The notes under the pieces are model-generated. The model was not told the DNA's origin, made no database searches, and worked only from the letters and a program-made list of their open reading frames with translations. Both the position numbers and the translations under genes were made by a program. Source: Anaerocolumna aminovalerica (GTDB lineage: Bacteria; Bacillota; Clostridia; Lachnospirales; Lachnospiraceae). From it: a stretch of 64,000 bases of DNA. Of the stretch, positions 1-64,000 are shown one piece after another (the stretch's first letter is position 1; each line of letters opens with the position of its first letter). The DNA is taken from contig NZ_FOWD01000017.1 of assembly GCF_900115365.1 (NCBI RefSeq), positions 1 to 64,000 on the forward strand. The letters run 5' to 3'.

Positions 1-231
1 AGAGCGGTCGTTGGAGTACTTGTTGCCACAGGTAGGGCAAAACTTGGAGTGACAGCGAAACGGAACGAATTTAAGTTCACCACAATGGGAACAGCCGTAC
101 ATGGCACCGCCAAAGGAAGGATCGCCGCAGTTAATCATCTTTTCAATGTTTTCCATAACAACATGGCGAGGATGAAGAGAATATTTAATTATTTCATAAT
201 TGTCATTGAAAATCTTCTGTAATATATTCAT
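1..231 (-). CDS. IS91-family-like transposase, N-terminal part (runs off left edge)
   Basis: The reverse strand reads 77 codons from an ATG at 231 to the window edge without a stop. The protein begins MNILQKIFNDNYEIIKYSLH and has a zinc-ribbon pattern, CSHCG at residues 47-51 followed by RCHSKFCPTCG near 59-69. This matches the N-terminal zinc-binding domain that precedes the catalytic part of IS91-type (HUH, rolling-circle) transposases. Only this domain is visible, so activity cannot be judged. A G/C-rich hairpin lies just upstream at 267-301 and could be an element end or a terminator. A different zinc-ribbon transposase family is possible. Confidence 0.6.
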   Translation of the reverse strand, partial: MNILQKIFNDNYEIIKYSLHPRHVVMENIEKMINCGDPSFGGAMYGCSHCGELKFVPFRCHSKFCPTCGNKYSNDRS

Positions 232-254
232 ATGACTATTATGAAACAGAATGA

Positions 255-301
255 CAAAAAAAGAAACCCCCAGATTCCCCTCATGAATGAGGGGCTAGGG
301 G
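255..301 (-). terminator. Hairpin plus T-run downstream of the aminopeptidase gene
   Basis: Read on the minus strand, a perfect 8-bp stem (CCCCTCAT / ATGAGGGG, 277-294) is enclosed by an outer CCCC/GGGG pairing (267-301). It is followed by TTTCTTTTTTT. It sits about 50 nt past the stop of the aminopeptidase gene and before the transposase gene, so it fits an intrinsic terminator for the former. It could instead be the terminal hairpin of the IS91-like element. Confidence 0.6.
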
Positions 302-352
302 AGCTGATGTGCCGAAGACACTTTTTTATCTAAACTCAAAATTGCTTAAATA

Positions 353-2143
353 TTAAATCTCACGTGTATATTCCTTCAACCAAGCCTGCTCCTCACCAGT
401 CAGATATGGTGACAATTTTTCATACACTTTCTTATGGTATTCATTTAATCTCTTCTTATCAATAGGAGATAAATAGTCTATATCAATAGCATCTAAGTCA
501 ATTGGCGCAAAAGTAATAGGTTCAAAATACATGAATTGACCGTATTCATTCTTCTCACCTTTTAAACAAACCAGCTCATTTTCTATACGGATACCGTGGC
601 TTCCTTCGATATATACACCTGGTTCGTTGGTAGTGACCATGCCTTCTTCTAAGACACATCCGTCATCACGTTCCGGTACTTTCTTCCAACGGAAACCATT
701 TGGAGATTCATGAACATTTAACAGATAGCCTACGCCGTGGCCGGTACCGCATTTATAATCCAAGTCCATATCCCAGATTGGGCCTCTTGCCAGAATATCA
801 AGGTTTTGACCAATACAACCATGTAAGAATCTGGCGTTGGACAGATTTAGCATACTCCTTAACACGGCAGTAAAATGAACTTTCTGTTCCTGTGGCACTT
901 CACCAAGAGCCATGGTTCTTGTAATATCGGTAGTTCCTTCATAATATTGTCCGCCGGAATCCACTAATAATAAGCCTTCCGTTTTTAATAGGGCATTGCT
1001 GTCCTCATTGGCAGAGTAGTGCATCATGGCTGCGTTTGCCTTATAAGCACAGATAGTATCAAAACTTAATTCAATAAAGCCTTCCTGCTCTTTGCGGCGG
1101 GCTTCCAGGTAATCGCTGGCACTGATTTCATTAATTTCTGTTTTGCCGATATTAGTTTTTAACCAATACAAGAATTTAGTGAAGGCAACTCCATCTTTAA
1201 TATGGGCTTTTTTTAAGTTCTCGATTTCAACCGGATTCTTAACAGCTTTCATAAGAATGGTAGGATTTTTAGTATCAATAACCTTAATATCAGCATTCAG
1301 GCTATGATAGATGGCATAATTTACTTTATTGGTATCCAGTAAAATAGTTTCTTTTACTGTAAATGTTTTAACAAATTCATAAATGTCGTTATAATCTTTT
1401 ACTTCCACATTGTCAGCAGTGAATTGCATCTGAATTTCAGAAGTCAACTTATCTCTATCAACAAATAAGTAAGCCTTATCTAAAGTAACAATGGCATAGG
1501 ATAACACAACAGGATTGTATTCAATGTCATTTCCTCTGATATTAAAAAGCCATGCAATATCATCCAAAGAAGTGATAATATGCACCGTTGCACCTTGCTT
1601 ATCCATTTCTTTTCTTAATTCAGAAAGCTTTTCTTTAGAAGATTTGCCGGCATATTTAACATCCAGTAAGAAAGCCGGTTCTTTAGGCAGACTTGGCCTG
1701 TCGGTCCAGATGGAATCCACCAAATCCTTCTGGTAAGCGACGGTAACATTTTTATGCACTAATTTCTCTTTTAATTTAATACCAAATCTGGTATTAATAA
1801 CCCTGCCGTCAAATCCCAGGACACCATTTTCAGGCATTTTGTCTGTCAGAAACTCCTCAATGGATGGAACTCCTTCTTCACCCATTTTGTATAAAGTGAT
1901 ACCGCTGCTCTCAAGCTGTCTTGCAGCCTGTATAAAATATCTTCCGTCAGTCCATAAGCCTGCTTCCTTCAATGTCACCACTAAAGTACCGGCAGACCCT
2001 GTAAAACCTGACATATATTTTCTGGCTTTAAAATAATCTCCTACATATTCGGATTCATGAAAATCTGCTGTAGGTATGATATAGGCATCTATGTGATTTT
2101 CTGCCATTAAAGCTCTTAAATGATGCACTCTTTCATTTATCAT
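353..2143 (-). CDS. pepP: Xaa-Pro aminopeptidase, M24B family (596 aa)
   Basis: A cytoplasmic metallo-aminopeptidase that removes the N-terminal residue ahead of proline. Two creatinase-type N-terminal domains (about residues 1-310) precede the pita-bread M24 catalytic domain (about 315-540). The five metal ligands are visible: D395 in VDSGGQY, D406 in TTDITRT, H469 in GTGHGVGY, E507 in TTNEPGVY and E521 in RIENEL. About 600 aa is usual for the three-domain PepP group. The start is placed at the ATG at 2143 because AAAGGAG lies 7-8 nt upstream; an in-frame ATG 23 codons earlier has no ribosome site. Monocistronic on the minus strand, ending before a hairpin terminator. Confidence 0.93.
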   Translation of the reverse strand: MINERVHHLRALMAENHIDAYIIPTADFHESEYVGDYFKARKYMSGFTGSAGTLVVTLKEAGLWTDGRYFIQAARQLESSGITLYKMGEEGVPSIEEFLTDKMPENGVLGFDGRVINTRFGIKLKEKLVHKNVTVAYQKDLVDSIWTDRPSLPKEPAFLLDVKYAGKSSKEKLSELRKEMDKQGATVHIITSLDDIAWLFNIRGNDIEYNPVVLSYAIVTLDKAYLFVDRDKLTSEIQMQFTADNVEVKDYNDIYEFVKTFTVKETILLDTNKVNYAIYHSLNADIKVIDTKNPTILMKAVKNPVEIENLKKAHIKDGVAFTKFLYWLKTNIGKTEINEISASDYLEARRKEQEGFIELSFDTICAYKANAAMMHYSANEDSNALLKTEGLLLVDSGGQYYEGTTDITRTMALGEVPQEQKVHFTAVLRSMLNLSNARFLHGCIGQNLDILARGPIWDMDLDYKCGTGHGVGYLLNVHESPNGFRWKKVPERDDGCVLEEGMVTTNEPGVYIEGSHGIRIENELVCLKGEKNEYGQFMYFEPITFAPIDLDAIDIDYLSPIDKKRLNEYHKKVYEKLSPYLTGEEQAWLKEYTREI

Positions 2144-2277
2144 AATTGGTCTCCTTTCGTTGTTGCTGTTAAAAAATGCGGCATATGGCATTTTGTGGCG
2201 CATATGTCGCAAAAATCCTTTTATTTATGAAACCTTAAAATGCATAAGTTATATAACAATCAGTCTGTTAATTTCTA

Positions 2278-2802
2278 TTACATCTTTTCTGGCTCGTCGT
2301 AAACCTCTCCAAATAATTCAACAGTAACTTTCTTCATTACCTGCGGTTCTAATGGACGATCGGAATAATCTGTTTTAACATCTGCAATCTGATTTACCAC
2401 TTCCATACCTTCAGTAACTTTACCAAATGCAGCGTAGGAACCATCTAGGTGTGGTGCATCCTTGTGCATAATAAAGAATTGAGAACCTGCTGAATTAGGC
2501 ATCTGTGATCTGGCCATGGAAATCACACCAGCAGTATGTTTTAGATTATTTTCGAAATGATTGTAGGAAAATTCACCTTTTATACTATATCCAGGGCCGC
2601 CCATTCCGCTTCCTTCCGGGTCTCCTCCCTGAACCATAAAGCCGCGAATCACTCTATGGAAGATAAGACCGTCATAGAAATTTTTTTGTACCAAAGAAAT
2701 AAAGTTCTTTACTGTGTTTGGAGCAATGTCAGGGTATAATTCCATTTTAATAATACTTCCATTCTCCATTTCAATTGTTACAATAGGATTTGTCGTTGCC
2801 AT
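2278..2802 (-). CDS. Peptidyl-prolyl cis-trans isomerase, cyclophilin type (174 aa)
   Basis: A small cytosolic cyclophilin that catalyses prolyl cis/trans isomerisation. The active-site run FHRVIRGFMVQGGDP spans about residues 49-62 and includes the catalytic R53, F55 and Q58. The segment MPNSAGSQFFI also matches the family. There is no signal peptide. The start at 2802 (MATTNP) has GAAAGGAT about 9 nt upstream; a longer reading frame adds 13 residues without a ribosome site. The gene has its own sigma-A-type promoter at 2841-2869 and diverges from the suf operon. Confidence 0.93.
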   Translation of the reverse strand: MATTNPIVTIEMENGSIIKMELYPDIAPNTVKNFISLVQKNFYDGLIFHRVIRGFMVQGGDPEGSGMGGPGYSIKGEFSYNHFENNLKHTAGVISMARSQMPNSAGSQFFIMHKDAPHLDGSYAAFGKVTEGMEVVNQIADVKTDYSDRPLEPQVMKKVTVELFGEVYDEPEKM

Positions 2803-2840
2803 TTTTTTGTATCCTTTCTTTATGAAATGTCTGTTGGACA

Positions 2841-2869
2841 ATTATAACATATATTCTCAAATGTGTCTA
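2841..2869 (-). promoter_or_regulatory. Sigma-A-type promoter of the cyclophilin gene
   Basis: On the minus strand, TAGACA (2864-2869) and TATAAT (2841-2846) are separated by exactly 17 nt. They lie about 40 nt upstream of the cyclophilin start codon. Confidence 0.65.
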
Positions 2870-2932
2870 ATAAATTAATTTTGTAACTTTCTTAATTAAA
2901 TGTACATATTGCTAATAAATGAAAATTAACCC

Positions 2933-2961
2933 TTGCATTTTGTATATCCGAGTAATATAAT
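2933..2961 (+). promoter_or_regulatory. Sigma-A-type promoter of the suf operon
   Basis: TTGCAT (2933-2938) and a perfect TATAAT (2956-2961) are separated by 17 nt. The predicted start point is near 2968, leaving a leader of about 125 nt before sufC. A direct repeat overlaps the start-point region (next entry). Confidence 0.7.
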
Positions 2962-2990
2962 AGGAATTGAATTAGTAGGAAATGAATTAG
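2961..2990 (+). repeat. 15-bp direct repeat over the suf transcription start
   Basis: TAGGAATTGAATTAG (2961-2975) is followed at once by TAGGAAATGAATTAG (2976-2990), 14 of 15 identical. The pair begins on the last base of the -10 box and covers the predicted start point, so a repressor bound here would block transcription. No Rrf2/IscR-type gene is in the window and the repeat does not resemble the IscR palindromes I know. Confidence 0.45.
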
Positions 2991-3092
2991 TGGGATATAA
3001 TATAAGTAAAATATCTATATTCCGACTTAATAACAGATATATTGAATTAATAAAATACAGAATAAAAAATAAAGAAAGTTTGAGGTGTTGAT

Positions 3093-3848
3093 ATGTCTGG
3101 TAATTTATTGGATATTAACAATCTGCAAGTTCGTGTAGAAGATAAAGTAATATTAAAGGATTTAAATCTTACCATTAAAGAAGGAGAAGTTCACGTTATA
3201 ATGGGACCCAATGGTGCCGGTAAATCCACGTTAGGATATACCATAATGGGACATCCAGGATATGGGGTGGACAAGGGAAATCTCATATTTGAAGGTGAAG
3301 ACATTACGGATTACAAAACTGATGCCAGAGCTAAGAAAGGAATCTTTTTATCTTTTCAGAATCCGGAAGAGCTATCCGGGGTTACTCTTGAGAATTTTAC
3401 AAGAACTTCAAAGAATACGGTAACCGGAGAACAAGCCCGCTTTATGACATTTCGTAAAGAACTTTATGGTGTAATGGAAGCTTTGGACATGGATAAGGAT
3501 TATGCAAACAGGTATTTGAATGTAGGATTCTCAGGGGGGGAAAAGAAGAAATCAGAGATTTTACAGATGCTTATGTTACAGCCTAAACTGGCAATTCTTG
3601 ACGAAACCGATTCCGGACTGGATGTGGATGCTGTTCGGCTGGTTTCTAAAGGGGTAGAAGCATTTAAGAATGACAGCAATTCCCTATTGATCATCACCCA
3701 TAATACAAAGATACTGGAATATTTATCTGTTGACTATGTTCATATTCTGGTGGAGGGTAAGATCGTAAAATCCGGTGATCGTTCCTTAATCAAAAAAATC
3801 AATGAAAACGGATATAAAGATTTTATAACCTCGGATTTAAGTGCGTAA
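3093..3848 (+). CDS. sufC: Fe-S cluster assembly ATPase SufC (251 aa)
   Basis: The ABC-type ATPase of the SufBCD scaffold that builds Fe-S clusters in the cytosol. The Walker A motif GPNGAGKST is at residues 38-46, the signature FSGGEKKKSEI near 147-157, and the Walker B run LAILDETDSGLDVDA follows. Length is typical. It is the first gene of a five-gene operon behind the promoter at 2933-2961 and ends 11 nt before sufB. Gene order sufC-B-D-S-U is the usual Gram-positive arrangement. Confidence 0.96.
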   Translation: MSGNLLDINNLQVRVEDKVILKDLNLTIKEGEVHVIMGPNGAGKSTLGYTIMGHPGYGVDKGNLIFEGEDITDYKTDARAKKGIFLSFQNPEELSGVTLENFTRTSKNTVTGEQARFMTFRKELYGVMEALDMDKDYANRYLNVGFSGGEKKKSEILQMLMLQPKLAILDETDSGLDVDAVRLVSKGVEAFKNDSNSLLIITHNTKILEYLSVDYVHILVEGKIVKSGDRSLIKKINENGYKDFITSDLSA

Positions 3849-3859
3849 GGAGGTTACCT

Positions 3860-5287
3860 ATGGATAATTTAGAAAAGAATACAACTAGTAAAAAGACCTT
3901 TGTAGAAGATGTAGATCGAAGTATATATGATGTGAAGGATAAAGTAAATGCTTCTTATCAAAGCCACAAAGGACTTACCCCTGAAATTGTTGATGAAATA
4001 TCACGTGAAAAAAATGACCCGGAATGGATGCGGGAATTCAGGCAGAATGCATTAAATTTATATAACAGTATACAACTGCCGAAATGGGGACCAAACTTAG
4101 ATGAACTGAATATGAATGATATTGTAACTTATGTTCGTCCAAATACAGCCATGCAGGCTAAGTGGGAAGAGGTACCTTCTGATATAAAGAATACGTTTGA
4201 GAGACTGGGTATTCCTCAGGCAGAACGAATGTCACTTGCCGGGGTTGGTGCCCAATACGACTCCGAAGTAGTTTATCATAATGTAAGGGAAGAAGTTAAA
4301 AGTCAGGGAGTTATTTATACGGACATGGAAAGTGCTCTAAGGGAGCATGAAGATATGGTTCGTTCTCACTTTATGAAATTGGTTCCCCCAAATGATCATA
4401 AATTTGCAGCGTTACATGGAGCGGTTTGGTCCGGTGGGTCTTTCGTATATGTACCCCCAGGGGTTAAAGTTGAGATCCCGCTGCAATCTTACTTTAGACT
4501 GAATGCTCCCGGTGCAGGCCAGTTTGAACATACTTTAATCATAGTGGATAAAGGTGCGGATTTGCATTTTATTGAAGGATGTTCTGCACCAAAATATAAT
4601 GTAGCCAATTTACATGCAGGCTGTGTGGAACTATACGTGGAAGAAGGAGCAAGACTTCGCTATTCCACCATTGAGAACTGGTCCAAGAATATGTTTAATC
4701 TAAATACCAAGAGAGCGGTGGTAGAAAAAGAGGGAAAGATTGAATGGGTATCCGGTTCCTTCGGTTCTCATATCTCTTACCTTTACCCAATGAGTATTCT
4801 AAAAGGAGAAAATTCTAAGATGGAATACACGGGTATTACCTTTGCAGGTAAGGGGCAGAACCTGGATACGGGAGTAAAAGTAGTTCATGGGGCACCAAAT
4901 ACATCTTCCATTATGAATTCCAAATCCATCTCTAAAGATGGTGGTGCCAGTACCTTCCGCAGTGCAATCCGTATAGCATCCAATGCGGTTGGCTCTAAAT
5001 CGGCAGTATCCTGCGAATCATTGATGTTAGACGACAATTCTCGTTCCGATACCATACCGGTTATGGATATTCGTAATGATGAAGTAGATGTAGGCCATGA
5101 AGCAAAAATCGGAAGAATCAGTGATGATACCATATTCTATTTAATGAGCCGTGGAATTAGTGAAGCTGATGCCAGAGCTATGATTGTAAGCGGATTTGCA
5201 GAGCCTATTGCAAAAGAACTTCCATTGGAATATGCGGTTGAAATGAATAACTTAATTCGACTTGAGATGGAAGGCACCATTGGTTAA
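3860..5287 (+). CDS. sufB: Fe-S cluster assembly protein SufB (475 aa)
   Basis: The beta-helical scaffold subunit on which the cluster is assembled, partner of SufC and SufD. The protein has typical SufB blocks, including HAAVW-like ALHGAVWSGGSFVYVPPG in the middle, the FIEGCSAP segment and the C-terminal region ISRDGGA-like SKDGGASTFRSA. AAGGAGG lies 7-8 nt before the ATG. Its stop is close to the sufD start, with no terminator between them, so the two are cotranscribed. Confidence 0.96.
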   Translation: MDNLEKNTTSKKTFVEDVDRSIYDVKDKVNASYQSHKGLTPEIVDEISREKNDPEWMREFRQNALNLYNSIQLPKWGPNLDELNMNDIVTYVRPNTAMQAKWEEVPSDIKNTFERLGIPQAERMSLAGVGAQYDSEVVYHNVREEVKSQGVIYTDMESALREHEDMVRSHFMKLVPPNDHKFAALHGAVWSGGSFVYVPPGVKVEIPLQSYFRLNAPGAGQFEHTLIIVDKGADLHFIEGCSAPKYNVANLHAGCVELYVEEGARLRYSTIENWSKNMFNLNTKRAVVEKEGKIEWVSGSFGSHISYLYPMSILKGENSKMEYTGITFAGKGQNLDTGVKVVHGAPNTSSIMNSKSISKDGGASTFRSAIRIASNAVGSKSAVSCESLMLDDNSRSDTIPVMDIRNDEVDVGHEAKIGRISDDTIFYLMSRGISEADARAMIVSGFAEPIAKELPLEYAVEMNNLIRLEMEGTIG

Positions 5288-5303
5288 GAGAAAGGAGAGA
5301 ACC

Positions 5304-6548
5304 ATGAATTTAAATATAGAGCAAGTGAATGCGTTGCCGGTTCGAACCTGGAGCTGGCTTGGTATAAATGATAGAACCATAGAGGAAGAAATACCGGAAA
5401 TTCTTCCTTATAAAAAAGATCCTTTGATTACAAAGGATATAAATAATGAGAAAGATATTTTATTTGCCATAAATAATGGATCAGGATATAAAGTAGAATT
5501 AGACAATGTTGCTACTGATACAGACAAGAATAGCAATGTAAATTACAAAGACATGAATAACAGTATATATTACACAGATGTGAGTAATAATATGAAAAGT
5601 AAATACTTAGAAAGTACAAAAGAAAAAGTATCATCCATTCCAACGGGTATGGGAGAAAATACAGCTAATTATATTAAAAACAATAATAATACTGGATTAT
5701 TTATAAGAATACCTTCCGGTAAAAAATACAAAGAACCTATATTCTTAGAATATGATTTAGATGAAGAAAACAAAACAGTAGTTGACTTGAATACCATATA
5801 TGCGGAAGAAGACAGTGAAGTAACAGTAGTGATGCATTACAAATCAAAAAAAGGCATTCCCGCTTTTCACAGTGGTTTAACTTATCTTTTTGCAGAGAAA
5901 AATGCAATCATTAATTTACTACAAATACAATTATTAAGTGAAGATGCACTTCATTTAAATGATATAGGAGCAGTTATCGAAAACGGGGGAGTCATTAACC
6001 TGGTTCATACAGAGTTAGGCGGTAGTAAAGCTTACAACGGTTGTAAAGCTGATTTGAAGGGAAGTAACAGTAAGATTAATATAGAAACAATATATTTTGG
6101 AGATAAAAATAGATCCATTGATATGAATTATGTAATGAATCACTATGGCAAGAACTCTAACAGCCAGATTCATGTAAATGGTGCATTATTAGACCAAAGC
6201 AGTAAAACATTTCGAGGAACCATTGATTTTAAAAAGGGAGCAGCTGGTTCTATAGGCCAAGAAGAGGAATATAACCTGTTATTTAGCCCCCAAATAAGAA
6301 ACTTGACAGCACCTCTAATCCTTTGTGAGGAAGAGAATGTAGAAGGAAAACATGGAGCTAACAGCGGTAAGATTGATGAAAATAAATTATTTTATATGAT
6401 GTCAAGAGGCCTGGATGAATTATCTGCCAAAAAACTAATGATTGAAGCAGCCTTTCGTCCTGCAATGGAGCAAATTCCTTTTACTAACTTACAAGACCAA
6501 ATATCTGAATATGTGAAAGAGAGGTTGAATAACATTGAATCCATATAG
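5304..6548 (+). CDS. sufD: Fe-S cluster assembly protein SufD (414 aa)
   Basis: The second beta-helical subunit of the SufBC2D complex. The C-terminal half carries the conserved SufD/SufB features, including KHGANSGKIDENKLFYMMSR and the following helical tail. The middle of the protein (about residues 60-130) is Asn/Asp-rich and poorly conserved. The start is set at the ATG at 5304 because AAAGGAGAG precedes it by a few bases; a frame open from 5262 would overlap sufB and lacks a ribosome site. The last 14 nt overlap the start of sufS, suggesting translational coupling. Confidence 0.9.
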   Translation: MNLNIEQVNALPVRTWSWLGINDRTIEEEIPEILPYKKDPLITKDINNEKDILFAINNGSGYKVELDNVATDTDKNSNVNYKDMNNSIYYTDVSNNMKSKYLESTKEKVSSIPTGMGENTANYIKNNNNTGLFIRIPSGKKYKEPIFLEYDLDEENKTVVDLNTIYAEEDSEVTVVMHYKSKKGIPAFHSGLTYLFAEKNAIINLLQIQLLSEDALHLNDIGAVIENGGVINLVHTELGGSKAYNGCKADLKGSNSKINIETIYFGDKNRSIDMNYVMNHYGKNSNSQIHVNGALLDQSSKTFRGTIDFKKGAAGSIGQEEEYNLLFSPQIRNLTAPLILCEEENVEGKHGANSGKIDENKLFYMMSRGLDELSAKKLMIEAAFRPAMEQIPFTNLQDQISEYVKERLNNIESI

Positions 6549-7761
6549 AAGTGATTTTCCAATATTAAATACCAAAATAAATGATAAAGATTTAGTTTAC
6601 TTTGATAATGCAGCAACCACACAAAAGCCGGTAGCTGTAATCGAAGCTATAAGCAAATATTATCAGGAACAGAATGCTAATCCTTATCGAGGTTTATACG
6701 GATTAAGCGTAGAATCAACGAATGCTTATGAAGGAGCTCGCCAAACTGTTGCTGATTTTATAGGGGCTAAAAGTTCCAAAGAAATTATATTTACAAGAAA
6801 TGCAACAGAATCATTAAACCTCATAGCAAATACTTATGGCAGAATGGTACTAAAAGAGGGAGATCAAGTAGTTGCCTCAATCTCTGAGCATCATAGTAAT
6901 ATACTACCTTGGCAGCAGATTACGAAAGAAAAAGGTGCAGTATTATCCTATCTATATTTAAATGAAACAGGACATATAACAGAAGATGAAATAGAACAAA
7001 AGATTACAGGAAACACCAAAATCGTTACCGTAGCACATGTATCCAATGTGTTAGGAACCATTCATCCGGTTGAATCCATTATTAAGAGAGCTCATGAAGT
7101 AGGAGCAGTTGTTGTATTAGACTGTGCCCAAAGTATTCCTCATTACCAAGTAAATGTGCAGGAATTGGATGCTGATTTTATCGTATTTTGCGGACATAAA
7201 ATGTTAGGCCCAATGGGAGTTGGAGTTCTTTATGGAAAAGAAAATCTGTTAAATGAAATGCCCCCTTTCTTAACCGGTGGCGAAATGATTGAATATGTTT
7301 ATGAACAGACAGCAACCTTTGCTCCCCTTCCTAATAAATTCGAAGCAGGAACACCTAACGTTGGCGCAGCAGTTGGCTTAAAAGCAGCCATCAATTATAT
7401 TCAAAAAGTTGGATATGATAATATTAAGAAAATAGAAGATGAATTAACTGATTATGCATTAACGAAAATGAAAGAGATACCCCATATTACCATATACGGT
7501 GAAACTGACATCACCAAAGAAAGATGTGGTGTGATATCCTTTAATGTAGATGATGTACATCCACATGATGTGGCGTCCATCTTAGATGCCGATGGAATAG
7601 CCATTCGTGCAGGTCATCATTGTGCGCAGCCTCTTATGAAGTATATGAAAGTGGCAGCAACCTGTAGAGCAAGTTTATACTTTTATAATACAAAAGAAGA
7701 AATAGACATATTTATCAATAGTTTAAATAAAGTCAGGAGGTGGCTGGGATATGGGGATTGA
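6535..7761 (+). CDS. sufS: Cysteine desulfurase SufS (408 aa), TTG start
   Basis: A PLP enzyme that takes sulfur from L-cysteine and passes it to SufU for cluster assembly. The PLP lysine is K222 in FCGHKMLGPMG and the catalytic cysteine is C363 in RAGHHCAQPLM, the group II (SufS/CsdA) signature. Length is typical. No ATG fits the conserved N-terminus, so the start is the TTG at 6535, inside the end of sufD, with GAGAGG about 10 nt upstream. The overlap with sufD suggests coupled translation. Confidence 0.94.
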   Translation: MNPYRSDFPILNTKINDKDLVYFDNAATTQKPVAVIEAISKYYQEQNANPYRGLYGLSVESTNAYEGARQTVADFIGAKSSKEIIFTRNATESLNLIANTYGRMVLKEGDQVVASISEHHSNILPWQQITKEKGAVLSYLYLNETGHITEDEIEQKITGNTKIVTVAHVSNVLGTIHPVESIIKRAHEVGAVVVLDCAQSIPHYQVNVQELDADFIVFCGHKMLGPMGVGVLYGKENLLNEMPPFLTGGEMIEYVYEQTATFAPLPNKFEAGTPNVGAAVGLKAAINYIQKVGYDNIKKIEDELTDYALTKMKEIPHITIYGETDITKERCGVISFNVDDVHPHDVASILDADGIAIRAGHHCAQPLMKYMKVAATCRASLYFYNTKEEIDIFINSLNKVRRWLGYGD

Positions 7762-8182
7762 ACAAATATATAACGAAGTATTAACGGAGCACACCACATC
7801 CAGTCGAAACAAACACCATATTAATAATCCAACCCACGTATGTAAAGGGGTAAACCCCAGCTGTGGTGATGAGATTGAATTAGAAATACGTGAAAAAGAC
7901 GGAATTATAGAAGATGCTGCCTTTACAGGTGTAGGTTGTGCCATCTCCCAGGCCTCTGCTTCTATTATGATTGACTTAATTAAAGGTAAACCTGTAGAGG
8001 AATCCTTGGAATTAGCTAAGACTTTCTTTGGAATGATCAAACGGGAAATTACGGATGAAAAACAATTAGAAATATTAGAAGACGCCATTGTATTAAAAGA
8101 TATTGGTCATATGCCTGCCAGGGTAAAATGTGCGGTACTGGGCTGGCATACCTTAGAGGATGTTGTTGGTAAAGAAAAATAG
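7751..8182 (+). CDS. sufU: SufU sulfur-transfer protein (143 aa)
   Basis: The zinc protein that accepts persulfide sulfur from SufS in Gram-positive bacteria. The expected zinc ligands are present: C38 and D40 in PSCGDE, C63 in GVGCAIS, and C127 in RVKCAVLGW. The insertion that separates SufU from IscU is consistent with the spacing between C63 and C127. The gene overlaps the end of sufS by 11 nt, has AGGAGG 10 nt upstream, and ends inside a strong terminator, so it closes the operon. Confidence 0.94.
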   Translation: MGIEQIYNEVLTEHTTSSRNKHHINNPTHVCKGVNPSCGDEIELEIREKDGIIEDAAFTGVGCAISQASASIMIDLIKGKPVEESLELAKTFFGMIKREITDEKQLEILEDAIVLKDIGHMPARVKCAVLGWHTLEDVVGKEK

Positions 8183-8205
8183 GTGCAAGGCACCTATTTT
8201 TTTAT
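8175..8205 (+). terminator. Intrinsic terminator of the suf operon
   Basis: A perfect 9-bp stem, AATAGGTGC / GCACCTATT (8178-8186 and 8190-8198), has a 3-nt loop and is followed by a T-run. The left arm contains the sufU stop codon. Confidence 0.9.
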
Positions 8206-8294
8206 TAAAAACAATATGTATTTATTAAAGTCTTTTTAAGAGCCCTCTGCTCTACAAATATAAGGATAAATTTGAAAAGATTTTATTGGATATT

Positions 8295-8456
8295 TCAATT
8301 AATTACTTTAGAAATGTATTTTACAATGATATCTTTTATTTTGTCCCAATCATACTCTTGTTAAGGAAAAATATCATCAATATTATTTACAACATTTGCT
8401 ACTGGGAAACCTTTATTCATAATATTTGATGCAGAAATACACAGAACTTTCATCAT
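8295..8456 (-). pseudogene. Relic of a flavodoxin/NADPH-FMN-reductase-like gene
   Basis: A good ribosome site (GGAGG, 4 nt from the ATG at 8456) opens a frame starting MMKVLCISASNIMNKG, which resembles the phosphate-binding N-terminus of NAD(P)H-dependent FMN reductases. After 31 codons an in-frame TAA interrupts, and the same frame then continues for 21 coding-like codons (QEYDWDKIKDIIVKYISKVI) to a second stop. A full gene would be over 150 codons, so this looks like a start and an end joined by an internal deletion plus a nonsense change. Family assignment is tentative. Confidence 0.4.
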
Positions 8457-8668
8457 ACACCTCCAATGCATATATATTTTTCCTTAAATGATTCAACAAA
8501 GAAAGTTAGATACTACTTAATGCAGATATATTAGATTCAAATACTTATTAAGATGGCATAATAGAACCTACTTTTCCTAAATTCTATTATATCACAACAA
8601 AGAACATATGTTCAATGCCGATAATATTACCCCCATTAGGCGGTCTCACCAGCGGCCTGTAATATAAT

Positions 8669-8693
8669 AAGGCTGCCTTATTAAGACAGCCTT
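8669..8693 (-). terminator. Hairpin downstream of the ferredoxin gene
   Basis: AAGGCTG (8669-8675) and CAGCCTT (8687-8693) form a 7-bp stem with an 11-nt loop, about 45 nt past the ferredoxin stop. The flanks are A/T-rich on both sides but there is no long T-run, so termination may be weak or bidirectional. Confidence 0.45.
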
Positions 8694-8737
8694 AAAATAA
8701 TACTATGGGCACACTCCCTATAGCAACACCAGATAAA

Positions 8738-8929
8738 TTAATCTTCCAAAGAGATTACAGATACAGGGCAGCTGTCTCTGGCTTCCTCTGCTGCGGATAC
8801 ATCACCTTCCGGAACCTCATCCACATATACTTCTGCAACTCCTGCATCACCCATTTGGAATACTGATGGGCAGGTGTCTGCACAAAGACCGCATCCAATA
8901 CAGCCATCTTGATCTATAAAAGCTTTCAT
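8738..8929 (-). CDS. Small 4Fe-4S ferredoxin (63 aa)
   Basis: A cytosolic electron carrier of the single-cluster ferredoxin type. The cluster run DGCIGCGLCADTCPSVF begins near residue 8 and a distal cysteine lies in DSCPVSVI near the C-terminus, the pattern of [4Fe-4S] ferredoxins of about 60 residues. The protein is strongly acidic, as expected. The start at 8929 has GGAGG about 8 nt upstream. It lies next to a divergent [FeFe]-hydrogenase gene, for which it is a plausible partner, though the adjacency alone does not prove this. Confidence 0.9.
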   Translation of the reverse strand: MKAFIDQDGCIGCGLCADTCPSVFQMGDAGVAEVYVDEVPEGDVSAAEEARDSCPVSVISLED

Positions 8930-9355
8930 ATATAATTCCTCCATTCTATGTAAGTATACTGGTTAAAATATGGTTACCAGATATCAACATTTTATCAGAT
9001 GGTACTATAATTTTCAATAATAAAAGTATTTGTGGCATTGAAATATTAATATGGGAATAGTACTAATTCTTCATAAGACCTAACATATCAAAACCTGTAA
9101 GCAAGACTTTCCTTTTCTGCTCTGATTTGGATCTTTATAATCGGGATTAGTTTAAAGTACATATTTTTTATTATAATCAGCATAATAAATAAGATAAAAA
9201 TAGTAGTGTCAGATTCTCATGGTAAGGCTATATTATAAATAATTTCTATTCATTATTCGAAACCTGTGATAAAATAGAATAATGTAACAAAAGATGAAGA
9301 TAATGACAAATTAAATAAAGTTATAGCAGTACAAAAGCTTATAAGGAGGTATTAT
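8930..9355. other. Gene-free stretch between ferredoxin and hydrogenase
   Basis: A divergent intergenic region of about 420 bp that must hold the promoters of both genes. It is AT-rich. I see no open frame with a ribosome site, no long palindrome and no clear sigma-A boxes apart from weak matches, so I do not place promoters here. AAGGAGG for the hydrogenase lies at its right end. Confidence 0.5.
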
Positions 9356-10594
9356 ATGGCTGCATTTGAAGAATTATATCGTAAATTAGTAAAAGAATCC
9401 CTGGAAACCAATGGATCACCCCAATTATCAACGGAATATGATCCCCATCATTTAGATTGCTTATTATATCCTGAAAAATATGGATCTGTAATTCATATAG
9501 GTAATTGTGAATGTCCGATCGATGGGCCTGCCAAATGCTCAGAAAGCTGTATATTTGACGCGATTACAAAGGATGAAGACGGGGTTATTCGTATAGATAA
9601 AGAAAAATGTGTAGGCTGTTATGCCTGTATTGACAACTGTGATTCCAAGAAATTAACGGCAAGCCGTGACATATTACCTGCCTTAGATGCCATGCGCAAG
9701 GCGAAAGGCCCGGTATATGCTTTGATTGCACCTGCATTTTTAGGACAATTCAGTAATGATGTTACACCGGGGAAGTTACGTACAGCTTTTAAGAAACTTG
9801 GATTTGACGGTATGATTGAAGTTGCTTTATTTGCAGATATATTAACCCTGAAAGAAGCCTTGGAATTTGATAAAAATATTCTTACTGAAGCAGATTATCA
9901 ATTAACCAGTTGTTGCTGCCCCATCTGGATTGGTATGATTCGTAAAATTTATCATGAATTAATGCCTCATGTACCGGGCGCTGTTTCACCAATGGTGGCA
10001 GCAGGGCGTACCATAAAGACACTGCACCCGGATGCACTTACCATGTTTATTGGACCTTGTATTGCGAAAAAAGCGGAAGCAAAGGAAAAAGACATAGCAG
10101 ATGCAGTGGATTTCGTACTTACTTTCCAGGAAGTGCAGGATATATTTGAATTTGCCAATATTGATCCGGCCAAGATGGAAGAAAGTGAAAAAGATCATTC
10201 CTCCAGAGCCGGAAGAATCTATGCCAGAACGGGAGGAGTCAGTGAAGCAGTATCCAGTACAGTGAAGCGCCTGAACCCTGATCGTAAAATTACGGTACGT
10301 ACCAGACAGGCAGACGGGGTACCGGCCTGCCGTGAAATGATTGCACAAATACAAAAGGGTGAGATTCAGGCTAACTTCTATGAAGGCATGGGATGTGTAG
10401 GGGGGTGTGTTGGCGGACCAAAAGTAATGATTGACCGTAACCTTGGACGTGAAAATGTAATTCAATATGGAGAAGATGCCAGTTATCCTACACCAATAGA
10501 TAATCCTTACGTTATCGAACTCCTCCATAGATTGGGATTAGATACCGTGGAAAGTCTGCTGGAAAAAAGTGATATATTTACCCGGTATTTTTAA
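9356..10594 (+). CDS. [FeFe]-hydrogenase, group-B-like monomer (412 aa)
   Basis: A cytosolic iron-only hydrogenase-type protein that would interconvert protons and H2 using ferredoxin. The N-terminal Fe-S part has CECPIDGPAKCSESC (residues 51-65) and CVGCYACIDNC (85-95). The H-cluster motifs are L1 TSCCCPIW (184-191), L2 FIGPCIAKKAEA (231-242) and L3 EGMGCVGGCVGG (343-354). The GPC and MGCVGGC forms differ from the MPC and CPGGC of the well-studied group A enzymes and suit the poorly characterised group B. The L1 motif has three adjacent cysteines. Hydrogenase maturases are not in the window. A sensory or non-H2 role is possible. Confidence 0.85.
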   Translation: MAAFEELYRKLVKESLETNGSPQLSTEYDPHHLDCLLYPEKYGSVIHIGNCECPIDGPAKCSESCIFDAITKDEDGVIRIDKEKCVGCYACIDNCDSKKLTASRDILPALDAMRKAKGPVYALIAPAFLGQFSNDVTPGKLRTAFKKLGFDGMIEVALFADILTLKEALEFDKNILTEADYQLTSCCCPIWIGMIRKIYHELMPHVPGAVSPMVAAGRTIKTLHPDALTMFIGPCIAKKAEAKEKDIADAVDFVLTFQEVQDIFEFANIDPAKMEESEKDHSSRAGRIYARTGGVSEAVSSTVKRLNPDRKITVRTRQADGVPACREMIAQIQKGEIQANFYEGMGCVGGCVGGPKVMIDRNLGRENVIQYGEDASYPTPIDNPYVIELLHRLGLDTVESLLEKSDIFTRYF

Positions 10595-10920
10595 CAAATA
10601 TCTTGGGAGTTGTAAACTTTCCTCCAAGACAGATTGCAGATTTTATTCAGAGGCACTTGTACTTGGTGTTTATTTCAAAAATGGAGTTATTTTATATCTC
10701 CTCAACAAAAGGTCGAAAAAGGTGACAAACTGGGATAACCTTTGCTTCCAATAAAGACTCTTTTAATACCAACTCTTTCATGGTAACTGTGACTTTGTCA
10801 CAGTTACCATGTTGATTATGTGATATTATAAACATATATTAAAAACCAATATAATTAATTGAAATAAGCAGACATTTTATTTCTGACCGGTTGATTTTTT
10901 ATAAGAAAGAGAGGGTTAAT
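10595..10920. other. Intergenic region with a long perfect palindrome
   Basis: About 325 bp between the hydrogenase and the CoA-disulfide reductase gene. A short open frame over its left half (10569-10754) has no ribosome site and looks like chance. The notable feature is the palindrome at 10779-10811, described separately. No clear -35/-10 pair was found near the downstream gene. Confidence 0.45.
10779..10811. repeat. Perfect 15-bp inverted repeat, possible operator or terminator
   Basis: CATGGTAACTGTGAC (10779-10793) and its exact complement (10797-10811) flank a TTT. The core TGTGAC-TTT-GTCACA resembles a CRP/FNR-type half-site pair, but the half-sites are 5 nt apart rather than the usual 6. 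There is no T-run after the stem, which argues against a simple terminator for the hydrogenase gene. It lies 110 nt before the reductase start. Confidence 0.6.
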
Positions 10921-13386
10921 ATGAGCAAAGTAATTATTGTTGGCGGGGTTGCTGGAGGAGCTTCTGCCGCTGCACGTCTTAGGAGATTAGACGAAAAAGC
11001 AGAAATAATTATGTTCGAGAAAGGAGAATACATCTCCTTTGCAAACTGTGGATTACCTTATTATATAGGTGGAGAAATTACGGAAAAAGAAGCATTGACA
11101 TTACAAACACCGGAAAGTTTTCATGGCAGATTTAATGTGGATGTTAGAGTGTTACAGGAAGTAATATCCATTGATGTAAATAAAAAACTGGTTAGGGTTA
11201 AGAACCTTAAAACCAATGAAACTTATGAAGAAACTTATGATAAGCTATTACTATCCCCCGGTGCAGCACCTGCAAAACCGAATATAAAAGGCGGGGATAA
11301 TGAAAAAGTATTTACCCTTCGTAATATACCGGATACCTATAGAATTAAGGATTATGCAGATAAAAGACATGTAAAAAGCGCAGTGATAGTAGGCGGCGGT
11401 TATATTGGAGTTGAGATGGCAGATAATCTTCATGCCGCCGGCCTTAAAGTTACCATAGTAGAATTTGCAGATCATGTAATAGCACCCATTGACTATGATA
11501 TGGCCTGTGAAGTTCATAATCATATCCGTAGTAAAGGTGTGAATCTAATTCTAAAAGATGGTGTGAAGGAGATCAGAGACCAGGGAGAACAGTTAAAAGT
11601 AATCCTTGGGAATGGTGAAATCATAACCGATATGGTAATTATGTCTGTTGGTGTCAGACCGGAAAGTACATTAGCCAAAGATGCAGGTCTGGAAGTAAGT
11701 CCTAAGGGTGCAATTATAGTGAATGCCAATATGCAGACCTCTAATAGGGATATTTATGCAGTTGGTGATGCAATCCAGATTAAAGATTTTGTTACAGGTG
11801 ATGATGGATATATTCCTTTGGCAGGACCCGCCAATAAACAAGGAAGAATTGCAGCAGAGAATATAGTTGGAATTTCAAGCACTTATAAGGGAACTCAGGG
11901 AACAGGAATTCTGAAATGTTTTGATTTAACAATAGCCAATACAGGAATAACCGAGGCAAGAGCAAAGGAATTGAATTTAAATTATGAAAAATCCTTTACT
12001 TATTCTGCTTCACATGCCTCCTATTATCCCGGTGCAGTAAATATGTCAATTAAACTTATCTTTGATAAAGACAGTGGCAAGATTTTAGGTGCTCAGATAG
12101 TTGGCTATGAAGGAACAGATAAGAGACTGGATGTTATTGCAACTGCTATAAGAGCAGGAATGACCATATATGATTTGACAGAATTAGAGCTGGCATATGC
12201 ACCACCATTCTCATCAGCAAAAGATCCGGTTAACATGGCAGGTTTTGTGGCAGAGAATATAATGACCGGAAAGGTAAAAAACTTCCACTGGAATGAGGTA
12301 AAAGACTTGCCAAGAGACGGCAGCGTTAGTTTACTGGATGTTCGTACTAATATGGAGTATGAAAATGGTTCTATAGATGGATTTATGAATATCCCCTTAG
12401 ATGACTTACGTGAGAAACTGCACATATTAGATAAGTCAAAACCGGTGTACGTAACCTGTCAGATTGGCCTTCGGGGATATCTTGCCTGCCGTATATTAGA
12501 ACAGAACGGATATGAATGCTACAATTTATCAGGCGGATATCGTTTATATAACACTATTTACTATAATAAACCAATGATTGTACGTGACGAAGAAAGAATG
12601 GTACCGGATAAACTGGAAGCTGCCTCTGTATCTGATAAACCGGTAAATAAACTTGAGATTAATGCTTGTGGCCTTCAATGCCCCGGGCCGATTATGAAGT
12701 TATCAGAGGCAATAAAAAAGGCAGAGAATGATGACGTAATAGAAATAACTACTACGGATCAGGCATTTGCAGCAGATGTTGAGGCTTGGTGCAGAAGAAC
12801 TGGGAATACCTTCCTGGGTATTGCATCTGAAAAGGGAATAACTAAAGCTTCTGTCAAAAAAGGATGTGTAAATACCAAATCAGGAGGAGATTGCAGTACT
12901 CCCCCTTCAGAAGGAAATAACAAAAATATTATTGTGTTTTCAGGAGATTTAGATAAAGCAATTGCCTCTTTTGTAATAGCCAATGCAGCTGCAGCTATGG
13001 GACGAAAAGTAAGCATGTTCTTTACTTTCTGGGGATTGAATATTTTAAGAAAACCAACAAAAGTTTCTGTAAAAAAAGATTTTATGAGCAAAATGTTTGG
13101 ATTTATGATGCCTAGAGGAAGTAAAAAATTATCTTTATCAAAGATGAATATGGCAGGTATGGGCCCAAAAATGATTCGAAATGTAATGAAAAATAAAAAT
13201 GTGGAGAGTTTGGAGAGCTTGATTCAAGCTGCAATGGACAACGGAATCGAATTGATTGCCTGTACCATGAGTATGGATGTAATGGGAATTAAAATGGAAG
13301 AATTAATAGACGGTGTAAAACCTGGCGGCGCGGCAGCAATGCTTGCTAATGCAGAAGAATCGGATATGTCCTTATTCATATCCTGA
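10921..13386 (+). CDS. CoA-disulfide reductase / rhodanese / TusA / DsrE fusion (821 aa)
   Basis: A cytosolic flavoprotein fused to three sulfur-handling domains. Residues 1-440 are a pyridine-nucleotide-disulfide oxidoreductase: FAD motif VGGVAGGASAAA (8-19), the CoADR-type redox C43 in FANCGLPYY, and a second dinucleotide site VIVGGGYIGVE. A rhodanese domain follows (about 455-545) with TCQIGLRG as its cysteine loop, then a TusA/SirA domain with CGLQCPGP, and a DsrE-like C-terminus with CTMSMD. Such fusions likely act in CoA-persulfide or polysulfide reduction and sulfane-sulfur traffic. The start at 10921 follows GAGAGGG; a frame open from 10891 lacks a ribosome site. Confidence 0.9.
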   Translation: MSKVIIVGGVAGGASAAARLRRLDEKAEIIMFEKGEYISFANCGLPYYIGGEITEKEALTLQTPESFHGRFNVDVRVLQEVISIDVNKKLVRVKNLKTNETYEETYDKLLLSPGAAPAKPNIKGGDNEKVFTLRNIPDTYRIKDYADKRHVKSAVIVGGGYIGVEMADNLHAAGLKVTIVEFADHVIAPIDYDMACEVHNHIRSKGVNLILKDGVKEIRDQGEQLKVILGNGEIITDMVIMSVGVRPESTLAKDAGLEVSPKGAIIVNANMQTSNRDIYAVGDAIQIKDFVTGDDGYIPLAGPANKQGRIAAENIVGISSTYKGTQGTGILKCFDLTIANTGITEARAKELNLNYEKSFTYSASHASYYPGAVNMSIKLIFDKDSGKILGAQIVGYEGTDKRLDVIATAIRAGMTIYDLTELELAYAPPFSSAKDPVNMAGFVAENIMTGKVKNFHWNEVKDLPRDGSVSLLDVRTNMEYENGSIDGFMNIPLDDLREKLHILDKSKPVYVTCQIGLRGYLACRILEQNGYECYNLSGGYRLYNTIYYNKPMIVRDEERMVPDKLEAASVSDKPVNKLEINACGLQCPGPIMKLSEAIKKAENDDVIEITTTDQAFAADVEAWCRRTGNTFLGIASEKGITKASVKKGCVNTKSGGDCSTPPSEGNNKNIIVFSGDLDKAIASFVIANAAAAMGRKVSMFFTFWGLNILRKPTKVSVKKDFMSKMFGFMMPRGSKKLSLSKMNMAGMGPKMIRNVMKNKNVESLESLIQAAMDNGIELIACTMSMDVMGIKMEELIDGVKPGGAAAMLANAEESDMSLFIS

Positions 13387-13993
13387 TTGTTGGATAGGTT
13401 TGAAACAGATGAAATCATTTGTACAAAGCATAAGATGAAAGAATTAGAAGGAATTATAAAATAAACCATGAAGGCAGTCATTTTTAAGCGTGAATTCAGC
13501 TATACTGAATTTTAAATGAAGAACTCTCATTATAAAGGTGAAGTTGTAAAAAATTCAGTTGTGCTGAATTTATGCTTAAGAATAAAAGTTTTTGGAAGTA
13601 GCCATATTAGAATAGGTATGAATAAAAGTTTAGCATAATTAAAATAGCTTGATAAATACATTATTATGGTATAGAATGGTAAACAGTAAACATCTATTAC
13701 AAAATTGAATATAATTCAATAAAATTGATGCGTTATGATATATCCTGTATTTGGGCACTTGGGGTATAGATAGCAAGTAGTGCAACCGGCGATTTTATGT
13801 TACTTTATTAAGGGACATTTATTTTACGTTTTGTAAAATAAATATCTCTTTCCTTTGCATTCCTTTCTTGCATAAGCCCCATGATTTTAGAAAATAATAT
13901 ATGTATTATTTTATTCCGAGTAAACAGACAGGATAGTCGGATTTTTTATTGTTCTTATTTAGTCAACATTAGAGTGTTAGATAGGAGAATACA
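13387..13993. other. 607-bp gene-free stretch
   Basis: No convincing gene is visible on either strand. It contains the paired CTGAATT palindromes at 13493-13571 (separate entry) and an AT-only hairpin, ATTTATTTTAC / GTAAAATAAAT (13817-13827 and 13833-13843), followed by a pyrimidine run. That hairpin could end a transcript coming from the left. A ribosome site (TAGGAG) for the next gene lies at its right end. Confidence 0.5.
13493..13571. repeat. Two related inverted repeats with AATTCAG / CTGAATT arms
   Basis: The first palindrome has AATTCAG (13493-13499) and CTGAATT (13505-13511). The second has AAATTCAG (13551-13558) and CTGAATTT (13564-13571). The arms are the same and the spacers differ by one base (5 nt each). 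Their centres are 59-60 nt apart. They could be a pair of operator sites or two small RNA hairpins. Confidence 0.5.
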
Positions 13994-14653
13994 ATGGGAC
14001 AAAATTATGCAAGTTTTCATATTATTGCAGAAAATACAAAGGAAACGCTAAAACAGGTGGAGCAATATTTCAGCAATGATACCACCTCCAATAATAAGGG
14101 TAATATCCGGGAAAGTTTATCAGAATCTATTTATGATGAATCTATAAATAATAAGTTCAGTCTATTACATTATCTTCAAGATTTATTTGAGAATACCCCT
14201 AAATTGATGCTGATAAATAATAAATTCATTTCTGTATATGATGAATCTTACTCTTTAGAGAATATAGAAACAGAAGGAATTAACTTATCAAAATATTTAG
14301 AAACCCCGGTTATTGGAACCGGTAATTTCGATGATGATATTTTTAGTATCTTATTATTTCAAAAGGGAAAGATCATTACCCGATATACCATTGGAGAAGG
14401 TTTGGAAGAAAACAAATTTAGACAGTGTAACATGGATTTGGATGTATTTAAAAAGGTTACCAATCTAAGTGTAGAAAAACTGGATACTTTATTAAAGGAA
14501 GAGGATATTTACGATATAGAAGATGGATTCTCTGAACTTTATAATATTGCGTTAGATTTAACCTATGATGATCTAGCATCTTTTGAAAATAAATTTAAAA
14601 AGCTTAAAGAAACCAATTCATATTCTATTTTTGAACTTCTTGTTACATCATGA
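13994..14653 (+). CDS. Uncharacterised acidic cytosolic protein (219 aa)
   Basis: I do not recognise this protein. It starts MGQNYASFHIIAENTKET, has no signal peptide or membrane segment, and is acidic with many Asp/Glu/Asn. A central part (about residues 65-130) reads like a compact alpha/beta fold, with INNKFISVYDESYSLEN and ILLFQKGKIITRYTIG. The C-terminal third is predicted helical and charged. It has its own ribosome site (TAGGAG) and its own terminator at 14664-14700, so it is a single-gene transcript. Codon use matches the neighbours. Similarity to small immunity-type folds is possible but unproven. Confidence 0.75.
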   Translation: MGQNYASFHIIAENTKETLKQVEQYFSNDTTSNNKGNIRESLSESIYDESINNKFSLLHYLQDLFENTPKLMLINNKFISVYDESYSLENIETEGINLSKYLETPVIGTGNFDDDIFSILLFQKGKIITRYTIGEGLEENKFRQCNMDLDVFKKVTNLSVEKLDTLLKEEDIYDIEDGFSELYNIALDLTYDDLASFENKFKKLKETNSYSIFELLVTS

Positions 14654-14663
14654 GAAGATAAGG

Positions 14664-14700
14664 AATGGCAGTCAAAAGACTGCCATTTCTTTGGTTTTAT
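14664..14700 (+). terminator. Intrinsic terminator after the 219-aa gene
   Basis: AATGGCAGTC / GACTGCCATT (14664-14673 and 14678-14687) form a perfect 10-bp stem with an AAAA loop, followed by TCTTTGGTTTTAT. Confidence 0.85.
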
Positions 14701-14794
14701 AACTATATTTTCATGTATTATATAAAAAGAAACTTACATAAAATTTATATATTGTGAAAACAATAATATCACATAGAAAAAGGAGTGCAGAAAA

Positions 14795-15478
14795 ATGGAG
14801 ATTACTGGTTTAGATAGTAGGAAGGTTTTAAATGACGCAGGAGATAATTACTCCAAAGAAAAAGTTAATTTATTTAACGAAATCCATCAACATTTAATGG
14901 AAGATGAAAAACCATCAGACTTTTTAAATAGTTTATCTAATAATCATATATTTCAAGACGTTCCTTTTTCTATGTTATTAAAATTAAAGGAAACAGAACA
15001 ATCTCCCGTACATCATCCGGAGGGAAATGTATGGAATCATACCATGCTTGTTGTAGAGGAAGCTGCCAAAGTAAGAGGAAACAGTAAGAATCCGGAAGCC
15101 TTTATGTGGGCAGCATTATTACATGACTTAGGGAAACCGGATACAACAAGAAAGAGAAAAGGAAGAATTACTGCATATGATCATGATAGAGTAGGAGCAG
15201 AATTAACTAAAAGATTTTTGTCTTATTTTCCTTGTAAAGAAGAGTTTGTTAATGATGTAGTAAGCCTTGTAAGATATCATATGCATATATTGTATGTCAC
15301 CAAAGATTTACCTTTTGCGAAACCAAAAGAGATGATCCAGCATGTTGATATGAATGAAATAGCTTTATTAGGCTTGTGTGACAGATTGGGAAGAGAAAAT
15401 GCAGATAAGAATAAAGAGGAAGAAACCATTCAGTTTTTTCTCACTAAACTTAAAGGATTGAAAGGAATGGCAAAATAA
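14795..15478 (+). CDS. HD-domain phosphohydrolase, tRNA-nucleotidyltransferase-like (227 aa)
   Basis: A metal-dependent HD-superfamily protein. The metal ligands are visible as H in HHPEGNVWNHTMLVV, HD in ALLHDLGKPDTTR, and later H and D in RYHMHILYV and LCDRLGR. The segment order matches the HD part of bacterial CCA-adding enzymes, but the nucleotidyltransferase domain is absent, so the substrate is unknown. A phosphatase or phosphodiesterase acting on a nucleotide is likely. AAAGGAG lies 9 nt before the ATG. Its stop codon overlaps the start of a small downstream frame (TAATG). Confidence 0.85.
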   Translation: MEITGLDSRKVLNDAGDNYSKEKVNLFNEIHQHLMEDEKPSDFLNSLSNNHIFQDVPFSMLLKLKETEQSPVHHPEGNVWNHTMLVVEEAAKVRGNSKNPEAFMWAALLHDLGKPDTTRKRKGRITAYDHDRVGAELTKRFLSYFPCKEEFVNDVVSLVRYHMHILYVTKDLPFAKPKEMIQHVDMNEIALLGLCDRLGRENADKNKEEETIQFFLTKLKGLKGMAK

Positions 15479-15621
15479 TGCGGGAAAGAAAAGATAATAA
15501 AGGCAGAAATAATATCAATAAGAAAGATCATCAATTAAAAATTGAGCCTTCAACAGATTGTAGTACCGATAAAACTGAAGATAAAGCAGAAAATAAAATT
15601 CAAAATAGAAGTAATAAATAA
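15478..15621 (+). CDS. Possible 47-aa charged peptide, coupled to the HD gene
   Basis: The HD gene stop and a new ATG share one base (TAATG), and AAAGGA lies just upstream. The frame encodes a 47-residue Lys/Asn/Asp-rich peptide starting MRERKDNKGRNN and ends before a strong terminator at 15657-15706. The composition is low in complexity and I recognise no domain, so it may be a chance frame in AT-rich DNA. Confidence 0.3.
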   Translation: MRERKDNKGRNNINKKDHQLKIEPSTDCSTDKTEDKAENKIQNRSNK

Positions 15622-15656
15622 ATTATTATAGATAGCAAAAGACAGTAAAGATTATG

Positions 15657-15706
15657 AAAAACTGCCATTTGGTATGCACTATATGCACTCCAAATGGCAG
15701 TTTTTA
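15657..15706 (+). terminator. Strong intrinsic terminator
   Basis: AAAACTGCCATTTGG pairs with CCAAATGGCAGTTTT around a 17-nt loop (15673-15689), followed by more T. The loop itself holds a TATGCAC direct repeat. It ends the HD-protein transcript. Confidence 0.88.
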
Positions 15707-15804
15707 AATTAATGCCCTGAAAATGAAAACTGCCTGAATTTATACTCCCATGGCAATTTATTGTTCGATAGCAGTCACAATTAGGATTCTGCTGATAGAA
15801 AAAA

Positions 15805-15984
15805 CTATTGAGTTTTGGTGATTTTTAAACCTGAATCCACCAGTTCGTTTACTTTAGTTCCTTCCTTGTCCATATCAGATCCTTCACCGGCACCAGTGGT
15901 GTTATCCCTGTTCGTCATGTCTACACCATCTTTTACAGCAGTTCTTTTGGTTGGTGTTCCTTTGTTATCTTTTAACGGCTCCAT
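15805..15984 (-). CDS. Small hydrophilic protein of unknown function (59 aa)
   Basis: A minus-strand gene with a strong ribosome site (AAGGAGG, about 7 nt from the ATG at 15984). The product starts MEPLKDNKGTPTKRTAVKDG, is highly charged, has no cysteine, no hydrophobic segment and is probably unstructured. A longer frame extends upstream but only through AT-rich non-coding sequence containing the ribosome site. I recognise no family. Short soluble proteins of this style are common in spore-formers, but nothing here proves such a role. Confidence 0.6.
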   Translation of the reverse strand: MEPLKDNKGTPTKRTAVKDGVDMTNRDNTTGAGEGSDMDKEGTKVNELVDSGLKITKTQ

Positions 15985-16266
15985 AGTATTTTCCTCCTTT
16001 TTTGATATAGTATTTGTATAAAAGAGATCCGTATACATAAAAATCAAACAAGTATACATAAAAAATAACTTGATTATGTAGTGAATTCGTGATAATACTA
16101 TAGCTAGGACTAATGAGTAAGTAAAATTATGTAAGCTTATTTCCTGCTGGATTTCAGAATCTTTCATAAAACATTTCACATATTTGCCACAATTTTGTGA
16201 TATTGTGTAGGATGTACATAAATTAAAATGAGGAAAATAGGCTTTTATAATATAATGGAGGAAGTT

Positions 16267-18708
16267 ATGAGAAAGCGATTTATTACCTTTATAGTCATGT
16301 TATTTATGATGATGATTTTTACAGGATGTTCAAAGGATAAACCTAATAATATTATTGTTACACCCCCTTTATTAAATAAGGATAATAAAGAAAAAGAGAA
16401 AGAAAAAGTTCCGGAGAAAAAGACAGTAGAAGCAGCTGGCTGGAAGATGGATGTTTTAAATTATAAGATTGCAACTTCATTACATGATATAAAAAAAGAT
16501 TTAGGAATTAAGAAGATAGACAAGGATATGGCACAAGCAGAAGCAAAAGAAGGATACGAGCTGGTACTTGTGCAGCTTAGTATGGAAAAGATAGACAGTA
16601 TGGAACAGATTCAATGGGACAAGTTCTATCTGACAGATGATTCGGGCAATACTTATACTAGAATAGAGGATTCTTTTTTATCGGATCTAGGTGTTGCACG
16701 TATGACCGGAATGGACCTAAACTTCGGTATTAAAAAAGGCTGGATTATGTTTGAGATAAAAGAGGGGTATAATCAGCTGAGATTAAACTATAAATTTAAA
16801 AAAGCTCGTATGGACTGTATTATCTTTGGCGAAGGAACGGTTGAAGAAACAAGTAATACATTACTTCCTACCGAATCTGATTATTTAAAAGACCAGAATT
16901 ATATTGACGATGCTCTGTTAGATGAAGCCAAGAAAAGCTATAGTCTTGATAATCCACTGATTGTTGTTAATCCTTACGGTAATTCACCTCTTACAGCCAT
17001 AGCCATATTTAAAACAGAGGAAGAAACTTCTGTAAAACTAACCGTGAAAGGTAAAAAGCCCCAGGATGATATTACTACAGTCTTCGATAAGGAAACTACA
17101 CATATATTACCTGTTTATGGCTTATATCCTGGTGATACAACAACACTAGTTTTCCTGTTGGATGATGGCAGTGAAAAAACAGTAAGCGTAAAAACGGATA
17201 GTATCAAGGCTGATTTGGATACTGGGGTAGTAAAGATTTTGGATAGCAAATATTATAATTATTCCAAATTAACATTCGTATCTTCCGAATCCAGGGAGGA
17301 CGGGTATGGTATTGCAGCTTATGACAGTGCAGGAGATATAAGATATATTTTAAAAGGATATTCAGACATATTTAAGAGATTAAAAAATGGTAATATTATG
17401 GTAGCTTCCTCCAGATTATTAAAAGCACCAAACCATTACACCGGTTTGATTGAAATAGATCTGTGCGGGAAGGTTTACAATGACTATATTATTCCAGGCG
17501 GTTATGTAAATGATTTTATGGAACTAAAAAACGGGAATCTTTTAGCCATTGGTAATTCTATAGATCTTAAGACATTGTCCGATCATATTTACGAAATAGA
17601 CAGAACTACAGGAGAAATTATTTATGATCTTGATATAAAGAATCTTCTGGAACCAATTATGGGAAAAAATATGGATGTTACCCAAGAGGATTGGTTCCAA
17701 TGTAACGGATTGTGGTATGATAGAAAAAACGATACAATCCTTTTATCCGGCGGCAATGTGAATTCAATTATAGCGGTAAATAAAACGGATAAAACATTAA
17801 AGTGGATTATGGGTGATCCGGGAATATGGGAAAATGCAGATCCAAGTCTTTTCTTCACCCCATCGGAAGAAGAATTTCAATGGATATATGCACCTCATCA
17901 GATTTCTATGTTATATAATGGAGATATATTGGTATTTGATAATGGTGTGGGCCGTCCTGCATTTGATGAAGAAGGCAAAGACATTGGAGTTTTAACGGGA
18001 GAACAGGTTTATTCAAGAGCAGTTATCTACCGTATCAATTTAGCGGATATGACAATCCGTCAGATATGGGATTATGGAAAAGAAAGAGGACAGGAATGGT
18101 ATTCCTCCTTCCATGGTGGTGCAGAGTTCCAAGACAGAAGAAATTATTTGTTAACATCAGGAGGAAATCTCTTTGATCCAAAGAAAGAGACCTATGATCT
18201 AACTAAAGAAGATATTACAGGCAGTGAGAAAACTGCTTATATAACACAGATTAAGAATGACGAAATAATATTTGAATTGAAACTGAATCATTTGATTAAC
18301 AGAAGTAGTAGAATGGCTATTTACTCCAGAAAGAAAAACTTTGATCCCTCCATAGAGGGTAAATACTTAGGTGATTTAGGTATAACAACAACGGTTCCTT
18401 TCGAGAATCTGGATACCAATGCGGGTATAAGTACTAATTATAAGATTAATGTGGTACAGAATCCCGATAGAATTGTTATCGTAGGAACCTGGCCTTTTGT
18501 AGCCGAAGACGCTACACTGATTTTAAGAAGAAGTGACGGTAATATTCAAGCATATTCCATCCCGGAATTAATGATTGAGAAAAAAGAAAGTGATACAGTA
18601 AACTTTAAAATGTGGTTTTCACCAAAAGGGCTGGAAGAGGCTTCTTATGATATTTATATTCGAAATAATGGAGTTATTTATAATTCCGGTTATAAGATAG
18701 AACTATAA
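16267..18708 (+). CDS. Arylsulfotransferase-like (ASST) lipoprotein (813 aa)
   Basis: An extracytoplasmic lipoprotein. The signal MRKRFITFIVMLFMMMIFTG ends at the lipobox cysteine C21. Residues about 55-185 look like a DUF4352-type beta-sandwich. The rest matches bacterial ASST: an N-terminal Ig-like part (about 225-320) and a six-bladed propeller with repeated LKNGNIM/LKNGNLL and YEIDRTTGE segments. Candidate active-site histidines are in APHQISMLYNGD and in FHGGAEF. The family moves sulfate between phenolic esters; the substrate here is unknown. The start at 16267 has GGAGG 5 nt upstream; an earlier in-frame ATG at 16228 would hide the signal peptide. Confidence 0.8.
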   Translation: MRKRFITFIVMLFMMMIFTGCSKDKPNNIIVTPPLLNKDNKEKEKEKVPEKKTVEAAGWKMDVLNYKIATSLHDIKKDLGIKKIDKDMAQAEAKEGYELVLVQLSMEKIDSMEQIQWDKFYLTDDSGNTYTRIEDSFLSDLGVARMTGMDLNFGIKKGWIMFEIKEGYNQLRLNYKFKKARMDCIIFGEGTVEETSNTLLPTESDYLKDQNYIDDALLDEAKKSYSLDNPLIVVNPYGNSPLTAIAIFKTEEETSVKLTVKGKKPQDDITTVFDKETTHILPVYGLYPGDTTTLVFLLDDGSEKTVSVKTDSIKADLDTGVVKILDSKYYNYSKLTFVSSESREDGYGIAAYDSAGDIRYILKGYSDIFKRLKNGNIMVASSRLLKAPNHYTGLIEIDLCGKVYNDYIIPGGYVNDFMELKNGNLLAIGNSIDLKTLSDHIYEIDRTTGEIIYDLDIKNLLEPIMGKNMDVTQEDWFQCNGLWYDRKNDTILLSGGNVNSIIAVNKTDKTLKWIMGDPGIWENADPSLFFTPSEEEFQWIYAPHQISMLYNGDILVFDNGVGRPAFDEEGKDIGVLTGEQVYSRAVIYRINLADMTIRQIWDYGKERGQEWYSSFHGGAEFQDRRNYLLTSGGNLFDPKKETYDLTKEDITGSEKTAYITQIKNDEIIFELKLNHLINRSSRMAIYSRKKNFDPSIEGKYLGDLGITTTVPFENLDTNAGISTNYKINVVQNPDRIVIVGTWPFVAEDATLILRRSDGNIQAYSIPELMIEKKESDTVNFKMWFSPKGLEEASYDIYIRNNGVIYNSGYKIEL

Positions 18709-18724
18709 GATATTATTATAAAAA

Positions 18725-18766
18725 CAAAAGCAGTGCTGGGTGCTTAAGGCTCCGGCACTGTTTTTG
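18725..18766 (+). terminator. Hairpin terminator after the ASST gene
   Basis: CAAAAGCAGTGC pairs with GCACTGTTTTTG (one G-T pair) around an 18-nt loop, directly after the stop codon. The T-run forms part of the stem. Confidence 0.7.
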
Positions 18767-18772
18767 CTTAAA

Positions 18773-18849
18773 AAAGGGATGTCAGGTACTTAAGAGCCTA
18801 ACCCTAAGTATTTGCACCCGGTTGCAGGTACTTAGGTGTCTTGCATCCT
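18773..18849 (-). terminator. Branched hairpin terminator of the P-II/DUF1538 operon
   Basis: On the minus strand an outer GGATG/CATCC pairing encloses a long hairpin at 18803-18836. In that hairpin CCTAAGTA / TACTTAGG and TGCA / TGCA pair, with two G-T pairs between. CTTTTTT follows. A CAGGTACTTA direct repeat (18783-18792 and 18825-18834) allows alternative pairings. Confidence 0.6.
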
Positions 18850-18856
18850 ATAATAT

Positions 18857-19555
18857 TTAATTTAATCCCATCTGTTCGTCAACGGGAAGAGAGAAAGTAA
18901 TCCCTTTTCCGGGGGAATTTAAACCGGTTGTTTTACATATATTCTCCATTATGGATTTTTTATTTTCTTTTTTGGCAAGTATCAGTACCAGTTCTTTATC
19001 TTCCTGAATGGATATTCCTAAGAATTTAGTTGCTTCTTGACTGCCAAGACCTCTTGCATGAACTACGGTTCCTCCTGTTGCACCAACTTCTTTGGCTGCA
19101 TCCATTACCTGGTCAGAATAACCTTGATTTACGATTGTAACGACTAATTCATATAATTGTTCCTGCTTCATAGGGTTCACCTCATATTTATTTTTTATAT
19201 CCATACGGTTTTCTTGTTCTGCAATGATTTTACATATAATACTGCTAATACCGGTTACTGCAATTGTAAATGCAATTCCCCTTCCGGGCTTATTGAAATG
19301 CATTTTATTTTCTAATAAATCAAATATCTTTGATGTTTTATAATCCGGTATTATACCTATAATAACAAATTTTTTAGTTTCCCCAAGACCTAAGTAATCC
19401 AGTATATAAGAACTGGCAGTACCTTGGCCATGGGTAATTAAATTAAAAGGAATATGATTCTCATTAAATAATTTAAGCAATTCCTGCTCATATTCATAAT
19501 CAATAATAGTTATAAGAGTTTTTAAGACTTTATATTCAGGTGCTTTGTTTTCCAT
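18857..19555 (-). CDS. Tandem P-II-like regulatory protein (232 aa)
   Basis: A cytosolic protein with two P-II/GlnB-like ferredoxin folds in tandem. The first repeat (about residues 8-105) has ITHGQGTASSYILDYLGLGE and PGRGIAFTI. The second (about 130-228) has VHARGLGSQEATKFLGI and SPGKGITFSL. These match the T-loop/B-loop regions of P-II-like proteins in sequence style rather than true GlnB, and the uridylylated Tyr is not present. The gene starts 2 nt after the DUF1538 gene and is surely cotranscribed, so it probably gates that transporter in response to a small ligand. Confidence 0.85.
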   Translation of the reverse strand: MENKAPEYKVLKTLITIIDYEYEQELLKLFNENHIPFNLITHGQGTASSYILDYLGLGETKKFVIIGIIPDYKTSKIFDLLENKMHFNKPGRGIAFTIAVTGISSIICKIIAEQENRMDIKNKYEVNPMKQEQLYELVVTIVNQGYSDQVMDAAKEVGATGGTVVHARGLGSQEATKFLGISIQEDKELVLILAKKENKKSIMENICKTTGLNSPGKGITFSLPVDEQMGLN

Positions 19556-19557
19556 AA

Positions 19558-21096
19558 TTATGACCTTTCTTCCATATCAAAATATATAATTTCATCGGAT
19601 AAGAGCTGTTCCGGTTTATAAGTATCATTCTCCAGTTTTAAATTACGTCTGGTGCGGAATTTATACAAAAGTCCCAAACCTTGAATGGTTATTAAGGGCG
19701 TCATAGCTACCATGGCAACTGTTCCAAATGCATCGGATAATATATTTCCACCTACAGCTTCGCAAGCCCCCATGGCCAGCGGGAGAAGAAAGGTTGCAGT
19801 CATTGGCCCGGAAGCAACTCCGCCGGAGTCAAAGGCAATTGCCGTAAATATGTTTGGGACAAAGAAAGTCAAAGTAAGAGCAATTAAATAACCGGGAATA
19901 ATTAAGTACCAAATGGATATCCCTGTAGATACACGAAGCATAGACAGCCCCACAGATACAGCAACACCAATAGAGAGACTTAATTGCATTGATCTTCCGG
20001 ATATATTGCCTTCTGAGATGTCTTCCACCTGTTCTTTTAATACGTGAACAGCAGGTTCAGCAGCTACAATAAAAAATCCGATTACCATTCCAAGAGGAAT
20101 AATTAGCCACCGATAAGGACCGCTAAGCAATTCACTGCCTAAATAGGAGCCGGCAGGCATAAATCCAATGTTTGCCCCTGATAAGAAAAGGACAAGGCCA
20201 AGATACGTATAAATTAAACCAATCACAATTTTTAAAACTTGTTTTCGAGGCAGTTTCATTTTAAATATTTGAAAGATAATAAAAAAAGCGATAATTGGCA
20301 GCAGCGCTAGTGCTACTTCTTTTATATAAATAGGCATATCAGATAAAAAAGCTTTCAGTACTGCTGAAAAGCTATTGATTTCCGTAATAACATTTTCACC
20401 ATATTCAGTTGCACCAGGTTTAAAAAAGATACCCAGTAATAATACAGCAAGAATTGGACCAACAGAACATAAGGCTACTAGTCCGAAACTATCTTCCTGA
20501 GAAGTTTTATCACTTCTTAGGGAAGCCATACCGATACCAAGAGCCATAATAAATGGTACTGTCATAGGCCCGGTAGTTACTCCTCCAGAGTCAAATGCAA
20601 CCGGAATAAAATCAGACGGTACAAAAGCTGCTAACAAAAATACAAGTCCATACATAACAATAAATATAACGGAAAGTTTTATCTGAAATAAAGTACGAAG
20701 CAGGGCGATTACTAAAAATAAACCTACCCCAAGAGCAACGGACAGGATAATAACCAGATCGGGTACACCGGGAGTTTGTTTTGCTAATACTTGTAAATCA
20801 GGTTCGGCTATGGTTATTATTAAACCCATAAAAAAACCTAGAATTACTATAAGTTTAATTTTTCCTGATTTCGCTAGATAAGAACCGATTCTTTCACCGA
20901 TGAACATCATGGATACATCCGTTCCTAATGTGAATAGTCCCATTCCGATAATTAATAATAAGGAACCTATTATGAACATCATAACAGTACCGAAAGGCAT
21001 CGGTACAATAGTAAAATTCAATAGTAAAACTATTAAAGTAATTGGTAAGACAGAAGTTAAAGATTCTTTTAACTTCATTAGAAAATTCTTATTCAT
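19558..21096 (-). CDS. DUF1538 membrane transporter, two-repeat fusion (512 aa)
   Basis: A polytopic membrane protein of about 12-14 helices made of two DUF1538 repeats. Each repeat has a matching signature, FDSGGVTTGPMTVPFIMALG in the first half and FDSGGVASGPMTATFLLPLA in the second. From memory, a pair of separate DUF1538 proteins (UmpAB of Halomonas) was reported as a Na+(Li+,K+)/H+ antiporter; here the pair is one chain. The C-terminal tail is hydrophilic. AAAGGTGG lies 6-8 nt before the ATG. It is the first gene of a two-gene minus-strand operon with the P-II-like gene. Confidence 0.88.
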   Translation of the reverse strand: MNKNFLMKLKESLTSVLPITLIVLLLNFTIVPMPFGTVMMFIIGSLLLIIGMGLFTLGTDVSMMFIGERIGSYLAKSGKIKLIVILGFFMGLIITIAEPDLQVLAKQTPGVPDLVIILSVALGVGLFLVIALLRTLFQIKLSVIFIVMYGLVFLLAAFVPSDFIPVAFDSGGVTTGPMTVPFIMALGIGMASLRSDKTSQEDSFGLVALCSVGPILAVLLLGIFFKPGATEYGENVITEINSFSAVLKAFLSDMPIYIKEVALALLPIIAFFIIFQIFKMKLPRKQVLKIVIGLIYTYLGLVLFLSGANIGFMPAGSYLGSELLSGPYRWLIIPLGMVIGFFIVAAEPAVHVLKEQVEDISEGNISGRSMQLSLSIGVAVSVGLSMLRVSTGISIWYLIIPGYLIALTLTFFVPNIFTAIAFDSGGVASGPMTATFLLPLAMGACEAVGGNILSDAFGTVAMVAMTPLITIQGLGLLYKFRTRRNLKLENDTYKPEQLLSDEIIYFDMEERS

Positions 21097-21504
21097 GTGA
21101 CACCACCTTTGGAGCTTGGTTAACGAGTTACATTGATGGTATTATATGGATAATACATTAAAATAATCATTTAAACATTGTAAATAGTTAAACATGGAAA
21201 TATGAAAAAATATCTATCGTTTTCAATACAAAGTTACCTCCTATTACATGTTTTAGAAAAAATGAGCCCCTTCTAGTTAATTGATAGTTATTAGCTGCCC
21301 TAATATATATTATTTTATAGGAATATATGAGAATACACAAGATTTATTTGCAAAAATTTTCATTGTTGGAAAATAATCTTAAAACAATTTTCCAGTAAGA
21401 TAATATAGAATAAAGGTTAGTTTAATACATCACAAAATTCAGGATAAAACATGGTGGAATTTTATGAAACTTTATGAAATTTTGACTTCTCCTATGAATA
21501 AATA
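21097..21504. other. Gene-free divergent region
   Basis: About 400 bp of very AT-rich DNA upstream of the DUF1538 operon (minus) and the lysine exporter genes (plus). I see no open frame with a ribosome site and no clear repeat. A promoter for the minus operon must lie here, but only weak matches are visible. The plus-strand promoter follows at 21505. Confidence 0.5.
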
Positions 21505-21533
21505 TTGACATCTTATAAGTATTCACCTATACT
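21505..21533 (+). promoter_or_regulatory. Consensus sigma-A-type promoter of the lysO genes
   Basis: A perfect TTGACA (21505-21510) and TATACT (21528-21533) are separated by 17 nt. The predicted start near 21540 gives a leader of about 120 nt ahead of the first gene. Confidence 0.8.
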
Positions 21534-21560
21534 TGTCGTTATAAATAAATTATGACAATG

Positions 21561-21630
21561 AGTTTCCAAAAAGAAGCTGTTGCAAAATACTAATTTTGCA
21601 GCAGCCTCTTATTTTACGTTATAGGAAACT
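21561..21630 (+). promoter_or_regulatory. Structured leader / attenuator-like hairpin upstream of lysO genes
   Basis: GCTGTTGCAAAA (21576-21587) pairs with TTTTGCAGCAGC (21594-21605); the stem extends with AAGA/TCTT and is followed by ATTTT. It is enclosed by AGTTTCC (21561-21567) and GGAAACT (21624-21630), a perfect 7-bp outer pairing. The element lies inside the transcript from the promoter at 21505, so it is not a terminator of an upstream gene. It may attenuate transcription of the exporter genes. It does not match the lysine riboswitch consensus I know. Confidence 0.55.
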
Positions 21631-21662
21631 TGTGAAAAATATGAATGCAAAGGAAGAAATTA

Positions 21663-21923
21663 ATGGAAGTATTAATATATATGTTAATTGGAATAGTAAT
21701 AGGATTTAAATGGTTTCCGTTGAAACTGAAAAAATGGAATGAGAGAATTCAGGTAATAAGTATTTCTATTCTTATCTTTCTAATGGGAGTTACTTTAGGA
21801 AGCAGGCCAAATTTTTTGACTGATTTTTTACATTTGGGACTTGAAAGCCTTTTGCTGGCAATTATCCCAATAATATTTTCAGTACTATTTGTCTATTTTA
21901 TAACAAAATATTTTTTTAAATAA
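21663..21923 (+). CDS. Lysine exporter LysO family, N-terminal module (86 aa)
   Basis: A small membrane protein of about three helices that corresponds to the N-terminal part of LysO (formerly DUF340, E. coli YbjE), a lysine efflux carrier. It contains the typical short segment ISILIFLMGVTLGSRPNF. The C-terminal module is a separate gene 29 nt downstream; clostridia often carry this split form. The start at 21663 has AAAGGAAG about 6 nt upstream; an ATG at 21645 is also in frame but has no ribosome site. Confidence 0.75.
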   Translation: MEVLIYMLIGIVIGFKWFPLKLKKWNERIQVISISILIFLMGVTLGSRPNFLTDFLHLGLESLLLAIIPIIFSVLFVYFITKYFFK

Positions 21924-21952
21924 AATAGGAACAGTTTTTTTGGAGGCTTAAT

Positions 21953-22555
21953 ATGGTTTATATAGCAATTATTTCTTTAATATCAGGAATCGTATGTGGA
22001 CAGTGGATTTTTAATGAACGATGGATTCATTTTTTTACGAATCAATCTCAGTATGTATTATATATATTGTTAATTTCTGTTGGAATCAGTGTTGGTCTTA
22101 ATAAACAGGTATTTCAAAAGGTAAAGGAATACCACCTTAAGATACTCCTGATGCCTATGGGAACTATTATAGGTTCTTTGATTGGAGGTTTGACAGCCAG
22201 CTTATTGACTAATGTATCCTGGTATGACAGCATGGCCATTGCCTCAGGTCTTGGCTGGTACAGTCTTAGCGGTGTTATGATTACGGATTTGGCAGGAATA
22301 CAATTAGGAACGGTAGCTTTTATGAGTAATCTTATGCGGGAAATTATTGCATTTATTATTATTCCCTATGTTGCAAGAACCTTTAATAAATATACCGCTA
22401 TAGCACCGGCGGGAGCTACCAGTGAAGATACCTCCCTTCCCATGCTTATAAAATTTACTAACGAGGAAGTGGTAGTAATGGCGATTTTTCACGGTGTATT
22501 ATGTAGTGTTGCGGTTCCTGTATTAATAAAATACATATACATTTTCTTCCGTTAA
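21953..22555 (+). CDS. Lysine exporter LysO family, C-terminal module (200 aa)
   Basis: The main membrane domain of LysO, with about six helices. Characteristic runs are LLISVGISVGLNKQVF, the GLGWYSLSGVMITDLAG segment and the C-terminal APAGATSEDTSLP loop. It is expected to work with the 86-aa protein encoded just upstream as one inner-membrane exporter of lysine or toxic lysine analogues. GGAGG lies 8 nt before the ATG. Confidence 0.85.
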   Translation: MVYIAIISLISGIVCGQWIFNERWIHFFTNQSQYVLYILLISVGISVGLNKQVFQKVKEYHLKILLMPMGTIIGSLIGGLTASLLTNVSWYDSMAIASGLGWYSLSGVMITDLAGIQLGTVAFMSNLMREIIAFIIIPYVARTFNKYTAIAPAGATSEDTSLPMLIKFTNEEVVVMAIFHGVLCSVAVPVLIKYIYIFFR

Positions 22556-22619
22556 GGGATAAGCCATAGAAACAGTAATCCGAATTAAATGGTGCTAAAG
22601 TGCCGGAATTGAGGTTATT

Positions 22620-23504
22620 ATGCATTTAGAAAAACTCCACCAATTAGATAAACAACAGAAGATTGAAGTGAAGAAATTAGTAAGTAAATGTTTGACAGCG
22701 GATGGATTAAGTAGAGAACTTTACTTAGATAATGATATGAATCTTTATGAAAATTTAGATAGCTTTTTTCTGTTATATGACCAGAAACAATTAGTCAGTG
22801 TATTGACTATATTTCAAATGAATGAAAGAGAAGCGGAAATATCTGGTTATACGTTGCCTGACAAAAGAAAGAAAGGTTATTTTACAGCTTTGCTTAATGC
22901 CGCAGAAGAGGAACTGCTGGATTTTGATATCTATGATATGGTATTTGTAGCAGAACCAAACAGTACCAGTGGTAAAATGGCAGCCTTATCGTTAGGAGCG
23001 TCCTTTATAAAATCGGAATACTTATTAAGATTAAAGCTTGAGGATTATACAAAAAAGTACAGTGAATTTTTATCGAACTTAAATTTCATAGTGAAGCCCT
23101 TAACATCAAAAGATATTATGCAGGCAGCATATATTCATTCCGAGATTTTTAAGACGGAATTTCAAGAATCGGAAGAACTGATACAAAATATCTTAGAGTC
23201 CGATTGTATGGTATGTTACGGTGCCAAATTAGAAGAAGAACTTATAGGTATTTGTAATGTGAACTATGGAAAGAATAAGGCTTCTATATTCGGATATGGA
23301 GTTATACCAAGGTTCCAGGGTAAAGGTTATGGAAAAGGACTCATTAATTATGTGCTAAGGCAATTAATTAAGGATAAGGTCAGTGAAGTCACGCTGCAAG
23401 TAAGCAGCAATAGTAAAAATGCAATGAAAATATATAATTATTTAGGATTTCAGATAGTAACCCAGTATGATTATTATGGTTGTCAGATTGAATTAGAGGA
23501 GTAA
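22620..23504 (+). CDS. Double GNAT-domain N-acetyltransferase (294 aa)
   Basis: Two GNAT folds in one chain. The C-terminal one has the acetyl-CoA pyrophosphate loop, IPRFQGKGYGKGLINYVL, and a following LQVSSNSKNAMKIYNYLGFQ, the classic end of the fold. The N-terminal one has a weaker loop, LPDKRKKGYFTALL, and may be structural. The substrate cannot be told from sequence. GAGG lies 6-7 nt before the start. It follows the lysO pair by about 65 nt and precedes an amidase gene, possibly on the same transcript. Confidence 0.85.
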   Translation: MHLEKLHQLDKQQKIEVKKLVSKCLTADGLSRELYLDNDMNLYENLDSFFLLYDQKQLVSVLTIFQMNEREAEISGYTLPDKRKKGYFTALLNAAEEELLDFDIYDMVFVAEPNSTSGKMAALSLGASFIKSEYLLRLKLEDYTKKYSEFLSNLNFIVKPLTSKDIMQAAYIHSEIFKTEFQESEELIQNILESDCMVCYGAKLEEELIGICNVNYGKNKASIFGYGVIPRFQGKGYGKGLINYVLRQLIKDKVSEVTLQVSSNSKNAMKIYNYLGFQIVTQYDYYGCQIELEE

Positions 23505-23557
23505 CTAAGTCTGCCCTTTGGCATAAAATAATGTAAAACAAGGTATTTGAGGATGTT

Positions 23558-24331
23558 ATGGCAGACAGAGTAGTTTTAGACCCGGGTCACGGAGGGGTTG
23601 ACAGTGGTGCGGTATATGGTGATAGATTGGAAAAAAATGATAATTTAAACTTAGCCCTGGCAGTTGGCAAAATTTTGACCAATTATGGTGTTGATGTTTT
23701 ATATACCAGAACGGAAGATGTCTATTCTTCGCCCATTAGCAGGGCCCAAGTGGCAAATGCTGAAAATGCCGATTTATATATAGCACTTCATAGAAATTCA
23801 AGTCCATTGCCCAATACTTATAGTGGTGTGGAAACTTTTATATATGATGAAGAAGGCATAAAGCCTATAGCAGCAGAGCTTATAAACGGAGAATTGGAGA
23901 AGATAGGATTTTACAATTTAGGTATAGATATACGAAAAGATATACCTGTATTAAAAAGAACGAATATGCCAGCCTTATATGTTAATGTTGGATTTATTAA
24001 TACAGACTCAGATAATGCTTTATTTGATGAACAATTTGAAAATATTGCCTATGGAATTGCAACAGCTATTTTAGAAACTTTGAACAGGATGAATGAAACT
24101 GTAAATAATACGCATACTTATCGCGTACAGGTAGGATTATTCCGAGTATTAGAAAACGCAGTAAATCTTCAATATGAATTGTTTCTTCTTGGATATGAAC
24201 CACTTATTGTATCTCAAGGAGAGTTATATGCAGTGCAGATCGGGGAACTTCCAAGTTTGGATCAAGCAGTGATTTTAGAACAGGAACTAAAACGGATTGG
24301 ATATAATACATTAATTGTGCGGGATGAATAG
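23558..24331 (+). CDS. N-acetylmuramoyl-L-alanine amidase with SPOR domain (257 aa)
   Basis: Residues 1-175 are an Amidase_3 domain, which cleaves the MurNAc-L-Ala bond in peptidoglycan. Zinc ligands H11 (DPGHGG), E25 and H78 (IALHRNSS) are present. The catalytic glutamate normally found in the VEVGF-type motif is Asn here (N143 in YVNVGFINTD), which could lower or abolish activity. Residues about 188-257 form a SPOR peptidoglycan-binding repeat pair. There is no signal peptide, as in mother-cell spore amidases such as CwlC. Overall this resembles a CwlC-like lysis amidase. Confidence 0.88.
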   Translation: MADRVVLDPGHGGVDSGAVYGDRLEKNDNLNLALAVGKILTNYGVDVLYTRTEDVYSSPISRAQVANAENADLYIALHRNSSPLPNTYSGVETFIYDEEGIKPIAAELINGELEKIGFYNLGIDIRKDIPVLKRTNMPALYVNVGFINTDSDNALFDEQFENIAYGIATAILETLNRMNETVNNTHTYRVQVGLFRVLENAVNLQYELFLLGYEPLIVSQGELYAVQIGELPSLDQAVILEQELKRIGYNTLIVRDE

Positions 24332-24383
24332 GGTTGGTTGTATAACAATTCACATTTTGTGTAAAAAAATTTAAAAAAATATA

Positions 24384-24412
24384 TTTACTTTTCTGCGTTA
24401 AAGTGATATAAT
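24384..24412 (+). promoter_or_regulatory. Sigma-A-type promoter of gdhA
   Basis: TTTACT (24384-24389) and a perfect TATAAT (24407-24412) are separated by 17 nt. The predicted start point, near 24419, is at the foot of the hairpin described next. Confidence 0.75.
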
Positions 24413-24417
24413 TCATT

Positions 24418-24480
24418 AAGAGCAAAAACAAAGGCGTATTTGCCTAAACTAAATCGCCTGTTTTTTGCTCTTTTTTTGTG
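24418..24480 (+). promoter_or_regulatory. Promoter-proximal attenuator in the gdhA leader
   Basis: AAGAGCAAAAA at the predicted 5' end pairs with TTTTTGCTCTT, and GGCG (24433-24436) with CGCC (24455-24458). The stem is followed by TTTTTTT, so this is an intrinsic terminator that the gdhA transcript meets at once. A competing small stem, AGGC/GCCT, lies in its 5' half. The arrangement needs read-through for gdhA expression, which implies regulated antitermination. It could partly serve to stop reads from the amidase gene. Confidence 0.65.
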
Positions 24481-24522
24481 CAAAATTAATTTTGTGTGCT
24501 TGTAAATCTGTATGAAAGATAA

Positions 24523-25869
<1,347 letters not shown>

Positions 25870-25901
25870 AATGTGAATATTTAATTTTATAAGAAAAATA
25901 G

Positions 25902-25948
25902 AAGGGATCAGGAATGATTATTATCATTTCTGGTCCTTAATTTTTTTG
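25902..25948 (+). terminator. Intrinsic terminator of gdhA
   Basis: AAGGGATCAGGAATGA pairs with TCATTTCTGGTCCTT around a short loop, followed by AATTTTTTTG. Confidence 0.85.
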
Positions 25949-25968
25949 TTTCTACAAGTAAAGCAATT

Positions 25969-25997
25969 TTCACTAAATTAAAATAATGTCATATTAT
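25969..25997 (+). promoter_or_regulatory. Sigma-A-type promoter of the polysaccharide locus
   Basis: TTCACT (25969-25974) and TATTAT (25992-25997) are 17 nt apart. This places transcription start near 26004. An in-frame ATG at 25986 therefore lies upstream of the transcript, which supports the gene start at 26070. Confidence 0.55.
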
Positions 25998-26069
25998 AAG
26001 ATAAAGAATCATGAGATAGCAGTATCAATATCAGAAAAAAATAGCAGTGCTCAAGGGGGAATTTCATAT

Positions 26070-27512
26070 ATGGAGTTTACACTAAAAGAAATATTTGAAA
26101 TATTTATGAAGCGAATTGTTTTTATTACAGTTTGTACCATAGGAGGTTTATGTGTTTCTTTTCTATATAGTAAATATATTATAAAACCAACCTATATCGC
26201 ATCGGTACAAATGTATGTTAATTCCAATGATTCCACTTCTTCCGCTGATCTAAATGAATTAAATTACGCTCAGAAAGTAGTAACAACTTATATAAGTTTT
26301 TTGCAGACAAAGAAATTTTATGAACAGGTAATAGAAGAAAGTAATTTAAGATTATCGAGAGAACAGCTAAAAAACATGACCAACATTGAATCTATCAACA
26401 ATACAGAAATTTTTGAAATAAGTGTAAGTTCTATGAACCCCAACCATTCATTTTTATTAGTTAAATCAATGGAGAAAATTGCACCTGAATTAATAAAAAG
26501 TATTAAAGACACAGCACAGATCAGTATAGTTGATCCTCCGGCTTTACCAACTTCTCCATCCAGTCCTAATATATTTAAGAATACTTTAATTGGAGGAATG
26601 ATTACATTTATTATTACTATACTTATTTCATTATTAGGGGAAGTTATGGATGTAAATGTGAAGAATCAGGATGATTTATTAAGAAAGTATCAAGTTCCTA
26701 TTTTAGGTGTAATACCAAATTATAAAAACAATAAAAAGAAAAAAGTATTATTAATAAAGCTAACTTCTATTGCAAAAAGGCTAAATAAGAAAATAGATTC
26801 GAAAGAAAATAAAAAGGCAGGTAAAAGTGAAAATATAAAAGAAAATGCGGAGAAGGATACACAATTCATTATAACAGAAGCTTATAATTCTCTAAGAACC
26901 AATTTGAAGTTTACCTTACGTCATCAGGGATGTAAGAAGATTGTAATAAGCAGCTCACTCCCAGAGGATGGAAAGAGTACGATTACTACCAATTTAGGTA
27001 TTGTAATTGGCCAGACCGGTTCGAAAGTATTATTGGTGGACTGTGATTTGAGAAAAGGAAGATTGCACAATTTTTTCAATATAAAAAGCAGTCCTGGGGT
27101 CACCAATGTATTGTCCAATATGATTGATATAGAGAATGCAATTCAAAAGACCACATATGATAACTTATATGTACTGCCATTAGGAACCATTCCGCCTAAT
27201 CCCTCCGAACTGATGGCCAGCAGCCAAATGGAAGAATTATTAAAGAAGCTGGAAAGAGAATACGATTATATTATCATTGATACACCTCCGGTCAGGGTTG
27301 TATCCGATGCTCTTATCCTGATGAAGGCAGCGGATGGTGTACTAATAGTTGTAAGAGAGGAAGTTACCTCTCATTCGGATATAACAAACTTCTTATCGAA
27401 GTGTAAGTATATGGAGATCAAAGTATTAGGATTTATACTTAATGGGATTTCTCTTAATCAGGAAAAGAAATCAAAATATCATTACTACTATTACAATAAT
27501 TATAATGATTGA
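26070..27512 (+). CDS. Wzz-type chain-length protein fused to BY-kinase (480 aa)
   Basis: A bacterial tyrosine autokinase that controls polysaccharide polymerisation and export. The Wzz domain spans residues 1-195, with membrane helices near 16-36 and 171-191 and a Pro-rich stretch, PALPTSPSSP, between. The kinase follows with Walker A SLPEDGKST (297-305), Walker A' LLVDCDL (321-327), Walker B IIIDTPP, and a Tyr cluster at the C-terminus (KYHYYYYNNY). In most Firmicutes the two halves (CpsC and CpsD) are separate. The start follows AAGGGGGA. It overlaps the phosphatase gene by 8 nt. Confidence 0.92.
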   Translation: MEFTLKEIFEIFMKRIVFITVCTIGGLCVSFLYSKYIIKPTYIASVQMYVNSNDSTSSADLNELNYAQKVVTTYISFLQTKKFYEQVIEESNLRLSREQLKNMTNIESINNTEIFEISVSSMNPNHSFLLVKSMEKIAPELIKSIKDTAQISIVDPPALPTSPSSPNIFKNTLIGGMITFIITILISLLGEVMDVNVKNQDDLLRKYQVPILGVIPNYKNNKKKKVLLIKLTSIAKRLNKKIDSKENKKAGKSENIKENAEKDTQFIITEAYNSLRTNLKFTLRHQGCKKIVISSSLPEDGKSTITTNLGIVIGQTGSKVLLVDCDLRKGRLHNFFNIKSSPGVTNVLSNMIDIENAIQKTTYDNLYVLPLGTIPPNPSELMASSQMEELLKKLEREYDYIIIDTPPVRVVSDALILMKAADGVLIVVREEVTSHSDITNFLSKCKYMEIKVLGFILNGISLNQEKKSKYHYYYYNNYND

Positions 27513-28215
27513 TCTCCATACCCACATTTTGCCAGGTATTGATGACGGAGCCAGAAGCATCACTGAAGCAGTTGAAATGACGAAATCTCTTTTGGATCAG
27601 AACATTAATAAGGCAGTGTGCACTCCTCATTTTAATCCTATGCAGGTCTCCCTTCAAGAATTTATAAATAAGAGAACAGCTGCAATGAGCCTGATGAATG
27701 AAGCAAAGGTTGCGCTAATTTCCGGGAGCGAAACAATGCTTCACACTTATTTATTTCATTATCCTGATCTTAGTGAGTTATGTATAGGAAATACAAAATA
27801 TCTGTTAATTGAATTGCCATACAGTAAAAAAAAGGATGGAATATATGAAACAATTGAAAAACTGATTTCATTCTATAACACCATTCCAGTTATTGCCCAT
27901 ATAGAAAGATATGATTTAACTTACAGGATCATAAAAAAATTACGGGAAATGGGATGTGTAATTCAATTAAATACAACTTCATTAATAGAGAAAAAAAGAA
28001 GAAACCAGGCAGTCCGTTATTTAAAGGATGGATTGATTGATGTACTGGGAAGTGATTGCCATAATATGAGCAATAGGCCCCCTGTGATTACACAGGCATT
28101 AGATATCATAACACAGGAAATTGGAAATAATTGTTGCAGCAATCTAAAATATAAGGGAGAGTGTATTGTGAATGGGATTGAAATTAATAAAAAACCCATG
28201 TTCCTTATAAAATAA
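27505..28215 (+). CDS. CpsB/CapC-type tyrosine-protein phosphatase, PHP family (236 aa)
   Basis: A manganese-dependent PHP-fold phosphatase that dephosphorylates the autokinase encoded upstream. Metal-binding motifs are HTHILPGIDDG near the N-terminus, CTPHFNP, IAHIERYD and GSDCHN. The start at 27505 (MIDLHTH) matches family N-termini; a frame open from 27442 would add 21 residues that overlap the kinase gene. The 8-nt overlap suggests coupled translation of kinase and phosphatase. Confidence 0.92.
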   Translation: MIDLHTHILPGIDDGARSITEAVEMTKSLLDQNINKAVCTPHFNPMQVSLQEFINKRTAAMSLMNEAKVALISGSETMLHTYLFHYPDLSELCIGNTKYLLIELPYSKKKDGIYETIEKLISFYNTIPVIAHIERYDLTYRIIKKLREMGCVIQLNTTSLIEKKRRNQAVRYLKDGLIDVLGSDCHNMSNRPPVITQALDIITQEIGNNCCSNLKYKGECIVNGIEINKKPMFLIK

Positions 28216-28265
28216 AGAAAAAACCAAAGATTGATTTATTTAAGATTTTAAAAGGAGTGACAAAT

Positions 28266-28397
28266 ATGAAGTGGAATTACTTTTTTTTGTCGCCTTTTGT
28301 ATTAACTAAGAGCGACTTTTCTATAGAATTATTGAAACATGACGAAAACAACAAAATGAATAGGTCTGTTCAGAGGTACTCCTATGATAAGAATTAA
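28266..28397 (+). CDS. Possible small protein (43 aa) with strong ribosome site
   Basis: AAAGGAGTGACAAAT-ATG is a near-ideal start in the gap between the phosphatase and dehydratase genes. It opens 43 codons beginning MKWNYFFLSPFVLTKSDFS. The last 14 nt overlap the start of the dehydratase gene, which has a weaker ribosome site (AGAGG), so this frame could couple its translation. The N-terminus is aromatic and hydrophobic and the rest is charged. I recognise no family. Confidence 0.45.
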   Translation: MKWNYFFLSPFVLTKSDFSIELLKHDENNKMNRSVQRYSYDKN

Positions 28398-29874
28398 TAA
28401 TTATCGAAATAAGATTATTTTTATAACAGATCTATTTTTTATTATACTATCATGTTTTATTTGTTATATTTTAATACCAGTTGTAATAGGTATGAAAGGC
28501 ATTCAACTATTTATTCCGCACATTATTACCTTACTCTTATGTGTATCATTATGCCAGTACTTATTAAAAACCTATGTCAATATATGGAGATATGCCGGAT
28601 ACAATGGGTATGTAAAGATAATGACAGGTGTATTATCAGGCTTTTTATTATACTTTGTAATAAACTTAATATTTTTTAGCCAGAAAACGTCTTTGATCTT
28701 TTCTGTAATAACCTGCTCTTTATCTATTCTTTTTATGTTGCTCATCCGCTTTTCTTATGGAATATACCGAATGAAATTCACAAGAATAAATAAGGAGTTT
28801 AAAGTTGATGATCTTTTAGAACGGGATTGTGTTTCTTTTGATAAGAAAGAAATTGATAAGTTCCTTCATCAAAAAGTGATTATGGTAACTGGAGGAGGGG
28901 GATCCATTGGATCCGAGCTATGCAGACAGATTGCCAGTTCCAACCCTGCTCAATTAATCATTATCGATTATTATGAAAACAATGCCTATGACATACAACA
29001 GGAATTGTTATATGAATATAAAGATGGCCTTAATTTGGCAGTTGAAATAGCCTCCGTGCAGGATAGAGACAAGATGAATCAGTTATTTCAGCGTTATAAG
29101 CCGCAAATAGTCTTTCATGCTGCAGCTCATAAGCATGTACCTTTTATGGAACAATGTCCGGAAGAAGCAATTAAGAATAATATTTTTGGAACTTATAATG
29201 TAGTTCAGGCAGCAAATCAGTGGAATGTTGAAAAATTTGTTCTTATATCTACAGATAAAGCGGTAAATCCAACAAGTATGATGGGCGCTAGTAAAAGAAT
29301 GTGTGAAATGATTATTCAGAGTATGAAGAATATTAGTAATTCAAAATACGCAGCAGTCCGTTTTGGTAATGTATTAGGTTCTAGTGGGTCGGTAATACCT
29401 CTGTTTAAACGTCAAATTGAACATGGAGGGCCCATTACCATTACAGATAAAAGAGTTGAACGATATTTTATGACAGTTTCGGAAGCAGTTCAGCTTGTAT
29501 TGACGGCAGGTACTATGGCCTCCCATTCTGAAATTTATGTTTTAGATATGGGGAAACCGGTAAATATCCTGAAGCTGGCAGAAAATTTAATCCGTTTACT
29601 AGGTTATGTTCCATATTCTGAGATTCCAATAATAGAAGTAGGTATGCGCCCTGGAGAAAAAATCAATGAAGAACTTTTTATGCAGGAAGAACTTGTAATG
29701 ACTGAAAATAAAAAGATTTTTATTGAAAAACAGAAATCAATGTCGCCGGAAGAAATCGAAGAAAAAATGGAAATATTAAGGAAGGCATTGGAAACAAAGG
29801 ATGGGAGTATTATTCGTCAATCCCTTATAAAGATTGTACCTAGCTTTATGATAAATAATAATGTAACGGATTAG
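28384..29874 (+). CDS. UDP-GlcNAc 4,6-dehydratase-like, CapD/PglF family (496 aa)
   Basis: A membrane-anchored nucleotide-sugar dehydratase, likely making UDP-4-keto-6-deoxy-GlcNAc, the first step toward bacillosamine-type sugars. About four helices (residues 10-125) are followed directly by the SDR domain, with NAD motif TGGGGSIGSELCRQI and active-site run STDKAVNPTSMMGASKR, where Met replaces the usual SDR Tyr as in this family. Typical PglF/FlaA1-like proteins are about 600 aa with an extra Rossmann domain after the helices; that domain is missing here. The next gene encodes the matching aminotransferase. Confidence 0.88.
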   Translation: MIRINNYRNKIIFITDLFFIILSCFICYILIPVVIGMKGIQLFIPHIITLLLCVSLCQYLLKTYVNIWRYAGYNGYVKIMTGVLSGFLLYFVINLIFFSQKTSLIFSVITCSLSILFMLLIRFSYGIYRMKFTRINKEFKVDDLLERDCVSFDKKEIDKFLHQKVIMVTGGGGSIGSELCRQIASSNPAQLIIIDYYENNAYDIQQELLYEYKDGLNLAVEIASVQDRDKMNQLFQRYKPQIVFHAAAHKHVPFMEQCPEEAIKNNIFGTYNVVQAANQWNVEKFVLISTDKAVNPTSMMGASKRMCEMIIQSMKNISNSKYAAVRFGNVLGSSGSVIPLFKRQIEHGGPITITDKRVERYFMTVSEAVQLVLTAGTMASHSEIYVLDMGKPVNILKLAENLIRLLGYVPYSEIPIIEVGMRPGEKINEELFMQEELVMTENKKIFIEKQKSMSPEEIEEKMEILRKALETKDGSIIRQSLIKIVPSFMINNNVTD

Positions 29875-29979
29875 GCTATTCCATAGGATTATCCTATGCA
29901 TGGAATAAGCTGAATGAAAGTAACAGAATAAATACGTGGGAATATATTATTTAAAGGGTATGAGGACTTTGAAAGGAGC

Positions 29980-31119
29980 ATGGTTGCAAATATGAGCGGG
30001 GAAAAGATATATCTTTCATCACCACATATGAGTGATGAAGGCTATGAAATGAATTTTATCAAGGAAGCCTTTGAGTCTAACTGGATTGCTCCCCTTGGCA
30101 GGAATGTTAATGAATTTGAGAGAGAGCTGGCCAATATGGTTGGAATTAAATCAGCCGCTGCCCTTTCCACTGGAACAGCTGCTATTCATATGGCCTTAAA
30201 AGCAGCAGGAGTCAGTGAAGGAGACATTGTGTTTTGTCAGTCCCTAACCTTTTCTGCCACTGCTAATCCTATTATTTATGAAAAAGCAGTGCCTGTATTT
30301 ATTGACAGCGATTATGAAACATGGAACATGAGTCCGTCAGCACTTCAGAAAGCCTTTGAGAAATATGGAAAGCTTGGAAAAAAGCCGAAAGCAGTTATCG
30401 TTGTCCATTTATATGGTTTGTCGGCAAATATGGATAAAATATCAGAGATATGTAATAAGTATGACGTAACTTTAATCGAAGACGCGGCAGAAAGTTTAGG
30501 TACCCTATATAAAGGCAGATATACTGGCACCATTGGTGATTACGGTGTTTTCTCCTTTAATGGGAATAAAATCATTACTACCTCAGGCGGCGGTATGCTC
30601 ATTTCGGATAATGAAGAAAGTATTAATAAAGTAAAGTTCTGGGCAACCCAGTCAAGAGATCCAGCCAGGCATTATCAGCATAGTGAACTGGGGTTTAACT
30701 ATAGAATGAGCAATGTTTTAGCCGGTATCGGAAGAGGTCAGCTTATGATATTAAACCAGAGAATTGAGAAGAAAAGGTATATCTTTGAGTATTATAAGAA
30801 GATGCTTAAAGATATGGAGGGTATCCACATGATGCCAGTGAATAATTGGAGTAAATCAAATTGTTGGTTAAGCTGTATCCTGTTAAGAGGTAAAGTAAAG
30901 CCTCTTGATATTATACTGGCATTAGAAAAAAACAATATTGAATCCAGACCTATCTGGAAACCTATGCATATGCAGCCATTTTATTCAGGATATGATTTTG
31001 TTGGGGCAGGGGTTTCAGAAATTATATTTGAAGATGGAGTCTGCTTACCAAGTGATACAAAGATGACAGATGAAGACTTGAACCGTACAGTTTCCATCAT
31101 AAAAGGGCTGTGGATCTAA
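29980..31119 (+). CDS. DegT/DnrJ aminotransferase, PglE-like (379 aa)
   Basis: A PLP enzyme likely aminating UDP-4-keto-6-deoxy-GlcNAc to the 4-amino sugar. The sequence has ALSTGTAAIHMAL, EDAAESLG and the PLP-lysine run FSFNGNKIITTSGGG. The opening EKIYLSSPHMSDEGYE matches the PglE-like group. The start is uncertain: the ATG at 29980 is only 3 nt from AAAGGAG, while the ATG at 29992 is 15 nt away and gives a more family-like N-terminus. It sits between the dehydratase and a GNAT gene, the expected order for making a diacetamido sugar. Confidence 0.9.
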   Translation: MVANMSGEKIYLSSPHMSDEGYEMNFIKEAFESNWIAPLGRNVNEFERELANMVGIKSAAALSTGTAAIHMALKAAGVSEGDIVFCQSLTFSATANPIIYEKAVPVFIDSDYETWNMSPSALQKAFEKYGKLGKKPKAVIVVHLYGLSANMDKISEICNKYDVTLIEDAAESLGTLYKGRYTGTIGDYGVFSFNGNKIITTSGGGMLISDNEESINKVKFWATQSRDPARHYQHSELGFNYRMSNVLAGIGRGQLMILNQRIEKKRYIFEYYKKMLKDMEGIHMMPVNNWSKSNCWLSCILLRGKVKPLDIILALEKNNIESRPIWKPMHMQPFYSGYDFVGAGVSEIIFEDGVCLPSDTKMTDEDLNRTVSIIKGLWI

Positions 31120-31154
31120 CGGTAACTAAAAAATAGTAATATGGAGGAAATCAA

Positions 31155-31691
31155 TTGTTTCTATCAGGTGAGAAGGTAATATTAAGAGCCATTGAACTTT
31201 CTGATAAGGATATATTAAGAAACATGATAAATGATGGTGAAATGGAATATCTCCTTGGGGGATGGTCATTTCCTGTATCTGAAATGAAGCAAGAAGAATG
31301 GATTAAGTCCATTGATTCCGAACCTTATGTTTTACGTTGTATGATTGATGACAAACAAGAACATTCGACTGCCGGTACAGTAATCCTGTCAGATATAGAT
31401 TATATCAATGGTACCGCCGAGATTCATATAAAATTATTGAAAAGTTTCCGTGGAAAGGGCTTTGGTACGGATACCATTAAAACAATGGTCCGATATGCTT
31501 TTTCTGAGCTTCGTCTTCAATGTATTTATGCACACATTAATGATTATAATATTGGCTCCCATAAGCTATTTGAAAAATCAGGTTTTATTAAAGAAGGGGT
31601 ACTGCGAAGCAGAATATATAAGAATGGTACTTATCATAACCTGTTTGTATATTCCATTTTGAAAGAGGATTCCTATGGAAATAGGGAGTGA
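31155..31691 (+). CDS. RimJ/RimL-type GNAT acetyltransferase (178 aa), TTG start
   Basis: A GNAT enzyme with acetyl-CoA loop KSFRGKGFGTDTIKTMVR and terminal NIGSHKLFEKSGFIKEGVL. By position after the aminotransferase it probably N-acetylates the 4-amino group of the UDP-sugar, as PseH-type enzymes do, giving UDP-diacetamido-trideoxyhexose. The start is TTG at 31155 with GGAGG 7 nt upstream. The gene's end overlaps the next gene by 17 nt. Confidence 0.85.
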   Translation: MFLSGEKVILRAIELSDKDILRNMINDGEMEYLLGGWSFPVSEMKQEEWIKSIDSEPYVLRCMIDDKQEHSTAGTVILSDIDYINGTAEIHIKLLKSFRGKGFGTDTIKTMVRYAFSELRLQCIYAHINDYNIGSHKLFEKSGFIKEGVLRSRIYKNGTYHNLFVYSILKEDSYGNRE

Positions 31692-32763
31692 ATTTTGGTT
31701 AGATGACCCTTCGGCAGAACAAAAGATGGAAGCACAGTGGATAAGAAAATTCGGTAATACGGTACTTACTACTTCTGGAAGAGGTGCTATATCCCTATTA
31801 TTACAAGAAGTAAATCCTAGATTTAAATCCGTTTTATTGCCGGCTTATATCTGCGATTCCTTGATTTTACCATTTCGAAAGAATGGCTATCAATGCAGCT
31901 TTTATGATATTAACAAAGATTTGTCTCCCATTACCGAAACCATAAGGGAGAACAGAGAAGTAGGAATTTTCCTTCATATGGGTTATTTTGGGTTCTCTAC
32001 AAATAGCAATCTAATGGAAGTGATCAGGGAATTCAAAAGAAACTCTGCCATTATTATTGAAGATGTGACCCAAACATTATTTTCTGATTTTAAGAGATAC
32101 GAAGAGAATGACTACTATGTTGCCAGTGTACGAAAATGGATGGGCTTACCCAGCGGTGGTCTGCTGGCTTCACCAGTATGGGAAATAAAAGGTACATTAC
32201 CGGAAGATAAATCCTTTGCTTCAATCCGAAAAGAGGCACTCTTACTTAAGGCAGAATATATACATAAGAAAGATGAACTATTAAAAAAACAGTATTTAAA
32301 TTTGTTTTCACATGGGGAGAGGATACTTTCAGAAGAACCTTATCCCTATAGGATAGATTCTTTATCAAATAATATTATGAATGGAACGGATGTAAATAAA
32401 TTAGTTGAAATAAGAAAAAACAATTATCAGATATTAAAGAAAGGTTTGAATGGGATTGAATTCATAGAACCTGTTTTTCAAAATGTTCCGGGAAATACGT
32501 GCCCTATGTTTTATCCGGTTTATCTTAATAATAATCGTGACCAAATCAGAGAAAAGCTTAGCAGCCGGAAAATTTACTGTCCCATACATTGGAGCAGGCC
32601 AAAACAGATTTCTGTAAATAGCTTTAAGAATATTGGGAATGTCTATAACAGGATTCTATCCATACCATGTGACCAGCGATACGATTGGAGGGATATGGAC
32701 AGAGTAATATCTGTACTTGGTGAATTAGAAAATGACAGATCTTTAATCAAGGGAAGTGAATAA
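31675..32763 (+). CDS. Divergent DegT-like PLP-dependent protein (362 aa)
   Basis: A fold-type I PLP-like protein distantly related to sugar aminotransferases. Supporting signals are TTSGRGAISLLLQEV (phosphate-binding region), IIIEDVTQTLFSD (Asp that binds the pyridine nitrogen) and VRKWMGLPSGG, whose Lys would bind PLP. It is shorter and more divergent than the enzyme at 29980. A related protein is encoded at 36150-37127. The two flank a FemAB-like, a PIG-L and a WbqC gene, suggesting joint work on an unusual substituent. The reaction is unknown. Confidence 0.7.
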   Translation: MEIGSEFWLDDPSAEQKMEAQWIRKFGNTVLTTSGRGAISLLLQEVNPRFKSVLLPAYICDSLILPFRKNGYQCSFYDINKDLSPITETIRENREVGIFLHMGYFGFSTNSNLMEVIREFKRNSAIIIEDVTQTLFSDFKRYEENDYYVASVRKWMGLPSGGLLASPVWEIKGTLPEDKSFASIRKEALLLKAEYIHKKDELLKKQYLNLFSHGERILSEEPYPYRIDSLSNNIMNGTDVNKLVEIRKNNYQILKKGLNGIEFIEPVFQNVPGNTCPMFYPVYLNNNRDQIREKLSSRKIYCPIHWSRPKQISVNSFKNIGNVYNRILSIPCDQRYDWRDMDRVISVLGELENDRSLIKGSE

Positions 32764-33837
32764 ATGGGAAAGGAAATATTGATAAATAAACCGGAAGAAT
32801 GGAACCGAATTGTTACCGGTTTTCATAAATATGATGTTTACTATCTGTCTGAATACGTAAAGGCTTTTCAGATTCATGGTGATGGAGAACCTGTTTTGTA
32901 CTATTATGAAGATGATGAAATAAAAGCAGTAAATGTATTTATTTTAAGAGATATAGAGGCAGACAAGAGGTTTAAAAATCAAATTCTTCAAGGTACTTAT
33001 TTTGATATCACCACGCCATATGGCTATGGAGGTTTTTTAATTGAAGGAAATGTTACCCGGGAAAGTATGAAACGGTTGGAACAGGAATACACAAATTACT
33101 GTATTAATAAAGGCATCATAAGCGAGTTCGTACGCTTTCATCCCCTCCTAAGCGATTACAAAACACTTGGTAAGTTCTATCATATTTCAAAACTTGGTAA
33201 AACCATTGTCATTCCATTGGCCTCCAAGGAAAAGATATGGAATAATCTTACCAGTAAAAACAGGAATATGGTAAGAAAAGCAGTAAAATCAGGGGTTGAA
33301 ATCTATTGGGGACGAAGCAAAGAATTAATTGAATCATTTATTCCTTTATATAAGGCAACTATGGATAAAGATAAGGCAAAACCATATTATTATTTCGGAA
33401 AAGATTTCTTTAACAGCATATTATATGATTTAAAAAATCAAGCAGTTTTATTTTATGCTGTATATCAGACTCGTATTATTTCAATGGCGGTCCTATTGCT
33501 TACCAATGGTCATATGAACTATCACCTTTCTGCATCTCAGAAAGAATACCAGCATCTTGCACCAACCAATTTATTATTATACGAAGCCGCATGCTGGGGC
33601 TTTGATAATGGCTTTAAGACCTTTCATTTAGGGGGAGGATTAGGCAGTAAGGAAGATAGTTTATATAGATTTAAGAGCAGTTTTAACAGAGATTCAGATT
33701 ATACGTTTACTATTGGAACTAAGATTTTTAACCAGGAAAAATATGACCAGCTGATAGAAATTAGAAAAAGGGAAATGCAAAATTCCGATTACTTAGATAC
33801 TGATTTTTTTCCGGTATATAGAGGTGAGTATCTGTAA
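32764..33837 (+). CDS. FemAB/GNAT-fold aminoacyl- or acyltransferase-like protein (357 aa)
   Basis: Resembles the FemX/FemAB and BioF2-like double-GNAT family. The C-terminal half has NYHLSASQKEYQHLAPTNLL and GFKTFHLGGGLGSKEDSLYR, which match FemX-type proteins that transfer amino acids from aminoacyl-tRNA to cell-wall precursors. In polysaccharide loci, members are thought to aminoacylate or acylate sugars. It begins 3 nt after the DegT-like gene stop. The acyl donor cannot be told from sequence. Confidence 0.78.
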   Translation: MGKEILINKPEEWNRIVTGFHKYDVYYLSEYVKAFQIHGDGEPVLYYYEDDEIKAVNVFILRDIEADKRFKNQILQGTYFDITTPYGYGGFLIEGNVTRESMKRLEQEYTNYCINKGIISEFVRFHPLLSDYKTLGKFYHISKLGKTIVIPLASKEKIWNNLTSKNRNMVRKAVKSGVEIYWGRSKELIESFIPLYKATMDKDKAKPYYYFGKDFFNSILYDLKNQAVLFYAVYQTRIISMAVLLLTNGHMNYHLSASQKEYQHLAPTNLLLYEAACWGFDNGFKTFHLGGGLGSKEDSLYRFKSSFNRDSDYTFTIGTKIFNQEKYDQLIEIRKREMQNSDYLDTDFFPVYRGEYL

Positions 33838-33958
33838 TAATACATACCAATCCCATAACATAATATTGCTATGTGAAAAGTATGAATTATATTATAAATA
33901 TTTACCCCGGGCCTGTCTTGCAAAATTGTAAGCATCCCAATACAGACTGGAGGAGATC

Positions 33959-34621
33959 ATGAATATATTAGTAATAGCTCCCCATGCAGATGATGAAATT
34001 CTTGGTGTAGGAGGTACAATAGCAAAATATATCCATGAAGGCCATAATGTTTTTGTATGCATTGCATCAAGGGGATATATGCCTTTGTTTTCTGAAGAAC
34101 TGGTAGAAACTGTTCTGAAGGAGGCAAAAGAATGCCATAAATTATTAGGAATTAAGGAGACGTTCTATCTTGATTTTCCTGCTTCCATGTTAGAAAAAGT
34201 AAATCGAAGTGAAATAAATGATAAACTATATGAAGTAATAGACAAAGTTCAGCCGGATATTGTTTTTATTCCCCATTACGGTGATATGCAAAAAGATCAT
34301 GAAATAATAGCAAAGGCGTCTATGGTAGTTTTAAGGCCTAAATATAATCATAAGGTAAAGTTAATATATTCTTATGAAACCCTCTCGGAAACAGAGTGTA
34401 ATATACCCCATGCGGCAAATGCATTTATACCAAATGTTTATATTGATATTACTCCTTATCTTCAAAAGAAGATGGAAGCAATGAAAAAATATCAGTCCCA
34501 ATTATCCGATTTTCCAAATGCCCGTTCCATTGAAGCCTTAGATGCCCTGGCTAAACACAGAGGTGCAGCCATAAATGTAAGAGCTGCGGAAGCCTTTGCT
34601 TTAATCAGACAGGTGTTGTAA
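33959..34621 (+). CDS. PIG-L family N-acetylglucosaminyl deacetylase-like protein (220 aa)
   Basis: A zinc-dependent deacetylase of the LmbE/PIG-L family. The metal motif APHADDEILGVGG starts near residue 8 and a later His lies in IPHYGDMQKDHEI. These enzymes remove N-acetyl groups from GlcNAc-containing substrates, so this one could free an amine for re-acylation by the neighbouring FemAB-like or GNAT proteins. GGAGG lies about 6 nt before the ATG. It is separated from the previous gene by 120 nt. Confidence 0.88.
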   Translation: MNILVIAPHADDEILGVGGTIAKYIHEGHNVFVCIASRGYMPLFSEELVETVLKEAKECHKLLGIKETFYLDFPASMLEKVNRSEINDKLYEVIDKVQPDIVFIPHYGDMQKDHEIIAKASMVVLRPKYNHKVKLIYSYETLSETECNIPHAANAFIPNVYIDITPYLQKKMEAMKKYQSQLSDFPNARSIEALDALAKHRGAAINVRAAEAFALIRQVL

Positions 34622-34793
34622 GTTACCCCCATCAGGGAAGAGGACTTATCTGTTTCAGCAGGAGTCGGTCTCCTGCTGAAATACCACCTAGTGGCAATGA
34701 GGCAGATGGTAGCGCAAGGGATAAACTTGCCTGTGGGCAAAACCTGCTTGCAGCAAGTGGAATATCCCCTTTGAAGAATAATGAGGTATTGAT
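34622..34793 (+). other. GC-rich structured intergenic segment
   Basis: Unlike its surroundings this stretch is GC-rich; 34681-34740 has 31 G/C in 60. It holds a perfect 11-bp hairpin, TTTCAGCAGGA / TCCTGCTGAAA (34653-34663 and 34671-34681). Further on, GGGATA (34718) and TATCCC (34763) enclose ACTTGC/GCAAGT (34725/34753) and a small TTGCC/GGCAA stem. No frame is open across it. It could be a structured RNA or the remains of a mobile repeat. I do not recognise the family. Confidence 0.5.
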
Positions 34794-35420
34794 TTGTACA
34801 GTAAATATATTAAGCGCATTTTTGATATAGGCAGTTCTATCTTGGCAATTATAATGTGCATACCCTTTTTTATGATTATTTCACTATTTGTCTGGATTAA
34901 CCTTGGCAGGCCAATTATATTTAAACAGCTTAGAGTTAGTAAGGATAATAAAATTTTTACTATGTATAAATTTAGAACCATGAGGGATATCAGAGATGCC
35001 AATGGGAATTTGCTGCCTAATGAATTAAGACAGACAAAGTTTGGAAGTTTTCTTCGCTCCACATCTATTGATGAGCTTCCTGAGTTATGGAATATATTAA
35101 AAGGCGATATTTCTTTTGTTGGTCCAAGACCCCTTATTCCAGAGTATTTACCTTATTATACGGAATATGAGCTGCAGCGGCATAAGGTAAGAGGCGGTTT
35201 GATTCCACCGGAAGTTTTGTATGGTGACATTACACCTACATGGCAGCAGCAGTTTGAATATGAAATTTATTATGCCAGCCATGTTTCTTTTCTCCTGGAT
35301 TTTAAAATTATTATAGCATCCCTAAAAAGTGTTTTTAAAAGAAACTCAATTCATTATGGTAATTATAATAGAGAATCCTTTTTTCAGGAGAGAAGGAGTA
35401 AAAAGGAAAAGAAAGACTAG
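34794..35420 (+). CDS. Priming phosphoglycosyl transferase, PglC-like (208 aa), TTG start
   Basis: A monotopic membrane enzyme that moves a sugar phosphate from a UDP-sugar to undecaprenyl phosphate to start the repeat unit. The single re-entrant helix is near residues 10-32. Conserved parts are KFRTMRD, the catalytic Asp-Glu pair in STSIDELPELWN, and SFVGPRPL. Its small size is of the PglC type, which fits a bacillosamine-type UDP-diacetamido sugar made by the genes upstream. The start is TTG at 34794, 7 nt after GAGG. Confidence 0.92.
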   Translation: MYSKYIKRIFDIGSSILAIIMCIPFFMIISLFVWINLGRPIIFKQLRVSKDNKIFTMYKFRTMRDIRDANGNLLPNELRQTKFGSFLRSTSIDELPELWNILKGDISFVGPRPLIPEYLPYYTEYELQRHKVRGGLIPPEVLYGDITPTWQQQFEYEIYYASHVSFLLDFKIIIASLKSVFKRNSIHYGNYNRESFFQERRSKKEKKD

Positions 35421-35461
35421 GTCATAGAAGGATGCTCTTACTTATAAGGAGAATTAGATTT

Positions 35462-36160
35462 ATGATAATAGCTATTCACCAGCCAGATTATATACCTTAT
35501 CCGGGATATTTTTATAAGATTGCTCAATGCGATTGTTTTGTTTTTCTTGACGATGCCCAGTATTCCAATGAAGGTTTTAGCAATTGGAACCGGATCAAGT
35601 CACCTCAGGGAGAACTCCGGCTCAAGGCTCCTGTACAGCAGACATTAGGAAACCTTATACAGGAAGTAAAGACCAGAGATTATCTGGGATGGAAACAAAA
35701 GCAACTGAAAACTTTATGGATGAATTATAAAAGAGCTAAATATTTTGAACCGGTTTATTCGGATTTTGAAAGTATTTTACTTCCTGAGTATGAGAATATT
35801 GCAGATATGAATATTGCAATTATTCAACTTTTTTGCCGTAAACTTGGTATAACCAAAAGGTTTGAGCGTTCTTCTTCCTTAGGTATTACAACTCTGAAAG
35901 AGGAGCGGATACTAGACATATGTACTTTGCTAAAAGGCAGTGTTTATCTATCCGGAAAGGGAGCCAGGGTATACCAGGACAGCGGACATTTTCTTGAATC
36001 TGGTATAGAGCTTAGATATACCGATTACCATTCCATTATCTATGAACAGCTATGGGGAGAATTCCTGCCTGATTTATCGATAATAGACTACCTGTTTAAT
36101 CATGGTTACGACTGGGATTCTATTAAAGTGCAAATAAGGGGGAGGAACCATGGAAGTTAA
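35462..36160 (+). CDS. WbqC-family protein (232 aa)
   Basis: Matches the WbqC-like family, found in O-antigen and capsule loci with no firmly known reaction. Family signatures are AIHQPDYIPYPGYFYKI, FLDDAQYSNEGFSNWNRI and a basic middle segment. The start at 35462 has AAGGAG about 9 nt upstream. Its end overlaps the next gene by 11 nt. It sits with two DegT-like proteins, a FemAB-like protein and a deacetylase, a set often associated with rare amino-sugar substituents. Confidence 0.85.
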   Translation: MIIAIHQPDYIPYPGYFYKIAQCDCFVFLDDAQYSNEGFSNWNRIKSPQGELRLKAPVQQTLGNLIQEVKTRDYLGWKQKQLKTLWMNYKRAKYFEPVYSDFESILLPEYENIADMNIAIIQLFCRKLGITKRFERSSSLGITTLKEERILDICTLLKGSVYLSGKGARVYQDSGHFLESGIELRYTDYHSIIYEQLWGEFLPDLSIIDYLFNHGYDWDSIKVQIRGRNHGS

Positions 36161-37127
36161 AAAAGAAATAGGAAGTTTCCTTGAGTTGGATTTCTTCAAG
36201 GGACTTGAATATTATAAAGGCAATGCTGCACGTTTAAATTCTGCCAGGGCCGGTATTTATCATGCTGCACGTGTACTTAATTGTCATACTGTTTTACTCC
36301 CCTATTACCAATGTGAAACGGTAAGGGATTTTCTTTTAAAAAAGGGGATAAAGGTTCTTTACTATTTAATAGATAGGAAATTTAGCCCAAAGATACAAGC
36401 CTGTCCAGAGAATACGGCAATTGTACTTGTTAATTACTTTGGAATTATGGGGCATGATAGAATGAGCCATTTATCATCCAATTACCAGAATGTGATTATT
36501 GATAATTCCCAGGCCTTTTTTTCACCAGCTATAGAAGGCTGCATGAATGTATATTCTGCAAGAAAATTTATTGGGGTACCGGATGGTGCCTATGTTATTG
36601 GGAATCATGCGGAGGATTATTTACAGAAATATGAACTGGATTATTCTTCCGATACAAGTCTGTTTTTATTACAGCGTATCGAATATGGATGTGAGGGGAA
36701 GGCATATCAAGCCAGGGAAGCCAATGAAGCCAGGATAAATCAATCCGATATAAAGAGAATGTCTAAATTAACACATGCTATATTAGATGGAACGGATTAT
36801 GAGCATATAAAGAGCAAACGGCGGAAAAACTTCAAAACTGCCTGTAACTTATTTGACAACATCAACAAAATCAATCCGGGTGTATTCTATTCCGATGATT
36901 GTATTCCCATGGTGTATCCATTGGTAGTGGAAGATGAGAAGTTATTGCCCGGATTAATTAAACATAAAGTATTCCAGGGACATTGGTGGAATTATCTTTT
37001 AGCGGAAACGGATCCTGATTCTTTTGAATACTATATGTCAAAATATATGATTCCGATAACCATAGACCAAAGATATGGTGAAAATGAAATGAAATATATT
37101 TTTAATATTATAAGTAAGGAATTATGA
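36150..37127 (+). CDS. Second divergent DegT-like PLP protein (325 aa)
   Basis: A shorter relative of the protein at 31675. Shared features are the N-terminal ARLNSARAGIYHAA region, VIIDNSQAFFS in place of the Asp-binding motif, and YSARKFIGVPDGAYV, where the Lys matches the PLP lysine of the first copy. Here Asn precedes the usual pyridine-binding site (IIDNSQ). The C-terminus QGHWWNYLL and TIDQRYG also parallel the first copy (PIHWSR, CDQRYD). The function is unknown. AGGGGGAGG precedes the start. Confidence 0.7.
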   Translation: MEVKKEIGSFLELDFFKGLEYYKGNAARLNSARAGIYHAARVLNCHTVLLPYYQCETVRDFLLKKGIKVLYYLIDRKFSPKIQACPENTAIVLVNYFGIMGHDRMSHLSSNYQNVIIDNSQAFFSPAIEGCMNVYSARKFIGVPDGAYVIGNHAEDYLQKYELDYSSDTSLFLLQRIEYGCEGKAYQAREANEARINQSDIKRMSKLTHAILDGTDYEHIKSKRRKNFKTACNLFDNINKINPGVFYSDDCIPMVYPLVVEDEKLLPGLIKHKVFQGHWWNYLLAETDPDSFEYYMSKYMIPITIDQRYGENEMKYIFNIISKEL

Positions 37128-37131
37128 TTCA

Positions 37132-39066
37132 ATGAAAGTATTATTGATAACAATGTCATGGCCTGACAGAGGGGAATATAATCTGTATACAGATCTTATG
37201 CAGGAATTTATTGAACAAGGGCATCAGGTTACTGTGGTATCTGTAAATGATAGGAAAAATAATCAGGAATCAAATCTGTCCTACGTAGATAAGATACAGA
37301 TTCTGCATATAAGAACTGGAAATATACAAAAAACCAATAAATATTCTAAGGTCATATTTTCATTTCTTGCAAATCCACAGATTATATATGCTGCACATAA
37401 GTATCTAAGAAAACAGACCTTTCATTTAATTCTTTTTACAACACCGCCTATTACTTTATCGCCAAGTGTGGTTCTGTTAAAAAGAATATATAATGCTAAA
37501 CTATATCTTTTGTTAAAAGATATATGGCCTCAGGACACGGTTGATTTGGGCGCTATGAAAAAAGGTGGTATTGTCTGGTTAGTTTTTCGATATTTAGAAA
37601 AGTTCACTTATAAAAATTCGGATTATATTGGGTGCATGTCAAAGGCAAATGTAGAATATGTAAAAAGAAACAATAAATATCTAAAAGATAAAATTATTCA
37701 GGTGTGTCCAAATAGTCAGAAAGTACGAGACTTACCAATTGTAGACAGAGATTTTATCAGAGAAAGATATGATTTGCCAAAAGACAAAATTATTCTTGTA
37801 TATGGCGGAAATCTGGGAAAATCTCAGGGAATAGAGTTTTTAATTGATATCATACATTCCTATAAAGAAGACTCCGATTATTTCTTTTTAATCGTAGGGT
37901 CTGGTACCGAATATGATTTTTTATACAAGATAATAAACAGTATGCCCTTCCAAAATGCAAAAATATTACCATGGATTCATAAAAAAGATTTTATCCAGTT
38001 AATTCAGGCCTGTGATATAGGTCTCATCTTGCTGGATAAAAAAAATACAGTACCTAATTTTCCATCCAGGCTGCTGACTTATCTGAACACTAAAATCCCA
38101 ATTATTGCTGCTGTTGATAAAGCTACGGATATTGGTGATATTATTGAAAGCGCCGGCTGCGGGGTGAAAACCTACCATGGGGATATAGATGGTTTCAGGC
38201 AGGCGGCAGAAAAAATGAAACAAGAAGAGACCAGAAAGTTAATGGGGGAAAATGGGTACCAACTGTTTTTGGATAAATATTCCTCGAATAAGAGTTATAA
38301 GATAATCATGGAGCATTTTCAGGAAGAAGAGCAAATAAAAGAGCAAGTAGAAAAACAGATAGAAGAGCAAATAGAAAAGCAGGATAAGATTATGAATGGG
38401 CATATTAGAGCAAAAAATCATGAAGGGAGGATGAGTTCAATAAAAACAATAAAGAGTTTTATTTTGTCTTCAATCTTTAAGCTTGTTAATTTTATCTGCT
38501 ATGGAGATTTACCAACCACTTATTATTTGAAAAAGGGCATGAAGATAGGCTGCAATTTTCACAGACAGACAGCAACGAAATTTGATCCTGCCCATTGCTA
38601 TCTTATAGAGATCGGAGATAACGTAACAGTGGCTAATAATGTTCAGATTCTTGCCCATGACCAGTCTGCCAGAGTTCACCTGGGGTATGGTAAAGTTGGA
38701 AGAGTAGTTATCGGAAATAAGGTATTCATAGGTGCAAGGACTTTAATATTACCTGGAGTAATAATTGGAGACAATGTAATTATTGGTGCCGGGAGTGTGG
38801 TAACAAAAAGTATTCCTAACAATTCAGTTGCAGTTGGTGTACCTGCCAGAGTAATTGGGACTACTGGGGATTATCTTATAAAATACAAAAAAGAATTATT
38901 AACAAAGCCGGTGTTTAACAAATCTTATAGCAATAGCCGGAAATTATCAAAAGGTCAAAAAGCGAAAATAATAAAAACCTGTAAAGAGGGTTATGCATAT
39001 ATTGAATTAGGTAAAGTAATTGAATATGGAAGAAGGAAACAAGATCTGCATGATCAATACTATTAA
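37132..39066 (+). CDS. Glycosyltransferase GT4 fused to left-handed beta-helix acetyltransferase (644 aa)
   Basis: Residues about 1-400 are a GT4, GT-B-fold transferase of the WbuB type with LVYGGNLGKSQGIEFLI and NFPSRLLTYLNTKIPI, close to those acting on FucNAc or similar. A Glu/Gln/Lys-rich coiled linker (about 405-425) leads to a hexapeptide-repeat domain (about 440-600), with IEIGDNVTVANNVQILAHD and GARTLILPGVIIGDNVIIGA typical of sugar O-acetyltransferases. The two activities are usually separate genes, so acetylation may be tied to a specific transfer step. The start is 4 nt past the previous stop. Confidence 0.88.
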   Translation: MKVLLITMSWPDRGEYNLYTDLMQEFIEQGHQVTVVSVNDRKNNQESNLSYVDKIQILHIRTGNIQKTNKYSKVIFSFLANPQIIYAAHKYLRKQTFHLILFTTPPITLSPSVVLLKRIYNAKLYLLLKDIWPQDTVDLGAMKKGGIVWLVFRYLEKFTYKNSDYIGCMSKANVEYVKRNNKYLKDKIIQVCPNSQKVRDLPIVDRDFIRERYDLPKDKIILVYGGNLGKSQGIEFLIDIIHSYKEDSDYFFLIVGSGTEYDFLYKIINSMPFQNAKILPWIHKKDFIQLIQACDIGLILLDKKNTVPNFPSRLLTYLNTKIPIIAAVDKATDIGDIIESAGCGVKTYHGDIDGFRQAAEKMKQEETRKLMGENGYQLFLDKYSSNKSYKIIMEHFQEEEQIKEQVEKQIEEQIEKQDKIMNGHIRAKNHEGRMSSIKTIKSFILSSIFKLVNFICYGDLPTTYYLKKGMKIGCNFHRQTATKFDPAHCYLIEIGDNVTVANNVQILAHDQSARVHLGYGKVGRVVIGNKVFIGARTLILPGVIIGDNVIIGAGSVVTKSIPNNSVAVGVPARVIGTTGDYLIKYKKELLTKPVFNKSYSNSRKLSKGQKAKIIKTCKEGYAYIELGKVIEYGRRKQDLHDQYY

Positions 39067-39727
39067 ACAAATATTATTAAAGAATCATAAACTATCCTTA
39101 GTCTTTGCCTATTTTTATACTCATCTGTTTGGATTGAACAGAATGAAAGGGAAAAATAGGAATCAGATCCACCTTAAAAACTGTTTCATGAAAAACAGCC
39201 AGATTAAAATAAAAGGCAGGAATAATAAAATATTTGCAGATAATCAATGTGTATTATCCAGATGTAAGATAAATATTACCGGAGATAACAATAAGATATT
39301 TATAGGCAGCAGGGTATCTGCTGTAGATTGTGAAATACATATAGAGGATAATAACAATCTTGTATGGATTGGGATGGGAACACATATCAGCGGAAGGACT
39401 CACTTAGCATGTATGGAAGGAAGTAAAATTACAATAGGGGAAAGATGTCTTTTCTCCTCAGATATTGTTTTTCGGACAGGAGACAGTCATTCTATTCTTG
39501 ATTTACAGGGGAAACGTATTAACCAGTCAAAGGATATCAGAATAGAAGATCATGTATGGATTGGTAATAAAACCATAGTAACAAAAGGAGCAAAAATAGC
39601 CCAGGATTCTATTGCAGCAACGGGTGCAATTGTTACAGAAAAATTTGACGAACCCAATGTTATATTAGGGGGGATTCCGGCTAAGGTAATAAAAAGGGGC
39701 ATTAACTGGGATGAAAGAAGGATATAA
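39050..39727 (+). CDS. Hexapeptide-repeat acyltransferase (225 aa)
   Basis: A left-handed beta-helix protein with imperfect hexapeptide repeats such as IKGRNNKIFADN and ITGDNNKIFIGS. The C-terminal part, IEDHVWIGNKTIVTKGAKI, ending in GGIPAKVIKRG, is the classic acetyltransferase tail. It likely O- or N-acetylates a repeat-unit sugar. The start is uncertain: ATG 39050 lies 10 nt after GAAGGAAA, and ATG 39026 is also in frame. It overlaps the previous gene by 17 nt. Confidence 0.82.
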   Translation: MINTIKQILLKNHKLSLVFAYFYTHLFGLNRMKGKNRNQIHLKNCFMKNSQIKIKGRNNKIFADNQCVLSRCKINITGDNNKIFIGSRVSAVDCEIHIEDNNNLVWIGMGTHISGRTHLACMEGSKITIGERCLFSSDIVFRTGDSHSILDLQGKRINQSKDIRIEDHVWIGNKTIVTKGAKIAQDSIAATGAIVTEKFDEPNVILGGIPAKVIKRGINWDERRI

Positions 39728-39739
39728 TCTGGTGAGTAT

Positions 39740-40747
39740 ATGAATAAATCGAAAAGCTTTTCTGAAAGAGATTATATATTCGTTGTAAAAGCATTTGCTT
39801 TATTAAGTATTGTTGCTGCACATGTTGCAACTGTACCCCAAAATTCTCCACCATGGACTGTTTTATTGGGATATATCCTAAGCAGCATTGGTTCAATTGG
39901 TGTTGGCGTATTTTTCTTACTTTCCGGATATCTTTACTTCCGAACTACTAAAACATTCTGCCAATTTTTTTATTCCAAAATCAGGACCATTTTAATTCCA
40001 TGGTTTTTTTGCGGAACTTTCCTGTTTTTGTATGTTGTTCTACGTAAAGGTGGATTAAATTTATATAATTGGTTTACGACACTTACTGTATTTAGTCATT
40101 TATATTATTTGACAGTTTTAATGATCTTTTATTTATTGTTTTGGAAGTTAAGAAATAATAATTGTTTTTTAATCTTCTTCAGCTGTTTATCCATAATTAG
40201 CATTACTTTAACCGGACAGGAAATACTGGATATTTATCCATATATTAACCCTTTGAATTGGGCCCTTTACTTTATACTTGGTTTGCTTATCCGAAAGTAT
40301 GATCTTCTTGAAAAATTGGCTTTGTTTTGTAAGAAATGGCTTGTAATGATAAGCTGTGTATATGTAATTATTTTAATTATCTATCTGTCTTGGGGCATAT
40401 ACATCAGTTATTGGAAACATGCTGCAATAATTGCTGAACTGTTTGCAATTGCTTTAGTACTGGGAATATCTAGTTATTGCTCCGGTATGAAAAAAACAAA
40501 TTGGTTTGTCTACCTGGGTAAGATGTCATTTTCCATATATTTATTGCATACACCATTTGCAGGAATTATTACGAACCTGTTTAATCATTTTCATCTTTGG
40601 TATTTTACATTATTCAGGCCTTTGATTGTTATATTAATGACTCTACTAGGTATTGAAATAGTACGGTATCTATCTAAAAAAATCAAAGTAAATAAAATTG
40701 CAGATATATTACTTGGAGTCTATAAGACAGACAGGAGCCGGACATGA
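39740..40747 (+). CDS. Integral membrane acyltransferase, acyltransferase-3 family (335 aa)
   Basis: A 10-helix membrane protein that moves acyl groups across or at the membrane to sugars, often O-acetylation of surface polysaccharides. The catalytic His region is LLSIVAAHVATVPQ near residue 30, and FFLLSGYLYFRT near 75 is also conserved. Its end overlaps the next gene as ATGA. It is the third acetyltransferase-type activity in this locus, after the GT4 fusion and the hexapeptide protein. Confidence 0.88.
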   Translation: MNKSKSFSERDYIFVVKAFALLSIVAAHVATVPQNSPPWTVLLGYILSSIGSIGVGVFFLLSGYLYFRTTKTFCQFFYSKIRTILIPWFFCGTFLFLYVVLRKGGLNLYNWFTTLTVFSHLYYLTVLMIFYLLFWKLRNNNCFLIFFSCLSIISITLTGQEILDIYPYINPLNWALYFILGLLIRKYDLLEKLALFCKKWLVMISCVYVIILIIYLSWGIYISYWKHAAIIAELFAIALVLGISSYCSGMKKTNWFVYLGKMSFSIYLLHTPFAGIITNLFNHFHLWYFTLFRPLIVILMTLLGIEIVRYLSKKIKVNKIADILLGVYKTDRSRT

Positions 40748-41940
40748 GAATTTTATTAATCAATTCTGACATTGGATATGGAAGCACAGGAAGAATTACC
40801 AGTGATCTGTATCATTCCATAATAGCATCTGAAAATGAGGCAGGAATAGGGTATGGAAGAGAATGTACGGAAGATCTGACCGGTAATATAAGAATAGGAA
40901 ACCAATTGGATGTTTATATTCATGCATTAAAAACAAGGCTGTTTGACTTACAGGGTTTTGGGTCTGTTAAGGCAACAAGGAAGTTTATACAGCAAATTAA
41001 AGTATACCGCCCTGACCTGATTCATCTCCATAATATTCATGGAAGTTATATTAATATTAAGTTATTGTTTGAATACATAAAGGAAATGGGGATACCTGTC
41101 ATATGGACACTGCATGACTGTTGGGCTTATACAGGTCATTGTGCCCATTATACCTTTGTGAATTGTAATAGATGGAAAACAGGATGTCATAATTGCATCC
41201 AAAAGACCTTATACCCGGCTAGTTACTTATTTGATAATTCAAAGAAGAATTATAGTTTAAAAAAAGAAATTTTTACCGGTGTAGAAAACTTAACCATAGT
41301 TACGGTCTCTAACTGGCTAAAGGATGAAGTTAAGAATTCTTTCCTAAGGGATTATGAGGTTAGAGTAATATCAAATGGAATTGATCTCAATATATTTAAG
41401 CCTTCCATAAGCAGCTTTCGGCAAAATAATCATTTAGAAAATATAACAATACTATTGGGAGTAGCATCCATATGGAGTGACAGAAAAGGGTTAGGGTTAT
41501 TCAATGATTTAGCAGAAAAATTAGACAATAACTATAAAATTGTGCTTGTGGGAATGGAAAAAAAGCAAAGAAAGTTACTTTCCGGCAATATATTGGCTGT
41601 AAGCCGTACTAACCAATTAACAGAATTGGCAGAAATTTATTCCGCAGCGGATATATTTCTTAATCCATCTATGGAAGAGACTTTTGGAATGGTATCATTG
41701 GAAGCCCTGGCATGTGGGACACAAGTTATTACCAATAAATATTCCGCTAATCCGGAACTGGTTAACGAAAAATGTGGAATGATCGTAGAAGATATCAATG
41801 CAGAATCGTATATGACTGCAATCAGAGAATTAAAAAAAATGCCTAAGGATGCAAATGATTGCGTTCAATGGGCGAAACAATTCAATAAGAATAAATGTTA
41901 TCAGGCTTATTTAGATTTATATAAGGAAGTGATTCCATGA
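40744..41940 (+). CDS. Glycosyltransferase family 4 (398 aa)
   Basis: A GT-B-fold retaining transferase. It begins MRILLINSDIGYGSTGRIT and has the typical loop IPVIWTLHDCWAYTGHCAHY found in GT4 enzymes of the WcaC/Bme6 style, with a Cys-rich stretch after it. The C-terminal donor site is PSMEETFGMVSLEALACGT with the ExxxFGxxxxE pattern. Its start and end overlap neighbours as ATGA, so translation is tightly coupled. The specificity is not predictable. Confidence 0.9.
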   Translation: MRILLINSDIGYGSTGRITSDLYHSIIASENEAGIGYGRECTEDLTGNIRIGNQLDVYIHALKTRLFDLQGFGSVKATRKFIQQIKVYRPDLIHLHNIHGSYINIKLLFEYIKEMGIPVIWTLHDCWAYTGHCAHYTFVNCNRWKTGCHNCIQKTLYPASYLFDNSKKNYSLKKEIFTGVENLTIVTVSNWLKDEVKNSFLRDYEVRVISNGIDLNIFKPSISSFRQNNHLENITILLGVASIWSDRKGLGLFNDLAEKLDNNYKIVLVGMEKKQRKLLSGNILAVSRTNQLTELAEIYSAADIFLNPSMEETFGMVSLEALACGTQVITNKYSANPELVNEKCGMIVEDINAESYMTAIRELKKMPKDANDCVQWAKQFNKNKCYQAYLDLYKEVIP

Positions 41941-43046
41941 AAATTTTATGGTTAATCAATATACCCTCCCCATACAGAGTGGATTTTTTTTCGGAGTTGG
42001 GAAAATACTGTGAACTAACGGTACTATTTGAAAAATTTACATCAACAGAACGGGATGAAAGCTGGAGCTATCATCATTTTGTTAATTTTACCGGAGTTAT
42101 AATGAAAGGAATCCCCGTTGATGTAGATAAAGCTGTTTGTTTAGGAATGATAAAGTATTTAAAAAAAGAAAAGTATGATTATATAGTCGTATCCAATATA
42201 GCAACTCCAACTGGAATTATTGCTATTGAATATATGAAGTTTCGTAAAATTCCATATTTACTGGAAGGCGATGGTGGATTTTCTAAGGATGGAAAGGGGC
42301 TGAAAGAAGCTTATAAAAAGCATTTAATAAAAGGTGCAGCCGGTTATTTCAGTACTTCACAAAATCACGATGAATATTTTATTACCTATGGAGCCAAGAA
42401 AGAAAAAATATTCCGCTATCCTTTTACCTCCCTAAAAGATCAGGATATCAGTTCTCACATAGCAGAGAATGAGGAAAAACTCCAATTAAAAAAAGAACTG
42501 GGTGCTGAAAGAGAAAAGGTAATTTTATCTGTAGGACAATTTATTGACAGAAAGGGTTATGATATTTTATTCCTATCCTGCAAAGATATCCGTCCCAACG
42601 TGGATATCTACATTGTTGGTGGGAAGCCCACAGATAAATATATCAGTCTTCTAAAAGAATTAGATCTAAAAAATGTTCATTTTGTAGAATTTAAATCCAG
42701 AGAAGAATTAAGAAATTACTATCAGATGGCCGATTTATTTGTTCTGCCAACGAGAGAGGATATATGGGGGTTAGTGATCAATGAGGCTATGGCTCATGGT
42801 TTACCTGTGGTAACTACTGAAAAATGTATAGCGGGAACAGAGTTAATTGAGGATTATGAGAATGGCTTTCTTATTCCTTCAGAAGATCCAGAAGCACTTG
42901 CACAAAAAATAAATGAGATTCTGGAAAATGAGGATTTAAGATTAAAAATGTCAAATAACAATAGAAATAAAATCAGGAAATATACCATTGAGACCATGGT
43001 AAAGCGACATATAGATGTATTTATGACTCTAAAAGAAGAAAAATAA
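41937..43046 (+). CDS. Glycosyltransferase family 4 (369 aa)
   Basis: A second GT-B enzyme, starting MKILWLINIPSPYRVDFFSE, a form frequent in polysaccharide loci. The C-terminal half has ILSVGQFIDRKGYDILF and the donor motif PTREDIWGLVINEAMAHGLP with ExxxxGxxxxE-like spacing. It overlaps the preceding gene by 4 nt. The acceptor and donor are unknown. Confidence 0.9.
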   Translation: MKILWLINIPSPYRVDFFSELGKYCELTVLFEKFTSTERDESWSYHHFVNFTGVIMKGIPVDVDKAVCLGMIKYLKKEKYDYIVVSNIATPTGIIAIEYMKFRKIPYLLEGDGGFSKDGKGLKEAYKKHLIKGAAGYFSTSQNHDEYFITYGAKKEKIFRYPFTSLKDQDISSHIAENEEKLQLKKELGAEREKVILSVGQFIDRKGYDILFLSCKDIRPNVDIYIVGGKPTDKYISLLKELDLKNVHFVEFKSREELRNYYQMADLFVLPTREDIWGLVINEAMAHGLPVVTTEKCIAGTELIEDYENGFLIPSEDPEALAQKINEILENEDLRLKMSNNNRNKIRKYTIETMVKRHIDVFMTLKEEK

Positions 43047-43116
43047 TTAATTTTTCAAAATATTTAATTATTACCTCTATTGCATCCATTCTGATTAGGA
43101 GAGGATATGATACAAA

Positions 43117-44295
43117 ATGAAAGTTTTATTTTTAGGGTATGGGGTCAGCCGGGAAACTGCTTCAAAATTATATGGTGCATCGGTGGCCGGTAATAAAATG
43201 CAGGTCAATGTATTGGAGCAGTTAGCCAAGTATCCGGATATTGATCTGAAATGTATTACAATATACCCTGTTGCTGCTTACCCTAATGGAAAATTATTTA
43301 TAAAACGGGAGAGAATCTGCCTATTTGATTCATTTTATTCCCTTAAAATAGGATTTCTTAATTTACCATTCCTAAAACAAGTATGTGAAACCCTTTCTAC
43401 CTATATTGAAGGAAAAAGACTTATTGAAAAATATAAAATAAAAACTATTTTTACTTTTAACATGTTTCCTCAAGTGGGATTACCTGCAAAATGGCTCAAA
43501 AAGAAATATGACTGTAACATAGTGACACTTCTTGCTGATCTGCCCATTGATGATACGGTTGGCAGAAAGGGTATTTCAAAGGTGCTTCGACGGATATTTG
43601 ATCACTTAACCTGGAAGGGAATCTCATTCTGTAACAAAATAATCACATTAAATAAATATGCAATCCAGTTATATGCACCTGATAAGCCTTATATTGTAAT
43701 GGAGGGGGGATTGGATCCCCGTGATATTAATGATATACCAGTAAAAATACCTGTAAAAAAGAATCTAGTTTATTCAGGAGCTCTTGTTGAATATAGTGGA
43801 ATTATCAATTTAATAAAGGCTATGGAATATGTAGAGGATAAAGAGGTCATTCTTAATATTTATGGTAGTGGACAGATTACGGAGTATGTAGTTCAATGCG
43901 CGGAGAAAATGAATAACGTCCGCTATTGGGGAAAAGTTGATAACAATTCCATGAAGAGAATCCAAAGGGAAGCTTACTTACTCATTAATCCCAGACCGGT
44001 TGAAAATCTTATCTCTAAAGTTACATTTCCTTCCAAGATATTTGAATATATGGTCAGCGGAACTCCGGTACTGACCACAAGACTAAATGGTTTTACAGAA
44101 GAATATTACGATAAAATGTTTTTTGTAGAGAATAACGAACCCAATCAATTAGCCGGTAAAATCAATGAAGTAATGGGGCTGCCAAGGAGTGTTTTAAGAA
44201 AAAAGGCATTGTTAGCCAGACAATTTGTTTTAGAAAATAAGACATGGGAAAAGCAATGTAAAAAAATATATGAATTTATTAAAGAAGAAGTGTGA
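43117..44295 (+). CDS. Glycosyltransferase, GT-B fold (392 aa)
   Basis: Another predicted cytosolic GT-B transferase. It starts MKVLFLGYGVSRETASKL. The C-terminal half has VYSGALVEYSGIINLIKAM and PSKIFEYMVSGTPVLTTRL, the donor-binding region of GT4-like enzymes. GAGAGG precedes the ATG by about 13 nt, a loose ribosome site. The last three codons lie inside the first unit of the tandem repeat at 44287, so the repeat has supplied the stop codon and perhaps replaced the original C-terminus. Confidence 0.88.
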   Translation: MKVLFLGYGVSRETASKLYGASVAGNKMQVNVLEQLAKYPDIDLKCITIYPVAAYPNGKLFIKRERICLFDSFYSLKIGFLNLPFLKQVCETLSTYIEGKRLIEKYKIKTIFTFNMFPQVGLPAKWLKKKYDCNIVTLLADLPIDDTVGRKGISKVLRRIFDHLTWKGISFCNKIITLNKYAIQLYAPDKPYIVMEGGLDPRDINDIPVKIPVKKNLVYSGALVEYSGIINLIKAMEYVEDKEVILNIYGSGQITEYVVQCAEKMNNVRYWGKVDNNSMKRIQREAYLLINPRPVENLISKVTFPSKIFEYMVSGTPVLTTRLNGFTEEYYDKMFFVENNEPNQLAGKINEVMGLPRSVLRKKALLARQFVLENKTWEKQCKKIYEFIKEEV

Positions 44296-44549
44296 AGAAA
44301 AAGCATCTTCCCACTTGGAAGAACTCCAACATGAGAATTCATAGGAATTCTCACGTTGAACTTCTTCTCTATTATTTGAGATGTCGCGAAGCGACAACAA
44401 TATGGAAGTGTGAAGGAAAAGCATCTTCCCACTTGGAAGAACTCCAACATGAGAATCCATTGGAATTCTCACGTTGAACTTCTTCTCTATTATTTAGATG
44501 TCGCGAAGCGACAACAATATGGAAGTGTGAAGGAAAAGCTTCCCACTTA
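44287..44549 (+). repeat. Tandem structured repeat: 118 bp, 117 bp and a 28-bp partial copy
   Basis: Unit 1 (44287-44404) and unit 2 (44405-44521) are near identical; a third copy starts at 44522 and stops after about 28 bp. Each unit holds a long hairpin with TGAGAATTC / GAATTCTCA at its tip and CAAC/GTTG and GAAGAA/TTCTTC below, followed by a second hairpin TGTCGC-GAA-GCGACA. Open frames across it are by-products of the repeats. A related hairpin with swapped base pairs occurs at 46881. It fills the gap between a glycosyltransferase and the polymerase gene. Confidence 0.85.
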
Positions 44550-44607
44550 AAGTTTATGTCAGATAGAATCAGGGCAGTTTGATTCTGCCTGGCTTGGAGG
44601 ACTGAAT

Positions 44608-45843
44608 ATGAAAGAAATTATTAAGAATCCCAGTGAAAATAGAACAGACAATTTTGATAAGTTTGTGTTTTACGCCTGTGTTATTGATACACTTTTTTTG
44701 CCTTATTTTTGGTTTATATCAGTTCCCTATACAATGCCTCTGACATTTTATTGGTTATTAAGAAGATATAAGAAATTAAATGAATCAAAAGAATACAAAT
44801 TATTTCTTATAATTTTTATATTTATGAGTATCAGTACAATGTTCAGCTTTATTCTAGCTCCCCAGTATATATATAAAAATTTGGTATATTTAATCCAGTT
44901 TACCACTATGTTTTTGTATTATTTTATATTTGTGTATTATCTGAATCAATTCGACTTTAAGGGGAAGAATTTTTTAATTGTATTTATTGTATCTGCAGTC
45001 ATATTAGCCGTATTCTATAATATTGATAAATCTTTTTACCACAAAGTAGTACTGTTTTGGAATCACCGCTCCGGAATTTCCATCAACGAACTTTCCTATA
45101 CCAATTTTGTTGGATACCGGTATTCTTTTATATGGATGGATGCCAATAACATAGGATATATGATGAATGCAATTGTATTGTATTTATGGTGTAATGAGAA
45201 AACCAGTTTTTTTACCAAAACATTTTCCTTATTATCCTTACTGTTTGTGCTGATATCCTGCATGAGCAACGGAGGATTCTTAGTTTTTGTTTTTAATATT
45301 ATTGTATTTATTATTGTAGAGCTAATCCAGTTACTAAAAGGAAAATATAAGTTAAAGTTTCACATTACCCCCACTTCTTTGTTTTTGTTTCTGATTACGG
45401 TATTATCACTGATCTATATCATTCCGCAGATACCAAAGTATTTAGAAACTGGAGTTGCTCTGGAGGCATTAGAGCGGATTGACAGAAATTCAGGAGATTC
45501 CCGTATTAGAATATGGCAGTTTATAATTGAGAAAGTTAATTTCCTGGAATATATATTTTGGGGTAAAGGTGGAGTTACATTAGTGGATGGAAGTAAATTT
45601 TCTCCTCACAATGGACATTTTTACTGGATTCTTGGATATGGATTTATTTCATACGTTCTATTTATGTATTTAATCTTTCGAAAAAGAAAAAGAACCGGTC
45701 TGAAACAATATATCTGGGTGCTGTCTATATTAATAGGCTTTACTGTTAATATCCTCCTTGGAGAAATAAAAATGATGGGTATTGTAATGCTGTTAGTTGC
45801 ATGTTCATCCAGTCAAAAATATCTGGAAGCCAGAGACAGCTAA
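44608..45843 (+). CDS. O-antigen/capsule polymerase, Wzy-like (411 aa)
   Basis: A polytopic membrane protein with about 11-12 helices and little hydrophilic sequence. The large loop contains RIDRNSGDSRIRIWQFII and a following GKGGVTLVDGSKFSPHNGHF, where the Arg and the PHNxH-type motif match the O-antigen ligase/polymerase (Wzy_C) signature. It would link repeat units on the outer face of the membrane. GGAGG lies 9 nt before the ATG. It is the only polymerase candidate in the locus. Confidence 0.85.
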   Translation: MKEIIKNPSENRTDNFDKFVFYACVIDTLFLPYFWFISVPYTMPLTFYWLLRRYKKLNESKEYKLFLIIFIFMSISTMFSFILAPQYIYKNLVYLIQFTTMFLYYFIFVYYLNQFDFKGKNFLIVFIVSAVILAVFYNIDKSFYHKVVLFWNHRSGISINELSYTNFVGYRYSFIWMDANNIGYMMNAIVLYLWCNEKTSFFTKTFSLLSLLFVLISCMSNGGFLVFVFNIIVFIIVELIQLLKGKYKLKFHITPTSLFLFLITVLSLIYIIPQIPKYLETGVALEALERIDRNSGDSRIRIWQFIIEKVNFLEYIFWGKGGVTLVDGSKFSPHNGHFYWILGYGFISYVLFMYLIFRKRKRTGLKQYIWVLSILIGFTVNILLGEIKMMGIVMLLVACSSSQKYLEARDS

Positions 45844-45881
45844 AAACTGATTAAAAGCCATAAAAAAGAAGCGAGATCATT

Positions 45882-46862
45882 ATGAATAAAGATTTAATAA
45901 GTGTTATTGTACCGGTTTATAATGTGGAGGAATATATAAGTGAGTGTATTGAATCCATACAGGACCAGACTCACAATTTATTGGAAATCATCCTGGTTGA
46001 TGATGGCTCTACAGACAGCAGCGGAGAAACATGTGACAGATATGCAAAAAGTGATAGTAGAATTGTTGTCATTCATCAAAAAAACAAAGGTGTCTCATCT
46101 GCAAGAAACTCTGGATTAAAACGGGCTTCCGGTGATTACATCGGTTTTGTGGATGGAGATGATAAAATTGTCCCCAGCATGTATGAAGAGATGCTAAAAA
46201 CCATACATGTCCATCATTCACAGATGTGCGTATGCACAAAGCATATCTTTCATGACCGAATATTAAAAAATTCAAATATTGGAAAAAACCAGATTACAAA
46301 CAAAGAGGCTATTATGGAATTGCTGCAAATGAACTTTCCAACTTCTTTGGGTTCTGGTCTATATGAAAGAAGTTTAGTTAAAAATCTTTACCTGAATAAA
46401 GAAATCCATTACTGGGAAGATTTTGAATTTCAGCTTCGGGTACTGGATAGGGCAAAATTAATTTCAATCTATGATTATCCATTGTATTATTACCGTCAAA
46501 GGAATGAGAGTGCCAATCATCAGCAAATCAATGACAAAGTAATGTCATGCTTAAAAATAGCTCCTTACGTTAACAGATTTATAATTAGTAATTATCCGGA
46601 ATATGAGGCAGAATCAAGAGAGCTTTATACAGTCTTTTTACAAATTGTTATAGGCTATTTATCAAAATCTGAAATTGTCCATAAAAAATACTTTAAAACA
46701 ATAACAAAAAATGCAAGAAAATATCTCTTATATGCAATAAAATCGAGAAATATTAGACTTTTAATGAAAATTTATATTATTTTATGTGTTATTGATGCCA
46801 GGATTTTTTGGAAGGTATACCGGACTATAAAGGGTATCCAGACAAGGAATAGAAGGAGTTAA
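45882..46862 (+). CDS. Glycosyltransferase family 2 (326 aa)
   Basis: A GT-A-fold inverting transferase. The nucleotide site IIVPVYNVEEYI-like VIVPVYNVEEYISECIES, the DDGSTDSSG loop and the metal motif FVDGDD (DxD-type) are clear, all in the first 100 residues. The C-terminal part is helical and basic. It is the fifth glycosyltransferase of the locus besides the priming enzyme. Confidence 0.93.
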   Translation: MNKDLISVIVPVYNVEEYISECIESIQDQTHNLLEIILVDDGSTDSSGETCDRYAKSDSRIVVIHQKNKGVSSARNSGLKRASGDYIGFVDGDDKIVPSMYEEMLKTIHVHHSQMCVCTKHIFHDRILKNSNIGKNQITNKEAIMELLQMNFPTSLGSGLYERSLVKNLYLNKEIHYWEDFEFQLRVLDRAKLISIYDYPLYYYRQRNESANHQQINDKVMSCLKIAPYVNRFIISNYPEYEAESRELYTVFLQIVIGYLSKSEIVHKKYFKTITKNARKYLLYAIKSRNIRLLMKIYIILCVIDARIFWKVYRTIKGIQTRNRRS

Positions 46863-46880
46863 TAGCAGGGACAGATTTGA

Positions 46881-47030
46881 GATGTGGCAAAGCCACATCA
46901 TGCGGGGAAGGTTGCAAGAAAATAAAGTATAGAAAGAATGCCACATCATAATTCTTTCAACTTGATCTTTTGTGGCGGTATCACATCTGCAAACAGAGTA
47001 CCACATTTGCAAACGGTTGTGATACGCAAT
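46881..47030 (+). repeat. Structured intergenic region with hairpins and a direct repeat
   Basis: It holds the hairpin GATGTGGC-AAA-GCCACATC (46881-46899), then GCCACA/TGTGGC (46940 and 46971), then GTATCACA/TGTGATAC (46978 and 47018). Inside the last pair are CACATCTGCAAAC (46982) and CACATTTGCAAAC (47002), a direct repeat of period 20. The first hairpin matches the second hairpin of the repeat at 44287 with a compensatory base-pair swap. The last stem ends 14 nt before the next start codon. Confidence 0.7.
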
Positions 47031-47039
47031 GGGTGTATA

Positions 47040-48185
47040 ATGAAAAAAATTGGAATAATTACCCTAAATGGTTATTTTAATTACGGAAACCGCTTACAAA
47101 ATTATGCTTTACAAGAAGTATTAAAATCTTTGGGTTTTCAAGTGGAAACCATATTAGTTGATACAACAAATCAATCTGAAAATACATCTCCGATTCCTAT
47201 GAGGAATAGAATATTTTTTAAAAATAGAAAGAAAAAAGATATGGAACTTTCTGAAGTGCTTTACAAGATTATTACAATATTGTGGAATCAAATTCATAAG
47301 AAGGAAATCGTAAAGTCCAGAATGCAGCGGATAAAACGATTGAAAGCTTTTTCAAATAAGTATATTAAAGAAACGAAATTTTGTATATCCAGTGAAAATA
47401 TACCGGAGAATTTAGCACACTGTTATGATTATTTTGTTGCTGGGAGTGACCAGGTATGGAATCCGGACTATATTCATAATTCATCCATTTATTTTTTAAC
47501 CTTTGCTCCCGGGAAGAAAAGAATTGCTTATTCCCCTAGCTTTGGTATCTCTCATATTCCCACTGAATATTCAGAAGCTTATAAACTATGGCTTTCTGAA
47601 ATGGCCAGCTTATCTGTAAGAGAAGAGGCCGGAGCAGATATTATAAGAAATTTAACAGGGAGGGAGGCTGAGGTTCTTATTGACCCCACTCTTTTATTAA
47701 CAAAAGAAAATTGGCTTTTAATATCTAAGGAACCTGTCTATAAACCGAAAAGGTGCTATCTGTTAACCTACTTTTTGGGAGAACAAACACTGGATAGAAA
47801 GAAAAAAATAAAAGAAATAGCAAGGGCGAATAGTTTAATTGTAGTGAATCTAGCAGATATGAAGGATCCAAAAAGATATTCGGCTGATCCCGGCGAATTT
47901 ATTGGGTATATACAATCTTCCAGTGTTATTTTTACAGATTCTTTTCATGGATGTGTATTTGCCATTTTATTTGAAAAACCATTTGTTGTATTTGACAGAA
48001 TTGGGACCGGGACTTCCATGAATTCCAGAATCGATACGCTTCTTGGTACATTCCGGTTACAAACAAGGAAATGGGAGGTTTTAAGAAAGGATGAAATTTT
48101 TCAATTAGATTATTCACAGACTGCGCCTATTTTAGAAAATGAACGTAACAAAGCAATTAATTATCTAAAAGGTACATTAAGTTAA
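47040..48185 (+). CDS. Polysaccharide pyruvyl transferase family protein (381 aa)
   Basis: Matches the PS_pyruv_trans family, GT-B-like enzymes that add ketal pyruvate from PEP to a sugar. The opening KKIGIITLNGYFNYGNRLQN and the later FVAGSDQVWNPDY, LSVREEAGADI and TDSFHGCVFAILFEKPFV are the family blocks. The start at 47040 fits the family; an open frame from 46938 runs through the structured non-coding region and is not credible. The ribosome site (GGGTG) is weak and lies near a stem that could hide it. Confidence 0.88.
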   Translation: MKKIGIITLNGYFNYGNRLQNYALQEVLKSLGFQVETILVDTTNQSENTSPIPMRNRIFFKNRKKKDMELSEVLYKIITILWNQIHKKEIVKSRMQRIKRLKAFSNKYIKETKFCISSENIPENLAHCYDYFVAGSDQVWNPDYIHNSSIYFLTFAPGKKRIAYSPSFGISHIPTEYSEAYKLWLSEMASLSVREEAGADIIRNLTGREAEVLIDPTLLLTKENWLLISKEPVYKPKRCYLLTYFLGEQTLDRKKKIKEIARANSLIVVNLADMKDPKRYSADPGEFIGYIQSSSVIFTDSFHGCVFAILFEKPFVVFDRIGTGTSMNSRIDTLLGTFRLQTRKWEVLRKDEIFQLDYSQTAPILENERNKAINYLKGTLS

Positions 48186-48238
48186 TAAAGATCAAATTTT
48201 ATATTTAATATGAAAAGTTCTATGAAAGTGGTATCAAT

Positions 48239-50983
48239 ATGGGGAGAATCGAAAATGCAGAACGGAATATTTTCTTTGGTATCTTAGGAAATATTGTATC
48301 CTTTATCCTGGGATTTATATCAAGGACAGTCTTTATTCACAACCTGAGTGTAACCTATCTTGGTGTCAATGGCTTATATACGAATATATTATCTGTATTA
48401 TCATTAGCAGAACTTGGTATTGGTACAGCAATGAATTATAGTCTCTATAAACCTGTAGCAGAAAATAATTATGAGACCATAAAGACACTGATGCAGTTAT
48501 ATAAAAAGATTTATCGTATTATTGCCATAATTATAACAGTGGCAGGATTAATTCTGCTGCCCTTTTTAAAATTCATCATAAAAGACCCAGGAAACATCAG
48601 TCAAAATGAATTGTTCCTATATTATTTCATATTTTTGTTCAACACAGTCAGTACCTATTTTGTATCATATAAATACAGTTTAGTAAATGCAGAGCAAAAG
48701 AATTATATACAATCTAATATTCAAGTCATTACTTCAGTGGCTGTATTAATATCACAGATTATTATCCTGAAAATATTTAAAAGCTTTATGCTCTATTTAA
48801 TTGCTGGAGCGGTTATTGGAGTGATACAAAAAGTATTCGTTCATTTATATTTGAATAAGCAATATCCCTATCTTTTAGAAAAAGATTATATTCCTTTATC
48901 CAAAGAAGAAATGAAACCCATTAAAAAAAACATGACCGCTTTAATGTATCATAAATTTGGAGATGTTATGATACATCAAACGGATAATATTATTCTTTCT
49001 TCATTTGTTAATGTAACTTTTGTTGGATTATTATCCAATTATAATCTGATTATTTTTTCGGTAATTAGCTTTATTAATATAATTTTTAATTCTCTGATCT
49101 CTGGGTTCGGCAATTTGATTGCATTAGACAGTAAGGAAAAGCAATACAAATTATTTAAAGTTTATCGTTTTTCTGCTTTCTGGATCTATGGAATGGTCCT
49201 GATTATTTTATATTTTATGCTGACTCCCTTTATTACCCTTTGGATTGGAGAAGATATGGTTATTAGTAATACAGCAATACTATTAATTATGGTGGACTAC
49301 TATTTTAAAGCCCATCGTATTGCGGTAAATAATTATAAAACAGCAGCTGGTATTTTTGATGCGGATAAATACATTGCTCTGATTCAAGGGATTGTAAACT
49401 TAATTATTTCCATACTGCTGGTTCAATTAATTGGAATAAATGGCGTATTTATTGGAACTATAGTATCCGGTTTAATTTCTAATTTTACCAGGCCTTTTAT
49501 TATATATAATATGATATTTAATAAAAAAGCCCATGAATATTACAAGGATTCCTTTCTTTACCTTATTACCATCATCATGGTGTTTTTTATCTGCCAATTA
49601 GTAAGGAAATCATTTTGTAATAACATAACACCAGTAAGCCTTTTTGTTTTATTTATACTGGTAATTACAATACCAAATTTGTCTTTTTTCATCTTGTTTC
49701 GTAAACGGGAGGAATTCGTATATATGCAGGAAATTTTAAAATCCTATCCAGATAAGTTTAATAATATTAATAAATTCTATTCCAATACTCTCTTAAAGGC
49801 CGGAAATAAGATAAGATTCATTAAGAATAAAAAGACAGTTTACGTTAAAAAGGATATTACGGATAAAAGTGAAGAGGCTCCATTATCCTCTGATTCTAAC
49901 AAGATAGAAGAAGAGTGGATTGCTATATTCAACAATCTGCGTAAAAACACAAGAATTCAGATTCTAACTTATCCGGAGATTAGTACGAAGCAGATGATAA
50001 GAACTAATATCTACAGTATTATTTTCACAAGGAAGCTGACCAGAGCAGATCATTTTTTCTGGCCCAATGGACTTTTAGCTTCGGCTTTAGAATGCTCTTA
50101 CCATGCAAGCAAGGATATTCAGGACTTTTATATACTGAAACAATACTATGATAAATGGATTCAAAATGGTATTCCTATTGTAAATCCTGATCATGCCATA
50201 AATGGTTATTCCTTAATTTATGTACATCAAAAAATGAAAAAAGATATTTACAAAGAAGCCATTCAAAAAATTATCAATTATTTATATGATTATCCAAGAG
50301 ATAAAAAGAATAGTTTTCCCTATAGAAAAAACAGTCCTAATGATATTTATATCGATAGTATAGGCATGATATGTCCTTTCTTATGCCGTTATGGAAAAAT
50401 ATATCATGATGAAAAGGCTATAAATTTAGCTGTAAAACAGATTATCAATTTTATTCATTTTGGATTTGATAGGAATACATTTCTTCCATATCATGGGTAC
50501 AATTTAAAAGAAGACAGCAAATTAGGAATCATTGGATGGGGCAGAGGAGTAGGATGGTTATTGATAGGCATGGTAGACAGCCTTGAATATATTGATTCCA
50601 TGAACCCCAACTATAATTTTTTAGTTAGAACTTTTATTAAAGTTGTTGAAACCACTATAAAGTATCAGAAGGATAATGGGTACTACTCCTGGCAGTTAAC
50701 AGCTTTAGAGGGACACATTGATACATCATCAACTTCCATGATATCTTATGCCATTCATAGGGGAGTTAAAATAGGTATACTGAATAAAACTTATTTATAT
50801 TATTCGAATTTAGGGCTTCAGGCTCTTCGGAATTCTGTAATAGATGGTCTGGTAACCAATTCTTCAGCAGAATGTATGGGATTTAGCATGTACCCTCAAA
50901 GATATGATGTATTTCCATGGTCTCAAGGTCCAACCACTGCGTTAGCAGCTTTATCGCTGGATGCAATTAGAAATAATGAATAA
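48239..50983 (+). CDS. Polysaccharide flippase fused to GH105/GH88-like domain (914 aa)
   Basis: Residues about 1-500 are a Wzx/PST-type flippase with 12-14 helices that moves lipid-linked repeat units across the membrane; YLGVNGLYTNILSVLSLAEL near residue 40 is characteristic. After a charged linker (about 505-560), residues 565-914 form a predicted (alpha/alpha)6 barrel like unsaturated-uronyl hydrolases (GH88/GH105). It keeps YIDSIGMICPFLCRYG, with D706 as candidate catalytic Asp, and GWGRGVGWLLIGMVD near 766. I know of no such fusion. The frame is continuous, with no sign of a frameshift. By topology the C-terminal domain should be cytosolic. Confidence 0.85.
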   Translation: MGRIENAERNIFFGILGNIVSFILGFISRTVFIHNLSVTYLGVNGLYTNILSVLSLAELGIGTAMNYSLYKPVAENNYETIKTLMQLYKKIYRIIAIIITVAGLILLPFLKFIIKDPGNISQNELFLYYFIFLFNTVSTYFVSYKYSLVNAEQKNYIQSNIQVITSVAVLISQIIILKIFKSFMLYLIAGAVIGVIQKVFVHLYLNKQYPYLLEKDYIPLSKEEMKPIKKNMTALMYHKFGDVMIHQTDNIILSSFVNVTFVGLLSNYNLIIFSVISFINIIFNSLISGFGNLIALDSKEKQYKLFKVYRFSAFWIYGMVLIILYFMLTPFITLWIGEDMVISNTAILLIMVDYYFKAHRIAVNNYKTAAGIFDADKYIALIQGIVNLIISILLVQLIGINGVFIGTIVSGLISNFTRPFIIYNMIFNKKAHEYYKDSFLYLITIIMVFFICQLVRKSFCNNITPVSLFVLFILVITIPNLSFFILFRKREEFVYMQEILKSYPDKFNNINKFYSNTLLKAGNKIRFIKNKKTVYVKKDITDKSEEAPLSSDSNKIEEEWIAIFNNLRKNTRIQILTYPEISTKQMIRTNIYSIIFTRKLTRADHFFWPNGLLASALECSYHASKDIQDFYILKQYYDKWIQNGIPIVNPDHAINGYSLIYVHQKMKKDIYKEAIQKIINYLYDYPRDKKNSFPYRKNSPNDIYIDSIGMICPFLCRYGKIYHDEKAINLAVKQIINFIHFGFDRNTFLPYHGYNLKEDSKLGIIGWGRGVGWLLIGMVDSLEYIDSMNPNYNFLVRTFIKVVETTIKYQKDNGYYSWQLTALEGHIDTSSTSMISYAIHRGVKIGILNKTYLYYSNLGLQALRNSVIDGLVTNSSAECMGFSMYPQRYDVFPWSQGPTTALAALSLDAIRNNE

Positions 50984-51050
50984 CAGAACCTTTTTCTGTA
51001 GTTGGAAGGATTTTAAAAAATAAGAACGTATTCTTGCAAAACATGTAATC

Positions 51051-51089
51051 AGGCCGCCTTTCCTCTGTAAATTGAAATGCGGCCTTTAT
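51051..51089 (+). terminator. Hairpin terminator after the flippase gene
   Basis: AGGCCGC (51051-51057) and GCGGCCT (51079-51085) form a 7-bp GC-rich stem followed by TTATA. The T-run is short. It lies between the convergent flippase gene and the small membrane protein gene and may serve both. Confidence 0.65.
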
Positions 51090-51112
51090 ACCGGATAAAA
51101 CTATGATTCACT

Positions 51113-51439
51113 CTATTTGCGTTTTTTAAAGATATGACAGATATGAAAAATCCTGTATAGAGTACCAGACATTATTGCAAGCAGGATACCGATAAATATG
51201 CTCAAAAGACCATACCTTCTAGTAAAACTTAAACAATTAAAGCTCGTAAGAAGAGCTGTCATGGTATAAATACCTTTGAAAAAATACAATCCCGTAATAT
51301 TGATTAAAAAAATAAATAAATCAAATATTAAAGCAGTTGTTATCCGGGGTTCTCCATCTACACATCCTATTTTTCCATATACCTTAGCTGCAATTAATCC
51401 AGGAACTAACATTATTAAAAAGAATCTGATAAAGTCCAT
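51113..51439 (-). CDS. Small membrane protein of unknown function (108 aa)
   Basis: A minus-strand gene for a protein with about three hydrophobic segments (residues 5-20, 35-60 and 75-97) and a basic C-terminus (FKKRK). AAAGGAG lies about 8 nt before the ATG. I recognise no family. It is the only reverse gene in the polysaccharide locus, so it is transcribed on its own. Confidence 0.7.
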   Translation of the reverse strand: MDFIRFFLIMLVPGLIAAKVYGKIGCVDGEPRITTALIFDLFIFLINITGLYFFKGIYTMTALLTSFNCLSFTRRYGLLSIFIGILLAIMSGTLYRIFHICHIFKKRK

Positions 51440-51767
51440 AATTCGTCTCCTTTCATTATAAAATCAGGTAAAACTTCAATTCGGGTGTATTTTGAACTGA
51501 ATTGGAATTTATTTAAACTTATCTTTTGAGGCAGCAGCCATTAATAACCATTATCCAAATGGTAGTATTATGACTAACTGACATCTGATAAAAAGTTATA
51601 TTATTATATTATGAAACAAACCTATAAAATGTTACAAAAAATGTCGTAAAAGTAAAAAACAAAAAGAATAATATATAATAGTGTCACCCTATACCTTAAA
51701 TTTCTTTGTTCTACTTAATTATAAAATTCATACAATAAAAAGATAGAGGCTTTAAATAGGAGTAAAA
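51440..51767. other. Gene-free stretch before capE
   Basis: About 330 bp of AT-rich DNA separating the main polysaccharide operon from the CapE-F-G genes. A TATAAT occurs at 51674-51679 but no convincing -35 box sits 16-18 nt upstream, so the capE promoter is only tentatively here. No repeats or open frames with a ribosome site were seen. Confidence 0.45.
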
Positions 51768-52790
51768 ATGTTTAAAGATAAAAAGCTTTTGATAACAGGG
51801 GGTACTGGCAGTTTTGGAAACGCTGTGCTGAAACGATTTTTAGATACAGAAATTGATCAGATCCGAATATTTTCAAGAGACGAAAAAAAACAGGATGAGA
51901 TGCGAAACCTTTATAAAAATAATAAAGTGAAATTTTACATCGGCGATGTCAGGGATATACAATCCATAAAAAATGCCATGTACGGCGTTGATTATATTTT
52001 CCATGCTGCTGCTTTAAAACAAGTTCCATCCTGTGAGTTCTTTCCACTAGAGGCTGTAAAGACAAATGTTTTAGGAACGGATAACGTTTTAACTTCAGCC
52101 ATAGAATTTGGAGTAAAGAAAGTAATTTGTCTGTCTACGGATAAAGCCGCTTATCCGATTAATGCAATGGGGATTTCCAAAGCCATGATGGAAAAGGTAT
52201 TTATATCAAAATCCAAGACGGTGGACCCGGACAGGACAACAATCTGCGGTACCCGTTATGGAAATGTAATGGCTTCCAGGGGCTCCGTCATTCCGCTTTT
52301 TATACAACAAATTAAAGCTGGAAAACCCTTAACGGTTACAAATCCTGACATGACCCGGTTTTTAATGAGCCTTGAAGAGGCTGTGGAATTAGTAATCTAT
52401 GCATTTTTAAATGGAGAATCAGGGGACCTTATGGTACAGAAATCACCTGCCTCCTCAATAGGGGATCTGGCACAGGCATTAATCCAATTATTTGGCAGTG
52501 ATAGCAAGCTAAATATTATAGGTACCCGCCATGGAGAAAAGTTATATGAAACCCTGTTAACAAAAGAAGAATATTTTGCAGCTCAGGATAAAGGGAAATT
52601 TTATCGTGTACCTGCAGACAAGCGGGACTTGAATTATGATAAATATTATCACCAGGGAAGCAAAATACTTTCTGATTACAAAGAATACAACTCCAATAAT
52701 ACAGAAAGATTAAATATAGAACAGATTAAAGAACTTCTATTAACTATTGACTATGTCCAGAAGGAATTAAAAGGCGGGTGTCATGAATGA
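51768..52790 (+). CDS. capE: UDP-GlcNAc 4,6-dehydratase/5-epimerase, CapE-like (340 aa)
   Basis: First enzyme of UDP-N-acetyl-L-fucosamine synthesis, an SDR acting on UDP-GlcNAc. The NAD motif TGGTGSFGNAVLKRF is near residue 10 and the active-site run STDKAAYPINAMGISKAMME has Met in place of Tyr, as expected. Length suits the soluble CapE/WbjB group rather than the membrane-anchored group. ATAGGAG precedes the ATG by 6 nt. It overlaps capF by 4 nt (ATGA). Confidence 0.92.
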   Translation: MFKDKKLLITGGTGSFGNAVLKRFLDTEIDQIRIFSRDEKKQDEMRNLYKNNKVKFYIGDVRDIQSIKNAMYGVDYIFHAAALKQVPSCEFFPLEAVKTNVLGTDNVLTSAIEFGVKKVICLSTDKAAYPINAMGISKAMMEKVFISKSKTVDPDRTTICGTRYGNVMASRGSVIPLFIQQIKAGKPLTVTNPDMTRFLMSLEEAVELVIYAFLNGESGDLMVQKSPASSIGDLAQALIQLFGSDSKLNIIGTRHGEKLYETLLTKEEYFAAQDKGKFYRVPADKRDLNYDKYYHQGSKILSDYKEYNSNNTERLNIEQIKELLLTIDYVQKELKGGCHE

Positions 52791-53896
52791 AGATATTAGT
52801 AACAGGAGCAAGAGGATTTATCGGAGAAAATTTAATCGCCCAGTTAAGAAATTTAAATTATACGGACATCTTAATGTTTGATAAAAATACAAAACTCTCT
52901 TTGTTAGACCAATATTGTGAGGAAGCTGAATTTGTATATCATCTTGCAGGAGTGAATCGCCCTAATGAGGACAGGGAATATATGGAGGGGAATTTAGGAT
53001 TTACGAAGGTTCTTTTGGATGCCTTAGAAAAACATAAAAATAATTGCCCGGTTACCATATCATCCTCCATACAGGCTGTTTTTGATAATCCATATGGAAT
53101 AAGTAAAAAAGCAGGGGAAGATGCGGTATTTAATTATTCCAGAGAGACAGGGGCGAAAGTTTTTGTATACCGGCTGCCAAATGTATTCGGAAAATGGTGC
53201 AGGCCCAACTATAATAGTTTTATAGCAACCCTTGCTCATAATATTGCCAGAGATTTACCTGTTACGGTCAAAGATCCGGAAACAGTCTTAAATCTGGCTT
53301 ATATTGATGATGTTGTAGAAGAATTAATAAGTCTGTTAAAGGATAAAGGCAATAAGAAAGGTGATTTTTGTGAAATACCTGTAGTATATCAAATTACACT
53401 GAAAGAAGTGGTAAATTTACTTAGGTCTTTTAAGGATAGCCGTATTAACTGTTCCATTCCTGATATGTCTGAGGATTTTACCAGAAAACTATACAGTACT
53501 TACTTAAGTTATCTGCCGGAGAACAATCTTACTTATCCCTTAAAAATGAATGCAGATCATAGAGGGTCTTTTACTGAGTTCATTAAAACCGCAGGACAGG
53601 GACAAATTTCAGTAAATGTATCCAAGCCTGGAATGATAAAAGGAAACCATTGGCATCACACAAAAAATGAAAAATTTCTTGTAGTCAGCGGAAGAGGTGT
53701 AATACGGTTTCGAAAACTGAATTCAGACCGGGTGATAGAATACTATGTAAGCGGAGACAAACTGGAAGTAGTTGATATACCGGTAGGCTATATCCACCAT
53801 ATTGAAAATATTGGTGAAACAGATATGGTGACCATTATATGGGCAAATGAAAGTTTTAATCCCCGGAAACCGGATACTTACTTTATGGAGTTATAG
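52787..53896 (+). CDS. capF: UDP-2-acetamido-2,6-dideoxy-hexulose reductase/epimerase, CapF-like (369 aa)
   Basis: Second enzyme of the UDP-L-FucNAc pathway, with an N-terminal SDR (about residues 1-245, TGARGFIGENL) and a C-terminal cupin (about 255-369). The cupin has GMIKGNHWHHTKNEKFLVV, including metal-binding His residues, and is thought to epimerise at C3 before the SDR reduces C4. Both domains are intact. The gene starts inside the end of capE. Confidence 0.92.
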   Translation: MKILVTGARGFIGENLIAQLRNLNYTDILMFDKNTKLSLLDQYCEEAEFVYHLAGVNRPNEDREYMEGNLGFTKVLLDALEKHKNNCPVTISSSIQAVFDNPYGISKKAGEDAVFNYSRETGAKVFVYRLPNVFGKWCRPNYNSFIATLAHNIARDLPVTVKDPETVLNLAYIDDVVEELISLLKDKGNKKGDFCEIPVVYQITLKEVVNLLRSFKDSRINCSIPDMSEDFTRKLYSTYLSYLPENNLTYPLKMNADHRGSFTEFIKTAGQGQISVNVSKPGMIKGNHWHHTKNEKFLVVSGRGVIRFRKLNSDRVIEYYVSGDKLEVVDIPVGYIHHIENIGETDMVTIIWANESFNPRKPDTYFMEL

Positions 53897-53957
53897 AATA
53901 GAAGTCATGTTTAAAGAATCTTTTATTGATCTTTAATTAGAAAAACAGGGAGCAGAA

Positions 53958-55091
53958 ATGAAAAAATTAAAAGTAATGACAGTTGTTGGAACCCGCCCGG
54001 AAATAATAAGATTATCAGCGGTTATTCAAAAATTACAAAAATCAGATGCCATAGAACACATCCTGGTACATACTGGACAGAATTACGATTATGAATTAAA
54101 TGATATATTCTTTAAGGATTTTATGTTAAAGAGGCCGGATTATTTTTTGGGAGCTGCTACCAGTTCGGCTGTGGAAACAATCGGAAATATACTCATTAAA
54201 ATAGAACCTATTTTAGATGAAAGAAAACCGGATGCATTTTTAATACTTGGAGACACCAATAGCTGCTTGTCGGCAATAGCTGCAAAGAGAAGGCATATTC
54301 CCATATTTCACATGGAGGCTGGTAATCGTTGCTTTGACCAAAGGGTACCTGAAGAAACAAACAGAAAGATTGTTGACCATATATCCGATATTAACCTGCC
54401 TTATAGTGATATAGCAAGGGAATATTTATTAAATGAAGGAATTCCGGCAGATCGGATTATTAAGACAGGGAGCCCCATGTTTGAAGTTTTACATTCTGGA
54501 AAAGAAGGAATTAAGAATTCAGAAATATTAAAAAAATTAAATCTTAAAATGGGAGAATATTTTTTAATATCTGCACACAGAGAAGAAAATATAAACATAG
54601 AAGAAAATTTCAGAAACTTAATAGACAGTATCAATGCTATTGGCGAAATTTATAATATTCCAATCATTATTAGTACACATCCCAGAACTAAAAAGAAAAT
54701 TTATGAAGATAATATAGAATTAAATTCTTATGTTAAAATTATGAAGCCTTTTGGATTCTATGACTATGTTAATCTTCAGGTAAATGCAAAATCTGTATTA
54801 AGCGACAGTGGTACAATCAGTGAAGAATCCTCTATTCTTGGATTTAAGGCTCTTAATATCAGACAGTCTCATGAAAGACCAGAAGCCATGGAAGAGGCAG
54901 CTGTAATTATGACAGGCCTTACAAAAGAAAGAATCCTTCAGGGACTTACCATATTAGAACACCAGCAAAAAAATTCATTGAGAATCGTAAGGGATTATAG
55001 TATGGAAAATGTTTCAGATAAAGTACTCAGAATTATTTTATCCTATACCAACTATGTAAACAGGGTAGTATGGGGGAGTAAGGACGTTTAA
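53958..55091 (+). CDS. capG: UDP-N-acetylglucosamine 2-epimerase family, CapG-like (377 aa)
   Basis: Third enzyme of the pathway, a GT-B-fold 2-epimerase giving UDP-L-FucNAc. It has VVGTRPEIIRLSAVIQKL at the start, GDTNSCLSA, HMEAGNRCFDQRVPEETNR and SAHREENI, all typical of the WecB/CapG group. CapG rather than WecB is inferred from the adjoining capE and capF genes. GGGAG lies a few bases before the ATG. No clear terminator follows before the lytS promoter. Confidence 0.9.
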   Translation: MKKLKVMTVVGTRPEIIRLSAVIQKLQKSDAIEHILVHTGQNYDYELNDIFFKDFMLKRPDYFLGAATSSAVETIGNILIKIEPILDERKPDAFLILGDTNSCLSAIAAKRRHIPIFHMEAGNRCFDQRVPEETNRKIVDHISDINLPYSDIAREYLLNEGIPADRIIKTGSPMFEVLHSGKEGIKNSEILKKLNLKMGEYFLISAHREENINIEENFRNLIDSINAIGEIYNIPIIISTHPRTKKKIYEDNIELNSYVKIMKPFGFYDYVNLQVNAKSVLSDSGTISEESSILGFKALNIRQSHERPEAMEEAAVIMTGLTKERILQGLTILEHQQKNSLRIVRDYSMENVSDKVLRIILSYTNYVNRVVWGSKDV

Positions 55092-55150
55092 AGTATTTGA
55101 AAGAGTTGGTGATATTTAATAAAAATTTATAATGAAAGATTAAGGAAATA

Positions 55151-55179
55151 TTGATTTTTCAACATTTTTAAGCTATTAT
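55151..55179 (+). promoter_or_regulatory. Sigma-A-type promoter of the lytS leader
   Basis: TTGATT (55151-55156) and TATTAT (55174-55179) are 17 nt apart. The sequence directly after the -10 box, GTAATAAATT, is the same as after the V-ATPase promoter at 59891. The conserved leader starts 40 nt further on. Confidence 0.7.
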
Positions 55180-55218
55180 AGTAATAAATTATTATTACAA
55201 AATTACATTATATATATG

Positions 55219-55300
55219 TTTTTTCCGGTTGGCAGTTTTATCTGTTTCAAGTTTTGAGCTTTAGGGTGGAGAGCTCCTATGGAGTTCCCTGCCTTTTTTT
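55219..55300 (+). ncRNA. Riboswitch-like leader, copy A (lytS); candidate Na+-I (DUF1646) class
   Basis: TTTTTTCCGGTTGGCA (55219-55234) and a 33-nt block (55243-55275) are identical to copy B at 59961. Between them is a variable hairpin, CAG/CTG here and CAATTA/TAATTG in copy B. The 3' end of the block (GGTGGAGAGCT) also forms the 5' arm of a terminator: a stem of about 14 bp over 55264-55294, loop TAT, followed by seven T. Since GGAGAG can instead pair with TTTTCC at the block's 5' end, ligand binding should favour read-through. The class is inferred from copy B's gene. Confidence 0.75.
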
Positions 55301-55359
55301 ATTGTAGAAATATAAAAAGATATCAGGGTAGTGGTATACCTGTTATGAGGAGAATGTGT

Positions 55360-57081
55360 GTGGAAGTTATAAAAAGTATTGTATTGAATATAGGACTGCT
55401 TGTTATTCTGGCTCAAATTTTAGCAAGGGTGAAATTGGTTAAAAAGTATATTGTTAGGGAAAAACACAAAACAAAAGAATATATTATACTAATTGCTATT
55501 TTTGGGATCATCAGTGTTATTTCAACCTATACAGGTTATGGGGTGAATGGGGCTATTGCTAATACTCGTGTTATTGGTGTTATGGCAGGAGGATTTATTG
55601 GAGGGCCGATTGTTGGCATTGGTGCAGCTATAATTGGAAGTATCCATAGATATATAATAGATATTAATGGTTTTACTGCTTTTGCCTGTGCAATCTCAAC
55701 ATTGGCAGAAGGAATCATTAGTGCAGTTACTGCCAAATATGTTAAAAAGAATAAGTATAAAAGTTCCGATTTATTTGCTATTACTTTTTTTGCCGAGCTG
55801 TTGCAGATGATTATTATTTTAATATTTGCCAAACCTTATCAGGAAGCTGTTACCTTGGTAAGAGTGATTGCAGTTCCTATGGTATTTTTTAACTCTATGG
55901 GTATGGTATTGTTTGTAAGTGTTTTTAATCATATTTTTAAAGAAATGGAATATGAGGTGGGAAGTAAAGTAAATCTTATATTTGAAATAACTAAAAAATG
56001 TCTGCCACTTTTACAGTCGGGTATTTACAATAAGGAGAATTGCAGTAAAATCAGCGATGTGATTTTAGAATATTCCAAAGACTTAGCTGTTATTTTTACA
56101 GATAAAGAAAATATTATCTGTGTAAAAGGAAAAACTTTAAATTGTATAGGACTAAACCGCTTTTTGCCAGGCCTTGCCAATGAGGTTCTAACTAAGAAGA
56201 AAGTGTGTATTGCTGAACAGGTACCTGAAGAAGATGTATTATACAAATCTTTGGAAAAAATGGTTGCTATAGGTGCACCGTTAATGAAATACGGACAACC
56301 TTTTGGATGTCTAATTATATTTGCAAATAAATTTAAAATTTCTTACCATTCGGAGGTTCAGTTTGCAGAAGGGTTAAGTAAATTATTCTCTGTACAGTTT
56401 GAACTTTCGGAAATGGAAAAGCAGCAGGCACTTTTACAGAAAGCAGAATTTAAAGCCTTACAGACACAGATTAATCCTCATTTTATATTTAACTCCCTAA
56501 ATACAATCAGTGCTTTCTGCAGAGAAAAACCGGATAAAGCAAGGGAACTTTTAATTGCCCTTGCTACCTATTTTAGAAATTCCATACAAACAAAAGATGG
56601 ATTTGTAAGTATTTATGATGAAATGGATTATGTTATGGCTTATTTACAGCTTGAAAAAGCAAGGTTTGATGAGCGGTTGAATATCATTATTGATATGCCG
56701 GAAGATATTGATTGTAAAATGCCCTGTCTGATTTTACAGCCTATTGTAGAGAATGCAATTAAACATGGTGCTATGAAGAAGAAACAGGGAGAAGTTAAAA
56801 TTACAATTAAGGAAGCAGATAAAGCAATTAAAATTTCAGTAATGGATAATGGGTTAGGAATTCCACAGAATGTGGTACATGGGTTAAAGTATAACACCAT
56901 TGACAATGGCAGAATCGGACTAATAAATGTACAAAAAAGATTATGTTATATTTATGGAGAAAATAATGGCTTGGATATTGATACATCAACCAATGGCACT
57001 ATAGTTAGCATAACCATACCGAAAGATATTTCGAATAAACTGGAACCAAAAAATTTGCCTGCCTATAAGAATGTAGTTTAA
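55360..57081 (+). CDS. LytS-family sensor histidine kinase, 5TM-LYT type (573 aa)
   Basis: A membrane sensor kinase. Residues about 1-190 form the 5TM-5TMR_LYT domain, with GAIANTRVIGVMAGGFIGGP typical of it. A GAF-like region (about 205-345) leads to the His_kinase domain with INPHFIFNSLNTI, whose His is phosphorylated, and an ATPase domain with LQPIVENAIKHG. The start is set at GTG 55360, 7 nt after AGGAGA; ATGs at 55345 and 55354 overlap that ribosome site. Relatives such as LytS, BtsS and YpdA respond to pyruvate or cell-wall signals. The partner regulator follows by 49 nt. Confidence 0.88.
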   Translation: MEVIKSIVLNIGLLVILAQILARVKLVKKYIVREKHKTKEYIILIAIFGIISVISTYTGYGVNGAIANTRVIGVMAGGFIGGPIVGIGAAIIGSIHRYIIDINGFTAFACAISTLAEGIISAVTAKYVKKNKYKSSDLFAITFFAELLQMIIILIFAKPYQEAVTLVRVIAVPMVFFNSMGMVLFVSVFNHIFKEMEYEVGSKVNLIFEITKKCLPLLQSGIYNKENCSKISDVILEYSKDLAVIFTDKENIICVKGKTLNCIGLNRFLPGLANEVLTKKKVCIAEQVPEEDVLYKSLEKMVAIGAPLMKYGQPFGCLIIFANKFKISYHSEVQFAEGLSKLFSVQFELSEMEKQQALLQKAEFKALQTQINPHFIFNSLNTISAFCREKPDKARELLIALATYFRNSIQTKDGFVSIYDEMDYVMAYLQLEKARFDERLNIIIDMPEDIDCKMPCLILQPIVENAIKHGAMKKKQGEVKITIKEADKAIKISVMDNGLGIPQNVVHGLKYNTIDNGRIGLINVQKRLCYIYGENNGLDIDTSTNGTIVSITIPKDISNKLEPKNLPAYKNVV

Positions 57082-57130
57082 GTCCTGTAATTTTATTCAT
57101 ATAATAATTTTAAGAATTGGAGATAAAGCT

Positions 57131-57853
57131 ATGAGAATAGGAATCATTGATGACGAAAAACCTGCAAGAAGTGAATTAATGTACCTTATTAAGGAAATAG
57201 TGCCAAATGCGGTAATACAGGAAATGGAAAGCGGAGAAGAAGCTTTGAAACTCATTGCCGCAGAACGGTTTGATTTACTTTGTATCGACATTAATTTAGG
57301 GGATATAAGCGGTATCTCTCTTGCTGCGGCGGCTCGTAAATTAATTCCGGAAGTAGAAATTGTATTTGCAACAGCTTACAATAACTATGCGGATAAAGCT
57401 TTTGAAGTAGATGCGTTGTACTATTTATTAAAACCTTTTTCAGAAGAAAAAGTTAAGCAGATGTTAGATAAATATATTCAAAAACATGGGAAGTGCTGCC
57501 ATGACTACAATAATCTGTATATATCCAAAATTCCTTTAAATGTGGATAAAAGGATTCTCTTAGTTGAGGTTCCATCTATTGTTTACATTGAATCTCAAAA
57601 CAGGGTCTGTATCATTCACACGAAAGAAAAAAGCTACAAAGATAATAATCCTCTGAATTACTTTGAAGAAAAACTGGGAGATAAGGGTTTCTTCCGAATA
57701 CAGAAAAGTTATTTAATTAATCTGAATTATGTTTTGGAGATATATCCCTGGTTTAGTAACACATACTGTGTGAAAATGGAAGGCTTTAAAGATGAGGTTT
57801 TACCAATCAGCAGGAACCAAATCAAAAATTTGAAGAATATTCTTTGCATTTGA
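57131..57853 (+). CDS. LytTR-type response regulator (240 aa)
   Basis: Partner of the LytS-like kinase. The receiver domain (residues 1-120) has the acidic pair in GIIDDEKPAR and the phospho-acceptor Asp in LLCIDINLGDISG. The C-terminal LytTR DNA-binding domain (about 135-238) has IVYIESQNRVCII and FFRIQKSYLINLNYV. GGAG lies about 8 nt before the ATG. It likely activates the CstA-type gene that follows, as LytS/LytR-like pairs do for pyruvate or peptide carriers. Confidence 0.92.
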   Translation: MRIGIIDDEKPARSELMYLIKEIVPNAVIQEMESGEEALKLIAAERFDLLCIDINLGDISGISLAAAARKLIPEVEIVFATAYNNYADKAFEVDALYYLLKPFSEEKVKQMLDKYIQKHGKCCHDYNNLYISKIPLNVDKRILLVEVPSIVYIESQNRVCIIHTKEKSYKDNNPLNYFEEKLGDKGFFRIQKSYLINLNYVLEIYPWFSNTYCVKMEGFKDEVLPISRNQIKNLKNILCI

Positions 57854-58044
57854 TGCACTGATTTTAACATGTCACCCCTGAATTTATACAAGATACACAA
57901 TATCCAAAGTAATAATTAAAAAAATATGATAAAATTTACATAGAAATAAAGAAAGTGTAAAAAATATTACATTTTCATTAAGTCATTCAACGTTAAAAAT
58001 GTTGTTTGATAAAGGTTTTTTTGTACATTTTACATAAAGGAGGA

Positions 58045-58116
58045 ATGGTGGATATTGTTAGTGTTTTTAGAAGTCCAAAAGATGTACTTTTAAAAATTAA
58101 TTTATTCAGGAGGTAG
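58045..58116 (+). CDS. Possible 23-aa leader peptide upstream of cstA
   Basis: A short frame starting ATGGTG right after AAGGAGGA encodes MVDIVSVFRSPKDVLLKINL followed by Phe-Arg-Arg. Its two final Arg codons, AGGAGG, are the ribosome site of cstA, and its stop lies 2 nt before the cstA start. Translation of the leader would thus block or deliver ribosomes at cstA. The ATG is too close to the ribosome site; the GTG one codon later is better placed. Chance is not excluded. Confidence 0.3.
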   Translation: MVDIVSVFRSPKDVLLKINLFRR

Positions 58117-58118
58117 CT

Positions 58119-59603
58119 ATGATAATATTTTTAATTGGACTAGTGATTTTAATAGTTGGGGGAGCAATTTACGGAAAGTTCTGTGAAAAGGTTTTTGGAC
58201 CAGACGACAGAGATACGCCGGCAACTACATTGGCAGATGGTGTTGATTATGTAGCAATGAAGCCTTGGAAAAACAAATTAATTGAACTTTTAAACATCGC
58301 AGGAACAGGGCCAATCCTTGGACCGATTCAAGGTATTTTATTTGGGCCTATTGCCTTTATTACGATTCCTGTTGGATGTGTTCTTGCAGGTGCACTTCAT
58401 GACTATTTTGTAGGTATGATTTCTATGCGTAACAGCGGTGCACAAATTCCTAAAATGATGTACAAGTTCATGGGAAACGGAGCAACAAAAATCTATACCG
58501 TTATCATCTGGATATTAATGTTGCTTACCGGTGTTGTATTTATCTATACACCTGGTGACTTAATCGTCGGAGATATAATGGGAATGGATGTTAAGGGCAA
58601 TGTAATCTGGATTGTATACGCAGTAATTTTACTTTACTATGTCATTTCTACAATCTTTCCTATTGACCAAATTATTGGCCGTATCTATCCAATCTTTGGT
58701 GCAGTATTGATTATATCTGCTATTGGTGTTTTTGTTGGTGTTATGCTTGACGGCGGTGCAAACATGCCGGCATTAAACAGTGGATTGTTAACACAGCATC
58801 CAAAGGGACAATCCTTCATTCCGGTATTCTTTATAACAGTGGCATGTGGTATTATGTCAGGTTTTCATGGAAGCCAGGCAACACTTATATCTAGAACTGT
58901 AAAACATGAAAAAGAAGGGCGTCATACATTCTATACTATGATGCTTGTAGAAGGTGCCATTGCTATGATCTGGGCAGCAGGTGCCATGGTTCTATTCGGA
59001 AGAGGAACTGATACGGTAACCGGAGCCACTCAGATGGTAGGTATTATCTCCAGAGAATTTATGGGAACAATTGGCGGATTATTTGCAATTGCCGGGGTTA
59101 TCGTTCTTCCGATTACTTCTGGCGATACAGCATTTAGAGCTTTACGTTTAATGATTGCGGAACAATTTAATATCGATCAAAAAGATGCTAAAAAACGTGT
59201 TGGATTATCCTTAATTATATTTATTCCGGCTATATTAATTCTCATTTATGCAAAAAGTTCTCCCGGTGGATTTAATTTACTATGGAGATATTTCGGATTT
59301 ACCAACCAACTTGTGGCAGTATTTGCTCTTGCAATGATTGTGGTGTATTTAAAAACTGCCGGCAGAAATTACTTAATTGCTTTACTGCCGGGAACTTTTT
59401 ATACATTTATCGTATTTAGTTATATATTCCATGAAAAAATTGGTTTCGGCTTAGAAGCTAGAATTGGTGAAATGTTTGGTATTGCAGACACCAGTTATGC
59501 TATTTCATATACTTTAGGTGCAATATGTGCAGTGCTATTCTTATGGCTAGTACCAAAATTAGCTTCTAAGAGAAAAGACATTATTCTAAACTATAAAATG
59601 TAA
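58119..59603 (+). CDS. cstA: Carbon starvation CstA-family transporter (494 aa)
   Basis: An integral membrane carrier of the CstA/BtsT family, which takes up pyruvate or peptides. About 13 helices are predicted. Family blocks are GTGPILGPIQGILFGPIAF near residue 65, FHGSQATLISRT near 250 and LPITSGDTAFRALRLM near 330. It is shorter than E. coli CstA (about 700 aa), as usual for clostridial members. AGGAGG lies 5 nt before the ATG. It follows the LytS/LytR-type genes, which probably control it. Confidence 0.93.
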   Translation: MIIFLIGLVILIVGGAIYGKFCEKVFGPDDRDTPATTLADGVDYVAMKPWKNKLIELLNIAGTGPILGPIQGILFGPIAFITIPVGCVLAGALHDYFVGMISMRNSGAQIPKMMYKFMGNGATKIYTVIIWILMLLTGVVFIYTPGDLIVGDIMGMDVKGNVIWIVYAVILLYYVISTIFPIDQIIGRIYPIFGAVLIISAIGVFVGVMLDGGANMPALNSGLLTQHPKGQSFIPVFFITVACGIMSGFHGSQATLISRTVKHEKEGRHTFYTMMLVEGAIAMIWAAGAMVLFGRGTDTVTGATQMVGIISREFMGTIGGLFAIAGVIVLPITSGDTAFRALRLMIAEQFNIDQKDAKKRVGLSLIIFIPAILILIYAKSSPGGFNLLWRYFGFTNQLVAVFALAMIVVYLKTAGRNYLIALLPGTFYTFIVFSYIFHEKIGFGLEARIGEMFGIADTSYAISYTLGAICAVLFLWLVPKLASKRKDIILNYKM

Positions 59604-59700
59604 CTATAATTTGAAGAGGGGTATTATAGTTATCATAAAAGAGTAAATGAAAATGAATTACATACAATAATAATCTCCTTTTGATAAAACTTGTAAAACG

Positions 59701-59750
59701 AAGCAGCTGTTACTTTGACCAATATTTGTCTAAGTAGCAGCTGCTTTACT
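59701..59750 (+). terminator. Intrinsic terminator of cstA
   Basis: AAGCAGCTG (59701-59709) and CAGCTGCTT (59738-59746) form a 9-bp stem, extended inward by TACTT/AAGTA with a one-base bulge. TTACT follows. Confidence 0.75.
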
Positions 59751-59890
59751 CAATATACAGTAAAGTAGAACTTAATTTTTCACAATGAATTCTGTGTAAT
59801 TTTAATAATTATTATGAGTTTTATAAGTTAAATCTTTGATAAAATGAATAAAATTAGGCATAATTTATTATGAAAATTAAGGAAGCGTTC

Positions 59891-59919
59891 TTGACTTTTT
59901 GATATTATAAAATTATAAT
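59891..59919 (+). promoter_or_regulatory. Sigma-A-type promoter of the V-ATPase operon
   Basis: TTGACT (59891-59896) and a perfect TATAAT (59914-59919) are 17 nt apart. The downstream GTAATAAATT matches the lytS transcript start region. Confidence 0.8.
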
Positions 59920-59960
59920 GGTAATAAATTGTTTATGACAGATTTATTGAATATTGGAAC

Positions 59961-60048
59961 TTTTTTCCGGTTGGCAATTATTATTAATTGTTTCAAGTTT
60001 TGAGCTTTAGGGTGGAGAGCTTAGTTAAAGTTTTGCGCTCTTTTTTTG
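59961..60048 (+). ncRNA. Riboswitch-like leader, copy B (V-ATPase); candidate Na+-I (DUF1646) class
   Basis: Blocks at 59961-59976 and 59989-60021 are identical to copy A (55219). The hairpin between them is longer here, CAATTA-TTAT-TAATTG, so the stem is kept while its sequence changes. The 3' end GGAGAGC (60014-60020) pairs with GCTCTTT (60037-60043) to make a terminator followed by more T. An open frame that starts within this leader (59988) is a by-product. The V-ATPase downstream has Na+ ligands in subunit K, which makes Na+ the leading ligand candidate. No covariance search could be run. Confidence 0.78.
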
Positions 60049-60077
60049 TACCATTAACTTTCAAAGGAGGTGTAAGA

Positions 60078-60404
60078 ATGGCAAAAGAAGCTGTAGAGTT
60101 AGTTAAACAAGCTGAAGAGGAAGCAAAAGCACTTTTGGAGCAGTCCCGTATATATTCAGAAAAAGCTTTAGATGAAGCTAAAGTTTCTGCAAAAGAAAAA
60201 TATAAGCAAATCCTTTATGATGCAAAAACAGAAGCAGAGAATATAAAAAAGAAAGCGGAAGAAGATGCTCAGTCAAAGGCTCAGCCAACTATTTTAAAAG
60301 GCAAAGAAAATGCAGATGCTATTAGGAATATGGATGAAAAAGAATTAACTTCAGCTATAAACATTGTTATTGAGAGGATTGTGAAAACAAATGGCAATAG
60401 TTAA
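60078..60404 (+). CDS. V-type ATPase peripheral-stalk subunit, H/G-like (108 aa)
   Basis: A short, highly charged, mostly helical protein starting MAKEAVELVKQAEEEAKALL. The long Ala/Glu/Lys coiled coil (about residues 5-80) fits the small stalk subunit (NtpF/AhaH-like) that pairs with subunit E. The C-terminus INIVIERIVKT is typical. The start at 60078 has AAAGGAGG 7 nt upstream. It is the first gene of the V-ATPase operon and overlaps ntpI by 14 nt. Confidence 0.85.
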   Translation: MAKEAVELVKQAEEEAKALLEQSRIYSEKALDEAKVSAKEKYKQILYDAKTEAENIKKKAEEDAQSKAQPTILKGKENADAIRNMDEKELTSAINIVIERIVKTNGNS

Positions 60405-62340
60405 AATGAATCGGTTTAGCCTCTTTGTCTTTGAATCAGATAAAGAAAATCTTCTTCATGAACTCCAAAAATTTAACTATGTTCATTTTCTGGATTTAAA
60501 AGAAAATACAGATTATGTGGAAATGGGATTGGAAAATGCAAAAGTTCCTGAAAACATTGTCCGGTTAAATGAAGAGATTACAAAGGTAAAGTATGGTCTT
60601 GAGAAGTTATCCAAATATGACACCAGAGCAACCGGATTAAAAGCTATGAAGGAAGGAAAGGAAGTTCTAGAGTTTACAGAATTGGAAGAGAGAGCTGAAA
60701 ATTTTAATTATCAGCCTATCTATGAAAAACTGAAAGAAATTGGTTCCTCCTTGGATGCTATTAAGAGCGAAAAGGAAAAACTAAATTCTACTATGAATGA
60801 ACTAAGACCATGGGCTGGTTTAGACGTAGCTGTCAGTGAACTCGGTTCCACGAAACAATGCATAACCTTAATGGGAACTATACCTAGAAATACCAGGGAC
60901 AGTATGGAAAAAGAACTGCTGGAATCCCAGTATACCTATTATGAGGTAATTGGAGAAGAAAAGGGTTATATCTATATTCTTGTTATTTCCGCAAAGGAAG
61001 AAGCGGATCAGGTAATGGAAATCCTTAGAAATCATAGCTTTACAGAAACAAGGTTAGGTATAGGGGATATACCGAACAAAGAGATGGATGTCATTCTAAA
61101 CAGGATAAGTGAATTAAAAGAGGAAGAAAGTAATTGTGAAAAGCAGCTGACTGAACTAGGCAAATATCTGCCCAACCTGGAATTGCTATATGATTACTAC
61201 ATGAATAACAAGTTAAGAATTGCTTCCTCAGAAAATTTTTTAATGGCTGGGAATGTGAATATTATTGAAGGATATGTCCCGGCAGACATGATAAATGAAT
61301 TCACGGATATTGTAAAAAAGAATTTAAATAATGTTTATTTTATGGAAATAAAAGAAGCGGATAAAGAGGATGAAGAAGTACCTATATTATTGAAAAATTC
61401 CACTTTTTCCAAACCATATGAGTCATTAACTACCATGTACGCACTTCCAAAGTATAATGAAATTGATCCGACACCTTTATTTACGCCGTTTTATATATTC
61501 TTTTTTGGTATGATGATAGCAGATATGGGATATGGATTATTATTGGCACTGGGTACCGGAATTGCTCTTAAAACCTTTAATCTTTCCAAGGAGCAAAGAA
61601 AGAATATGCTATTTTATTTTTATGGTAGTATAGCAACAATTTTCTGGGGCGCTATATATGGTTCTTTCTTTGGAGGTATTATACCTCTACCTGCACTGAT
61701 TGATGTTGCAGTGGAATATAATCGTTTGCTTATTATCTCTATTGCGTTTGGTATTCTTCATATATTCATAGCATTAGGAATTCATGCATATCTGAATATA
61801 CGAGATGGAAAGATCTTAGATGCACTGTATGATGTAGGCTTTTGGTATATGGCACTGATAGGTGCAATACTTCTCCTGTTAACAACAACCGGTATTTTAT
61901 ACGGTGGTATCAAGAATGTAGCTGCCGTAATTATGGCTATAGGTATGATTGGAATTGTATTAACAGGAGGCAGAAGTTCTGAAAGTATAGGCGGTAAAAT
62001 TGGAGGGGGACTTTATAGTCTATATGGAATCTCCAGCTATGTAGGGGATTTTGTATCTTATTCCAGATTAATGGCTCTTGGCCTGTCCGGAGCATTTATC
62101 GCCTCTGCAATTAATATGATGGCTAAAATGCTATTTGATATGGGTATTTTTGGAATCATCGGGGGAATCGTAGTATTTGCAGTTGGACATTCCTTTAACG
62201 TTTTCTTAAGCGTACTTAGTGGATATGTTCATTCCATCCGTCTTACCTATGTAGAGTTTTTTGGTAAATTCTACGAAGGGGGAGGAAAGGCATTTAAATT
62301 ACTACAAAGTAAGCCTAAATATACTAATTTAAAAGAGTAA
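60391..62340 (+). CDS. ntpI: V-type ATPase subunit I (649 aa)
   Basis: The membrane stator subunit that forms the ion half-channels against the K ring. The N-terminal 335 residues are cytosolic and coiled; the C-terminal part has about seven helices, starting with PTPLFTPFYIFFFGMMIADM. The segment GDFVSYSRLMALGLSGAFIA and the later HSIRLTYVEFFGKFYEGGGK contain the conserved basic residues of the half-channel region. It starts within the end of the previous gene. A 190-nt gap follows before ntpK. Confidence 0.95.
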   Translation: MAIVKMNRFSLFVFESDKENLLHELQKFNYVHFLDLKENTDYVEMGLENAKVPENIVRLNEEITKVKYGLEKLSKYDTRATGLKAMKEGKEVLEFTELEERAENFNYQPIYEKLKEIGSSLDAIKSEKEKLNSTMNELRPWAGLDVAVSELGSTKQCITLMGTIPRNTRDSMEKELLESQYTYYEVIGEEKGYIYILVISAKEEADQVMEILRNHSFTETRLGIGDIPNKEMDVILNRISELKEEESNCEKQLTELGKYLPNLELLYDYYMNNKLRIASSENFLMAGNVNIIEGYVPADMINEFTDIVKKNLNNVYFMEIKEADKEDEEVPILLKNSTFSKPYESLTTMYALPKYNEIDPTPLFTPFYIFFFGMMIADMGYGLLLALGTGIALKTFNLSKEQRKNMLFYFYGSIATIFWGAIYGSFFGGIIPLPALIDVAVEYNRLLIISIAFGILHIFIALGIHAYLNIRDGKILDALYDVGFWYMALIGAILLLLTTTGILYGGIKNVAAVIMAIGMIGIVLTGGRSSESIGGKIGGGLYSLYGISSYVGDFVSYSRLMALGLSGAFIASAINMMAKMLFDMGIFGIIGGIVVFAVGHSFNVFLSVLSGYVHSIRLTYVEFFGKFYEGGGKAFKLLQSKPKYTNLKE

Positions 62341-62520
62341 TTCTTATTAGATTAAATTTATAAGATGAAAGCAATAAAATAAAAAGTTAAGTCAAACAAC
62401 AAATTAAACTTTAAGATTATAAAGAGGCTTCTTTATTGCTTTACATCAATAAGAGCAAAATAAAAAGCATGTAATCTTCAAAGATAAAATTTAATTAATT
62501 TAAAAACTCAAAATGATTAG

Positions 62521-63012
<492 letters not shown>

Positions 63013-63045
63013 ACCTTATCAACAAAATTTTAAGGATGTGAACTT

Positions 63046-63606
63046 ATGTCAAATTTAGATAATCTGATCCAAAAGATAAAATTGGATGCACAGTCTCATG
63101 CAGAAGAAAAGAAGAAAGAGGCTGATAAGAAAAAAGAAGAAATAGTGAATGGACAAGTTAAGCTGGCACTGGAAGAGAAGGCTAAAATAATAGAAAAAGC
63201 GGAAAAAGAAGCTGAAATTATAAAAAGCCGGATCCTTTCCAATGCTGATTTAAGGGTAAGAGATGAAATGCTAAAAGCAAAACAGGAAGTGATAGATAAA
63301 GTATTCCTGTTAGCGAAAGAAAGACTAATGAATCTGGATGATAAGGAATATGTGGAATTTGTAAAGAATCAAATCAGTACTATAGAATTAACCGGTGAGG
63401 AAACAATAATTGTACCAAGTAATCGAAGAGATTTAATCAAAAATCTTGGATTAAATCTGAAAGTGTCTGAGGAAGAAACCATTGATTCCGGATTTACCAT
63501 TGTGAATAATAAGGTAAGACTTAATTTTTCTTTTGAAACCCTTATTGATTTTTTAAGAGAGGATTTAGAAACAGAAATAGCGCAAGTATTATTCAAAGAA
63601 GAATAG
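63046..63606 (+). CDS. ntpE: V-type ATPase subunit E (186 aa)
   Basis: Peripheral-stalk subunit. Residues 1-90 are a long Lys/Glu-rich coiled coil (AEKEAEIIKSRILSNADLRV), and the C-terminal globular part (about 95-186) has VDSGFTI-like IDSGFTIVNNKVRLNFSFE, the usual end of subunit E that contacts the catalytic head. The order K then E then C matches clostridial V-ATPase operons. A GGATGTG ribosome site precedes the ATG. Confidence 0.93.
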   Translation: MSNLDNLIQKIKLDAQSHAEEKKKEADKKKEEIVNGQVKLALEEKAKIIEKAEKEAEIIKSRILSNADLRVRDEMLKAKQEVIDKVFLLAKERLMNLDDKEYVEFVKNQISTIELTGEETIIVPSNRRDLIKNLGLNLKVSEEETIDSGFTIVNNKVRLNFSFETLIDFLREDLETEIAQVLFKEE

Positions 63607-63616
63607 GAGTGGTCTC

Positions 63617-64000
63617 ATGGATAGAATGGATTTTACCCAAGGCGTCGTAAGAACCAGAGTCCTTGAAAAACGGCTCCTTTCAAGGGCACAAATCGATAGA
63701 ATGATTGATGCAGACAGTATAGAAGATGTTTTTCGAATACTGGGTGAGACTGAATATGCCGGCGAGGCCTCAAAGGTAAAGGATTTTTATAACTATGAAA
63801 AAGTTTTATCCAATGAGCTGAGCAGAGTATATGATTTAATGAGAGAAGTCTCTGTAGAACCAAAAGTAATCGATTTATTAACTCTAAAATATGATTATCA
63901 TAATTTAAAAGTTATGATAAAAGAAAAAGAGTTAAATGAGGATTTTTCTTACTTATATCTTAATATTGGAACAGAGGATTTTAATGAAATTAAAAAACTG
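63617..64000 (+). CDS. ntpC: V-type ATPase subunit C, N-terminal part (runs off right edge)
   Basis: 128 codons of an open frame, cut by the window end. It starts MDRMDFTQGVVRTRVLEKRL and continues with YAGEASKVKDFYNYEKVL and KYDYHNLKVMIKEKEL, matching the C (AC39) subunit that joins the rotor to the K ring. TAGGAG lies 8 nt before the ATG. The rest of the operon (F, A, B, D subunits) should follow outside the window. Confidence 0.92.
   Translation, partial: MDRMDFTQGVVRTRVLEKRLLSRAQIDRMIDADSIEDVFRILGETEYAGEASKVKDFYNYEKVLSNELSRVYDLMREVSVEPKVIDLLTLKYDYHNLKVMIKEKELNEDFSYLYLNIGTEDFNEIKKL

What the first reader, a model, noticed from the sequence alone, without database searches (positions are those of the whole stretch)
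55219..60048. Twin riboswitch-like leaders in front of lytS and the V-ATPase operon
Two leaders 4.7 kb apart share identical blocks of 16 nt and 33 nt, and their promoters share the same start-site sequence (GTAATAAATT). The variable hairpin between the blocks keeps pairing while its bases change (CAG/CTG versus CAATTA/TAATTG). Each conserved 3' end doubles as the 5' arm of an intrinsic terminator, and the two terminators differ in sequence. This is the design of a transcription-terminating ON riboswitch. A Na+-type V-ATPase behind copy B points to the Na+-I (DUF1646) class. Copy A would put a LytS/LytR/CstA system under the same signal, which is unexpected.
Basis: partly seen in the sequence, partly recalled or inferred. 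Interest (0 to 1): 0.85.

Follow-up and report, generated by a model that had tools for sequence, protein, structure and literature searches.

The report
Sodium riboswitch controlling a pyruvate-sensor operon
Two RNA switches of a known sodium-sensing class sit 4.7 kb apart in an Anaerocolumna-like bacterium: one in its usual place before a sodium-type V-ATPase operon, the other before a probable pyruvate-sensing and uptake operon (lytS-lytR-cstA), a pairing seen in no other genome checked, which suggests that this bacterium has tied pyruvate sensing to its internal sodium level.

Summary
Leaders A (55219-55300, before lytS) and B (59961-60047, before the V-ATPase genes) share exact 16- and 33-nt blocks, against at most 15 nt in shuffles. 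Each has a promoter, a two-helix aptamer and an intrinsic terminator that uses the aptamer's 3' arm. Both match Rfam RF03071 (Na+-I / DUF1646 riboswitch): B over the curated cut-off (44.0 vs 40.5 bits), A just below it (38.2 bits, E 1.8e-5) because its P1 stem is shorter. The published platform of this class is the same: Na+ stabilises P2, blocks the terminator and turns the gene on. The V-ATPase link is already published. The lytS link is not in the class paper's main text, and I found no second case: about 80 Na+-I loci from roughly 1,480 genomes include one lytS, this one, and 22 lytS relatives show no switch. A is not a fresh copy of B; it is at least as close to oadB leaders of other species. 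It lies at the edge of a 29-kb polysaccharide cluster absent between gdhA and lytS in the nearest relative, so A was probably gained in this lineage. LytS keeps all four pyruvate-binding residues of E. coli BtsS. Na+ binding and switching here are inferred.

The parts
55151..55179 (+). Promoter A, TTGATT-17-TATTAT, followed by AGTAATAAATT
   Evidence: consensus match and likeness to promoter B
55227..55275 (+). Na+-I aptamer A (P1 with short upper stem; P2 with GGGUG loop)
   Evidence: RF03071 38.2 bits, E 1.8e-5, all 55 model positions; just under the cut-off of 40.5
55263..55300 (+). Intrinsic terminator A (14 pairs, -17.9 kcal/mol) with U7 tract; its 5' arm is the P2 loop and 3' arm of the aptamer
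55360..57081 (+). lytS: LytS/BtsS-type sensor kinase; keeps the pyruvate-site residues of BtsS (R72, R99, C110, S113)
   Evidence: Pfam 5TM-5TMR_LYT, His_kinase; alignment with E. coli BtsS; start codon and RBS conserved in the relative
57131..57853 (+). lytR: LytTR-type response regulator
   Evidence: Pfam Response_reg and LytTR
58119..59603 (+). cstA: CstA-family transporter, 494 aa
   Evidence: Pfam CstA 7.5e-46; no solved homologue found by sequence
59891..59919 (+). Promoter B, TTGACT-17-TATAAT, followed by GGTAATAAATT
   Evidence: 11 of 12 matches
59969..60021 (+). Na+-I aptamer B
   Evidence: RF03071 44.0 bits, over the cut-off of 40.5
60009..60047 (+). Intrinsic terminator B (13 pairs, -13.8 kcal/mol) with U tract
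60078..60404 (+). V-ATPase peripheral-stalk (NtpH/AhaH-like) gene, first gene of the operon
   Evidence: NCBIfam AhaH 1.9e-6, below curated cut-off; position
60391..62340 (+). ntpI, V-type ATP synthase subunit I
   Evidence: NCBIfam 2.9e-125, below curated cut-off; Pfam V_ATPase_I
62533..63012 (+). ntpK rotor subunit, Na+-type
   Evidence: NCBIfam over cut-off; aligned to Enterococcus hirae Na+ rotor 2bl2 with [14 protein letters not shown] and VETYA kept
63046..63606 (+). ntpE, V-ATPase subunit E
   Evidence: Pfam vATP-synt_E
25986..55091 (+). Polysaccharide cluster lying between gdhA and leader A here; absent between gdhA and lytS in the nearest relative

Best explanation
Both leaders are Na+-I riboswitches that act by transcription termination. 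Without Na+ the P2 3' arm pairs downstream and RNA polymerase stops at the U run. With millimolar Na+ the P1 base and P2 loop hold the ion, P2 stays formed, the terminator cannot form and transcription continues. Leader B switches on the Na+-type V-ATPase, its usual role. Leader A switches on lytS-lytR, and cstA by read-through or through LytR. A pyruvate-sensing two-component system and its transporter would then be made only when cell Na+ is high, so cstA would need Na+ inside and, if LytS senses pyruvate like BtsS, pyruvate outside. Leader A was probably acquired in this lineage, from an oadB-type Na+-I leader, when the gdhA-lytS junction was rearranged. Shown here: family membership of the RNAs, anatomy, gene order, absence in relatives. 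Inferred: Na+ binding, switching, the pyruvate ligand, the origin of A.
For: RF03071 matches over the full model length in both leaders and nowhere else comparable in the genome. The conserved positions that White et al. mutated to abolish the Na+ response (AA at the P1 base, GG in the P2 loop) lie in segments present in both. The terminator overlap is as published for the class. Within the genus, other Na+-I leaders sit before Na+ genes (oadB, Na+/Ca2+ exchanger, other V-ATPases) with the same promoter-aptamer-terminator layout. NtpK keeps the E. hirae Na+ rotor segments. LytS keeps all four pyruvate residues. The lytS-lytR-cstA order recurs in at least 11 of 20 fetched relatives in the family, as expected for a BtsSR/transporter unit. 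Leader A keeps aptamer and terminator intact although its terminator 3' arm differs from B's.
Against: Leader A alone is below the Rfam gathering score. Pair counts on a MAFFT alignment of 16 genus leaders did not beat shuffles clearly (83.2% paired, 57 of 500 shuffles as high), although P1 is misaligned there. No Na+ response has been measured. The sister species has the same operon without any Na+-I leader, so Na+ control is not essential to the system. Why high Na+ should favour pyruvate sensing is unclear.
Confidence: 0.83

Rival explanations
1. Leader A is an evolutionary passenger: a Na+-I leader left at the edge of a rearranged block, which now drives lytS by accident and gives no selected Na+ control.
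For: Only this genome has it; the nearest relative and some twenty others show none. It lies exactly where a 29-kb polysaccharide cluster separates gdhA from lytS.
Against: Promoter, aptamer and terminator are all intact; A has diverged from every other leader (at most 92% identity) while its P1 and terminator still pair. It is the only evident promoter just upstream of lytS.
Confidence: 0.25
2. Leader A is a recent copy of leader B made by local duplication 4.7 kb away.
For: Identical 16- and 33-nt blocks and like promoters.
Against: Over about 70 nt A is 92% identical to oadB leaders L011 and L012 of other species and 85% to B; most of the 33-nt block recurs in other species' leaders. Sequence between promoter and aptamer is unrelated. 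These are short sequences, so an older duplication is not excluded.
Confidence: 0.12
3. Leader A has changed ligand (for example Li+ or K+) and does not sense Na+.
For: Below the Rfam cut-off; White et al. leave variant specificities open.
Against: The loss of score is in the variable P1 upper stem; the conserved segments are identical to B. The Li+ classes (nhaA-I, nhaA-II) are other motifs, and no other family matched at E up to 1.
Confidence: 0.04

Closest known systems
Na+-I riboswitch (DUF1646 motif, Rfam RF03071; White et al. 2022, PMC9337991)
   Same: Aptamer sequence and structure, terminator overlapping P2, ON logic, association with V-ATPase genes (copy B).
   Different: Copy A has a shorter P1 and precedes lytS-lytR-cstA, genes not named in that paper's main text (its supplement and figure labels could not be read).
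BtsS/BtsR-BtsT pyruvate system of E. coli
   Same: LytS-type kinase with the same four pyruvate residues, LytTR regulator, CstA-family transporter.
   Different: One gene cluster here, a 494-aa CstA-family protein, and an RNA switch in front; btsSR and btsT lie at separate loci.
Tandem Na+ / c-di-AMP riboswitch gate (Dehalobacter ablA; PMC9337991)
   Same: Two signals combined on one output.
   Different: There two RNAs in tandem; here, by inference, one RNA and one two-component system.

Membership tests
Na+-I riboswitch (RF03071), copy B | Covariance model score over the curated threshold | tested here: met
   44.0 vs 40.5 bits
Na+-I riboswitch (RF03071), copy A | Covariance model score over the curated threshold | tested here: not met
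   38.2 vs 40.5 bits, E 1.8e-5, full model length. The threshold is a curation cut-off, not a property of the RNA; I call A a probable member because its conserved core is identical to B's
Na+-I riboswitch, both copies | Conserved P1 base and P2 loop nucleotides | tested here: met
   GGUUGG, UUUCAAG and GGGUG match the consensus in both
Na+-I riboswitch, both copies | Expression platform in which the terminator competes with P2 | tested here: met
   folds; design as in PMC9337991
Na+-I riboswitch, both copies | Selective Na+ binding and Na+-dependent read-through | not testable with these tools
   needs in-line probing and transcription assays
Na+-I riboswitch, copy A | Adjacent gene linked to Na+ transport or osmotic stress | tested here: inconclusive
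   lytS-lytR-cstA; CstA ion coupling unknown
BtsS-type pyruvate sensor | Arg72, Arg99, Cys110, Ser113 (BtsS numbering) | tested here: met
   all four identical (window R70, R97, C110, S113)
BtsS-type pyruvate sensor | Pyruvate binding and induction of the transporter gene | not testable with these tools
   binding and reporter assays needed
Na+-type V-ATPase rotor (E. hirae NtpK) | Na+-site segments of the K subunit | tested here: met
   [19 protein letters not shown] conserved in alignment with 2bl2

The most novel reading that the evidence does not exclude
A selected AND gate: an RNA measures cytosolic Na+ and the kinase it controls measures external pyruvate, so that uptake by CstA needs both. 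This would imply that pyruvate use, and perhaps the CstA protein itself, is Na+-coupled in this lineage.
Probability: 0.35. Interest if true: 0.6.

Novelty: new member of a known kind. Interest (0 to 1): 0.42.

Why it matters
Riboswitch positions are good pointers to gene function. A Na+ riboswitch before a LytS/LytR/CstA operon would add a carbon-sensing two-component system to the genes known to follow cell Na+, and would make a Na+-coupled CstA a testable idea. It also looks like a case of a riboswitch being moved to a new gene within a genus, with a near relative lacking it for comparison.

Tried and rejected
Looked for other Na+-I sites in the genome: only weak chance-like matches, up to 20.6 bits. 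Tested whether A came from this genome's own oadB genes: two oadB-type genes exist, neither with a Na+-I leader. Tried to read leader B of the nearest relative: it falls in an assembly gap (contig C207 ends 0.3 kb after cstA; C109 starts within ntpI). A close-relative scan of genome contigs for LytS gave one locus only, that relative. MAFFT pair counts on P1 were not informative. The region between lytR and cstA was aligned for operator sites without a clear LytTR repeat. No paper found links LytS with Na+ riboswitches. Structure prediction was not run: too few permitted relatives of CstA for a useful model.

Full report
Setting. The window is contig C42 of a 4.62-Mb genome (G000). Its nearest held relative is a MAG named uncultured Anaerocolumna, which the genome search places in the same genus, so the organism is taken as Anaerocolumna (Lachnospiraceae).

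Observation. Both leaders are as described. The 16-nt and 33-nt blocks are exact (55219/59961 and 55243/59989); shuffled leaders share at most 15 nt. Promoters, P1 pairing with different bases, and two terminators with a common 5' arm and different 3' arms are present.

Identity. A scan of the whole window against Rfam 15 gave two hits over threshold: a c-di-GMP-II riboswitch at 13717-13800, which is unrelated, and RF03071 (Sodium, DUF1646) at 59969-60021 with 44.0 bits (cut-off 40.5). A laxer scan of the region gave only RF03071, at both leaders, A with 38.2 bits and E 1.8e-5. The alignments show that A and B have the same core and that A loses score in a shorter upper P1. In the whole genome nothing else exceeds 20.6 bits.

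Mechanism. White et al. [quoted passage not shown] Both leaders here have that layout: the terminator stem starts in the P2 loop and uses the P2 3' arm (A: 55263-55295, -17.9 kcal/mol; B: 60009-60041, -13.8 kcal/mol). Na+ binding and switching of these two RNAs are inferred from family membership, not measured.

Genes behind B. They are V-ATPase subunits. The K subunit aligns to the E. hirae Na+ rotor (2bl2) with the segments [14 protein letters not shown] and VETYA kept. V-ATPase operons of enterococci and clostridia with Na+-I leaders are published, so copy B is ordinary.

Genes behind A. LytS has the 5TM-LYT, His_kinase and HATPase domains, LytR is a LytTR regulator, CstA is a 494-aa member of Pfam CstA. 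LytS is 33% identical to E. coli BtsS and has all four residues shown to make its pyruvate site (Arg72, Arg99, Cys110, Ser113). A pyruvate sensor with its transporter is therefore the best reading, by homology. The likely start is GTG 55360, with the ribosome site AGGAG conserved in the relative. No second promoter was evident between the terminator and lytS, so lytS expression would depend on leader A. The lytR-cstA gap of 265 nt may hold a separate LytR-controlled promoter; this was not shown.

How unusual is A? RF03071 was searched in the genus (15 genomes) and in samples of family, order, class and phylum (397, 392, 391 and 398 genomes, some drawn more than once; roughly 1,480 distinct by handle). 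First downstream ORFs of 70 loci were scanned: OAD_beta 12, DUF1646 11, Na_Ca_ex 6, Na_H_antiport_1 5, others mostly of the known kinds, and LYT-type kinase 1, the window itself. tblastn of LytS, LytR and CstA against all these Na+-I loci found only the window. In the other direction, 20 LytS relatives in the family plus the two nearest (L040, L034) carry no Na+-I match upstream where upstream sequence is held. The 20 were tested at the gathering threshold and with a motif pattern that copy A fits; L124 and a few others hold little upstream sequence. At least 11 of the 20 have cstA behind lytS-lytR.

Origin. In the nearest relative (LytS 88% identical) gdhA is followed directly by lytS, with about 520 nt between; here a polysaccharide cluster of 29 kb (25986-55091; Wzz, Polysacc_synt_2, glycosyltransferases, epimerases) lies between gdhA and leader A. 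Alignable sequence restarts at the lytS ribosome site. L034 (LytS 69% identical) also lacks the switch. A gain in this lineage is the simplest reading, but three genomes are few. A is 92% identical to oadB leaders of two other species and 85% to B over about 70 nt, so it is not a fresh copy of B; the stretches are too short for a firm tree. The genome's own oadB-type genes have no Na+-I leader.

Limits. A is formally below the Rfam threshold. The covariation counts on a plain alignment were weak. The supplement and figure labels of the class paper could not be read, so an earlier listing of lytS among rare associations is possible. The genome sample is large but not complete.

Noticed in passing
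L137 3637-3992 (minus strand; genome G1286): Three Na+-I aptamers in tandem, about 150 nt apart (49.1, 48.1 and 33.5 bits), upstream of a gene that looks like diaminopimelate dehydrogenase (by eye). A triple sodium switch could give a steeper response.
   Followed up: partly
window 13717-13800: c-di-GMP-II riboswitch over the Rfam cut-off (58.7 bits).
   Followed up: no
window 25986-55091: Polysaccharide biosynthesis cluster of 29 kb inserted (or lost in the relative) between gdhA and lytS.
   Followed up: partly
L008 1501-3056 (genome G004): A strong Na+-I riboswitch (60 bits) is followed closely by a reverse-transcriptase gene, perhaps of a group II intron that landed just behind the terminator.
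   Followed up: no
L081 1501-3052: A Na+-I riboswitch is followed by an RNase J-like gene, an unusual association for this class.
   Followed up: no
L040 10500-10622: The relative's contig ends in short tandem repeats (AAAAAGTCATTCTGATAA) just behind cstA, where its V-ATPase leader is expected.
   Followed up: no
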